Origin: a virus
IMG/VR virus record: IMGVR_UViG_3300033149_003820
Location: 1 to 37,776 of that record
DNA: 37,776 nucleotides
Reading direction: 5' to 3' (one strand)
Of the stretch, positions 1-37,776 are shown one piece after another. The notes beneath the pieces are model-generated. The model ran no database searches and was not told the DNA's origin. It saw nothing but the letters and a program-made list of their open reading frames with translations. The position numbers were made by a program, and so were the translations under genes. Position 1 is the first letter of the stretch. Every line of letters begins with the position of its first letter.

Positions 1-1
1 C

Positions 2-34
2 GAAGAGGTTGACGAAGAGGAAGAAGAGGAGTAA
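2..34 (+). CDS. 3' end of an acidic-tailed protein (partial)
   Basis: An open frame enters from the left edge and ends at a TAA with the residues EEVDEEEEEE. A run of Glu/Asp at a C-terminus is common in phage structural and DNA-mimic proteins, but only ten residues are visible and no function can be given. The last gene of the window is also charged and coiled-coil-like. If the molecule is circular the two could be one gene, but they are not in frame when the ends are joined directly. Confidence 0.35.
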   Translation, partial: EEVDEEEEEE

Positions 35-122
35 AATAAAAAAATTACTGCCCTGTGCGTATTATAATTTCTGGGAAGTTGAATTATTTCAGCTCGTAAA
101 AATTACGAGGAACGCTAAAATT

Positions 123-158
123 TTTTACCAATCTTTTACCAATCTTTTACAAATCTTT
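123..158 (+). repeat. 11-nt tandem repeat, three copies
   Basis: The unit TTTTACCAATC occurs at 123-133 and 134-144, and with one mismatch at 145-155. It lies in noncoding DNA upstream of the first promoter. It could be an iteron-like protein-binding array or a slippage product. It belongs to a class of 10-14 nt micro-repeats seen elsewhere in this window. Confidence 0.7.
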
Positions 159-199
159 AGGAAATTATTTTATCGGCAGGGCGGTTTTTTAAAAGATAG

Positions 200-340
200 G
201 TTCTTGGGCTGGGGATTGCCGATAACAATCCTTACTCGGGATAATCGGGCTGTGAAACCCCTAAAGGGCGGAGCAGGCAGGAGCCAAGAGAAATACAAAT
301 GCAGAGTTGCAACTCCTTAGAGGTATGCAGAATCCTCTAT
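200..340 (+). ncRNA. candidate structured RNA or control region
   Basis: The roughly 480-nt gap before the first intact gene holds several complementary segments. Positions 202-210 pair with 282-289 (one bulge) and would close a multibranch fold. Inside it, GGATTG (213-218) pairs with CAATCC (226-231), and CCC (258-260) with GGG (266-268). Downstream lie a perfect 12-nt palindrome (304-315) and a TAGAGG/CCTCTA hairpin (318-323 with 334-339). No known RNA family is recognised and no promoter is obvious upstream. It may equally be a DNA-level control region. Confidence 0.25.
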
Positions 341-355
341 CCCCAACTTAAGAAC

Positions 356-391
356 TTATCCACTTGACAATGTTTTTGAAAGGCGTATAAT
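356..391 (+). promoter_or_regulatory. sigma-70 promoter with DnaA-box-like element at the -35
   Basis: TTGACA at 364-369 and a perfect TATAAT at 386-391, spacer 16 nt. TTATCCAC (356-363) directly abuts the -35 and matches eight of nine bases of the DnaA box consensus TTATCCACA. Transcription would start near 398 and produce a leader of about 115 nt holding the two interleaved inverted repeats before the winged-helix gene. A second promoter (8608-8636) has the same TTATCCAC/TTGACA arrangement. Confidence 0.8.
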
Positions 392-414
392 GAAAAAATA
401 AAGCAAAGAGTTTA

Positions 415-513
415 TGGTCAAAATCATTAGAAACAATTCAATAAATTTATTAGCAACAATCCGTAGTCGTTTTAATAGGTTTCTAATGAACCTTGACCAG
501 ACGACTACGGATT
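415..513 (+). promoter_or_regulatory. two interleaved inverted repeats in the leader (RNA switch or attenuator candidate)
   Basis: Inverted repeat A pairs 415-421 with 493-499 and 424-434 with 479-489 (18 bp around one small internal loop). Inverted repeat B pairs 458-470 with 501-513 (13 bp, perfect) and runs into a T tract (512-516). The 5' half of B lies in the loop of A and its 3' half lies just outside A. The two stems are either a pseudoknot or, more likely given the one-nucleotide spacing at 500, mutually exclusive hairpins. B looks like an intrinsic terminator placed at the start of the winged-helix gene. Confidence 0.6.
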
Positions 514-514
514 T

Positions 515-1123
515 TTGCTTGTAAAATTATGGAAGAAAAAGGAAGAAAAACAACAACTAACATATACTTTAATACTTCATCAAATAAGAAAAAAACTTAA
601 ACTTACTTTAATGGAGTATTGTATAGCAGATAGCATTTATCATCTATCCAATAATCCAAAAAGTGAAATAAAGGGTTGGTGTTTTGCTACAAAAGAGACA
701 ATTGCCAATATATTAGGCACTACTTCAAGAAATATATTTAATGTTATTCCTAAACTTATAAAAAAAGGGTTTGTTGAAAAAAGCAAAGATACAAGGGGTT
801 ATCTACGAACTACCCAAAAATGGTATGAAAATGTTGTAATTATACGAATGAAAGCTGAATATGAAGAAGTTTCACAACCTATGAAGAAACTTCATAATGA
901 TTATGAAAGAACTTCACAACCCATTATGAAGAAACTTCATACACATAATAATAATAATAATTATAATTATAAGAAGAAGAGAATTTCTTCTTCTAAAAAA
1001 TTAAAACCTTATTTTAGAGGGGAAGAAATGAGATTCTCAAAAGGTCGCTGGTTTGTTATACCCGCCGATGGCGGAACTTGGATAAACTATGTGGGGCGGG
1101 AAAAAGATATTGAGTGGAAATAA
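515..1123 (+). CDS. winged-helix replication-initiator-like protein
   Basis: A 202-residue protein whose N-terminal half (about residues 15-95) reads as a winged helix-turn-helix of the type found in phage replisome organisers: a Lys/Leu-rich opening helix, then ATKETIANILGTTSRN as the recognition region. A low-complexity linker (Asn run near residue 143) leads to a small C-terminal domain with a W-x-V/I-x3-G-x-W pattern ending in IEWK. No ATG is in frame before residue 33. The conserved-looking N-terminus supports the TTG at 515, which sits in the T tract of a terminator-like stem. It is the first gene of the early operon. The role in replication initiation is inferred from fold type and position; a transcription regulator is the alternative. 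Confidence 0.6.
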   Translation: MLVKLWKKKEEKQQLTYTLILHQIRKKLKLTLMEYCIADSIYHLSNNPKSEIKGWCFATKETIANILGTTSRNIFNVIPKLIKKGFVEKSKDTRGYLRTTQKWYENVVIIRMKAEYEEVSQPMKKLHNDYERTSQPIMKKLHTHNNNNNYNYKKKRISSSKKLKPYFRGEEMRFSKGRWFVIPADGGTWINYVGREKDIEWK

Positions 1124-1158
1124 AGGTCGAGGTAAACAATAATAAATAGATTAAAATT

Positions 1159-1476
1159 ATGAAAAAAATAATGATTAAAATAAAATTAACAAAAGAACAA
1201 AAGAAGCACTTAGAAACGATTAGGTGGTTGGTAGATTTTAATGAGAATATAGCAGAAGGAAGAAGTTTTCTTTTAGCGATTGCCTTTATTGAAATGGCAA
1301 TAAAATATAAAAATAGATGGATACAAGTTTTTGACCATTTTCCAGCCAAACAAGCAACTGACCGATTATTATTTACTATTAAAAATATAATTTCACAAGA
1401 CAAAAAGCTATTAGAGAGAACAGAATTTCGGCAAAGAGAATTTAAAATCGGCGAAAATGAAAAAAAAGGTCATTAA
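1159..1476 (+). CDS. hypothetical protein, helical
   Basis: A 105-residue protein, basic at both ends, with a predicted helical core around GRSFLLAIAFIEMAIKYK (about residues 34-52). The core is followed by WIQVFDHFP and another helix. It begins with an ATG after aaaatt and overlaps the next gene by 20 nt. I recognise no family; the length and composition resemble small early phage proteins. No catalytic motif is visible. Confidence 0.6.
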   Translation: MKKIMIKIKLTKEQKKHLETIRWLVDFNENIAEGRSFLLAIAFIEMAIKYKNRWIQVFDHFPAKQATDRLLFTIKNIISQDKKLLERTEFRQREFKIGENEKKGH

Positions 1477-1639
1477 AACATACCGCTTCCCCTCTAAAAG
1501 CGTCAAAGGAGATTACAACACAACAAAGGTATGGGATAATGGCGAAATTACTTGCGATTGCTTTGCTGGGCTTTATCAGGCGGAATGCTGGCACATAAAA
1601 AAAGTGAGAGAATATGAACAAAAAAAAGGAAAAAAGTAA
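1457..1639 (+). CDS. small SWIM-type zinc-finger protein
   Basis: A 60-residue protein with C33-x-C35-x8-C44-x-H46, which matches the CxCx(n)CxH pattern of SWIM zinc fingers. These domains usually mediate DNA or protein binding and often occur in recombination-linked factors. A short beta-rich segment precedes the finger and a Lys-rich tail follows it. It overlaps both neighbouring genes, including the HNH gene downstream, so the three are probably translated together. Partner and function are unknown. Confidence 0.6.
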   Translation: MKKKVIKTYRFPSKSVKGDYNTTKVWDNGEITCDCFAGLYQAECWHIKKVREYEQKKGKK

Positions 1640-2021
1640 AATAGCAAATCTCAGGAGGCAGGCGGATTATTTGTGGTTTATGGCTTGTGTTAAAAAGCAC
1701 GGAAACAACTGCGAAATCTGCGGGGGCATAGGTCAGCAAGTTCATCACTTTTTCCCCAAAAACTCATTCGGCTATATCAGGTATGATTTGGACAACGGGG
1801 TCGTGCTTTGTAAAGGTTGCCACTTCAAATTACATTTCACCCACAATCCTCTTCTCGCCGAAAAGATAATAAAAAATCGGGGAAGAAAGTGGTATAACAA
1901 ACTCAAAAAGAAAGCAGAGGAGAAGCATTACTCTTACAGGAAGGTTTCGTGGTATAAGGAACACATTGAAAAATTACAGAAAATAATAGGTGTTAATACA
2001 GGTATGGATAAAAGGGCTTGA
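1614..2021 (+). CDS. HNH endonuclease-like protein
   Basis: A 135-residue protein with a zinc-bound HNH core: C33-x2-C36, the catalytic-type His pair H44-H45, N61 in LDNGVVLC, then C66-x2-C69-H70 and H74. The family cleaves DNA using one metal ion. In phages such proteins act in recombination (NinG/Rap-like), packaging or homing. Its position in the early operon beside a SWIM protein favours recombination or repair over packaging. The C-terminal 55 residues are Lys-rich. Its TGA stop lies inside the -35 element of the following promoter. Confidence 0.7.
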   Translation: MNKKKEKSKIANLRRQADYLWFMACVKKHGNNCEICGGIGQQVHHFFPKNSFGYIRYDLDNGVVLCKGCHFKLHFTHNPLLAEKIIKNRGRKWYNKLKKKAEEKHYSYRKVSWYKEHIEKLQKIIGVNTGMDKRA

Positions 2022-2046
2022 CAAGGGGGGTTGGAAATGATACAAT
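2018..2046 (+). promoter_or_regulatory. sigma-70 promoter giving a possibly leaderless transcript
   Basis: TTGACA (2018-2023), a 17-nt spacer and TACAAT (2041-2046). The next ATG is at 2053, six nucleotides past the -10, where transcription would be expected to start. The mRNA for the HTH gene would then be leaderless or nearly so. The -35 overlaps the stop codon of the HNH gene. Confidence 0.8.
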
Positions 2047-2052
2047 GGGAAT

Positions 2053-2265
2053 ATGGCAAAATACAAAACAACCATAGAACAAATACTTAACTTAAAGGCA
2101 CAGGGGAAAACAAACCAAGCAATATCCAAAATACTTCATCTGGGAATAACAAGACAGGGAATAGATTATCTCATTAAAAAGAACAGGAACAAGCCAGAGC
2201 TGAAAGAGTTGTATAAAAAAATGGACGAAACAATGGATTTTCTAAAAGGTCGGCAAAATAAGTAA
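2053..2265 (+). CDS. small helix-turn-helix protein
   Basis: A 70-residue protein with an HTH around residues 8-40 (TIEQILNLKAQGKTNQAISK, then a second helix ending GIDYLIKK), similar in spacing to resolvase or Trp-repressor-like HTH motifs. The short charged C-terminal helix could allow dimerisation. It is transcribed from its own strong promoter, so it is a good candidate for an early regulator. Target sites are unknown. Confidence 0.6.
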   Translation: MAKYKTTIEQILNLKAQGKTNQAISKILHLGITRQGIDYLIKKNRNKPELKELYKKMDETMDFLKGRQNK

Positions 2266-2286
2266 AAAACACAAGAAAATAAAAAT

Positions 2287-2637
2287 ATGATAACAAGTAT
2301 TTTAATCGCAGTAGGAATAATAGCTATTGTTGTTGCTTATGTAGTTGGACGAGTTCAAGGAATACCAGATTTGCCTTTCCCTCCATTTTATCCAGATTAT
2401 TATCTATTTGATTATTGGAGGCGTTCTCAAGATTGTTCACTTGATTATATCAGTAGAACTACTGCTAAAATAAACGAAGAACACGCTTATCAAAAGGGAG
2501 TTCTTGATGGTAAAATTCAAACAGAGAGATATTACCAGTATAATCCAAAAACAATATCACAAGGAGAATTGATAGAAAAATTAAAAGGTGCTATTAAACC
2601 ATTAGAAGAACTTAAAAAGGAATATAACATAAAATAA
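2287..2637 (+). CDS. membrane-anchored hypothetical protein
   Basis: A 116-residue protein with one N-terminal transmembrane segment (about residues 3-22, ending VVGRVQG). A Pro/Tyr-rich segment (DLPFPPFYPDYYLFDYW) follows, then a soluble helical tail. The segment is followed by Arg, so either orientation is possible. The coding sequence is AT-richer than its neighbours. No family is recognised. Confidence 0.55.
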   Translation: MITSILIAVGIIAIVVAYVVGRVQGIPDLPFPPFYPDYYLFDYWRRSQDCSLDYISRTTAKINEEHAYQKGVLDGKIQTERYYQYNPKTISQGELIEKLKGAIKPLEELKKEYNIK

Positions 2638-2641
2638 AATT

Positions 2642-2920
2642 ATGTTAAACATTTCAAAAGATATCTTAAAGATACAGATAAAGAGCGATTTGAAGGATTT
2701 GCACCAAAACCAGTTGGCTGGGTTATATCTCGGAAATCCCGAACTTTACAAAAGGGATAGCGAAAGAATTGCGGGAAAAATAAAAAGGTTGAAAGAAATG
2801 GAAAGCACAGATAAACTGCTTGACAAGTTAATGCCCTCTAAAAGAAAACAAGCAATTTGCCTTAAATGCGGAGAACCAATTTTGGGAGATGAGGACAGCA
2901 TTTGTGGGCGGTGTGCTTAA
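2642..2920 (+). CDS. small protein with C-terminal zinc ribbon
   Basis: A 92-residue protein. The first ~70 residues are charged and helical. The last 20 hold C73-x2-C76 and C88-x2-C91, a rubredoxin-like zinc ribbon. It may be a DNA- or RNA-polymerase-associated adaptor, but nothing in the sequence identifies the partner. It is one of about nine small metal-binding proteins in the window. Confidence 0.6.
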   Translation: MLNISKDILKIQIKSDLKDLHQNQLAGLYLGNPELYKRDSERIAGKIKRLKEMESTDKLLDKLMPSKRKQAICLKCGEPILGDEDSICGRCA

Positions 2921-2924
2921 AAAT

Positions 2925-3278
2925 ATGAAAACACCACAAGAGCGAAAAGAAATAAAACAAATGCACAGAGCCAAACTAAAATCGTATTCCAGCAGGGATA
3001 TTGGTATGGCTGTGGGTGCGGCGGTCAATAAAGCGGTTGATGTAGCAATAGCGGTTTACAACAAAGAGGAGGATATTTTAACAGACGGGCAGTTGGAAGA
3101 TATTATTAGAAGTTGGACAAACAAGATTTATGCTATCAGCCAGAGGAAGAAAATAGAAATTGAAGAACAGCCCACCCAGAAGGATATGGAAGATAAGATG
3201 GCGGAGGATGCGAGGCAGGAGAAATCGGAAGAAGATTTCAACCAAAGGTCAGACGAAATATATCAAGAAAACTTATGA
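2925..3278 (+). CDS. hypothetical early protein
   Basis: A 117-residue protein. The ATG at 2925 follows aaaaat like most starts here; an ATG at 2889 would extend it into the previous gene with a sequence unlike a conserved N-terminus. The middle (DIGMAVGAAVNKAVDVAIAVYNKEEDIL) is an Ala-rich helical hairpin and the C-terminus is strongly acidic. It overlaps the next gene by 4 nt. Small phage proteins of this composition sit beside ssDNA-binding or recombination functions, but no motif supports that here. Confidence 0.5.
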   Translation: MKTPQERKEIKQMHRAKLKSYSSRDIGMAVGAAVNKAVDVAIAVYNKEEDILTDGQLEDIIRSWTNKIYAISQRKKIEIEEQPTQKDMEDKMAEDARQEKSEEDFNQRSDEIYQENL

Positions 3279-3565
3279 GTAAAGCACCTACCATTTGCCC
3301 CAAATGCGGAAGCCCAATAAAATACGTAAAAGCGGGGGTAAGCAAAAAAACAGGGAAGCCGTATGCTGAATTTTGGGCTTGTTCCAAGTATGAGTGCGAT
3401 TACACTTGGCGACCGGAAAAGAGAGGAACGAAACAGACGCCACTCAAAGAATATGACCAGGGCGAGCAGATATTAAAGGGATTAAGAGAGGTTTACGCCA
3501 AAATAGACAGCTTGGAAGGGGAGTTTAAGGATTTCGTAAGAATTTTTGCCGAGAAACAGGAATGA
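3275..3565 (+). CDS. topoisomerase-type zinc-ribbon protein
   Basis: A 96-residue protein with C8-x2-C11 and C36-x4-C41 flanking GKPYAEFWACS. This is the pattern of the C-terminal zinc fingers of type IA topoisomerases (zf-C4_Topoisom), found alone in many phage proteins. The C-terminal half is a charged helix. Probably a nucleic-acid-binding accessory protein. ATGA overlaps join it to the genes on both sides. Confidence 0.6.
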   Translation: MSKAPTICPKCGSPIKYVKAGVSKKTGKPYAEFWACSKYECDYTWRPEKRGTKQTPLKEYDQGEQILKGLREVYAKIDSLEGEFKDFVRIFAEKQE

Positions 3566-3783
3566 AATACAGAATAATAAAAAATATAATTCTTCTTTAT
3601 CCAATTCCCTCAAAAAATATCCGAGAGGGATTAGAAGTAGTTTTTAAGCCATCTAATTACTGGAAACGAAAAAATAAACGTTTAGAACCAATAATGAGAA
3701 CTGATATAATCAAAGACCAACAGGAATATGAGTTGCCAAAGTATTTTAGAGTAAAAAGTATATTAGAAGTGAATATCAAATGA
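3562..3783 (+). CDS. hypothetical protein
   Basis: A 73-residue basic protein. It looks mainly beta-stranded (YRIIKNIILLYPIP, then LEVVFKPSNYW). It is joined to both neighbours by 4-nt overlaps, so it is translated within the operon. No family is recognised. Its AT-rich codon use differs from the following two genes. Confidence 0.5.
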   Translation: MKYRIIKNIILLYPIPSKNIREGLEVVFKPSNYWKRKNKRLEPIMRTDIIKDQQEYELPKYFRVKSILEVNIK

Positions 3784-4100
3784 CCACGAAGTTCAAAATC
3801 TGGGGGCTGGAAGTTGAAGAATTGTTTGACGGGGATTTTCTAATTTGGCGAACCGAAATACGAAATCCCTTTCGGGAAGGAAATGGCTGGCGAATAGGGC
3901 TGAACGAGAAGTTTTTCAGGGAAGCGTGGCGGGCAGGAGTGAATAAGATACTGCTTATTATCGGGCAAAGGGAAAAGATGATGGAAATTCCGACAGCGAA
4001 GCAGTTAAAAAAGAAAGTGAAACGGGGAGAATACGAGGACAGACCGAGCTTGTTTCAGGGAAAGCCGCCGATAAGGATTTATCATTTCAAAATCTTATGA
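3780..4100 (+). CDS. hypothetical protein
   Basis: A 106-residue Trp- and Arg-rich protein (FKIWGLEVEELFDGDFLIWR at the N-terminus, a basic C-terminus). It starts at an ATGA overlap and ends inside the start of the 3D-domain gene. The composition suggests a small globular nucleic-acid-associated protein, but no motif is recognised. Confidence 0.5.
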   Translation: MTTKFKIWGLEVEELFDGDFLIWRTEIRNPFREGNGWRIGLNEKFFREAWRAGVNKILLIIGQREKMMEIPTAKQLKKKVKRGEYEDRPSLFQGKPPIRIYHFKIL

Positions 4101-4531
4101 GCCAAAAACTTCTCCAAATCCTAATAGGCACAATCGCAGTTCTTTTATGGCTCTGGCTCGGCTGGAATGTCGGAAACGGGGAACCCGAAATCCGACACCA
4201 GCAGTCGGACTTGTTCATCGGGGGTTTCGCCAATCCGATTATGAGGGAGTTTGAAGTGCTGGCGGTGGTTACCCAGTATAATCCGGTGGAAGCCCAATGT
4301 GACAGCACGCCGGATATTACGGCTTCGGGCAAAAAGGTGAAAGAAGGATTTATTGCCTGCCCGATTTGGCTGGATTTCGGGGATTTGGTGGAGATAGAAG
4401 GCGATGTTTATCAGTGCGAGGACAGGATGGCAAAAAAATACAGGAAGCAATGGCGGTTCGACATACTATCATTTGATTTAAGGGAGGCGGTTGAGTTCGG
4501 AGTTCAAGAGAAAAAGGTCAAGATTTATTAG
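4097..4531 (+). CDS. membrane-anchored 3D-domain protein
   Basis: A 144-residue protein with an N-terminal membrane segment (about residues 5-22) and then a 3D domain, the double-psi beta-barrel named for three conserved Asp residues. Typical features are seen: VTQYNPVEAQCDSTPDITAS (59-78), GFIACP, the CED at 107-109 and FDI at 121-123, ending with a VKIY strand. Such domains occur in MltA-type lytic transglycosylases and Rpf/YabE-like wall proteins. It is probably secreted or membrane-tethered and acts on peptidoglycan, perhaps in lysis or superinfection control. Its place in the early operon is unusual for a lysin. Confidence 0.7.
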   Translation: MSQKLLQILIGTIAVLLWLWLGWNVGNGEPEIRHQQSDLFIGGFANPIMREFEVLAVVTQYNPVEAQCDSTPDITASGKKVKEGFIACPIWLDFGDLVEIEGDVYQCEDRMAKKYRKQWRFDILSFDLREAVEFGVQEKKVKIY

Positions 4532-4675
4532 AAAAAATAATTATAGCTAACTGGGGCGGACAGCCAGTATTTTCTAAAACCTTTCTAAAACCTTTCTCCA
4601 TTGTTCGTTTTAGACACGACCATTGTCCAGTAAAAGAAGATAAAATCTGTTCTTCTTGCCCCTTAGCAGATAAAT
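4532..4675 (+). other. gap with an open frame lacking a start, and an 11-nt duplication
   Basis: A frame open from 4495 to a TGA at about 4727 runs through this gap. It contains a Cys/His-rich stretch (HDHCPVKEDKICSSCP) but has no ATG, GTG or TTG. It lies in the -1 frame of the preceding 3D-domain gene. It may be a gene remnant or a frameshift extension at the A-rich GAGAAAAAGG near 4507. The unit TTTCTAAAACC is duplicated at 4571-4581 and 4582-4592. Confidence 0.3.
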
Positions 4676-5449
4676 ATGAAAAAAATATATTACAAAGCTC
4701 TAACTCCCGAAATGACCAGCTTTTATGACCACAAAACCAAGTGGAAAATCGGGAAAATTGTCAAGGCGAAAAATCCCGATGTTTCAAGGAAAGATTGCTC
4801 GGAAGGCATTCATCTCGGCACCACTATTTGGAATTGCTTTATTGGGGCGAAGTTTCCCTGCCGAATGTTTGAAGCAGAACCAGTCGGCAAAATCTTTTAC
4901 GAGGGAAATGAGAAAATCAGATGTGAAGAAGCGAAATTGACAAAAGAGATTCACAACAAGCAGATAGAGGAATTGAATAAATTGATTAGGAGAATCGGGA
5001 AGATAAAATGGTTTAAGCCGATGAAACCGGACAAGAAAAAGACAGGGAAAATCGTTAATTCGGCTCTAAAAGCTTTCGGAGTAAAAGCCAAATTGGAATA
5101 CAGAAGTTTAAGCACAAAAGATGATTGGGATGCGGTTCGGTCTGTGGCTCGGGATGCGGCTTGGGATGCGGCTCGGGATGCGGTTCGGTCTGCGGCTCGG
5201 TCTGCGGCTCGGTCTGCGGCTTGGAATGCGGCTTGGGATGCGGCTCGGGATGCGGCTTGGGATGCGGCTGGGTCTGCGGCTCGGGATGCGGAATTTGCAA
5301 TCGCTTCCGATTTATTAAAAGATAAATATCCGAAAAATCCATTCAGATACCTAACCAAACTCTGGGAAATGGGTTACTATGTTTGTGGGGTAAGCGATAA
5401 AAAATTCATCTTATACTATATTCCTAAAAAGCCCAACCAAAAAACCTAA
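4676..5449 (+). CDS. protein with Ala-rich tetrapeptide repeat domain
   Basis: A 257-residue protein with three parts. The N-terminal domain (1-80) resembles the small domain often found in phage repeat proteins ([12 protein letters not shown], then a Cys-x-GIHLG segment). A helical linker follows. Residues ~150-205 are tandem repeats of the type [16 protein letters not shown], which would form a regular amphipathic helix. The C-terminal ~50 residues ([22 protein letters not shown]) are globular. Function is unknown; the repeat length is likely to vary by slippage. Confidence 0.6.
5127..5291 (+). repeat. GC-rich 12-nt coding tandem repeats
   Basis: About 13 degenerate units built on gatgcggctcgg/tctgcggctcgg alternate within the preceding gene, each 12-nt unit coding four residues. 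The tract is far more GC-rich than its surroundings. It is open in several other frames on both strands, which are artefacts of the repeat. Confidence 0.85.
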
Positions 5450-5457
5450 CTAAAACT

Positions 5458-5754
5458 ATGCCAAAAGAAAAGAAACTAATTAAAATAAAAGCACCCAAAG
5501 CAAGATTTGGAGATAAAGTTCTGGCCTTAAATTATAGGCGGAACGGAAAAGGGGAAAACTGGAAAATAAATGGTGGCGTTTGGGAAGAAGCCATTGTCAA
5601 TGGGATTGAATATAAAGTTTGGCGAGAGAGAAATATCAGTAAAGGAATTTGGTATTATGATTTGTTTTTAGTGCGGAGAAATAATCAAGGAAGGTTAATA
5701 AGATTAGAATTACAAGAAAATAATATAAGAAACTCAGCCAAAAAAACTAACTAA
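5458..5754 (+). CDS. hypothetical protein, first of three with matching starts
   Basis: A 98-residue basic protein starting MPKEKKLIKIK. The middle (GDKVLALNYRRNGKGENWKINGGVWEEAIV) suggests a small beta-barrel; Trp and Arg are frequent. The sequence around its ATG (ctaaaactATGCCAAAAGAA) is nearly repeated before the next two genes. No family is recognised. Confidence 0.55.
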   Translation: MPKEKKLIKIKAPKARFGDKVLALNYRRNGKGENWKINGGVWEEAIVNGIEYKVWRERNISKGIWYYDLFLVRRNNQGRLIRLELQENNIRNSAKKTN

Positions 5755-5758
5755 AAGT

Positions 5759-6061
5759 ATGCCAAAAAAAATAAAAAATATAATAAAAGCAGGACAAGAA
5801 GACGAAATTCATAAAAGATTTAGTGGAAAAGCTGTATTGGTTATTTACAAAGACCGACCTTATGGCTGGATACAATTAGGAAAGATGAGATATTATTTTC
5901 ATAAAAGTGGCTGGGCAAGTCCTTATGAGAAAGAAATTGAGACCATTAAAGGAGAAAAGTTAAAAGCAATGGTGATTCCTTATGATGGCTGGGAGTATGG
6001 ATGCGAGGATTTGGAAGTAAAATTCACTAACAATCCAAAAGAATTGGATATGCCAGAGTAA
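5759..6061 (+). CDS. hypothetical protein, second of three with matching starts
   Basis: A 100-residue protein starting MPKKIKNIIKAG. The core is rich in aromatics and strands (AVLVIYKDRPYGWIQLGKMR, later YDGWEYGCEDLEV). It is separated by 4 nt from the gene before and after. No motif or family is recognised. Confidence 0.55.
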   Translation: MPKKIKNIIKAGQEDEIHKRFSGKAVLVIYKDRPYGWIQLGKMRYYFHKSGWASPYEKEIETIKGEKLKAMVIPYDGWEYGCEDLEVKFTNNPKELDMPE

Positions 6062-6065
6062 AACT

Positions 6066-6476
6066 ATGCCAAAAGAAAAGAAAATAATTAAAGAGAAAAT
6101 AATAAAAGAGTTTATAGAGAAAGGAGCTGATTTAGAGCACGACCGCTGGGCAAAATGGCAGGCATATCTTTTTAGTAAGTCCGAGTGGACGAAAGATGGT
6201 TATTTAATTCCGAAAAAATTATGCGAAAGGTGGCAAAGGCAGATTGACACTCCTTATGAGAAATTATCCGAAGAAGAAAAAGAAAGCGATAGGAAAGAAG
6301 TTAGAAAATATATTCCGTTATTAGAAAAGGTTCTTGCCTGGCAAAAAGAAGAGATAAAGAGGGTGGTTGAGGAAAAAATAAATAAGAAAATAAAGTGGCT
6401 CAAGAAAAGAGATAATTTTGATATGTTTCATTTAGCAGATTTAGAAGACATCATTAAAGCCATAGAAAAATTATGA
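6066..6476 (+). CDS. hypothetical helical protein, third of three with matching starts
   Basis: A 136-residue highly charged protein starting MPKEKKIIKEK. Long Lys/Glu helices predominate. RWQRQIDTPYEKLSEEEKESD resembles a segment common in small phage proteins of unknown role. It overlaps the next gene by 4 nt (ATGA). Probably an intracellular early protein. Confidence 0.55.
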   Translation: MPKEKKIIKEKIIKEFIEKGADLEHDRWAKWQAYLFSKSEWTKDGYLIPKKLCERWQRQIDTPYEKLSEEEKESDRKEVRKYIPLLEKVLAWQKEEIKRVVEEKINKKIKWLKKRDNFDMFHLADLEDIIKAIEKL

Positions 6477-6793
6477 AAAAAATTAAGTTTAATGATTTAG
6501 GAAGATGTTTAATTTGCCTTAAAAATCCTTGTCAATGTAAAGTGAAAAAAAATAAAGAAGCAGAAAATATAATGTTAAAACTTTCAAGAGAAATTGCCGA
6601 AAATAGGGCAAAAATAATTGATGATTTTCTTAAAACCTATATCGCTTCTCGGTGGCAAGATTATTTTAGTAAGAAAAAAAAGATAGATTTTCGCAGGATT
6701 GAATTAGTTGAGAGAAGAGATAGCCCAATAGAAATAACATATTTTATTCGCTTGCGAAGAGGTAAGTTACCAATAGAAAATCGGCAAATATGA
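6473..6793 (+). CDS. small protein with N-terminal Cys cluster
   Basis: A 106-residue protein with C12-x2-C15-x4-C20-x-C22 near the N-terminus, likely a zinc-binding knuckle. A Lys/Arg-rich helical region and a beta-like C-terminus (IEITYFIRLRRG) follow. It overlaps neighbours by 4 nt at each end. The function is unknown. Confidence 0.55.
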   Translation: MKKIKFNDLGRCLICLKNPCQCKVKKNKEAENIMLKLSREIAENRAKIIDDFLKTYIASRWQDYFSKKKKIDFRRIELVERRDSPIEITYFIRLRRGKLPIENRQI

Positions 6794-7092
6794 AAAAAGA
6801 CAGCGAAATAATCAGGGAGTTTGAGAAACTTTGCCAGATAATTATAAGTGGTGGACTTTGGTGGCAAGAAGAAGTTAAACAATTCCTCCTCCAAACCCGC
6901 CAAAATGATAGAGAGGAATTCATTGAGATATTAAAGAGGCTGAAAGGGAAGAAGATGAAAAGGCAATTTCCACTCGCAGAAAAAGTAGAAGATAGAAAAT
7001 ATGATTGTGAGATAGTTTCTTACAACCAAGCAATAACAGAGCAGAATCAAAAATTAGATGAGGCAATAAAGAAATATGAAGAAGTCAGGTAG
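6790..7092 (+). CDS. hypothetical helical protein
   Basis: A 100-residue charged, mainly helical protein. The segment ISGGLWWQEEVKQFLLQTRQND and a coiled-coil-like C-terminus (ITEQNQKLDEAIKKYEEVR) are visible. It starts at an ATGA overlap. No family is recognised. Confidence 0.5.
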   Translation: MKKDSEIIREFEKLCQIIISGGLWWQEEVKQFLLQTRQNDREEFIEILKRLKGKKMKRQFPLAEKVEDRKYDCEIVSYNQAITEQNQKLDEAIKKYEEVR

Positions 7093-7103
7093 ATATTTGG
7101 GAG

Positions 7104-7190
7104 TTGGAAGGAACAAAAAGAGATATAGAAAAAGTCGCTTCTTTAATAGGATTTTTAGTAGTCAAAATTTTAGATGGGAGGAAGTTATAA
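7104..7190 (+). CDS. possible 28-aa protein
   Basis: A TTG-started frame with regular composition (TKRDIEKVASLIGFLVVKIL) lies between two larger genes, after a gggag sequence. The overlapping longer frame from 7076 has an Arg/Lys-rich, random-looking sequence here, so it is less likely to be translated. Evidence is composition only. Confidence 0.2.
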   Translation: MEGTKRDIEKVASLIGFLVVKILDGRKL

Positions 7191-7213
7191 TCAGCCAAAA
7201 CTTAAATAAACCT

Positions 7214-7534
7214 ATGACAAACGAGCAAATCCTAATCCTAAAAAAGGCGATAGAAAAAGCAGAAAAGAATGGATTTGATGAAATGAGAAGCCAACAGAAA
7301 CTAAAAGACAGGTCAGGACTTGATTTTGAGGTTTATCCAATAGCTTATGAGTATATCATCTTCTCCCACGATTTTTGCCGAGCATTTTGGGGAGAAGGTA
7401 TAAAAGAAGACACAAAAAAATTTAAGATAGAAAATGGAAAAGAAGTTATTTATGTAACACAATGGTGGCAATATCATCTCCAACAAATGGTATTAGAAAA
7501 AGAACCCCTTAAATATCTTGAGAAGTTCTTATAG
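7214..7534 (+). CDS. hypothetical phage protein
   Basis: A 106-residue protein starting MTNEQILILKKAIEKAEKNG and ending WQYHLQQMVLEKEPLKYLEKFL, with IIFSHDFCRAFWGEG in the centre. This type of small helical protein is common among phage hypotheticals. An in-frame ATG at 7076 exists, but the extra 46 residues are atypical. It is the last gene of the early plus-strand operon. Confidence 0.55.
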   Translation: MTNEQILILKKAIEKAEKNGFDEMRSQQKLKDRSGLDFEVYPIAYEYIIFSHDFCRAFWGEGIKEDTKKFKIENGKEVIYVTQWWQYHLQQMVLEKEPLKYLEKFL

Positions 7535-7688
7535 AAACACTCCTATAAGCGATTTACAGCCGTTCTTTACAGCCATTCTGGCGGGCTTTTAGCTTAAACT
7601 TGGCCCAGAACCCGCAAAAGGGAAATAAGAGCGGAGAGCCAGAGAATAAGAAGAACAGCGTTTAAGAAGATAGAGTAATTTAATAGTT

Positions 7689-8009
7689 TCATAAGTTTTT
7701 TACTTCTCTTATTCCGCAATTAGCACAAGTAAAAATTTCAATCGCTTTTCCAAAAGGTCTTTTCTTAATATAAAATCCTTTTCTGCTTCCGCACTTTTTA
7801 CAAAACATTCTACCATTATCCGAACCAACAATATCTTTATCATATTTTGGTGGGATAACTTCTTGTATTGTTCCTTCTTCTAAAAATGGCTTGGCTTCTT
7901 CATCAGTTAACTTGCGGATATTTTTATGGCTTCTCCAGCTTGTAAACCATTCTTTTCCTTTCCATTCTCTATCTCTTAATGTTATATAAGGTTTTGTTTT
8001 TTCTTTCAT
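7689..8009 (-). CDS. zinc-ribbon protein
   Basis: A 106-residue protein on the minus strand. The C-terminal half has C70-x2-C73 and C95-x2-C98, a classic zinc ribbon. The N-terminal half is charged (KLTDEEAKPFLEEGTIQEVIPPKY). The ATG at 8009 is preceded by an A/T-rich tract; an upstream in-frame ATG (8042) exists but is less likely. Together with the gene at 8208-8387 it forms a small leftward operon convergent with the early genes. Perhaps a transcription-associated factor. Confidence 0.6.
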   Translation of the reverse strand: MKEKTKPYITLRDREWKGKEWFTSWRSHKNIRKLTDEEAKPFLEEGTIQEVIPPKYDKDIVGSDNGRMFCKKCGSRKGFYIKKRPFGKAIEIFTCANCGIREVKNL

Positions 8010-8159
8010 AATTTTTATCTCCCCGCTTTGCTTATAACCCAAAGAAAACGGGAAAGAAAGGTTTGTCCCTCTCTCCGTAATGGAATTGTGAAGATGTTAA
8101 CCTTTTTAATTCCAGTGTCCGCGGAAGAGAGAGGCAAGTTTGAAGGTTTAGCCCCTCAT

Positions 8160-8200
8160 TATTGCCTCTTTTTATGCCGTTGCGATAAAAAGAGGCAATA
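8160..8200. repeat. 15-bp perfect inverted repeat (hairpin)
   Basis: ATTGCCTCTTTTTA (8161-8174) and TAAAAAGAGGCAAT (8186-8199) are exact complements with an 11-nt loop, plus one more pair outside. It lies between the two minus-strand genes, just after the stop of the first. It lacks a flanking T tract, so it is not a classical terminator; a processing or stability hairpin is possible. The AAAAGAGGCA core recurs at ~8993 and ~9014. Confidence 0.7.
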
Positions 8201-8207
8201 TCAACAG

Positions 8208-8387
8208 CTAAGCTTCGTTTAATTCTTCTAACCAATCGGATAAATCCAGTTTAGAATACTTGAAAGCATTTATTCTATACTTAAAACAATCCCAGCAAAC
8301 AATCAATCCTTTTTCTTTTTCTTTTCCACAAGCAGGACAGGTATTCATTTGTCTTGCTTCTTCTTCAGTTAATTTTTCTTTCTTCAT
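8208..8387 (-). CDS. small zinc-ribbon protein
   Basis: A 59-residue minus-strand protein with C17-x2-C20 and C31-x2-C34, followed by a helix ending LDLSDWLEELNEA. This looks like a compact zinc-ribbon adaptor. The start ATG (8385-8387) lies about 40 nt downstream of a good minus-strand promoter. It shares the LTEEEA segment with its partner gene (LTDEEA), suggesting a related recruitment motif. Confidence 0.6.
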   Translation of the reverse strand: MKKEKLTEEEARQMNTCPACGKEKEKGLIVCWDCFKYRINAFKYSKLDLSDWLEELNEA

Positions 8388-8432
8388 TTTTTTATTTTAT
8401 CTTTCCCTTATTAAACGACCTTTACTATTTAC

Positions 8433-8461
8433 ATCTTATCAAATATCAAACCCCCTGTCAA
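8433..8461 (-). promoter_or_regulatory. sigma-70 promoter on the minus strand
   Basis: Read on the minus strand: TTGACA (8461-8456), 17-nt spacer, TAAGAT (8438-8433). Its predicted start near 8426 would serve the two zinc-ribbon genes. Just upstream is TTATCGC, which resembles the TTATCCAC element next to two other promoters. Confidence 0.7.
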
Positions 8462-8544
8462 GCGATAAACCAAGAAAACAAGATATGGCGGGAAGCGTTG
8501 CTATTGCTGGCTTAAACCCCGGGCAATAAAAGAGGGAAAAAAGT

Positions 8545-8606
8545 TTATCCACAGGCAAGAAACAAAACGGCAAAAATAGGCGGAAAAATATTAAAAATTA
8601 TCCACG
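8545..8606 (+). promoter_or_regulatory. DnaA boxes in divergent intergenic region (possible origin)
   Basis: A perfect DnaA box TTATCCACA lies at 8545-8553 and a near match TTATCCACG at 8598-8606, the second ending two bases before the -35 of the next promoter. The flanks are A-rich. The region lies between divergent promoters, a common place for a phage replication origin or for host-DnaA control of transcription. Confidence 0.5.
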
Positions 8607-8607
8607 C

Positions 8608-8636
8608 TTGACAAAAGGGCTTTTTTATGATAAAGA
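8608..8636 (+). promoter_or_regulatory. sigma-70 promoter
   Basis: TTGACA (8608-8613), 17-nt spacer, TAAAGA (8631-8636). It would drive the charged protein gene at 8683 with a leader of about 40 nt. The TTATCCAC element two bases upstream repeats the layout of the promoter at 364-391. Confidence 0.65.
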
Positions 8637-8656
8637 GATATTGTAAAACAATAAAA

Positions 8657-8684
8657 ACTTATAAAAAACTTATAAAAAACTTAT
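8657..8684 (+). repeat. 11-nt tandem repeat running into a start codon
   Basis: The unit ACTTATAAAAA occurs at 8657-8667 and 8668-8678. A third copy, ACTTAT (8679-8684), merges into the ATG of the next gene. It may have arisen by slippage and gives an unstructured A-rich initiation region. Confidence 0.75.
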
Positions 8685-8967
8685 GGCGTTTAATCAGGAA
8701 TACTACGACGGCAAAAAGAAGAAACTGGATAGCAAGTTCCAAAGGAAAATAAATCAAAGCTTCCAGCAAATAATTGATATAGTCAATTTATTTTTACAAG
8801 AGCAAAGGGAACTCCGGGCGGAATATCAAGAAGTGGAGAAAGAAGAAGCGGAAAGCAAAAAGGATAGCGGGAAAAACAGCGAAAAGAACAGCGGGAAAGA
8901 GAAAGAACCGGCAAAAGAAGAGAAGAAAGAAGAGAAATCCAAATCTGCGGCAAAAGAGAAGAAATAA
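8683..8967 (+). CDS. charged low-complexity protein
   Basis: A 94-residue protein. Residues 1-55 form a helical domain (KFQRKINQSFQQIIDIVNLFLQ). The rest is a Lys/Glu/Ser low-complexity tail made of repeats such as SGKNSEKNSGKEKE. It stands alone between two control regions. It could be a DNA-binding or scaffold-like protein; no family is recognised. Confidence 0.55.
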   Translation: MAFNQEYYDGKKKKLDSKFQRKINQSFQQIIDIVNLFLQEQRELRAEYQEVEKEEAESKKDSGKNSEKNSGKEKEPAKEEKKEEKSKSAAKEKK

Positions 8968-9214
8968 TGTGATATTATATGAAATCGGGGCCAAAAAGAG
9001 GCAGTTTTCGGCAAAAGAGGCAAAAAACAACGAACAAGGATTGATTCTAAGGGCTGTTAAAGGGCAAAGAGGTATTAAACTATCCATTTGGCGGGGAAAA
9101 GAACGGGAAAAAAAGAATCCGCGGGAAAAAGAAGTAAAGGTTAGGTAAAGGGTTAGAAAGAAGATTAAAGAATAGACAAAGAATAACCCAAAGAATAACC
9201 CAAAGAATAGCAAT
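8968..9214 (+). other. purine-rich intergenic region with a 12-nt repeat
   Basis: No convincing gene is present here. The plus strand is strongly A/G-rich, which makes the minus strand look open (a 146-codon frame of Phe/Leu), but that product is low-complexity and unlikely. CAAAGAATAACC occurs at 9177-9188 and 9189-9200, with a partial third copy to 9209. Copies of AAAAGAGGCA lie near 8993 and 9014. Confidence 0.5.
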
Positions 9215-9246
9215 TTGACAACAAGGAACCGCAATAATAATACAAT
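9215..9246 (+). promoter_or_regulatory. candidate late promoter
   Basis: TTGACA (9215-9220) is followed 17 nt later by TAATAC (9238-9243), with TACAAT (9241-9246) as an alternative at 20 nt. It lies upstream of the packaging and head genes and is followed by a ~160-nt structured leader. If it drives the whole late operon it would also control the glycan module. Confidence 0.55.
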
Positions 9247-9257
9247 TAGGCAGAAAT

Positions 9258-9394
9258 CCTTATTTTATAAGGGTTAAAGCAATGTCGGTTAATCGATATT
9301 GTGCGACATTTGTGCGATATATGTGCGTTATAGGGGGGGTAGGTTCGGGTTTCCAAGTTTGGTTTTATTATATATATCACCCCCATAGGTTTTT
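9258..9394 (+). promoter_or_regulatory. structured late leader: palindrome, three 11-nt iterons, attenuator-like stem
   Basis: CCTTAT/ATAAGG (9258-9263 with 9267-9272) forms a small hairpin. Three 11-nt units beginning TGTGCG lie at 9300-9310, 9311-9321 and 9322-9332, and the first can also pair with AATGTCG at 9281-9287. GGGGGT (9335-9340) pairs with ACCCCC (9379-9384), followed by a T tract (9390-9394) as in intrinsic terminators. The arrangement suggests a regulated leader ahead of the late genes. Confidence 0.5.
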
Positions 9395-9413
9395 CCCAAA
9401 ATAGACAAAATAT

Positions 9414-9647
9414 ATGAATAAATGCTTAAATTGTAATAAAACATTGGAACAAACAGAAGGCAAAAAAGAACGTAAATTCTGTTCGGATAAGTGCAGAATG
9501 TCCTATAATCGCAAAAGCGAACAGAAAATAATCAAAAGCGAACAGAAATCGGGCAAATCCGAACAACTGGCGTTTGCCGAATTATTGGAAACAATCGCCG
9601 AGAAGGGAGGAACGTGGCGTTTCCTTGGCAGGCAGTTTGAAATATAA
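9414..9647 (+). CDS. small FCS/treble-clef-type zinc protein
   Basis: A 77-residue protein with C4-x2-C7 and C23-x3-C27 (KFCSDKCRMSYNRK), the pattern of small phage zinc fingers often encoded near terminase. A KSEQ-type repeat follows, then a short C-terminal domain (ELLETIAEKGGTWRFLGRQFEI). Its stop codon lies in the first of three TTTGAAATATAA repeats. A role with DNA during packaging is only inferred from position. Confidence 0.6.
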   Translation: MNKCLNCNKTLEQTEGKKERKFCSDKCRMSYNRKSEQKIIKSEQKSGKSEQLAFAELLETIAEKGGTWRFLGRQFEI

Positions 9648-9671
9648 TTTGAAATATAATTTGAAATATAA
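9636..9671 (+). repeat. 12-nt tandem repeat, three copies
   Basis: TTTGAAATATAA occurs three times exactly (9636-9647, 9648-9659, 9660-9671). The first copy ends the preceding gene and the array precedes the small terminase start. A further near-duplication, AAAAATATG/AAAAATTTATG, follows. Confidence 0.85.
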
Positions 9672-9690
9672 ATAAAAATATGAAAAATTT

Positions 9691-10143
9691 ATGAAAAATA
9701 AAGAAGAAGCAATCAAACCGACAATCAAACAAAAAAAGGCGTTCAAGATAATGCTTCAAAAGATGATGGACAAGAACCCAGTTACGATGGGGGAAATTCT
9801 GTTAGAAGCGGGGTTTTCGCCTTCCACCGCCAGAGTGCCGAAATTGGTTACAAACAGCAAAGGGTGGCAGGGCTTGTTAGACCAGATAGACGATTCCAAA
9901 ATACTGAACAAATTATACGAGATAGCGTTGGACGACAGCGACAAGAGGGCTTGTTTGCAGGCGATAGACCAGATTATCACAATAAAGAACAAGAAGCCCA
10001 AGCAGGACGCCAAAGTTATCGGTTTGTTTGAAAAAGTGAGCGACTTACAATTAAATCCAGATGATAAATCGAACACTGCTCCAGAAGAAGATAAACTTCC
10101 TACCCCACAAGGGACAGGCGGAAGTCCTGAAATGCAGGAATGA
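9691..10143 (+). CDS. terS: terminase small subunit
   Basis: A 150-residue protein with a DNA-binding helix-turn-helix in its first third (KQKKAFKIML, then GEILLEAGFSPSTARVPK). Next come VTNSKGWQGLLDQ, an oligomerisation-type helical region and a disordered Pro/Glu-rich tail. These are typical of small terminases that recognise phage DNA and regulate the large subunit. It directly precedes and overlaps the large terminase gene by 83 nt. Identification rests on the HTH pattern and synteny. Confidence 0.8.
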   Translation: MKNKEEAIKPTIKQKKAFKIMLQKMMDKNPVTMGEILLEAGFSPSTARVPKLVTNSKGWQGLLDQIDDSKILNKLYEIALDDSDKRACLQAIDQIITIKNKKPKQDAKVIGLFEKVSDLQLNPDDKSNTAPEEDKLPTPQGTGGSPEMQE

Positions 10144-11392
10144 CGAGGTTATAATTTGCGCTGGAAGGGGTTGGGGAAAATCCGCCGTTTGCGGGTATAT
10201 TGTAGTAGAGTTCTTTTTAAACAGGTTGTTTGAAATAAAGCAGGGAAAATACGATTCCTGCAAAATATGGGTAGTAGCTTCAAGTTACGAGCTTACTTCG
10301 AAGGTTTTCGAATACGTGGTGCGGTTTCTTTTGGCTTACGACAGGCAGTTCGGCAGGTATATTTCGGGAGGAAAGGGCGGAAGACCATACCTTCTTAAAA
10401 TATCGGAATCAATTTGGATACAATGCAAGAGTTCCAGCGAACCAGTTTCATTATTAGGGGAAAGGGTAGATTTGGAAATATGCGACGAAGCGGCTTTGAT
10501 ACCGAAAAAGATTTACCACCAGAATATAAAGCCGAGCATTTCAGCGTTAGGGGGAAGAATATACTATATCGGCACTCCCAGAGGGGAAGGGTGGTTCAAA
10601 GACAAGTTCAGGATACTGAAAGAAAAAAATGCCTCTTTCCATTTCACTTCGGCGGAAGGGAAGCATTACACCGAAAAAGCGTTGGAAGCTTTGAGAAAAG
10701 AAACGCCTGAGAGATTGTTCAATCAGGAATATCTGGCGGAGTTTATAGACGACGCTGGAAGGGTGTTCAGGAGGGAAAAAATAGAAAGCATTACGGAAAA
10801 CTGCGAATCTGACGCAGTAGAGAATCACAATTACATTATGGGGGTTGATTTGGCGGAAACGACTGACTGGACGGCAATTTCGGTGTTTGACGCAAATACC
10901 AAGAAGCAGGTTCATTTTGACAGGTTTCAAAAGCGTGATTACCCATTGCAGAAAAAGCAGATAATAGCCAAAGCGTCAAGATACAACAACGCAAGGGTGA
11001 TAATGGACACCACGGGGGTGGGGAAGCCGATTTACGAGGATTTGATGAACGAGGGATTATTCGTGGAGGATTTCACCTTTACGGGCAGAAGCAAAGAGGA
11101 ATTGATAGGAAAGCTGATAGTGGCGATAGAGGAAAAATATATCCGACTTATGCCGATAGAAATACAGAAAGACGAACTGGAAGCGTTCGAATACAAGTTC
11201 CTTAACGAGAAAACGGGACTTCCCTTAAAAAACATACAATACGGAGCGCCGCAGGGCTACCACGACGACTGCGTCGATTCCGTGGCGTTGGCTGTCTGGG
11301 GGTTGAGCCCCGGAACGCCAAAAAGAGAAAATACTATCTTAAAAGCGTTAAAAAGAAGAATAAAACCAAAGTTGATTCAAAGCGATATTTAA
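10061..11392 (+). CDS. terL: terminase large subunit
   Basis: A 443-residue packaging ATPase-nuclease. Walker A is CAGRGWGKS (33-41), Walker B LEICDEA (138-144), and the coupling motif region is YYIGTPRGEGW (168-178). The RNase H-like nuclease follows, with acidic residues at D263 (IMGVDLAETTDWT), D316 (VIMDTTGVG) and D402/D403 (YHDDCVD). It cleaves concatemeric DNA and drives it into the prohead through the portal. The start at 10061 keeps the usual N-terminal segment (FLPHKGQAEVL), although it overlaps the small subunit gene in another frame. Confidence 0.95.
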   Translation: MINRTLLQKKINFLPHKGQAEVLKCRNDEVIICAGRGWGKSAVCGYIVVEFFLNRLFEIKQGKYDSCKIWVVASSYELTSKVFEYVVRFLLAYDRQFGRYISGGKGGRPYLLKISESIWIQCKSSSEPVSLLGERVDLEICDEAALIPKKIYHQNIKPSISALGGRIYYIGTPRGEGWFKDKFRILKEKNASFHFTSAEGKHYTEKALEALRKETPERLFNQEYLAEFIDDAGRVFRREKIESITENCESDAVENHNYIMGVDLAETTDWTAISVFDANTKKQVHFDRFQKRDYPLQKKQIIAKASRYNNARVIMDTTGVGKPIYEDLMNEGLFVEDFTFTGRSKEELIGKLIVAIEEKYIRLMPIEIQKDELEAFEYKFLNEKTGLPLKNIQYGAPQGYHDDCVDSVALAVWGLSPGTPKRENTILKALKRRIKPKLIQSDI

Positions 11393-11410
11393 AAATTATG
11401 CCAAAAAATT

Positions 11411-11542
11411 ATGCCAAAAGGTAAATACGGAACAAAATACGGAACAAAAGACGGAAGCCAAAAAGGTTGGAAAAGGGGCGGAGGCGGAAGAAACCGAACT
11501 TCCAAATGCCGACACCCGTCAATAAAAAAAGGAAGAAAATAA
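11411..11542 (+). CDS. small basic Gly-rich protein
   Basis: A 43-residue protein rich in Lys, Gly and Arg, ending CRHPSIKKGRK. It starts in the second of two duplicated aaaaattATGCC segments (11391-11415), and its N-terminus contains a duplicated KYGTK. Tiny basic proteins between terminase and portal are frequent in phages, probably nucleic-acid or head associated. Too small for confident assignment. Confidence 0.5.
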   Translation: MPKGKYGTKYGTKDGSQKGWKRGGGGRNRTSKCRHPSIKKGRK

Positions 11543-11543
11543 T

Positions 11544-11666
11544 ATGCCGTTCAAAAAAGTTAAAGGCGGTTACAAAAGTCCCTCTGGCAGAAAATACACG
11601 GCTAAACAGGTTCGTGCCTATTATGCTACGAAGGGCTGGAAAAGAAAGCCGAAAAAAAAGAAATGA
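11544..11666 (+). CDS. small basic protein
   Basis: A 40-residue Lys/Arg-rich protein (KGGYKSPSGRKYTAKQVRAY, then a KKKK end). It starts one nucleotide after the preceding stop and ends in an ATGA overlap with the portal gene, which supports translation. The SPSGRKYTAKQVRAYYATKGW pattern resembles small phage head-region proteins of unknown role. Confidence 0.55.
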   Translation: MPFKKVKGGYKSPSGRKYTAKQVRAYYATKGWKRKPKKKK

Positions 11667-13420
11667 TTGATAAATTTGAAATAATAAAGAACGAAGTTAA
11701 TTTTTACAAGAATACTTCGTTAAAACAAAATCCAGCATTCGCTCCGAGGATGGGCGATGTTTACGAGCTGATAGACCTGTTTTCTGTTTCGAGATTCAGG
11801 GACGGGGACAGGGACGAGCTTGGATTCAGAAAGGTATTTTACAATATCGTCAATTTCGTCGTGGATGTCTGTGCCAAAATGCTGGATATAGACACCAAGC
11901 ATATCTACCTCACGGCGGAAAATGGTATGTCCTACTGGACATCGTGGCTGATGCAGAAGGAGCTTAAACTATGGATGAAGGACAAGTATTTCGCAAGGCA
12001 GTTGAACGAATACTGCTTGAAATGGCCGAAATACGGCGACCTCTGGGTAAAGAAAGTGAAAGACGATGTGAAGTGGGTTCCTCCCCAGAATATGATTTAC
12101 AGGGTCAATGCCACCGATTACAGGACGATACCGCTTATAGAAAGGCACGAATACGGGGCTGACGAATTGAGGATAGTGGGAAATAAAAAGGGCTGGAATA
12201 ATGTTGAAGATGTGATAAGTGCTTCAAGCGTTTCTTCCCAGACGCCCGCTGGATACGGAAGCACTATGGGAGTCAAGGAAGAAAATGTGAATACTGGAAT
12301 TGTGATTTATGAAGCTTGGTTTCCAAAAGGTTATTTAGACAAGGAAAAGAACAACTGGTTTGTCATTTCAAAAGATTCCGACAAAGTTCTGGCGGAAGCC
12401 GAAAAGAAGGATTGCCCTTATAAGAAACTCCCTTGGGAAAAACTGCCTGGAAGATTGCCAGGCAGGGGAAGGGTTGAGCAGTTGTTCGAGGAACAGATTT
12501 ACCTCAACAGGATAGCCAATTACAAATCAGCGGGATTTCATTGGACTTCAAAGCATATTTACCAGACGAAATATACGGGTATAGAGAAGAATTTGATGAC
12601 TCAGGTTGACAACGGGGAGATATTGATAAATCCTTCTCCGATAGAGCCAGTCGTGAATGAGGAGAGAAACTTGTCCGCTTATGCGGTGGACGAGGTAAGG
12701 TGGGGGCAAAACGCCCTTAAAAAGACATTTACGACAGAGCCAGTAGGCGGAGGTGCGGCGCAAAAGGGAGTTACCCTTGGTGCGAACATTTTACAGACAC
12801 AACAGGCAACCGCTTTCTACAAACAGAAAAGAGAGGAACTCGCCAGTTTTGTGAAGGAGATTTTATGGGACTGGATTCTTCCGCAGTTTGCCGACCAGAA
12901 AAGAAAAGAGCATAAAATACTTATGGAGAACCTGCTGTCGGGCGAGGATAAAAATTCCGAGAAGTTCTTTAATTTGAAATTGAACGAGAGAATGAACCAG
13001 TTGAGAGCCAAAAGCAAATATCTGTCTCCCGACCAATGGAGAATAAGAAGGTCTATTCAAGCGGAATTGCTTAAAAAAGAAAATCTCACTATTCCGAAGG
13101 GATTTTATGACGATATAAAATACAAGATAGACATACAAATTACGGGCGAACAGATTGACATAGCTGGAATATCCCAGACGATTGACACGATGATTATGAT
13201 GTTGGGTCAAAACCCTGGCGTGCTTGACGACCCGAGAATAAGAAAAATGCTTTACAAGAGGATTGACCTTCTCGGGCTTAATCCGAAAGATTGGTTTGAC
13301 GAAGAAGTAAAATCTTTGCCTGATGAAGCAAGAATGTCCAGAGTTCAGCGTGGAGGAAGCATTGCCTCTCCCACCCCGATAAGCAGTCCGGCTATGGTTC
13401 CAGCCGAAGCGACATTATAA
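11663..13420 (+). CDS. portal protein
   Basis: A 585-residue protein in the portal position between terminase and scaffold/capsid. Characteristic segments are an N-terminal helical domain (RKVFYNIVNFVVDVCAKMLD), the clip/stem region with PYKKLPWEKLPGRLPGRGRV, and a long helix (YLNRIANYKSAGFHWTSKHI). A crown-like acidic/helical C-terminus follows (QTIDTMIMMLGQNPGVLDDP), and the tail is disordered. It would form the dodecameric ring at one capsid vertex through which DNA passes. The length is typical for podovirus-like portals. Confidence 0.85.
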   Translation: MIDKFEIIKNEVNFYKNTSLKQNPAFAPRMGDVYELIDLFSVSRFRDGDRDELGFRKVFYNIVNFVVDVCAKMLDIDTKHIYLTAENGMSYWTSWLMQKELKLWMKDKYFARQLNEYCLKWPKYGDLWVKKVKDDVKWVPPQNMIYRVNATDYRTIPLIERHEYGADELRIVGNKKGWNNVEDVISASSVSSQTPAGYGSTMGVKEENVNTGIVIYEAWFPKGYLDKEKNNWFVISKDSDKVLAEAEKKDCPYKKLPWEKLPGRLPGRGRVEQLFEEQIYLNRIANYKSAGFHWTSKHIYQTKYTGIEKNLMTQVDNGEILINPSPIEPVVNEERNLSAYAVDEVRWGQNALKKTFTTEPVGGGAAQKGVTLGANILQTQQATAFYKQKREELASFVKEILWDWILPQFADQKRKEHKILMENLLSGEDKNSEKFFNLKLNERMNQLRAKSKYLSPDQWRIRRSIQAELLKKENLTIPKGFYDDIKYKIDIQITGEQIDIAGISQTIDTMIMMLGQNPGVLDDPRIRKMLYKRIDLLGLNPKDWFDEEVKSLPDEARMSRVQRGGSIASPTPISSPAMVPAEATL

Positions 13421-13450
13421 AAAAAGATGAAAAAAGATGAAAAAAGATAT
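13421..13450 (+). repeat. 10-nt tandem repeat, three copies
   Basis: aaaaagatga occurs at 13421-13430 and 13431-13440, then aaaaagatat at 13441-13450. Each copy carries or leads into an ATG, so the next gene has several closely spaced start codons in different frames. Confidence 0.8.
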
Positions 13451-13673
13451 GAATAAACTGACAAAATACGAAATAAACTTTATAAGGAAGAACGAGGAAG
13501 TGATTAAGAGCATTCTTGAAAAGAGGATTGACGAACTTAAAGACGAGATTTTAGAAGTCCCAGAAGAAAAGAGGGAAAACTTAATAAACTTCATAAAGGA
13601 ATACAAATTCGGTCTGGGCTTTTTGAAAGAATTAGCGAGCGATAAGAAATCGAATTATTTTACAGGGATTTAA
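13437..13673 (+). CDS. hypothetical head-region protein
   Basis: A 78-residue charged helical protein (KYEINFIRKNEEVIKSILEK, later KRENLINFIKEYKFGLGFLK). It lies between portal and scaffold. ATGs at 13437 and 13449 are both in frame. Possibly a small head-assembly factor; no motif is recognised. Confidence 0.55.
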   Translation: MKKDMNKLTKYEINFIRKNEEVIKSILEKRIDELKDEILEVPEEKRENLINFIKEYKFGLGFLKELASDKKSNYFTGI

Positions 13674-13705
13674 CATAAAGTATTTAACATAAAGTATTTA
13701 ACATC
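13668..13705 (+). repeat. 14-nt tandem repeat, about 2.7 copies
   Basis: ATTTAACATAAAGT occurs at 13668-13681 and 13682-13695, with a partial copy to about 13705. The stop of the previous gene (TAA) lies inside the first unit. It sits in the ~100-nt gap before the scaffold gene. Confidence 0.8.
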
Positions 13706-13777
13706 AAGGTCGGGAGAGAAAACTCCTTAAAACAAAAATAAATCAATTTGTCAGAAAAGACATTAAAATCAAAAATT

Positions 13778-14359
13778 ATGGAAGAGGAAACAAAAACGGA
13801 GACAGAAACGGAGACAGAAACGGAGACGGAAACTCCTAAAAAAACCAACGAGGAAGCGGAAACCTCTGAATCCGCAGACCCAGAAAAGGGTGAAAAATCA
13901 ATTGATAGGCAGCCGACTTCCGAAGAGTTCAGAGCGGTTGACGGGGCAAGAAAGCATTTTGAGGAAGAGAACAAAAAACTCAAAGACAAGATTGCCAAAC
14001 TTGAAACTGCTTCAAAATCAAATGCGGGCGACCCTATGGAAGCCGTAAGATTGGGAAAAGCTCTTGGGAAGCACAGCGAGGAGGAAATAGATATTGTTGT
14101 TACTTACGCCAAAGGAAAGTTCAACACTCTAACTCCTACTCCTGACCAAATTATCCAGTCCTCAAAGGATAAATTTGTTAAAACTGCCATCAAAGGATTG
14201 AGGGAAAAGGTTGAGAGTGAAAAAAAGACACCTGAACCTTCTTCCCCATCTCCAAATATCGGAGGCAAAACGCTTGATGATATAGAGAAGATGGACAAAA
14301 ACGAGTTTGCTAAATTAGCAGGCAAGGAATTGAGAAAGGGAAGAAGTTCGGGGATATAA
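13778..14359 (+). CDS. capsid scaffolding protein
   Basis: A 193-residue acidic, mostly disordered and helical protein. It opens with a Thr-Glu repeat (MEEETKTETETE...) encoded by 12-nt tandem repeats. A coiled coil (RKHFEEENKKLKDKIAKLE) follows, then a C-terminal helix-rich end (DDIEKMDKNEFAKLAGKEL). Position just before the major capsid gene and composition match scaffolding proteins, which template prohead assembly and are then removed. The ATG at 13778 follows aaaaatt; a TTG at 13748 is less likely. Confidence 0.75.
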   Translation: MEEETKTETETETETETETPKKTNEEAETSESADPEKGEKSIDRQPTSEEFRAVDGARKHFEEENKKLKDKIAKLETASKSNAGDPMEAVRLGKALGKHSEEEIDIVVTYAKGKFNTLTPTPDQIIQSSKDKFVKTAIKGLREKVESEKKTPEPSSPSPNIGGKTLDDIEKMDKNEFAKLAGKELRKGRSSGI

Positions 14360-14363
14360 ATAA

Positions 14364-15376
14364 ATGGCATACATAGCAGATGACAAGTTTGATGTGTTCC
14401 GTCCTAAGATAAAATTTGGGTCGTGATAAATCTTCTCTGATTGACTCGGAAGCTGAAATGCCAACGAGGCGGAAGGCGAAAGCCACCGTGAACGACTGAG
14501 TGAGAAGACACCGAAAGGTGATGCAACAGTCTGAACATACGGGAATAGAAACCGTATGAGGATAATCCGAAGCGGTTATCCCGCCCGAAAGGGTAGTAAC
14601 ATATTTGGAATTATGGATATGCGGCTAACTTTTTCAGGAACTATTCGGCTGATGTAATGAATGCGGATATAGTTCACATTCCTCATTTTGATGAATTGAA
14701 CTCTACCGTATCGGACATTGCTGTTACATCAGGTGACGTAACAGCGGTCAATTTGGGCGACACAAAGACAAATTTGACCGTTGATGCTTGGAAAGGAGCT
14801 GCGTTCTATATTTCGAAGTTTGAAAGGAGAGAGATAATGAAAAGACCGAGCATAATTGACGAATACGCAAGCTATCTTGGATACAGATGTGCAAGAAACG
14901 CTGAAATCGCAATCCTCGCCAATCTTGGGAGTTTGTCGGCAAGCGTCGGAGATAGTTCTCACGGCATTTACTCGACCAACATAGAATCGGCATTCGGAAT
15001 TTTGGAATCAAATAGTGTTCCGAAAGAAGAATGTAGAATCTTTGTTAGACCTAAGAACTACTGGCAGGACATAATGAGTATTCAGAAATACTACGATGCA
15101 TCCCAATTTGGAAGAGCAACACTTCCATTTGGAGTCCACGATATGCTTTATGGGGTAGGAATTACATTGACAAGCAATGTTCCCGATGTAGCGAATTCAG
15201 GTTTGAACAATGCTATTGTTCACCCTGGAGCTATCGCATTTGCAATGTTTGGTCCCGATTTTTCAGCCAGAACTGGCGAACATTTGAGGACAAAACTTAT
15301 TGCTGATGTAATGTATGGGGACACGATACTTCAGAAAACTTGGGGCGTTAAGCTACGAAGCACGACTGCGGTATAG
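14364..15376 (+). CDS. major capsid protein (HK97-type), split by a group I intron
   Basis: Exon 1 begins MAYIADDKFDVFRP (14364 to about 14405) and would stop soon afterwards if read through. Exon 2 (about 14609-15376) continues NYGYAANFFRNYSADVMN and includes DIVHIPHFDELNS, FYISKFERREIMKRP, ARNAEIAILANLG and a C-terminal DVMYGDTILQKTWGVKL. These match HK97-fold capsid proteins of about 270 residues. With the proposed splice sites the product is 269 aa. The exact splice positions are inferred from pairing and frame; flanking alternatives change only a few residues. It is expected to be the most abundant virion protein. Confidence 0.8.
14406..14608 (+). ncRNA. ORF-less group I self-splicing intron
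   Basis: All core helices can be placed in order. P3 is TCTTCTC (14431-14437) with GAGAAGA (14502-14508). P4 is CTCG/CGAG (14445-14448 with 14465-14468). P6 is 14469-14472 with 14486-14489, and P6a is GGC-GAAA-GCC (14475-14484). P7 is GACTG (14494-14498) with CAGTC (14527-14531), and P8 is CACC/GGTG (14509-14520). P9-type hairpins lie at 14537-14557, 14560-14581 and 14584-14593. P1 would pair exon CGTCCT with GGGTCG (14418-14423), giving a U.G at the 5' splice site. Exon AATT can form P10, and the intron ends in G. No endonuclease gene is inside. Confidence 0.85.
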
Positions 15377-15406
15377 TATTAACCATTAACCTTGTGGTGG
15401 TCGTTT

Positions 15407-15447
15407 ATCGGGTATTTACCAGACGAACAATACCCGATGGCGTCTGG
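15407..15447 (+). promoter_or_regulatory. two interleaved inverted repeats after the capsid gene
   Basis: ATCGGGTATT (15407-15416) pairs with AATACCCGAT (15429-15438). CCAGACG (15419-15425), inside that loop, pairs with CGTCTGG (15441-15447) outside it. The topology is the same as at 415-513. The structure lies between the capsid gene and the first glycan gene, so it may reduce or switch expression of the glycan module. No T tract follows. Confidence 0.65.
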
Positions 15448-15509
15448 AAGCGACTATTAGAAGCGACTACTGAAAGCGACTACTGGAAGCAATTATTGAA
15501 AGCAACTAT
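15445..15509 (+). repeat. 13-nt tandem repeat, five copies, ending in a start codon
   Basis: Five units of the form TGRAAGCRAYTAY lie at 15445-15457, 15458-15470, 15471-15483, 15484-15496 and 15497-15509. The last unit supplies the A and T of the ATG (15508-15510) of the first glycan gene. Copy number changes would alter the spacing from the upstream hairpins, not the reading frame of the gene. Confidence 0.85.
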
Positions 15510-16395
15510 GAAAAAATTAAAAATAATATATTTAGCCAACTTCAATAACAAGAACTCCAATTATGTGGAGGAGGATATTAAATCCGCTCTCGAAGAGTTA
15601 GGACACGAAGTAGTGCCAGTCCACGAAAAGGATTTCAAGAAAGTGCTTGACATAAAGGCGGATATGTTGCTTTTTCACAAAGCGGGAATTGGCAGATACA
15701 TAAGTTTAGAAGATTGGATATTTATGCTGAACCATATCACCTGTAAGAAAGTGATGTGGTATTTCGACCCTATTTACCTTTTCGGCAAAAGGGAAATGGA
15801 GATAGAAACTATCGCCGAATACATAGATTACGGGTTCTTGGTAGATGACACTTGGAGAAGAAGGCACAAATACAAAAACCTTTATTCTCTTAAAGAGGGA
15901 ATAGGAACAATTTACAAGGGAAAAGTGAGAGAGGAGTTCAAATGCGACATTGCTTTTATGGGAAACATTTACGGCAAGAGAGAGGAATTTGTCGGAATAC
16001 TTAAAAGGAAATACGGGGACAAGTTCAAGGTGTTTGACAATGTGTTCAGGCAGGATTTGGCTGACGCCTGCGTATCGGCAAAAATAGTGGTAGCGCCGGA
16101 TTTTCCAACTGACGAGTTCTACTGGTCTTCAAGATTTTACCTTACGCTTGGGCTGGGCGGATTTCTTGTCCACCCAGACGTTTACGGGTTGAGGGAGGAA
16201 TTTGAGGAAGGAAAGCATTTTGCCGGATACAAGGGATTAGAGGAGCTTGTTATGACGATTGATTACTTTTTAGAAAACGAAAAAGAAAGAAAGGCGATAC
16301 AGGAACAAGGTCAAAAAAGATGCCTTAAAATCGGAACATTTAAAAACAGGTTAAAGGAAATGCTTAAAATTATATATGAAACTCCAACATCTTAG
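15508..16395 (+). CDS. CgeB-like GT-B glycosyltransferase
   Basis: A 295-residue protein with a Rossmann-like N-terminus (KLKIIYLANFNNKNSNYVEE) and a C-terminal donor-binding region (SSRFYLTLGLGGFLVHPD, then LREEFEEGKHFAGYKGLEELVMTIDYFL). The latter is typical of CgeB/Glyco_trans_1_2 proteins, which transfer a sugar from a nucleotide donor to glycan or protein. The ATG at 15508 is preferred because residues before it derive from the 13-nt repeat. It opens the glycan module and overlaps the next gene by 20 nt. Donor and acceptor are unknown. Confidence 0.75.
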   Translation: MKKLKIIYLANFNNKNSNYVEEDIKSALEELGHEVVPVHEKDFKKVLDIKADMLLFHKAGIGRYISLEDWIFMLNHITCKKVMWYFDPIYLFGKREMEIETIAEYIDYGFLVDDTWRRRHKYKNLYSLKEGIGTIYKGKVREEFKCDIAFMGNIYGKREEFVGILKRKYGDKFKVFDNVFRQDLADACVSAKIVVAPDFPTDEFYWSSRFYLTLGLGGFLVHPDVYGLREEFEEGKHFAGYKGLEELVMTIDYFLENEKERKAIQEQGQKRCLKIGTFKNRLKEMLKIIYETPTS

Positions 16396-16651
16396 AGGTT
16401 TAGACCAAGATTTAAAAAGGGGCTTGAAATACAACAGAAGGCACGGGGGAGTGAGCGATGTATTGAGGAGAACAATGAGAAGACCATCTAAATCAGGGTG
16501 GAGAATGAATGCTATAAGTTCGATAGACAACGGAATGGGAAAATGCGACAATTGCGGGAACGATGCAGAGTTCAGAAGTATTGTTAACGGAGAAATAGAA
16601 TACCAGTTATGCAGGAATTGTTTCGCTAAAAGAAATAAAAAAAAGAAATAA
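16376..16651 (+). CDS. small basic zinc-binding protein
   Basis: A 91-residue protein with C57-x2-C60 and C79-x2-C82 flanking a short beta hairpin (FRSIVNGEIEYQL), a small zinc ribbon. The N-terminal half is Arg-rich. Its place between glycosyltransferase and methyltransferase does not explain its role. It could be a regulatory or nucleic-acid-binding protein carried with the module. Confidence 0.55.
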   Translation: MKLQHLRGLDQDLKRGLKYNRRHGGVSDVLRRTMRRPSKSGWRMNAISSIDNGMGKCDNCGNDAEFRSIVNGEIEYQLCRNCFAKRNKKKK

Positions 16652-16656
16652 AAAAA

Positions 16657-17256
16657 GTGTTCAACGCAAAAAATTACGATAAAATATATCCCGACAGAAA
16701 AAAAGAGATTGACTTTCTTTTAGAACATCTTGAAGGGAAAAAAGTTATTGATATAGGAGGAGGAACAGGAAAAATAGCGGAGGAACTCAATAAAAAAGGA
16801 TTTGAGTGCTGGAATGTTGAACCGCAAATCGAAATGGCTGAAATATCGAGAAGTCGTGGAGTGAAGACAATTTGGGAAAGCGGTGAAAACTTCAAAACAG
16901 GAATTATATTTGACAATGCGATAATGATGTTCAATGTGTTCAACTTCTTGGACAATCCGCATAAAGTATTGGAAAACATATCTGGGATATTGAGCGGAAA
17001 GCTTATATTTACCTATTGTAATTACGAGGTAAGAAAAAAGGGCTGGGAATTTAACTGGAAACTGAAAAGATTGTCAAGAAAAAGGTGGAACGGGGACGAA
17101 GTCAAAATAGATTTCTGGTTTCCGTTTTTCCACGAAAGGCACATAATGAGAGTTTATCCGCATAAAGTTATTGAAAAAATGCTTTACAGGAACGATTTTA
17201 AGATAATTGACAGGTTCAGGACAAAATACGAAACAATAATAATAGCGGAAATATGA
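16657..17256 (+). CDS. class I SAM-dependent methyltransferase
   Basis: A 199-residue protein starting at GTG. Motif I VIDIGGGTGKI (30-40) binds S-adenosylmethionine, with an acidic residue after strand 2 (NVEPQ) and the motif IV-like region (DNAIMMFNVFNFLDNP). The fold is that of Methyltransf_11/23. In this setting it probably methylates a sugar hydroxyl or amine, but the substrate cannot be read from sequence. Its stop overlaps the next start (ATGA). Confidence 0.75.
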   Translation: MFNAKNYDKIYPDRKKEIDFLLEHLEGKKVIDIGGGTGKIAEELNKKGFECWNVEPQIEMAEISRSRGVKTIWESGENFKTGIIFDNAIMMFNVFNFLDNPHKVLENISGILSGKLIFTYCNYEVRKKGWEFNWKLKRLSRKRWNGDEVKIDFWFPFFHERHIMRVYPHKVIEKMLYRNDFKIIDRFRTKYETIIIAEI

Positions 17257-18173
17257 GAATATCGTATGTAGGCGGAACACACAATTATATGGATTACTTC
17301 ATATTGGAGTTAAGAAAGCTCCGACACGAAGTATTGGTGAACGATTGCGATAAGGACTGCGATGTAATCCTGTGCGAAAACAGAAATCAATGGAGGACAG
17401 CGAGGTATTTCAGGACAAAATATCCCGACATCCCCTTAATCTGCTGGAACTGGGACTGGTATGATTATTTGAAAGATGAAAATGGAAAGTTCAGGTCAAC
17501 TGGAATGTTTGGCGAAGCGAATAATTATATTGAATTTAACAAATTGATAAAAGAAAGTTTGGAATTATGGAGCGTATCTCCCGAAACAGGAGAGAATTGC
17601 GAGAAAGATTTGGGAGTTAAGAGCAAGTTCTTTTACAAATACTTTTGTCTTCCTTGGGAATGGGAAGGCGAAAAAAAAGATTGGGGTTATATCTTGCAAT
17701 CGTCAAGGGACGACCCGAATAAGAGATTTGACTGGTATGAAAAATGTGCCGAGGAACTTGGAATACCATACAAATCAACCCACCCGCCTGGCTCTGCTGT
17801 CGCAGGAACTATGGGGAATACGAGAGAGGACTACATCAGGACAATGAAAAACTGCCGATTTAATGTATTGGCTTCAAGAGAAGAATCTGGTGGCGGAACA
17901 TCAACCATAGAGGCGTCATACTGCCACAAACCAGTATTGGTATCCGACAATGGCGGAGCGAAGTTCTTTTGGGAAGACGATATTTGGTATTTTAAGAAAG
18001 ACGATTACGGCGACTTTAAGAGAATGATGAAATGGCTGTGGGAGAATTACGACAGCAAAGAAGTGAAAGAAAAAACAGAAAGGGCATACCAAAGAGTGTG
18101 CAGAATGTTTTTCCCCGAACATTTTGCCAAACGAATTAGCGATAGGTTGGAAATATGCTTAAACAAGAAATAA
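17253..18173 (+). CDS. GT4-like glycosyltransferase (paralogue 1)
   Basis: A 306-residue GT-B enzyme. The N-terminal acceptor domain has WNWDWYDY. The C-terminal domain has LPWEWEGEKKDWGYILQSSR, DPNKRFDWYEKCAEELG and the donor-site segment SREESGGGTSTIEASYCHKP (about residues 209-228), similar to the EX7E region of GT4 enzymes. It is clearly paralogous to the enzyme at 18562-19422 and separated from it by a GNAT gene. They probably arose by duplication and add successive sugars. Confidence 0.75.
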   Translation: MRISYVGGTHNYMDYFILELRKLRHEVLVNDCDKDCDVILCENRNQWRTARYFRTKYPDIPLICWNWDWYDYLKDENGKFRSTGMFGEANNYIEFNKLIKESLELWSVSPETGENCEKDLGVKSKFFYKYFCLPWEWEGEKKDWGYILQSSRDDPNKRFDWYEKCAEELGIPYKSTHPPGSAVAGTMGNTREDYIRTMKNCRFNVLASREESGGGTSTIEASYCHKPVLVSDNGGAKFFWEDDIWYFKKDDYGDFKRMMKWLWENYDSKEVKEKTERAYQRVCRMFFPEHFAKRISDRLEICLNKK

Positions 18174-18565
18174 AAGAGTTTTTCAAGGCGATAAAGGGGG
18201 ACAGGTTCTTTCACCCGTTTCCTTTTACAGATGAAACGATAGACATCATTTTGTCGGCAAAGAAAGACATCTACCGCTTTATCAAAGAAGGGGAGAAAAT
18301 AAACGGGGAGAAAATAATCGGTATGTTTATGTTAAGGGGCTGGGACGAGGGATACGAGATACCTTCGTTTGGAATGGTAGTCCACCCAGAATACAGGGGA
18401 AAAGGTCTGGGAACATTTATGCTGAGGCAGGCAGTAAGTTTATGTAGGAAAATGGAATGTAAAAAAATTAGATTGACGGCTGACAAAGATAATAAGGTTG
18501 GGATTTATATGTATAAAAGAGAAGGGTTCAAGTTCAATAAAAATGTGGCTTTCAAAAACTTATGA
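18155..18565 (+). CDS. GNAT-family acetyltransferase
   Basis: A 136-residue protein with the acetyl-CoA-binding motif VHPEYRGKGLGTFML (76-90; R81-G-K-G-L-G86) and the later segment KVGIYMYKREGFKFNKNV. It transfers an acyl group from acyl-CoA to an amine. In a cluster making an amino sugar (perosamine) the natural guess is N-acetylation of the 4-amino group, but this is inference. It overlaps the preceding gene by 19 nt and the next by 4 nt. Confidence 0.75.
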   Translation: MLKQEIKEFFKAIKGDRFFHPFPFTDETIDIILSAKKDIYRFIKEGEKINGEKIIGMFMLRGWDEGYEIPSFGMVVHPEYRGKGLGTFMLRQAVSLCRKMECKKIRLTADKDNKVGIYMYKREGFKFNKNVAFKNL

Positions 18566-19422
18566 AGAATAATTTTAAGATAGCATTTATTACGCCCGAA
18601 AATGATTGGAGTATCAATCTCATACCAGAGTTAATAAAATTAAGGCACGAAGTATTGTTAAACAGGTGCGAGCCAGATTGCGATGTCATATTCGCCATAG
18701 AAAGGACATTGTCGGAGTTTACTATGAGATTACACAGGAAATATCCGCATATTCCGTTAGTTGTAAACAACTGGGACTGGTATGATTATGTGCCGAAAGA
18801 TAAGGGAACTTATCCTATATTTATTCAACTGCTGAAAGAAGCGAAAGATGTCTGGTCGGGCGATATGGATACAGCTGAAAGAACTAAAAAAGCGATAGGG
18901 ATTAAGAGCGAATTTCCCCTCTACATATTCATAATGCCGTGGGAGTGGAAGGGCGAGAAAAAGGACTACGGATATATTATGTTCGGTTCAAGGCGAGACC
19001 CGAATAAGAGATTTGACTGGTTTATGAAAGCGTCAGAGGAGTTGGGGATACCATACAAAGCGTATCACCCAGAAGATAACGACAGGCAGGATTACATCAA
19101 CACCCTTAAAAATTGCTCGTTCTATGTTTCCGCCAGCAGAGAAGAAGGAGTGTGTATTCCGGTAGCAGAGGCAAGTTATTGTAAGAAAGCGTTTTTATCG
19201 CCAGACAACAAAGGTTGCCGTGAAATGTGGGGGAATAACACAACCTATTACAAGACAGACGATTACGAGGATTTCAAGGCAAAGATAAAATACCTGTGGG
19301 AAAACTACAAAGGCAAGAAAATACAGGGAAGAATAGAGAAGTGCTACAAAATTGTAGAGGACAGGTTTCTGCCAGACAAAATGGCGGAAAGGGTAATAAG
19401 AAGATTAGAAAAAATTTTATGA
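18562..19422 (+). CDS. GT4-like glycosyltransferase (paralogue 2)
   Basis: A 286-residue paralogue of the enzyme at 17253. It shares NWDWYDY, MPWEWKGEKKDYGYIM, DPNKRFDW and the start of each domain. The donor motif is a clean EX7E (REEGVCIPVAEASYC, about residues 193-207). The differing acceptor domains suggest different positions in one glycan. It is joined by ATGA overlaps to the GNAT and LicD genes. Confidence 0.75.
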   Translation: MKNNFKIAFITPENDWSINLIPELIKLRHEVLLNRCEPDCDVIFAIERTLSEFTMRLHRKYPHIPLVVNNWDWYDYVPKDKGTYPIFIQLLKEAKDVWSGDMDTAERTKKAIGIKSEFPLYIFIMPWEWKGEKKDYGYIMFGSRRDPNKRFDWFMKASEELGIPYKAYHPEDNDRQDYINTLKNCSFYVSASREEGVCIPVAEASYCKKAFLSPDNKGCREMWGNNTTYYKTDDYEDFKAKIKYLWENYKGKKIQGRIEKCYKIVEDRFLPDKMAERVIRRLEKIL

Positions 19423-19979
19423 CATTGAAAAACAGATGGAAGTTTCTTTTAGAAGTAAAATCGGTTCTGGATAAGGCGGAAATACCTTTCTGGATAGATT
19501 TCGGGACACTGCTTGGATTTTACAGGCAGGGGGATTTTCTTGAAACAGACCCAGACATAGATTTGGGGATTAAGAGAAAATATCAGGATAAGGTAATAGA
19601 GATAGCGCCGGAACTTTCAAAAATAGGAAAAGTGATAACAAGGGTTGATATAGGAAACGGGCGGTATTTAGCTGGATACAAGATTTACAGGGACGACCTC
19701 TGGATTGACATTGCTTTTTTCTGGGAGTGCGAGGGAAAGTATATTCTGCCAATATCCCAATGGGAAAAGGTGATGGTGTTCAAAAAGGAATACTACGATA
19801 ACTTGACAGATTTGGAAATAAAGGGGGTAAAGTTCAAAATGCCAGAAAAGATAGAGGAGTATCTTATTCTACATTACGGGGAGGACTGGCGGAGACCATT
19901 CAAAAAAGGGGAAGAATACGATTTACACAAATGTCCAAATGTCGAGTCAAATAAAAAATATAAAAAATATCTAATATGA
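19419..19979 (+). CDS. LicD-family phospho(phosphono)transferase
   Basis: A 186-residue protein with the LicD/nucleotidyltransferase-fold signature FWIDFGTLLGFYR (24-36) and metal-binding DPDIDLGI (44-51). LicD enzymes transfer phosphocholine from CDP-choline to glycans. Here the neighbours make a CMP-activated phosphonate, so the likely reaction is transfer of the phosphonate headgroup to a sugar of the glycan. The ATG at 19419 overlaps the previous stop (ATGA). At 186 residues it is near the short end for the family, but the core is complete. Confidence 0.8.
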   Translation: MTLKNRWKFLLEVKSVLDKAEIPFWIDFGTLLGFYRQGDFLETDPDIDLGIKRKYQDKVIEIAPELSKIGKVITRVDIGNGRYLAGYKIYRDDLWIDIAFFWECEGKYILPISQWEKVMVFKKEYYDNLTDLEIKGVKFKMPEKIEEYLILHYGEDWRRPFKKGEEYDLHKCPNVESNKKYKKYLI

Positions 19980-20461
19980 AGATTTTTACAAATAAGATAA
20001 ACAAAAAAAATATAGACAAGTTTGTTATTGTGATAGGTGGCGGTGCGATTATGGATAAGGCGAAAATATACGCCAAGAAGCACAAGAAGTATTGTATAGC
20101 GATTCCGACAACTGGCTGTGGTGCGTCTGAAACAACCCACGCTGTCGTCTGGGGAAAGAAAAAGAAAAATGTAAAGACGGACAAGCCGTTGACAATAATC
20201 CCGCCATTTAAAATTAAATTATCAAAAAAAGACAGAAGGAACACCTGCCTTGATATGATAGGACACTTGGTTGATTACCTGAATGTCTGCTCGGACAACG
20301 AAGTGGTTGAAGCTGGTATATTTATGGGGAAACTTATAGAGAAGCACCCAACAAATCTTACTCACCCTGCTTCATATCCCTTGACATTAAAGGGTATGCC
20401 TCACGGGGAGGCGGTCGGAAAAGTATTATGCGATTCAATTAAAAAAGCGTTTAAGATATGA
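19976..20461 (+). CDS. miniature iron-containing alcohol dehydrogenase (phosphonoacetaldehyde reductase-like)
   Basis: A 161-residue protein, less than half the usual ~380 residues of the family, yet with the key parts kept. The dinucleotide site is GGGAIMDKAK (21-30), and PTTGCGASETTHAV (44-57) follows. Metal ligands can be placed at D93 and H97 (CLDMIGHLVD), H130 (LTHPASYPLT) and H143 (GMPHGEAVG). The ASYPLT..G.PHG segment resembles phosphonoacetaldehyde reductases (PhpC-type). Adjacent PEP mutase and decarboxylase make reduction of phosphonoacetaldehyde to 2-hydroxyethylphosphonate the likely reaction. Loss of helical segments could affect stability. Confidence 0.65.
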   Translation: MKIFTNKINKKNIDKFVIVIGGGAIMDKAKIYAKKHKKYCIAIPTTGCGASETTHAVVWGKKKKNVKTDKPLTIIPPFKIKLSKKDRRNTCLDMIGHLVDYLNVCSDNEVVEAGIFMGKLIEKHPTNLTHPASYPLTLKGMPHGEAVGKVLCDSIKKAFKI

Positions 20462-21204
20462 GGGTCATAGAGGTTCATTCAGGATTAAGTGCGTTGTTGG
20501 CTGACAAATCAGATTATACGGGGGTATGGGTCAGCTCGCTTACCCACGCCGCTATTCACGGGCTTCCAGACAATGAATTAGTGCCGTTGAAAGAGAGAGT
20601 TGATTTCGTGGCAGAAGTCAGGCACATCACAAAAAAGCCGATAATAGTTGATATAGACACAGGCGAAAGTATTGAACATCTGCCTTATCTGATAAGGTGG
20701 TTCTCCGAAGCGGGTGCTTATGCCGTGATAATGGAGGACAAAAAATATCCCAAACAGAACTCCCTTTTAGAGAACGCAAAACAGCAGTTGGAAGATGTTG
20801 ATGTATTCTGCGACAAGATAAGGGTAGCCAAAACAAGTTGCGGGAAAATGAAAGTATTTGCCAGATTGGAGAGCTTGATAGCCAAAAGGTCGAAATACGA
20901 GGCGATTTTAAGGGCGGAGGCGTATATTGAAGCTGGGGCTGACGGAATAATGGTTCATTCAAAACAAAAAGTGGACAGCACGGAAGTTATGGAAGTGGCT
21001 GATGAGTTAAGAAAGAGATATCCAAAACTGACGCTGATAGCAGTGCCGACAACATACAAACTGCCAGAGAAACACCCGTTTGATATTGTGATTACGGCAA
21101 ATCACCTTTTAAGAGCAAGTTTAACGGCAATGAAAAAGTTTCTTGCGGGGGAAGAAGTAGAATTGGCTTCCGTTCAGGAAATCTTTGACATCTGCGGACA
21201 TTGA
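20458..21204 (+). CDS. pepM: phosphoenolpyruvate mutase (PEP phosphonomutase)
   Basis: A 248-residue TIM-barrel enzyme of the isocitrate lyase superfamily. It has VDIDTG (64-69) for metal and substrate binding and the exact mutase signature EDKKYPKQNS (E93-D94-K95-x5-N101-S102), which separates PEP mutases from lyases. ARLESLIA and AYIEAGADGIMVHSK also match. It converts PEP to phosphonopyruvate, the step that makes the C-P bond. The equilibrium favours PEP, so a decarboxylase must follow; it does, immediately downstream. Overlaps on both sides are 1-4 nt. Confidence 0.92.
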   Translation: MRVIEVHSGLSALLADKSDYTGVWVSSLTHAAIHGLPDNELVPLKERVDFVAEVRHITKKPIIVDIDTGESIEHLPYLIRWFSEAGAYAVIMEDKKYPKQNSLLENAKQQLEDVDVFCDKIRVAKTSCGKMKVFARLESLIAKRSKYEAILRAEAYIEAGADGIMVHSKQKVDSTEVMEVADELRKRYPKLTLIAVPTTYKLPEKHPFDIVITANHLLRASLTAMKKFLAGEEVELASVQEIFDICGH

Positions 21205-21554
21205 TGATTACAGGCATACCAGATAAAGTTTTAATAAAATGGCTCGGCAAGAAAGATTACATAAAACCAGCTGACGAGGGCGAGGCAATAGGAATAGCAG
21301 GTGGTTATTACTTAGCCACGGGAAAACGGGCAAAAGTATTTATGAGTGCCGACGGGTTCTGTAATGCCTTGAACCCATTGACTTCGTGGGTGATACCAGA
21401 AAAGATAAAAATGAACTTGGTAATAAGCACGGGCAGGAAAGAGCCACAGCACAGGGAAATGACAAGAATGCTGAAATCGTTGATAAAACTTCTAAAATAT
21501 GACCTAAAATATGACCCAAAAAGAATATCTTTTAAGATTATCACGAAAAAATAA
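21204..21554 (+). CDS. phosphonopyruvate decarboxylase, N-terminal (PYR) subunit
   Basis: A 116-residue protein with the PYR domain of phosphonopyruvate/sulfopyruvate decarboxylases: GIPDKVLIKWL, then ADEGEAIGIAGGYYLATGK with the Glu that activates thiamine diphosphate, NALNPLTSWVIP, and GRKEPQHREMT. In most phosphonate producers (Ppd, Fom2) this is fused to the TPP-binding domain; a separate alpha subunit is known in archaeal sulfopyruvate decarboxylase (ComD). It would pair with the next gene product to make phosphonoacetaldehyde. The ATG at 21204 shares a base with the previous stop. Confidence 0.82.
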   Translation: MITGIPDKVLIKWLGKKDYIKPADEGEAIGIAGGYYLATGKRAKVFMSADGFCNALNPLTSWVIPEKIKMNLVISTGRKEPQHREMTRMLKSLIKLLKYDLKYDPKRISFKIITKK

Positions 21555-21921
21555 GAATGCGATTATCGTTGGTTCGCTGGGAACAATATCAAAGGATTTA
21601 GAGCAGATTAAACATAAGAACAAGATTTTAGTCAAGGGGGCAATGGGCTGTGTTATGGGAGTGGGGCTTGGTATAGCGTTGAACACCAGAAAAAAGGTAA
21701 TCGTGGTTATAGGGGACGGGGCGTTTCTTATGAAAATGGGAAGCATATCAACGATACTTAAATACAAGCCGAAGAACCTTAAAATAATAATAATAAACAA
21801 CGGCTGTTATGCCTCCTGCGGGGGACAGCCGACAAACTTCTATGCTTATTTTAATGCCGGCAACCTGCGAAATAATCACAGCAGGGCATATAAAGTGTTT
21901 AAAGTGGTTGAGACGACATAA
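21511..21921 (+). CDS. phosphonopyruvate decarboxylase, TPP-binding (PP) subunit
   Basis: A 136-residue protein with AIIVGSLGTISKDLEQ, then GAMGCVMGVGLGIAL. The thiamine-diphosphate motif is GDG-x25-NN (VVIGDGAFLMKMGSIST...IIIINNG), and GGQPT follows. It completes the enzyme with the upstream PYR subunit, with which it overlaps by 44 nt. The C-terminus after GGQPT is short and rich in polar residues, and the last 80 nt overlap the cytidylyltransferase gene in another frame, so the usual final helices may be changed. Confidence 0.8.
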   Translation: MTQKEYLLRLSRKNKNAIIVGSLGTISKDLEQIKHKNKILVKGAMGCVMGVGLGIALNTRKKVIVVIGDGAFLMKMGSISTILKYKPKNLKIIIINNGCYASCGGQPTNFYAYFNAGNLRNNHSRAYKVFKVVETT

Positions 21922-22249
21922 ACATCAAATAATAGTCGGTTTGCTGACCAGAAGGGCTTTGAGGGGATATAAGAGGTGTTCAGTTCCGTTCAGGGACAGG
22001 TATGAGATACTTAAAGCGGTAGCAAAAGGGATAGGTGGAGTAAAAGTAGTTCCGCAGAACAGCTTGAACCCGTCAGAGGTTGTCAAAAAATACAAGCCAG
22101 ACGGGATTGCTTCGGGAGACGGCTGGGAAAAAGAGGAATTGGAAGCAATAAAAAAATACAAGCTGAAAAAAATAAACATCAAACTGCCGAAAAATTATTC
22201 AAGCACAAAGATAATAGATAAAATTTGTAAAATAAAAATACATATATGA
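21842..22249 (+). CDS. phosphonate-headgroup cytidylyltransferase
   Basis: A 135-residue nucleotidyltransferase of the TagD/PntC type. The N-terminus MLILMPATCEIITAGHIKCL carries a TxGH form of the HxGH motif. IIVGLLTRRALRGYKR matches the CTP-binding strand of PEP-mutase-linked cytidylyltransferases, and VVPQ, KPDGIASGDGW and a basic tail follow. It probably couples CTP to 2-hydroxyethylphosphonate (or a related phosphonate) to give the donor for LicD. The start at 21842 lies inside the preceding gene; the resulting 80-nt overlap is coding in both frames. Confidence 0.78.
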   Translation: MLILMPATCEIITAGHIKCLKWLRRHKHQIIVGLLTRRALRGYKRCSVPFRDRYEILKAVAKGIGGVKVVPQNSLNPSEVVKKYKPDGIASGDGWEKEELEAIKKYKLKKINIKLPKNYSSTKIIDKICKIKIHI

Positions 22250-23253
22250 AAAATAAATTAAGAATAGGGATTATAGCAAGAATTGACAATGGCGGACTTG
22301 CCAATATGACTTACGATTACTGGAAAAATATCCACGAGATTACGAAGTGCCTTACCATAATGTCAGAAAGCCCATATCAAGATGTGTCAAGATACCCAGA
22401 GCAGATTATATGCCAGAATTATCCGACTATTGAGGAAATGGATTTGTTTTTGAAAGATATTGATGTGGTTATCGCTTTTGAAACCCCTTACAACTGGAAC
22501 ATATTTTCAATGGCGAAGGAGAGGGGAATTAAATCGGTTCTTATACCTATGTATGAGTGGACAGAGGAGAAGCCGCCGATAGAGCCAGACCTGTATTTAT
22601 GCCCGTCATTGATGGAAAAGGATATTTACAAGTTCTACCCCACGAAATCGGAATATATACAAAACCCAGTTGACAGAAAATTGTTTAAGTTCAGGTTAAG
22701 GGAAAAGGCAGAAACATTTGTGTTCAACAACGGACACGGGGGAACTTTCGGCAGAAACGGGTTAATGCCACTTTTAGAGGCGATAAAATTGGTTAAGTCG
22801 GACATCAAGTTTTTAATCCACTCCCAAGTTCCCATACCAGAGATAGACGACGAGAGAGTTGAGGTTAGATTGGGGGATATAAAAAAGAGAACTGATTTGT
22901 TTGAAGAGGGAGATGTTTTATTGTTCCCGAGATTGTTCGGGGCTTTATCCCTGCCCACTTGGGAAGCGTTATCCTGCGGTATGCCAGTTCTTTCAACCAA
23001 CCTTTACCCGTTTAACAAGATACTGCCGAAAGAATGGTTTTTTGAGCCAAGCGGAAACAAGAGAATAAAAACATCTTCTCTTAACAGGGAAATAGATATG
23101 GCTCTGATAGACCCGCAAGTGTTGGCAGACAAGATAGACGAGTGGGCGAACAAGGATATTGCGAACGACAGCAGAAAGGCAGACGAAATAGCGGAAAAAA
23201 TAAGCTGGGAGAATAATAAAAATAAAATAATACAATGCCTAAAACAGCTTTAA
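22246..23253 (+). CDS. GT4-like glycosyltransferase
   Basis: A 335-residue GT-B enzyme: N-terminal IGIIARIDNGGLANMTYDYW, the interdomain SEYIQNPVDRKLF, and the donor-binding LPTWEALSCGMPVLSTN (about residues 236-252), with a C-terminal helix (DPQVLADKIDEW). Its position between the phosphonate genes and GDP-mannose dehydratase suggests use of a GDP-sugar donor, possibly GDP-perosamine. It overlaps the upstream gene by 4 nt and the dehydratase gene by 19 nt. Confidence 0.78.
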   Translation: MKNKLRIGIIARIDNGGLANMTYDYWKNIHEITKCLTIMSESPYQDVSRYPEQIICQNYPTIEEMDLFLKDIDVVIAFETPYNWNIFSMAKERGIKSVLIPMYEWTEEKPPIEPDLYLCPSLMEKDIYKFYPTKSEYIQNPVDRKLFKFRLREKAETFVFNNGHGGTFGRNGLMPLLEAIKLVKSDIKFLIHSQVPIPEIDDERVEVRLGDIKKRTDLFEEGDVLLFPRLFGALSLPTWEALSCGMPVLSTNLYPFNKILPKEWFFEPSGNKRIKTSSLNREIDMALIDPQVLADKIDEWANKDIANDSRKADEIAEKISWENNKNKIIQCLKQL

Positions 23254-24185
23254 TCACGGGAGTTAACGGGCAGGACGGGAGTTATCTTGCCGAACAGCTT
23301 GTAGCAAAGGGCTACAATGTTCACGGAATAGTCCAGCGTTCAGCCGTGTTTGACCGCCAAAATATAGACCATATAGGAGAACTGGAACTTCATTACGGGG
23401 ATTTGACCGACTTTTCAAGCTTGGTAAGGATATTAAGAATAGTGAAGCCAGACGAGATTTACAATTTAGGGGCTATGTCCCACGTTGGAATATCGTGGAA
23501 AATACCCTGCTATACGGCACAGGCGACAGGGGTTGGAGTGTTAAACTTGTTAGAGGCGGTGAGAATGACAGGACTAAATCCGAAAATATATCAGGCGTCA
23601 ACCTCTGAAATGTTTTCGGGGGAGGAAAAAGAAGCCCAGAACGAGAACACGAAACTTGACCCCCAAAGCCCCTATGCCGTATCCAAATTGTTTGCCCATA
23701 AAATATGCCAGATTTATAGGAAGGCGTATGGGATGTTTATCTGTTGCGGGATACTTTTCAACCACGAAAGCGAAAGGCGGGGAAAGAACTTTGTAACCAG
23801 AAAAATAACAATAGGAATATCGGATATTGTCAAGGGCAGACAGGATAAGATATATCTCGGCAATATAGAGGCAAAGAGAGATTGGGGCTATTCGCCAGAT
23901 TACACCGAAGCGATGTGGCTTATGCTACAACAGGATAAGCCAGACGATTATGTTATCGCCACGGGGGAAACGCATTCAATCAAGGAGTTTCTGGAAGAAG
24001 CGTTTAAGATAGTAAAAATGAAATGGCAGGATTATGTAGTGATAGACAAGGCATATATCAGACCATCTGAAACTAAATGCTTGTATGGAGATTATTCAAA
24101 AGCGAAAAGGATACTCGGCTGGACGCCGAAAACAAAGTTCAAGGACTTAGTAAAAATTATGCTGGAACAAGATTTAAAATTATGA
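23235..24185 (+). CDS. gmd: GDP-mannose 4,6-dehydratase
   Basis: A 316-residue extended short-chain dehydrogenase. NADP binding is GVNGQDGS (9-16), the active site STSEMF with Y-x3-K (YAVSK near residue 147). GMD-specific segments are NHESERRGKNFVTRKI, LGNIEAKRDWGYSPDYTEAMW and IRPSETKCLYGD. It converts GDP-mannose to GDP-4-keto-6-deoxymannose. The downstream aminotransferase would turn this into GDP-perosamine; no fucose synthase or RMD reductase is present. GDP-mannose would come from the host. Confidence 0.92.
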   Translation: MPKTALITGVNGQDGSYLAEQLVAKGYNVHGIVQRSAVFDRQNIDHIGELELHYGDLTDFSSLVRILRIVKPDEIYNLGAMSHVGISWKIPCYTAQATGVGVLNLLEAVRMTGLNPKIYQASTSEMFSGEEKEAQNENTKLDPQSPYAVSKLFAHKICQIYRKAYGMFICCGILFNHESERRGKNFVTRKITIGISDIVKGRQDKIYLGNIEAKRDWGYSPDYTEAMWLMLQQDKPDDYVIATGETHSIKEFLEEAFKIVKMKWQDYVVIDKAYIRPSETKCLYGDYSKAKRILGWTPKTKFKDLVKIMLEQDLKL

Positions 24186-25249
24186 ACATAAAAGTATGCG
24201 AACCAAGCACAACAGAAGCTGAAATTGAGATGGTTACAGCGGCGGTAAAGCAGAATATGATTTCTTCAACCGCTCCGTTCGTTAAAGTGTTTGAAAATAA
24301 GTTTGCCGTTAAAATAGGGACAAGTTATGCGGTGGCGGTCAATTCTGGAACATCTGCTTTGTTTGTAGCCCTAAAAACGCTGGGAATAAAAGAAGGGGAC
24401 GAAGTGATAGTGCCGACATTTACGATGATAGCAACCGCCAACGCTGTGGCTCAATGCGGGGCAAAGCCAGTATTCGTGGATTCAAGAAGGGATAACTGCA
24501 ACATAGACGAGAACCTGATAGAACAGGCGATTACGCCCAAAACCAAAGCAATAATCCCAGTTCATTTATACGGGAAACCCTGTGAAATGGATACAATAAT
24601 GGATATTGCCGATAAATACGGGCTGTATGTGGTGGAAGACGCCGCAGAGGCACACGGGGCTAAATATAAGGGCAAGGTTGTCGGTTCAATAGGGGATATA
24701 GGTTGTTTCAGCTTTTACGCCAACAAAATAATCACAACAGGCGAAGGCGGGGCGATAACAACCGATAACGAACAATGGGCGAAAGAGGCACAGGATTTAA
24801 GGGCTTTCTATTTCCCGAAAGCGGGACATTACTGGCACAAGAAAATCGGCTGGAATTTGAGGATGAGTTCTTTACAGGCGGCTTACGGGCTGGCACAGCT
24901 GAACAGGTGGGACGAACTGATAGGCAAAAGAATAGCGAATGCCAAGTATTACACGAAACGATTAAAGGGGATAGTGGAAACTCCGCCAGACAGCGGCGTC
25001 CATTGGGTATATCTTATTAAAACTCCAAAAATGAATGAACTTATGGATTATCTTGAAAAGAACGGGGTGGAAACAAGAACGGGCTTTATACCCTGCCATC
25101 AGCAACCGCCTTATAAACAAAAAGGAAATTATCCCGTGGCGGAGGAATTATCTAAAATTGCGATGTATCTGCCGTCAGGGTCTGATTTGACAAATAAAGA
25201 AAAGGATTTCGTAATTAAGCTAATAAAACAATTTTATGGCAAAAAATAA
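24182..25249 (+). CDS. DegT/DnrJ/EryC1 aminotransferase, GDP-perosamine synthase-like
   Basis: A 355-residue PLP-dependent sugar aminotransferase. Key parts are NSGTSALFVALKTLGI (54-69), VEDAAEAHG with D153, and the internal-aldimine lysine K182 in SFYANKIITTGEGG, a wording close to perosamine synthases. The C-terminus binds substrate (MNELMDYLEKNGVETRTGF). With the dehydratase directly upstream it probably makes GDP-perosamine (4-amino-4,6-dideoxymannose) using glutamate. The ATG overlaps the dehydratase stop (ATGA). A different 4-amino sugar product cannot be excluded. Confidence 0.85.
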   Translation: MNIKVCEPSTTEAEIEMVTAAVKQNMISSTAPFVKVFENKFAVKIGTSYAVAVNSGTSALFVALKTLGIKEGDEVIVPTFTMIATANAVAQCGAKPVFVDSRRDNCNIDENLIEQAITPKTKAIIPVHLYGKPCEMDTIMDIADKYGLYVVEDAAEAHGAKYKGKVVGSIGDIGCFSFYANKIITTGEGGAITTDNEQWAKEAQDLRAFYFPKAGHYWHKKIGWNLRMSSLQAAYGLAQLNRWDELIGKRIANAKYYTKRLKGIVETPPDSGVHWVYLIKTPKMNELMDYLEKNGVETRTGFIPCHQQPPYKQKGNYPVAEELSKIAMYLPSGSDLTNKEKDFVIKLIKQFYGKK

Positions 25250-25967
25250 GAAGATTTTTATAGCGATTTTGAATCAGGGGAGCATAAGAACCGAGTTGAC
25301 AAACCTGATTTTCAACATTGAAAAGCAGAGAAAATACAGAATAGCCGTAAATTATCCGGCAAAAAAGCCGATTTCATACAACAGAAACCTTATTTGTAAG
25401 AGGTTCTTGGAAACTGATTTTGATTATCTTTTGATGATAGACGGGGATTGCGTTCCAACGGAAAATCTCTTGAACTTGGCAGATTACGACAAAGATATTA
25501 TAGGAGGAACTTGTTTTGGGTTTATAAATAATATGATAGTTCCGTTCTGTATGAAGCAGAGAACCGATTACAAGTATGATGTGATAGACACCGACTTGAA
25601 CAACGGGGTTGTGGAGGTTGACGCAATAGGTAGCGGTGTAATGATGATAGCCAGAAGGGTGCTTGAAAATATACCTTACCCGTTCAGGAACGAATACGAC
25701 CCAGAGGGAATAAAAACAAAGGGGCTGGATTTCAACTTCTGCCGAAGGGCAAAAGAGCTTGGATACAAGGTTTGGTGCGATACCGATATGCTGGTATCCC
25801 ATTGGACAACGGTAGATTTGCTTACGATGTGGAAAACTTTCAATGAAATGCGTAAAATTATTATGAAGCAAAAAGAAGAAATAAAAAACATACAAAAGCC
25901 GATATTTAACGAAATAAAAAAAACACAAGGTCAGAACAATAATGAAAATAAACTCAGCAGAGAATAA
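25236..25967 (+). CDS. GT-A-type glycosyltransferase
   Basis: A 243-residue protein. IFIAILNQGSIRTELTNLIF at the start, DYLLMIDGDCVP with the DxD-type metal motif (near residue 70), DAIGSGVMMIARRVLE and LDFNFCRRAKELGYKVWCDTDMLVSHW are typical of GT2/GT-A enzymes, including phage-encoded ones. It closes the glycan module. Its last 26 nt overlap the start of the head-tail adaptor gene, showing that the module is part of the late operon. Confidence 0.8.
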   Translation: MAKNKKIFIAILNQGSIRTELTNLIFNIEKQRKYRIAVNYPAKKPISYNRNLICKRFLETDFDYLLMIDGDCVPTENLLNLADYDKDIIGGTCFGFINNMIVPFCMKQRTDYKYDVIDTDLNNGVVEVDAIGSGVMMIARRVLENIPYPFRNEYDPEGIKTKGLDFNFCRRAKELGYKVWCDTDMLVSHWTTVDLLTMWKTFNEMRKIIMKQKEEIKNIQKPIFNEIKKTQGQNNNENKLSRE

Positions 25968-26658
25968 ACACGACTCTCTTTACCACGATACATTAAGTTT
26001 TGTCGGAATAACGGACACTTCCCAATATCCGATTGTCCAGTTCATAAGGAACGCAAATGTCTGGTATAGGAGGGCTGATTCTTGGATATGGGAAGCGGCA
26101 GGAACTTGGGAGTTTGACGACAGCAACTGGGCTAATTTGCCGATAGCGACAACTGATTTGGTTGCTTCGCAGAACGACTACGAAATGCCTTCCTCCGCAA
26201 GAAAAATAGACAGAATAGAGGTATTGGACAGCGAAGGGAACTACCAGAAACTAACACCATTTGACAAAAGCCAGATAGGGGTGGCTATTTCAGAGTTTGA
26301 GAAAACTGACGGGCTTCCGAGATATTACGATTTGCTCGGCAGGTCTATCTATCTGAAACCAGCACCAGCTTCGGCAAATGTAACGACATCATCGGGTTTG
26401 AAAGTATATTATGTCAGGGATATAGATGAGTTCGGGATTTCCGACACTTCTACCGAACCCGGATTTGACAACCATTTTCACAGGATTATATCGCTTGGGG
26501 CGGCTTACGATTACTGCTTATCCAACGATATAGCCGACAGAAAAGTCGGGATAAGAAATGAAATAAAACAGCTTCACGATGAATTGAGGGAACACTACGG
26601 ATTTTCTCACAGGGAAATGAAGCCGAGGATACTGCCGAAGGATAATGACGGCATATAG
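25942..26658 (+). CDS. head-tail adaptor protein
   Basis: A 238-residue protein with segments usual in podovirus-like adaptor/connector proteins: a short N-terminal helix, GLPRYYDLLGRSIYLKPAPAS in the beta region, and a C-terminal helix set (HRIISLGAAYDYCLSNDIADRK...KQLHDELREHYG). It would sit below the portal and link it to the tail. Normally it follows the capsid gene directly; here the ~10-kb glycan module lies between. Identification is by pattern and position. Confidence 0.65.
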   Translation: MKINSAENKHDSLYHDTLSFVGITDTSQYPIVQFIRNANVWYRRADSWIWEAAGTWEFDDSNWANLPIATTDLVASQNDYEMPSSARKIDRIEVLDSEGNYQKLTPFDKSQIGVAISEFEKTDGLPRYYDLLGRSIYLKPAPASANVTTSSGLKVYYVRDIDEFGISDTSTEPGFDNHFHRIISLGAAYDYCLSNDIADRKVGIRNEIKQLHDELREHYGFSHREMKPRILPKDNDGI

Positions 26659-26660
26659 GT

Positions 26661-26855
26661 ATGGCTACTTGGCCTAACGCAACTAAAAACACGGCAGATT
26701 GGTATCTCATTATTAAAAAGGGAGGCGGAATGACTTGGGAAGACGCCACGATGAGATGGAAAGACGCTGATTTCACTTGGCAGGAGGCGGGGACAACTCC
26801 GTGGAGCGACGAAAGTAAAAATACTGCTCCTTGGAGCAATCAAACCAAAAATTAA
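26661..26855 (+). CDS. small Trp-repeat virion protein
   Basis: A 64-residue protein made of short Trp-spaced repeats: WPNATKNTADW, WEDATMRW, WQEAGTTPWSDESKNTAPW, WSNQTKN. The regular Trp and Asn/Thr pattern suggests an extended or beta structure, perhaps a tail or fibre connector. It lies between the adaptor and fibre genes. No family name can be given. Confidence 0.55.
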   Translation: MATWPNATKNTADWYLIIKKGGGMTWEDATMRWKDADFTWQEAGTTPWSDESKNTAPWSNQTKN

Positions 26856-26861
26856 AAAAAT

Positions 26862-28013
26862 ATGGGAATAACAACAATAGCTGAAACTGACAAATTATCA
26901 GACAGCCGAACAACAATAAACAATAATTTCGCACTAACCCCAGACCAGACGGCAACAGAAACCATAAGCGGATTATGGAGTTTTTCCAACGCTCTTGGTC
27001 TTAAAACGAATATAATCACCGAGAGAACTGCTGGGGCTGGGGTAACAATAGACGGGATAACTCTGAAAGGCGGAACAAACACTTTTAATATAGCCAACGG
27101 AACGGCAAGTTTGGATATAGCGGCTGGGGCGGCGGTGAATATAGACAAAGGGCTGACAATAAACGGGCAGGCAATTACGATTACTGGGATAACTCAGGCG
27201 AACACCCTTACTTTGAACGAGAGCTTTACGATAGGGGACGGATACGCTGGAACATTGACTTTTAGCGGTTCTGGCAAAACATTGACGATTGAAGACACTT
27301 CTGTTCTGAACCAAGATTTAAGTTCGGACGCTTCGCCCACTTTTGCTGGGCTTACAATGGCAGGAAATATAGCGATGGGGGACAATTCTGTTACAGGAAT
27401 AAATGCTTTGAGCTTCACAGATGTTGACGGAACTATCGCTGGGATAGCGAATAAGAATCTTCTTAGCAGAATTGCTGCTGAAACGATTACAAATAATTGG
27501 ACTTACCAGAAACTAGCAGGTTCAATAGTTGAAAATTTTATTACTTATAGTGCCAATTCTGGACATCCTTCATTATTAAACTTCAAAAAATCTCATCAGG
27601 ATACAGCAGGTCATACTGCCACCGTAAATACAGAACTGATAGCACAACTTTTATTTTACGGAAATAGCGGTTCTGGTTTTACACCTGCGGCGGGAATAGA
27701 GGTTGCTCAATCTGGGGCGGCTGGAACTTATACCCCAGCTGAAATGAATATCTATATTGCTGACGGAACAAACTGGGGAATTAGATATGTTCTTGGATAT
27801 AACAGCATTCAAATGGCGAATGGAACAGTTACGGCAGCTGCGGCTAATTCTTTTAAAATCGGCTCAACAGATTTAAGTGCTGGAAATACCCAGTTATCTT
27901 TATATGGCGAGGGAACTTGTATAGGGACTGGAACTCCAACAGCTGACAGAACAGTAGCTGTAAAAATCAACGGAACACAGTATTATCTTTTAGCCAGCAC
28001 TTCGGCAAGTTAA
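26862..28013 (+). CDS. tail fibre / receptor-binding-type protein
   Basis: A 383-residue Thr/Gly/Ala-rich protein with repeated short strands (TNTFNIANGTASLDIAAGAA, ITGITQANTLTLNESFTIGDG). The segment NQDLSSDASPTFAGLTMAGNI recurs in phage tail fibres and spikes. The N-terminus (GITTIAETDKLSDSRTTINNNF) looks like a virion-attachment motif. The C-terminal third has a different, T-rich codon use, suggesting domain exchange. It probably forms a trimeric beta-helical fibre that binds the host surface. Confidence 0.7.
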   Translation: MGITTIAETDKLSDSRTTINNNFALTPDQTATETISGLWSFSNALGLKTNIITERTAGAGVTIDGITLKGGTNTFNIANGTASLDIAAGAAVNIDKGLTINGQAITITGITQANTLTLNESFTIGDGYAGTLTFSGSGKTLTIEDTSVLNQDLSSDASPTFAGLTMAGNIAMGDNSVTGINALSFTDVDGTIAGIANKNLLSRIAAETITNNWTYQKLAGSIVENFITYSANSGHPSLLNFKKSHQDTAGHTATVNTELIAQLLFYGNSGSGFTPAAGIEVAQSGAAGTYTPAEMNIYIADGTNWGIRYVLGYNSIQMANGTVTAAAANSFKIGSTDLSAGNTQLSLYGEGTCIGTGTPTADRTVAVKINGTQYYLLASTSAS

Positions 28014-28018
28014 AAATT

Positions 28019-29368
28019 ATGACAAAATGGACAATAGACATTCTTAATATATCTCTGGGCGGTTACGCTCCCGCTTATTGGAAAAACACCTACGGCTCTT
28101 ACGGGAACAAGAATATGGCGATAGCAATGAGGAGCAGTATAACGCAGGGAAAGGGATTGGCGGTAATAGATACGGTAACAGATTTGGTCAGGGGAATACA
28201 CCCAACCGTTATTTCAGCGAACAAGACATACGGCATAGGTTCGGACGGAATATACGATATAACGACAAATGCCGTCAGTTTAGTTGCCACCATTTCTTCG
28301 GCTACGGGGGAAGATGTCGCATTATACGGGGGACACGCCAAGTTCTCCTACGGCACGGATATAGTTGATTTCGATTTGAGTTCCACTTGGGATAAGGACT
28401 GGTGGACGAATGTGGCTGGGGGTTCTGCTCTTTCTTCTGGCAAACCTCATCCTATGGAAGTTGCTGGGACAAGCGGAGTGTTAGCCGTAGCCAACGGGCG
28501 GTATGTAGCCACTTGGGACGGGACTACCGCTACCGATGACGCTTTCGATACCCACGATGCCGATTCTGTAATATGCGACCTTAAATGGAATCAGAACCGC
28601 TTTTGGATAGCGTCAAACAAGCCAAATGTGGCTGGAAGGAAAGAGGGAACTATTTATGTTTGGGACGGAAACGCCAAAAGCTGGGACAACCAGATAAAGA
28701 TAGAAGGCGAAGTGGGGGGCTTGTATGTAAAAAACGGGGTTACTTATGTATTTTACCAGAAAAATTTATCGGCAAGTGTTTCCACGCTTGGATATATTGA
28801 CGGGACGCAAGTTGTTGATTTGGCTAACTATTACGGCTCTCTCCCGAAATACTATCAGATAACAGAATACGAGGACTTTATACTCTGGGCTTCGGGAACA
28901 GACGGCAAGACATTCGCTTTCGGTGCTGGTGATAAAAACCTCAACGGCAGATTATTCCAGTTGAGTGCCTGCGGGACAGGCGGGCTGGCTAATCCTTTAG
29001 GGACGCCGATTACCGCTTTTTCTGACGCTGTTAAAAAGTTTTCCGGATACGATGTAAACTCCTACTGGAAATCGGTTCAGTATGATGTAACCGGCGGCGG
29101 CAGGGAATCAATGGTAGACAAGGTGAGCATAAACATAGAGAAGATGACTGGAACAGCCCAATGCGACTGGAAACTTGTCAACAACAAGGGAACTACAATA
29201 ACAAGCGGAACTATATCTTACGCCGTAAACGGAACGAATACGCATATTAAGTCAACCCCAAGATGCAAAGCGGACAATTTCAGATTGGAGTTTGACTGGT
29301 CAAGCGGTTCAGCAACAATTCCAGTTAAAATAAAATCAGTCAAAATACAGGGACACGTGCTTCAATAA
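28019..29368 (+). CDS. beta-propeller-like tail protein
   Basis: A 449-residue protein with repeated short strands spaced like blades (VLAVANGRYVATWDG, NRFWIASNKPN, GTIYVWDGNAKSWDN, FILWASGTDGKTFAFG), ending in a beta sandwich-like region. Tail nozzle/stabiliser proteins of podoviruses (T7 gp12, P22 gp10) have this kind of repeated beta architecture and gene position. The assignment to that role is inference. Confidence 0.55.
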   Translation: MTKWTIDILNISLGGYAPAYWKNTYGSYGNKNMAIAMRSSITQGKGLAVIDTVTDLVRGIHPTVISANKTYGIGSDGIYDITTNAVSLVATISSATGEDVALYGGHAKFSYGTDIVDFDLSSTWDKDWWTNVAGGSALSSGKPHPMEVAGTSGVLAVANGRYVATWDGTTATDDAFDTHDADSVICDLKWNQNRFWIASNKPNVAGRKEGTIYVWDGNAKSWDNQIKIEGEVGGLYVKNGVTYVFYQKNLSASVSTLGYIDGTQVVDLANYYGSLPKYYQITEYEDFILWASGTDGKTFAFGAGDKNLNGRLFQLSACGTGGLANPLGTPITAFSDAVKKFSGYDVNSYWKSVQYDVTGGGRESMVDKVSINIEKMTGTAQCDWKLVNNKGTTITSGTISYAVNGTNTHIKSTPRCKADNFRLEFDWSSGSATIPVKIKSVKIQGHVLQ

Positions 29369-29369
29369 T

Positions 29370-31181
29370 ATGGCAGAACCAGAATACACAATTGAAGAGG
29401 AAGAGGAAGAGCTTGACATATTTCCAGACCGGATAGAGATAAAGCCATTAAGCGAACTTATCAAACAGGAGAATATATTGACCAATAAAACACTTATAGG
29501 CGGTTCTTTAATTGGCGGACTTAAAATATCCGCTGGGACTGAGAACAAGTGCTTCAAGTTTGAACCAGACAAGGGATTATGGATGGGACACAGTTCTTTC
29601 GATTCTGCTATTTTTAGTGTAAATATAAATGATGGATTGCTTATCACTTCCAAAATAAAACTTACAGGATTACAATCAGGTTCGGTGGTTTCTGGAGAAT
29701 ACATAGATGCCTTGAATGTTGGAAAACTTGCCACTGGCACTATATCTTCTAAGGCAATTACTTTGGCAGTAGCAGACGGAACAGGGGATAGTTATATTGC
29801 CGGCGGAAACAATCTTGACCTGACTAACTGGCGAGGTGGCGATGCTAACGCAGGTGCTTTCATTCTCGGACTTGATGATAGTGAAACTGGAAATCCCGCT
29901 AAATTCTTTGCCGGAAATTTTAGCACGAGTAAGTATATGAAATGGACTGGTTCTGCTTTACAAGTAGTTAATATGCAGAATATTAGAACATTTACGGCAG
30001 GAGAAGCAATAGCGTCTGGAAGAATTGTTTGTTTAAGTTCAAAAACAATTGATACCGCTGATGTTACTGGAGATGCTTATATAGATGAAAAAAATGCTGA
30101 TACTAATTATGGTGACGGTGATTATATAATATTAAAGAGATATTCAGAAGTGGCAGGAGGACAACGCACTCATGCATTGTTTAAATTTGATACTATTCCA
30201 AATTATTATCCATTAGAGGTAGTATTTCACTACTATGTTAAAACTCTAACAGGAACAGGAAATTCCGCAAAACTTTATTTTATTTCTGAAAGCTGGAATG
30301 AAACAGACCCAGGTGGTGTAACTTATAATACAAAACCGACTTTATTTTCTGGATTTGATAGTGGGAATCTTAGCCAAGATTACATTAGCATTGACCTTCA
30401 GAGTAATGGAACTGGATGGCAAGAAGAAGATATTACAGAATATATTAAAGAAATTTGGGAAGAAGGCAATCATGATAGTTTTTATGGTATATACCTTGAA
30501 TGCACTTCAAGCGTCTGGAGTGATTATTGTTCAATTTATTCTAGGGAGTATGGAGGAGGAGATTATGGTGCTTATATTGAATATACAATAGCCAAGAGTG
30601 ATAATAAAATCTATTTGGCAGATGAAGATGATTATTATAGATTGAGAAATATAATTGGGGTATCAATAGAAGCTATTAGTCAGGATAGTAGCGGTATGGT
30701 TCAAACGTCAGGAGAAGTTACTGGTATAACATATATTGGTGATGCTGTATTGGGAAATCCAATCTATATTGAAGATAATGGACTAACAACTACGAATGAA
30801 AGATATTCTCAGATATGTAAGGATAAGCATTCAGTTCAAGTAGGTTTGGCAATTGCCTTGGAGACATTTTCTTTAGATATTAAGAAATCAACTCCATTCT
30901 TAATAGAAACCAAAAGTATAGGTATAGATGCTGGAAGTTCTAAGTATTTTTATATGGTTCCTTGGGCAAGAACTGCCATTTATAAGTTCTCAAAAGGAGG
31001 AGAAAAGCGTGGCCAAATAAGAATAGAAAGATATGGGCTTAATCAAGCTGATTGGACTGACTCTGGTGTGGACCAAGCAGACATTAGATTAGATTGGCAA
31101 GAATCAGCATTTAACTCGAAAATTACCTTTACTACTTCTGCTGGAATAGCTGTTAATGGAACATTATATATCTACGAATAA
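29370..31181 (+). CDS. tail-associated protein with DNRLRE domain
   Basis: A 603-residue protein. The N-terminus is acidic (EYTIEEEEEELDIF). Residues ~230-407 match the DNRLRE/CBM96-type beta sandwich: DAYIDEKNADTNYGDGDYII, ALFKFDTIPNYYPLEVVFHY, WNETDPGGVTYNTKPTLF, DITEYIKEIWEEGNHDSFYG, then GAYIEYT. These domains bind carbohydrate or are structural in surface proteins. The final ~100 residues form another beta domain. A virion protein that touches host glycans is likely. The coding sequence is distinctly AT-rich from about 29590 onwards. Confidence 0.7.
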   Translation: MAEPEYTIEEEEEELDIFPDRIEIKPLSELIKQENILTNKTLIGGSLIGGLKISAGTENKCFKFEPDKGLWMGHSSFDSAIFSVNINDGLLITSKIKLTGLQSGSVVSGEYIDALNVGKLATGTISSKAITLAVADGTGDSYIAGGNNLDLTNWRGGDANAGAFILGLDDSETGNPAKFFAGNFSTSKYMKWTGSALQVVNMQNIRTFTAGEAIASGRIVCLSSKTIDTADVTGDAYIDEKNADTNYGDGDYIILKRYSEVAGGQRTHALFKFDTIPNYYPLEVVFHYYVKTLTGTGNSAKLYFISESWNETDPGGVTYNTKPTLFSGFDSGNLSQDYISIDLQSNGTGWQEEDITEYIKEIWEEGNHDSFYGIYLECTSSVWSDYCSIYSREYGGGDYGAYIEYTIAKSDNKIYLADEDDYYRLRNIIGVSIEAISQDSSGMVQTSGEVTGITYIGDAVLGNPIYIEDNGLTTTNERYSQICKDKHSVQVGLAIALETFSLDIKKSTPFLIETKSIGIDAGSSKYFYMVPWARTAIYKFSKGGEKRGQIRIERYGLNQADWTDSGVDQADIRLDWQESAFNSKITFTTSAGIAVNGTLYIYE

Positions 31182-31213
31182 AGGTTAATTATTATTATGA
31201 AACAAAAAACATT

Positions 31214-32836
31214 ATGGCATTAACACAACAACAAATAGATGAAATGATGAAGAAGGCAAGGGCGATTCAGGAGAGGGTTCAAAAAGAGGTCGTTCCCCAA
31301 GTGGAAACGCTTAAAAAAGCAAAAAAAGCAGGTATGGAAATTACCCCTATGGAAATTACCCCCAAAACAACTATTGAAAAAGCAAGAAAGGTAACAGAAT
31401 TAACAGAAAGAGCTGGAGAAATAAGAACAGGGCTTGAAAGAGCAAGAAGTATGCTTGCCGATATAAAAGCGCAAAATATCAAGGAAATAGGTTTAGAAGA
31501 ACCGCCGGCAATACCAGTAGATACTGGGGCTGTAACTGCGGCTGGCATAGGGGCGGCAACTGCTGGAAAGGGAACGATAGACGACCTCCAAAAAAGGATA
31601 GAAGCATTGGAAAAATTTGAGCCGTCTGCCGAATTAAAAGAAGAAAAGAAAAGCATTTTAGACCTTATTAAAAAGAGAGAAACAACGGCGAAGGAGCGGA
31701 AGTCCGCAGTTGAATTAAGGGAAGAAGCCCTCGCCCAAGCATACAAAGAAATGGGAGTTACCCCCGAGCAGATACAAAGAATAGGGGGGCTGATAGGAGA
31801 AGTTACGGAGTTTAACAAGCAGATAGCCGATTTAGAAGCCCAAAAGCAAGCGGCTCTTGATATGGCGGAAGAAAGGGGAATGCCGATGACTTATATCAGA
31901 GGCGAACAGGCAAGAAAAGAAAAGGAATACAACAGCAAAATATCAGCCAAAGCGTTACAGGCGGGAGTAAAAGTTCAAGAATTACAAATGCTTCAGGGTG
32001 CTTATACGGACGCCAAAGCAACCGCCTCGCAAATAGTATCCCTCGCCACCTACGACCAACAGCAGAAAGTTGCGGATATAGAGTGGTCAATCTCGGCACA
32101 CCAAGACCTCTACGATTTGATGTCAAAAGAGGAACAAACCGCTTGGAACAGGCAATATGCTACGGCAAAAGATGAACTTGACAGGCAAACGAAAGAGTGG
32201 TCTGACAAGACGGACTTGGTCATAGATGCGGCAAGAAGGGGAATAAAATTGGATATTAACAAGAGTTTAGAGGATTTGACCGAGGATTATACGAGAGAGG
32301 TTGCGGCTCTGCCAGAGGAAGCAGAAGTTCCAATTACAAGAACGATTGGCGGAGTTTTGTATGAGTGGGATAAAGCAACTGGGATTTGGAAAGAAACTAT
32401 TAGACCACCAGAAGTTGAATTCAGGAAATTCACAGACCAAGAAAAAAGAAAGTTAGAACAGGCAGGAATTGACTGGACAATTCCGACTGGATACCAGCAA
32501 TCATTGGAATATCTGTATGGGACAGCAGTAACAGAGGAGGCTTGGACAAGCACAGAAAATTATATCGTCAGGAACATCCAAACTGGAGCAACTTCTCCAG
32601 AAGATATGGCAACAATTTACGCCACCACTAAACAGAATACTAAACTAACCGATTCTGACATTAAGGCAATAATGGCACAATATGGAATGGTTAATATGTA
32701 TGGGATGTGGTTTTTTATGGGAACAGCACCAACTGAAGGAGAGGCACTGCCAACTGAAGAAGTTGCTGAAGAAGAACAACCTTGGTGGAGAAGAGCCGCT
32801 TCAGAGGTCTGGCATAGATTACCATTTATAAAATAA
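31214..32836 (+). CDS. coiled-coil virion protein, probably internal or tail
   Basis: A 540-residue protein, largely alpha-helical coiled coil (residues ~1-340: KKARAIQERVQKEVVPQ, IADLEAQKQAALDMAEE, and others), with an Ala/Gly hinge (TAAGIGAATAGKGT, about 110). A short beta motif follows (TRTIGGVLYEWDKATGIWKE, ~372-391), then a C-terminal basic end (WHRLPFIK). It contains an in-frame duplication MEITP-MEITP. Such proteins beside the large ejection protein in podoviruses are often internal core or tail components. An 8-codon frame (31197-31223) overlaps its start. Confidence 0.5.
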   Translation: MALTQQQIDEMMKKARAIQERVQKEVVPQVETLKKAKKAGMEITPMEITPKTTIEKARKVTELTERAGEIRTGLERARSMLADIKAQNIKEIGLEEPPAIPVDTGAVTAAGIGAATAGKGTIDDLQKRIEALEKFEPSAELKEEKKSILDLIKKRETTAKERKSAVELREEALAQAYKEMGVTPEQIQRIGGLIGEVTEFNKQIADLEAQKQAALDMAEERGMPMTYIRGEQARKEKEYNSKISAKALQAGVKVQELQMLQGAYTDAKATASQIVSLATYDQQQKVADIEWSISAHQDLYDLMSKEEQTAWNRQYATAKDELDRQTKEWSDKTDLVIDAARRGIKLDINKSLEDLTEDYTREVAALPEEAEVPITRTIGGVLYEWDKATGIWKETIRPPEVEFRKFTDQEKRKLEQAGIDWTIPTGYQQSLEYLYGTAVTEEAWTSTENYIVRNIQTGATSPEDMATIYATTKQNTKLTDSDIKAIMAQYGMVNMYGMWFFMGTAPTEGEALPTEEVAEEEQPWWRRAASEVWHRLPFIK

Positions 32837-32837
32837 T

Positions 32838-35800
32838 ATGGCTTTACCTTGGGGATTAGAAACAACCAAAAAGGAAACTGGCAAAGTTTTGCCTTGGGAA
32901 GAGGGAATTAAACCTCCGACTACTATTGAGATTGCTGAACGAATCGGCTATCCAATTTTGGAAGCTGCTCCACCCAAAGAAGAAATCAAAGATACCTGGC
33001 TTAAGAGAGTGGCGAGAGTTATTTTGCCGAGAAGTTTGGAAATAAAGTGGGGAATAACAGAACCAAATGAATGGGATTTAACGATGGAAGCAGAAGATAC
33101 TCGCTTAAGTTTGTTAAGGGAAAAACAATTTACAGATTTATACAAGAAAGAAATTACCGAAGCACCAGAAATTCCCAAGGATTATAAAGAACCGACTGGA
33201 TATTGGGGGCAACTTTTAGAGGGATTGAAGTCTGGGTATATTAGTTCGGTAAAGGGGGGCTTTGGCTATTTCGCAGAATCTATGGGAAGACAACTTGGCA
33301 GTCCAGAGATGATAGAATGGGGTTCTAATTTGGGAGATAAAGCAACCATTGAACTTATTAAAAAACCAGAACTATTAGAACCAGAGGATTTAAAGCCTTT
33401 TTTTGAAGGCGGTTTGATTGATAGAAAGTGGTGGGGTAGGAGAATGGGACAAGCTATTCCATTTATGGGAACAACGATTGCTACTGCTACTTTTGGCGGA
33501 TTAGTGGGTGGACCAGCAGGAGCTACTGTGGGTGGTTACACTTCGGTATTCATATTAGAAAAAGGTAATTCCTACAAAAGATACTTAGATGAAGGTGTGC
33601 CACCAGATAAAGCAGATACTTATTCCACTGCTTATGCGGTTCCTGCTGCTATAATTGAAAATGCCTTTGGTATATCACCAGCCAGAATTGGAACACAGAT
33701 AGCCACCAAGGGAGCACAAAGAGTTGTGTATAATAGTTACAAATCTTTTCTCCTAAAAGAAATACCCAAGATAGGAATTAAAACTTTGAAGATGGCAATG
33801 GCAGAAGGTGGAGAAGAAGTGGCACAAAGTATCACAGAAAACTTAGTGCTGAAATTTTACAAAACTGAAACTCCTGTTTTTAGCAAGGACTTGGCAGAAG
33901 AATTTGCCTCTGGATTTGCGGCAGCTTTACCGTTTGGTGCGGTTAATATCAGAATCCCAGATGTTAGGGTTACCACTCCAAAAGAAATAAAAACAATAGA
34001 ACAGAGTATTAAAAAAGCAGATGAAGTATTACGAAAAGTGGAAAAGCCACTGCCTAAAATTGAAACTAAAAAGTTTCCAGAAAATACATATAAAAGGGAG
34101 TTATTAGAAGAAATAGGAAAGTTAGAAGAATTGCCTGTAATTGAGCCAAATGCTTTTGACTGGACACCGCCAAAACTTACTTACAACAATCCTTATACAA
34201 AAGTGATGTATAAAATATGGAATAGAGCTGGAAGAATTTGGGATACAAAAGGACCGCTTATTTTGAAGGAATCACAGACCAAAGAAATTTCCGACCTTCT
34301 AAAAGAAAGGCAGAGGGTTTATGACGGCTTGGTTAAAAAGTATTATGAGGAAACCATTAAGCCAATAACAAAATTAACAACAGAAGAGAAGCAGAAAGTT
34401 GGTGAAATGGTTTTCAAGAGAATAGAAGTTCCAGAGGACTATGAAATTACCATAAAAGATATTGATACAAAGATAGGACAATTAGGGCAGGAAATTGTGA
34501 ATTTGGATAAAGGCTTGATTAGACAAGGTTTTCTGGCTTCACCAGAAACAGGAAAAAGAGCTAAAGAAATAGGACAAAGATTGATAACCTTACGAAAAGA
34601 ATTGCGAGATGCATTGGGTAAGTTAAGAATTTCTATGAGGGCAAACAGGCAGGTTCTTTCTTTGATAAATCAGGTTGAGAATCAAATGTCATCTTTGGAA
34701 GCTACATTTGGTGATGAGTTTACTGCTTTTATGCGTGAGGGAGAAATAGTAGAAAAAGTTATTCCAGAAAGGAGAATAATTAAAGGTGTTGGAAAACTTC
34801 CCGAAAACTTAAAAATAATAGGAGATGAAGTAAGGAAGTTTAAAACATTTAAGGAAATGATGAAGTCTGATACTGGAATAGAATTGGAAAAACTTTATGA
34901 ACAGGGAATCCTTGAAAGAGCTGGTTTCAAAGATGCAACTTTTATTAAGGGTGAAAAAGAAATAACAACCACTGGGTTAAAACAATTCTTTAATTTTGTT
35001 AAAAAACCATATAAATTTAAACCTGAAAAACAGGTTCAACAGGAACTTAAGGGCAATATAGATAAACTTATAAAAACAACTAAAACAAGAGAGAGGCTTG
35101 CTCTACAAAGAGAAATTTTAAAAGATATAGACATTATTAGTGTCGCAGATAGTTTAAGGTTTTTAGAAAGTGTCATAAATGATTTGAGAGAAGAAAGAGG
35201 TTCTTTGTGGTTAGAACTAAAAGAGTTGCGAAAAGAATTAGAAAAACCCTTACCTTTACTGACAGAAGAAACTTGGTTATCTCATTTGGGAGAATACGCC
35301 AGAACCCTATATGTAAAGACTGACCCAAGAACTGGAGAATCCAAAGTAACCCCTCATTCTACTCTGACGAAGGAAGGGGTAATTGATAGGTCTACTTTTA
35401 AAAGAAAACTTTTGGATGAGGAATGGGGGGCAAATGTGTTGACGTTTGAGGGCAAGACATTAGCAGAGGTTAAGGAATACTCTTTGGAAGAATTAAAAGC
35501 AATCGGAGTGGAGGCAAAGGAAAAATATGGCTGGACATTCCAGGCAGATTATATTTTAGCCAGAACATTCAAGGATTTGTCAAGGGCATATGCTTCAAGG
35601 TTGTTTCAAAAAGCCATCGTTGAGAATCCAAGATTATTTACCAATAAAGTTAAAGAAGCAGATGAAAAAGGTTTTATTCCAGTAAGGGATATTCTGCCAA
35701 AAGGAGTGGAGAAGGATGTAAGATTGGGACCTTTGAATTTTGGCTATATCCACCCAGGATTAGAAGCAGAATTAAAAACTTTTATTTTGGGAGCAGGAAG

Positions 35801-37193
35801 AGATAGTATAATGGATATTTTCCAGGAGCCGCTTTCCTGGTGGAAGGCATTTAAAGTTGCTGGCAACCCGCCAACTGTAATAAGAAACTGGCTGTCTGGT
35901 ATGTTGTTTCAAACTGATTTGGCTGGGTATCCTGTTTGGGACCCCCGAAATACCCCAAAGTATTTACAAGCTGTTAAGGCGTATGCCGTCAAAGATGATT
36001 TATACAAACGATTAAGAAATGCTGGGCAATATGGAACAGATTATTTCAGCATAGAAATTGCCGCAGATGAGATGACAAGAATTATTGCCAAAGCCGAGAA
36101 ATCCAAAAACCCAATGGCGTCATATTCAGAAGGATTGCTGTCTGCTCTTGGAACAAAATTACAGGACACTAAACAATTATTCAGCTATTACGGGCATATA
36201 GACCACGTTCAGAGAACATATTTATCTTTATGTGCGACAAAAGACGGAGCTTCTATGCCACAAGCAGTTCATTTTTCCAACAAATGGGAACTGGATTACA
36301 GGTTTGTTCCTAACTTTGTTGAGAGTTTGCGTAGTGGGCTTCCTGGCTGGTTATATCCATTCCTGTCCTTTTATACTTTAATGGCTCCAAGAATTGCCGA
36401 GGTTTTAGTTACTCGTCCCTGGGTTTTATTAAAATATCCTATAATAATTGGAGTAACTAATGCTATTTCTGCTTCACTGCTCGGAGCGGATGACGATGAA
36501 ATAGAAAATGCCAAGCCAGAATGGCTGAAAGATAAAGATTATGTTATTCTTTTGCCAGTTAGAGATAATCAGGGTGACTTTCAATTTCTTGATATGGATT
36601 ATACTCTGCCATTTGGGGGACCACAGAGCTTGTTTATGGACTGGGACCAGGTTTTAATGATGCTTAAAAACCCTGGGATGATGAGCATTGTTACAAGTAT
36701 GCTTAATAATTATGATAATTTTACCGATAGAAAAATATACAATGAAACCGACTTGCCAGAAGATAAAAGGAAAAAGATTGCTGAATATGTGGCAAGAAAT
36801 CTGGGTCCTGGATTTGTTACTCACGCTTTGAATATCTATAGGGCGTCCAAAGGAGAAATAATCGGGTTTCCTCTTAAAAAGGAAAGAGACTTAGCCCAGA
36901 CGGTAGCAAGAACACTTGGCATTTCAACGTATTCTGGAGGATTCAACGAGGCGTTTGGTAAAATAAGGAACATCCAGCGGGAGATTAGCGATATTCAATG
37001 GACAATAAGAATTTTAATGTCCAACCCAAACATTTCCATAGAAGAAAAGCAAAGAAAAATGATAGAGTATCAAGATGAAATAAAAAGAAGAACTGAAAAA
37101 ATACAAGAAATTAGCAGGGCTATGCCTTCACCAGTTCTACCAGAAAAAGAAGCAGGGAAAGAGCCAAGAAAAGCAGTTCCCTGGGGAGAATAA
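32838..37193 (+). CDS. large internal virion / ejection-type protein
   Basis: A 1451-residue protein, by far the longest here. Hydrophobic, Gly-rich segments near residues 205-245 (IPFMGTTIATATFGGLVGG) and 1170-1215 (LYPFLSFYTLMAPRIAEVLV, PIIIGVTNAISASLLG) could insert into membranes. The rest is helical and charged, with long coiled regions. Length, membrane-active segments and position match the large ejected proteins of podoviruses that build a channel for DNA. PWG/PWE motifs are found near both termini. No lytic transglycosylase motif is evident. Confidence 0.6.
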   Translation: MALPWGLETTKKETGKVLPWEEGIKPPTTIEIAERIGYPILEAAPPKEEIKDTWLKRVARVILPRSLEIKWGITEPNEWDLTMEAEDTRLSLLREKQFTDLYKKEITEAPEIPKDYKEPTGYWGQLLEGLKSGYISSVKGGFGYFAESMGRQLGSPEMIEWGSNLGDKATIELIKKPELLEPEDLKPFFEGGLIDRKWWGRRMGQAIPFMGTTIATATFGGLVGGPAGATVGGYTSVFILEKGNSYKRYLDEGVPPDKADTYSTAYAVPAAIIENAFGISPARIGTQIATKGAQRVVYNSYKSFLLKEIPKIGIKTLKMAMAEGGEEVAQSITENLVLKFYKTETPVFSKDLAEEFASGFAAALPFGAVNIRIPDVRVTTPKEIKTIEQSIKKADEVLRKVEKPLPKIETKKFPENTYKRELLEEIGKLEELPVIEPNAFDWTPPKLTYNNPYTKVMYKIWNRAGRIWDTKGPLILKESQTKEISDLLKERQRVYDGLVKKYYEETIKPITKLTTEEKQKVGEMVFKRIEVPEDYEITIKDIDTKIGQLGQEIVNLDKGLIRQGFLASPETGKRAKEIGQRLITLRKELRDALGKLRISMRANRQVLSLINQVENQMSSLEATFGDEFTAFMREGEIVEKVIPERRIIKGVGKLPENLKIIGDEVRKFKTFKEMMKSDTGIELEKLYEQGILERAGFKDATFIKGEKEITTTGLKQFFNFVKKPYKFKPEKQVQQELKGNIDKLIKTTKTRERLALQREILKDIDIISVADSLRFLESVINDLREERGSLWLELKELRKELEKPLPLLTEETWLSHLGEYARTLYVKTDPRTGESKVTPHSTLTKEGVIDRSTFKRKLLDEEWGANVLTFEGKTLAEVKEYSLEELKAIGVEAKEKYGWTFQADYILARTFKDLSRAYASRLFQKAIVENPRLFTNKVKEADEKGFIPVRDILPKGVEKDVRLGPLNFGYIHPGLEAELKTFILGAGRDSIMDIFQEPLSWWKAFKVAGNPPTVIRNWLSGMLFQTDLAGYPVWDPRNTPKYLQAVKAYAVKDDLYKRLRNAGQYGTDYFSIEIAADEMTRIIAKAEKSKNPMASYSEGLLSALGTKLQDTKQLFSYYGHIDHVQRTYLSLCATKDGASMPQAVHFSNKWELDYRFVPNFVESLRSGLPGWLYPFLSFYTLMAPRIAEVLVTRPWVLLKYPIIIGVTNAISASLLGADDDEIENAKPEWLKDKDYVILLPVRDNQGDFQFLDMDYTLPFGGPQSLFMDWDQVLMMLKNPGMMSIVTSMLNNYDNFTDRKIYNETDLPEDKRKKIAEYVARNLGPGFVTHALNIYRASKGEIIGFPLKKERDLAQTVARTLGISTYSGGFNEAFGKIRNIQREISDIQWTIRILMSNPNISIEEKQRKMIEYQDEIKRRTEKIQEISRAMPSPVLPEKEAGKEPRKAVPWGE

Positions 37194-37194
37194 T

Positions 37195-37317
37195 ATGAAA
37201 CTATTAAGAGAAAATCTTTGGATAATTCCGTTTATAATTATAGTAACTATATTTATTATTGAAGTTTATTTTAATTTCAAACAAACAGGGGTTATAGATA
37301 TGAACCCTCCAATCTAA
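37195..37317 (+). CDS. small single-pass membrane protein (possible holin-like)
   Basis: A 40-residue protein: MKLLRENLW, a hydrophobic segment (about residues 9-26, IIPFIIIVTIFIIEVYF), then a polar tail ending DMNPPI. It starts two bases after the preceding stop. Small membrane proteins in phage late operons are often holins or spanin partners, but there is no endolysin next to it and the role is open. Confidence 0.5.
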   Translation: MKLLRENLWIIPFIIIVTIFIIEVYFNFKQTGVIDMNPPI

Positions 37318-37322
37318 CCAAT

Positions 37323-37776
37323 ATGACAATAAAACAATTCCGTAAAATTCAAAAAATCCTCAAAATCGCCCTTAACCAAGCGGAGAAAGAAGCGATAGAG
37401 GACGGAGTTGATATAACATCGCAGGAATACGATAAGGCGATTTCAGTTTTAAGAAGAAGAATACTTGAAGAATTGGGGTTGACCCCTGAAAAATACGAGG
37501 AATTGAGATTAAGTTTCAAACCCCCTAAAAAACCGATTTCTTACAAGGAATTGAAGGATATACCGCCAATGCCAGAAACCCTTTCACCGAAAGAAATCAA
37601 GGGGCTGATAGCCGAATCAATCAGCGAATCCATCAGCAAAATCATAAGCAAATCCATCAGCGAAATACCGAAACCCACAACCACGATTATAAACAAAATA
37701 GTCAAAGAAGTGGTGAAGGAAAAACCGCAGATAATAAAAACAAAAGAAATAGTCAAGAAGGTTGTCAAAGAGGCGG
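37323..37776 (+). CDS. charged coiled-coil protein, partial at the right edge
   Basis: At least 151 residues, running off the window. The N-terminus is helical (IKQFRKIQKILKIALNQAEKEA), then RRRILEELGLTPEKYEEL, a Pro-rich linker and repeated helical Ser/Ile-rich stretches (LIAESISESISKIISKSISE). The visible end is Val/Lys-rich (IVKEVVKEKPQIIKTKEIVK). Possibly a tail or lysis-region structural protein. The family is not recognised. Confidence 0.55.
   Translation, partial: MTIKQFRKIQKILKIALNQAEKEAIEDGVDITSQEYDKAISVLRRRILEELGLTPEKYEELRLSFKPPKKPISYKELKDIPPMPETLSPKEIKGLIAESISESISKIISKSISEIPKPTTTIINKIVKEVVKEKPQIIKTKEIVKKVVKEA

What the first reader, a model, noticed from the sequence alone, without database searches (positions are those of the whole stretch)
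14406..14608. Compact group I intron in the major capsid gene
The capsid frame stops 18 codons in, but a ~203-nt segment carries a full set of group I pairings (P3, P4, P6, P7, P8 and three P9-type hairpins). A P1 is possible with U.G at the 5' site and a P10 at the 3' exon, and the segment ends in G. Joining the exons restores a capsid N-terminus. It has no homing endonuclease. Capsid expression would then depend on RNA splicing, and the intron sits in the most highly expressed late gene.
Basis: partly seen in the sequence, partly recalled or inferred. Interest (0 to 1): 0.8.

Follow-up and report, generated by a model that had tools for sequence, protein, structure and literature searches.

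The report
Self-splicing intron in phage capsid gene
The phage's main head-protein gene is interrupted by a short self-splicing RNA (a group I intron) that belongs to a large family missed by the Rfam library and found very often in head-protein genes of uncultured phages, although the copy in this particular record also carries a small deletion just behind the intron that would break the spliced gene.

Summary
The feature is real. It is a compact, endonuclease-free group I intron of 202 nt (14406-14607) in the major capsid gene. Rfam's group I model finds nothing here, but relatives settle the matter. A covariance model built from 62 homologous phage introns, without the window, hits it with 155 bits (E 1.5e-39). 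The helices P3-P9.1 covary strongly across those homologs. Two related capsid genes have an empty site, and a third has an intron at the identical site with a LAGLIDADG endonuclease ORF in P6.

(1) The 3' splice site is after 14607, not 14608; this gives a 5-bp P10. (2) The window lacks 35 nt of exon 2 (between 14617 and 14618) that an otherwise identical contig has. Correctly spliced, the window's capsid frame ends at TAA 14626-14628; in the identical contig it is intact. Assembly error or genuine variant cannot be told.

It is concentrated in major head protein genes, at about 11 positions in one coat gene and up to three per gene. The nearest experimentally spliced relatives are the mycobacteriophage Baka and LittleE introns. 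Splicing here is inferred, not shown.

The parts
14364..14405 (+). capsid exon 1 (14 codons, MAYIADDKFDVFRP)
   Evidence: aligns with N-terminus of intronless relative L002 (MAYINGFVDNKYDVFRP|EVWTPR)
14406..14607 (+). group I intron, 202 nt, preceded by U and ending in G
   Evidence: covariance model R1 built without the window: 14427-14601, 155.2 bits, E 1.5e-39; empty-site and same-site relatives fix both ends
14401..14422 (+). P1: exon GTCCT (14401-14405) with guide GGGTC (14418-14422), U.G at the 5' splice site, one U-U mismatch
   Evidence: read from sequence; same arrangement CCT|AAG...TTTGGG in L127
14413..14417 (+). guide half of P10 (AATTT), pairs with exon 2 GAATT 14608-14612 (5 pairs incl. 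one G.U)
14431..14508 (+). P3: 14431-14437 with 14502-14508 (TCTTCTC/GAGAAGA)
   Evidence: 6 of 7 pairs show two-sided changes in homologs
14445..14468 (+). P4: 14445-14448 with 14465-14468, enclosing a weak P5
14469..14489 (+). P6 (14469-14472/14486-14489) with P6a GGCGAAAGCC 14475-14484; this loop is where the LAGLIDADG ORF sits in L127
   Evidence: 5 of 6 pairs covary; L127 ORF
14494..14531 (+). P7 (14494-14498 with 14527-14531, GACTG/CAGTC); P8 14509-14520; J8/7 14521-14526
   Evidence: P7 paired in 62/62 homologs, one pair with two-sided changes, four invariant
14536..14594 (+). P9 (14536-14558), P9.1 (14560-14581), P9.2 (14583-14594)
   Evidence: P9 5 of 6 and P9.1 8 of 8 pairs covary; P9.2 by sequence
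14608..15376 (+). capsid exon 2, carrying a 35-nt deletion between 14617 and 14618 in this copy
   Evidence: PHROG 267 major head protein, E 3.5e-7 (scanned from 14609); deletion relative to L133

Best explanation
A 202-nt group I intron (14406-14607) interrupts the phage major capsid gene after codon 14. In the pre-mRNA, exon 1's CCU pairs with the guide GGG (P1, U.G at the splice site); a guanosine bound in P7 attacks after U14405; exon 1's free 3' end then attacks after G14607, helped by P10 (AAUUU with GAAUU), joining the exons and releasing the intron. The intron is the endonuclease-free form of an element that in a relative (L127) carries a LAGLIDADG gene in P6 at the same site, so it most likely spread by endonuclease homing and later lost, or never had, the gene. 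Shown here by comparison: identity, boundaries, structure, presence/absence pattern. Inferred: catalysis, splicing in cells, homing. In the window's own copy a 35-nt deletion in exon 2 would make the correctly spliced capsid end early; the otherwise identical contig G001 has an intact spliced frame.
For: R1 model without the window: 155 bits, E 1.5e-39. Covariation over 62 homologs, 0/500 shuffles, slid controls 41-46% paired against 96%. Empty sites in L002 and L128; same-site intron with LAGLIDADG ORF in L127. Intact spliced proteins for L001, L127 and L003. L003's P22-like coat gene, annotated as two pieces, is joined by removing its homolog. Baka intron, spliced in vivo by RT-PCR in PMC3706429, hits R1 (31.3 bits) and Rfam group I (28.6 bits, E 1.5e-4).
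Against: No Rfam group I hit at any threshold used for this intron or for six family loci. Four of five P7 pairs are invariant, so P7 covaries little. P1 is short with a mismatch. No RNA evidence. The window's own spliced frame is broken.
Confidence: 0.95

Rival explanations
1. A once active intron in a lineage whose capsid gene is now defective: with 35 nt of exon 2 missing the capsid gene is dead, so the record represents a degraded or helper-dependent phage.
For: Deletion between 14617 and 14618; correct splice gives stop at 14626-14628.
Against: Zero substitutions over 19.6 kb against G001, with two other clean gaps (45 and 96 nt), looks more like an assembly or amplification gap than decay; the deletion junction occurs in no other viral contig searched.
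Confidence: 0.15
2. The window's deletion is real and splicing has shifted by one base to G14608, giving an in-frame capsid that lacks 12 residues (RPNYGYAANFF).
For: The frame is open with that junction.
Against: P10 would be weaker; the segment around WTPRV(T/S)RFFR is nearly identical in four related capsids; the chance of restoring the frame by accident is one in three.
Confidence: 0.05
3. Not an intron: a structured 5' region, with the capsid translated from an internal start (ATG 14657).
For: ORF 14657-15376 is open.
Against: Conserved residues upstream of it are encoded in exon 1 and the start of exon 2 in intronless relatives; homologous insertions occur at many places inside other coat genes.
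Confidence: 0.02

Closest known systems
Mycobacteriophage LittleE major capsid intron and Baka tail intron (PMC3706429)
   Same: Group I-type intron in a virion gene; one with a reverse-strand endonuclease ORF, one without; U before and G at the end; Baka matches R1 (31 bits) and shares the 3' AGUAACA motif.
   Different: LittleE matches R1 only weakly (14.5 bits); different hosts, sites and capsid families; those two reach Rfam's group I model below its cut-off, this one not at all. Their splicing was shown by RT-PCR.
T4-type phage introns (td, nrdD; subgroup IA)
   Same: Same core helices P3, P4, P6, P7, P8, P9; td and nrdD share AACGACUA/UAGUCUG in P7 (td from memory; nrdD).
   Different: nrdD has a long insertion between P7 and P3 where this has about 3 nt; R1 gives T4 nrdD only 12.8 bits, Rfam gives nrdD 105 bits and this none.
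Group I introns of crAss-like and Jug phages (PMC7886860, PMC12363816)
   Same: Introns in core genes, MCP among them in crAss-like phages; several per gene; Jug introns about 206 nt on average; splicing of many Jug introns supported by metatranscriptomes.
   Different: Those introns were not compared with R1 here; subtype relation unknown.

Membership tests
group I intron | conserved core helices P3-P8, P4-P6 and P7 | tested here: met
   (96.1% of cells paired, strong covariation)
group I intron | U.G pair at the 5' splice site within P1 and G as last intron base | tested here: met
   U14405.G14418; G14607; boundaries fixed by relatives
group I intron | intron removal restores the host protein as in empty-site relatives | tested here: met
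   met for L001, L127 and L003; not for the window copy, which lacks 35 nt of exon 2
Rfam RF00028 (Intron_gpI) | score at or above the family's cut-off | tested here: not met
   no match. This is a test of the Rfam model, not a defining feature of group I introns: RF00028 is reported not to cover group I diversity (PMC6125680, PMC11878797); linked indirectly through Baka
group I intron | guanosine-initiated self-splicing | not testable with these tools
   needs an RNA experiment
group I subgroup IA (usual in phages) | P7.1/P7.2 insertion between P7 and P3 | tested here: not met
   only 3 nt (AGT, 14499-14501) between P7 and P3 here; about 3 nt throughout the family
a named GISSD subgroup (IB4, IC3, ID, IE...) | best score with that subgroup's covariance model | not testable with these tools
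   subgroup models not held

The most novel reading that the evidence does not exclude
The intron belongs to an undescribed subgroup of group I introns, widespread in uncultured phages and some bacterial or archaeal genome records, invisible to Rfam, that has specialised on major head protein genes, occupying about 11 sites in one coat gene and up to three per gene.
Probability: 0.5. Interest if true: 0.65.

Novelty: new member of a known kind. Interest (0 to 1): 0.5.

Why it matters
Group I introns in phage capsid genes are known but rarely recognised. This family is missed by the standard model, so phage capsid genes that hold it can be annotated as two or more pieces or as starting inside exon 2 (as in GenBank MW202674). 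A covariance model for the family would repair such annotations and lets one ask why a splicing element is tolerated, or kept, in the most highly expressed virion gene, and why head genes are hit so often. A conserved target, as for other homing elements, is the simplest answer but is untested here.

Tried and rejected
Rfam at the gathering threshold and up to E 10, on the window and the segment alone: only chance matches. Rfam group I model in the window's own record through the genome search: nothing. blastn of intron plus exon 2 in plasmids: nothing. Looking for other copies of the window's deletion junction: none. Repeat-mediated cause of the three gaps: junction homology is only 0-2 nt. 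A second intron of this family in the window: none found by R1 up to E 10. An endonuclease gene elsewhere in the window was not searched for systematically. Papers: no description of this family found in the held library; subscription papers are not held. Structure prediction was not used because it does not bear on an RNA question.

Full report
What is in the sequence. The capsid start ATG 14364 reads 20 codons to a TGA at 14424-14426; the long capsid frame resumes downstream and is a distant major head protein (PHROG 267, E 3.5e-7), lying after a terminase large subunit and a portal-like gene. The stretch between can be folded into P1, P3, P4, a weak P5, P6/P6a, P7, P8, P9, P9.1 and P9.2. 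Folding energy alone is only moderately unusual (z -2.5), and Rfam has no hit at any threshold used. On the window alone the case would therefore be suggestive only.

Relatives decide it. blastn in phage records found one match, 73% over the core, in MW202674 (isolate ctn9Y15), between two pieces annotated 'P22 coat protein'. These share CTGATTGACTTGGAAG, CAGGGCGCAAGC, GTGAACGACTAAGTGAG, GATGCGATAGTCTGAAC and a 3' end GTAACAGAATG. R1, built from 62 nonredundant members without the window, hits the window once, 14427-14601, 155 bits, E 1.5e-39 (E-values from this model are rough).

Structure. On those 62 sequences the structure including the P7 pseudoknot is formed in 96.1% of cells (shuffled 74.1%), with 591 two-sided changes (166) and covariation score 0.60 (0.19); no shuffle reaches these; slid partners give 41-46% paired. 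P3, P6, P8, P9 and P9.1 covary richly; P4 and P7 are nearly invariant, as expected of a catalytic core. The structure was partly derived from this alignment by RNAalifold, which favours it over the slid versions; the size of the gap does not come from that alone.

Is it group I? The order P3-P4-P5-P6-P7-P3'-P8-P7'-P9, the U before and G at the end of the intron, P1 with U.G and the P7 motif all say so. Rfam fails on six family loci too, although it finds T4 nrdD at 105 bits. A bridge exists: the Baka intron, shown to splice by RT-PCR (PMC3706429), matches both R1 (31.3 bits) and RF00028 (28.6 bits). Published work states that RF00028 does not cover group I diversity (PMC6125680; PMC11878797). 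Only 3 nt separate P7 from P3, so the P7.1/P7.2 insertion of IA introns is absent; the subgroup is otherwise undetermined.

Boundaries. Intronless relatives: L002 reads FRP|EVWTPRVSRFFRQRLYAANFF and L128 FRP|ELWTPRVTRFFREKLYAANFF. L127 has an intron at the same position, CGTCCT|AAGAATCAGTTTGGG ... AACAAATTG|GAACTCTGGACACC, with a 156-aa LAGLIDADG ORF (Pfam LAGLIDADG_1, E 1.6e-5) in P6. So exon 1 ends at 14405 and exon 2 starts at 14608. With this junction exon 2 GAATT pairs with AATTT 14413-14417 as P10.

The 35-nt gap. Contig G001 (IMGVR 3300033141_002047) matches window 6058-25540 with no substitution but has 45, 96 and 35 nt that the window lacks, at 9173/9174, 9569/9570 and 14617/14618. 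The last is exon sequence encoding conserved residues. G001 spliced gives an intact capsid beginning MAYIADDKFDVFRPELWTPRVTRFFRQKLYAANFF; the window spliced at the same site gives MAYIADDKFDVFRPELWICG and a stop. Whether the gap is an assembly or amplification error or a real variant cannot be decided here; three clean gaps without one substitution favour an error.

The family. Of 74 nonredundant downstream exons, 29 match PHROG 1357, 13 PHROG 283 and 3 PHROG 9953, all 'major head protein' (overlap between these counts not resolved); others match portal, tape measure, ribonucleotide reductase and endolysin genes. In the P22-like coat gene, 37 introns fall at about 11 positions, with up to three in one gene (positions are estimated from tblastn starts, so neighbouring ones such as 384, 388 and 393 might merge). 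R1 finds about five matches in one contig (L046, L048). The sample is whatever the scan returned before its limit, and the nonredundancy filter is weak, so the bias to head genes is strong but not measured. In 84,980 bacterial and archaeal genomes the pattern occurs in 18 stretches; most of those also have an R1 match above 70 bits; whether these are prophages was not checked.

How it works, and novelty. The intron should fold in the nascent capsid mRNA and splice by the usual two guanosine-initiated steps. Capsid synthesis then depends on splicing, since the unspliced frame stops after 20 codons. All of that is inference from family membership. A capsid intron is precedented (LittleE; MCP introns in crAss-like phages, PMC7886860), so the intron itself is a new member of a known kind. 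The larger, Rfam-invisible, head-gene-rich family may be an undescribed subgroup; this needs the GISSD subgroup models, which are not held here.

Noticed in passing
window 14617/14618, 9569/9570, 9173/9174: The window lacks 35, 96 and 45 nt relative to an otherwise identical contig (IMGVR_UViG_3300033141_002047); the 96-nt gap shortens a small cysteine-rich ORF (9414-9647) in frame from 109 to 77 aa. Possible assembly or amplification gaps.
   Followed up: partly
L127:1873-2500: Same-site capsid intron of 628 nt with a LAGLIDADG ORF (1944-2414) in P6: an endonuclease-bearing counterpart of the window's mini-intron.
   Followed up: yes
L003 (MW202674.1 record 16569-18084): GenBank annotates the P22-like coat of ctn9Y15 as two genes plus a hypothetical protein inside the intron; removing 268 nt (L003:2947-3214) joins them, with an 8-bp P1 by eye.
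   Followed up: yes
L123 (OR420741.1 record 35056-35455): Roseobacter phage CRP-118 ribonucleotide reductase is annotated as two genes with an R1 match of 97.6 bits between them.
   Followed up: partly
L137 (uncultured Methanomicrobiales MAG contig CAIYHQ010000095): Two strong R1 matches (156 and 93 bits) on a contig binned as archaeal; may be a phage or archaeal virus contig.
   Followed up: no
window 5107-5315: Array of 12-nt repeats (about TGCGGCTTGGGA) inside ORF 4676-5449 (DUF7666), coding for a repetitive stretch.
   Followed up: no
window 17652-17785 and 18937-19070: Two diverged copies (71% identical) of a 134-nt stretch 1285 nt apart, suggesting a duplicated gene segment.
   Followed up: no
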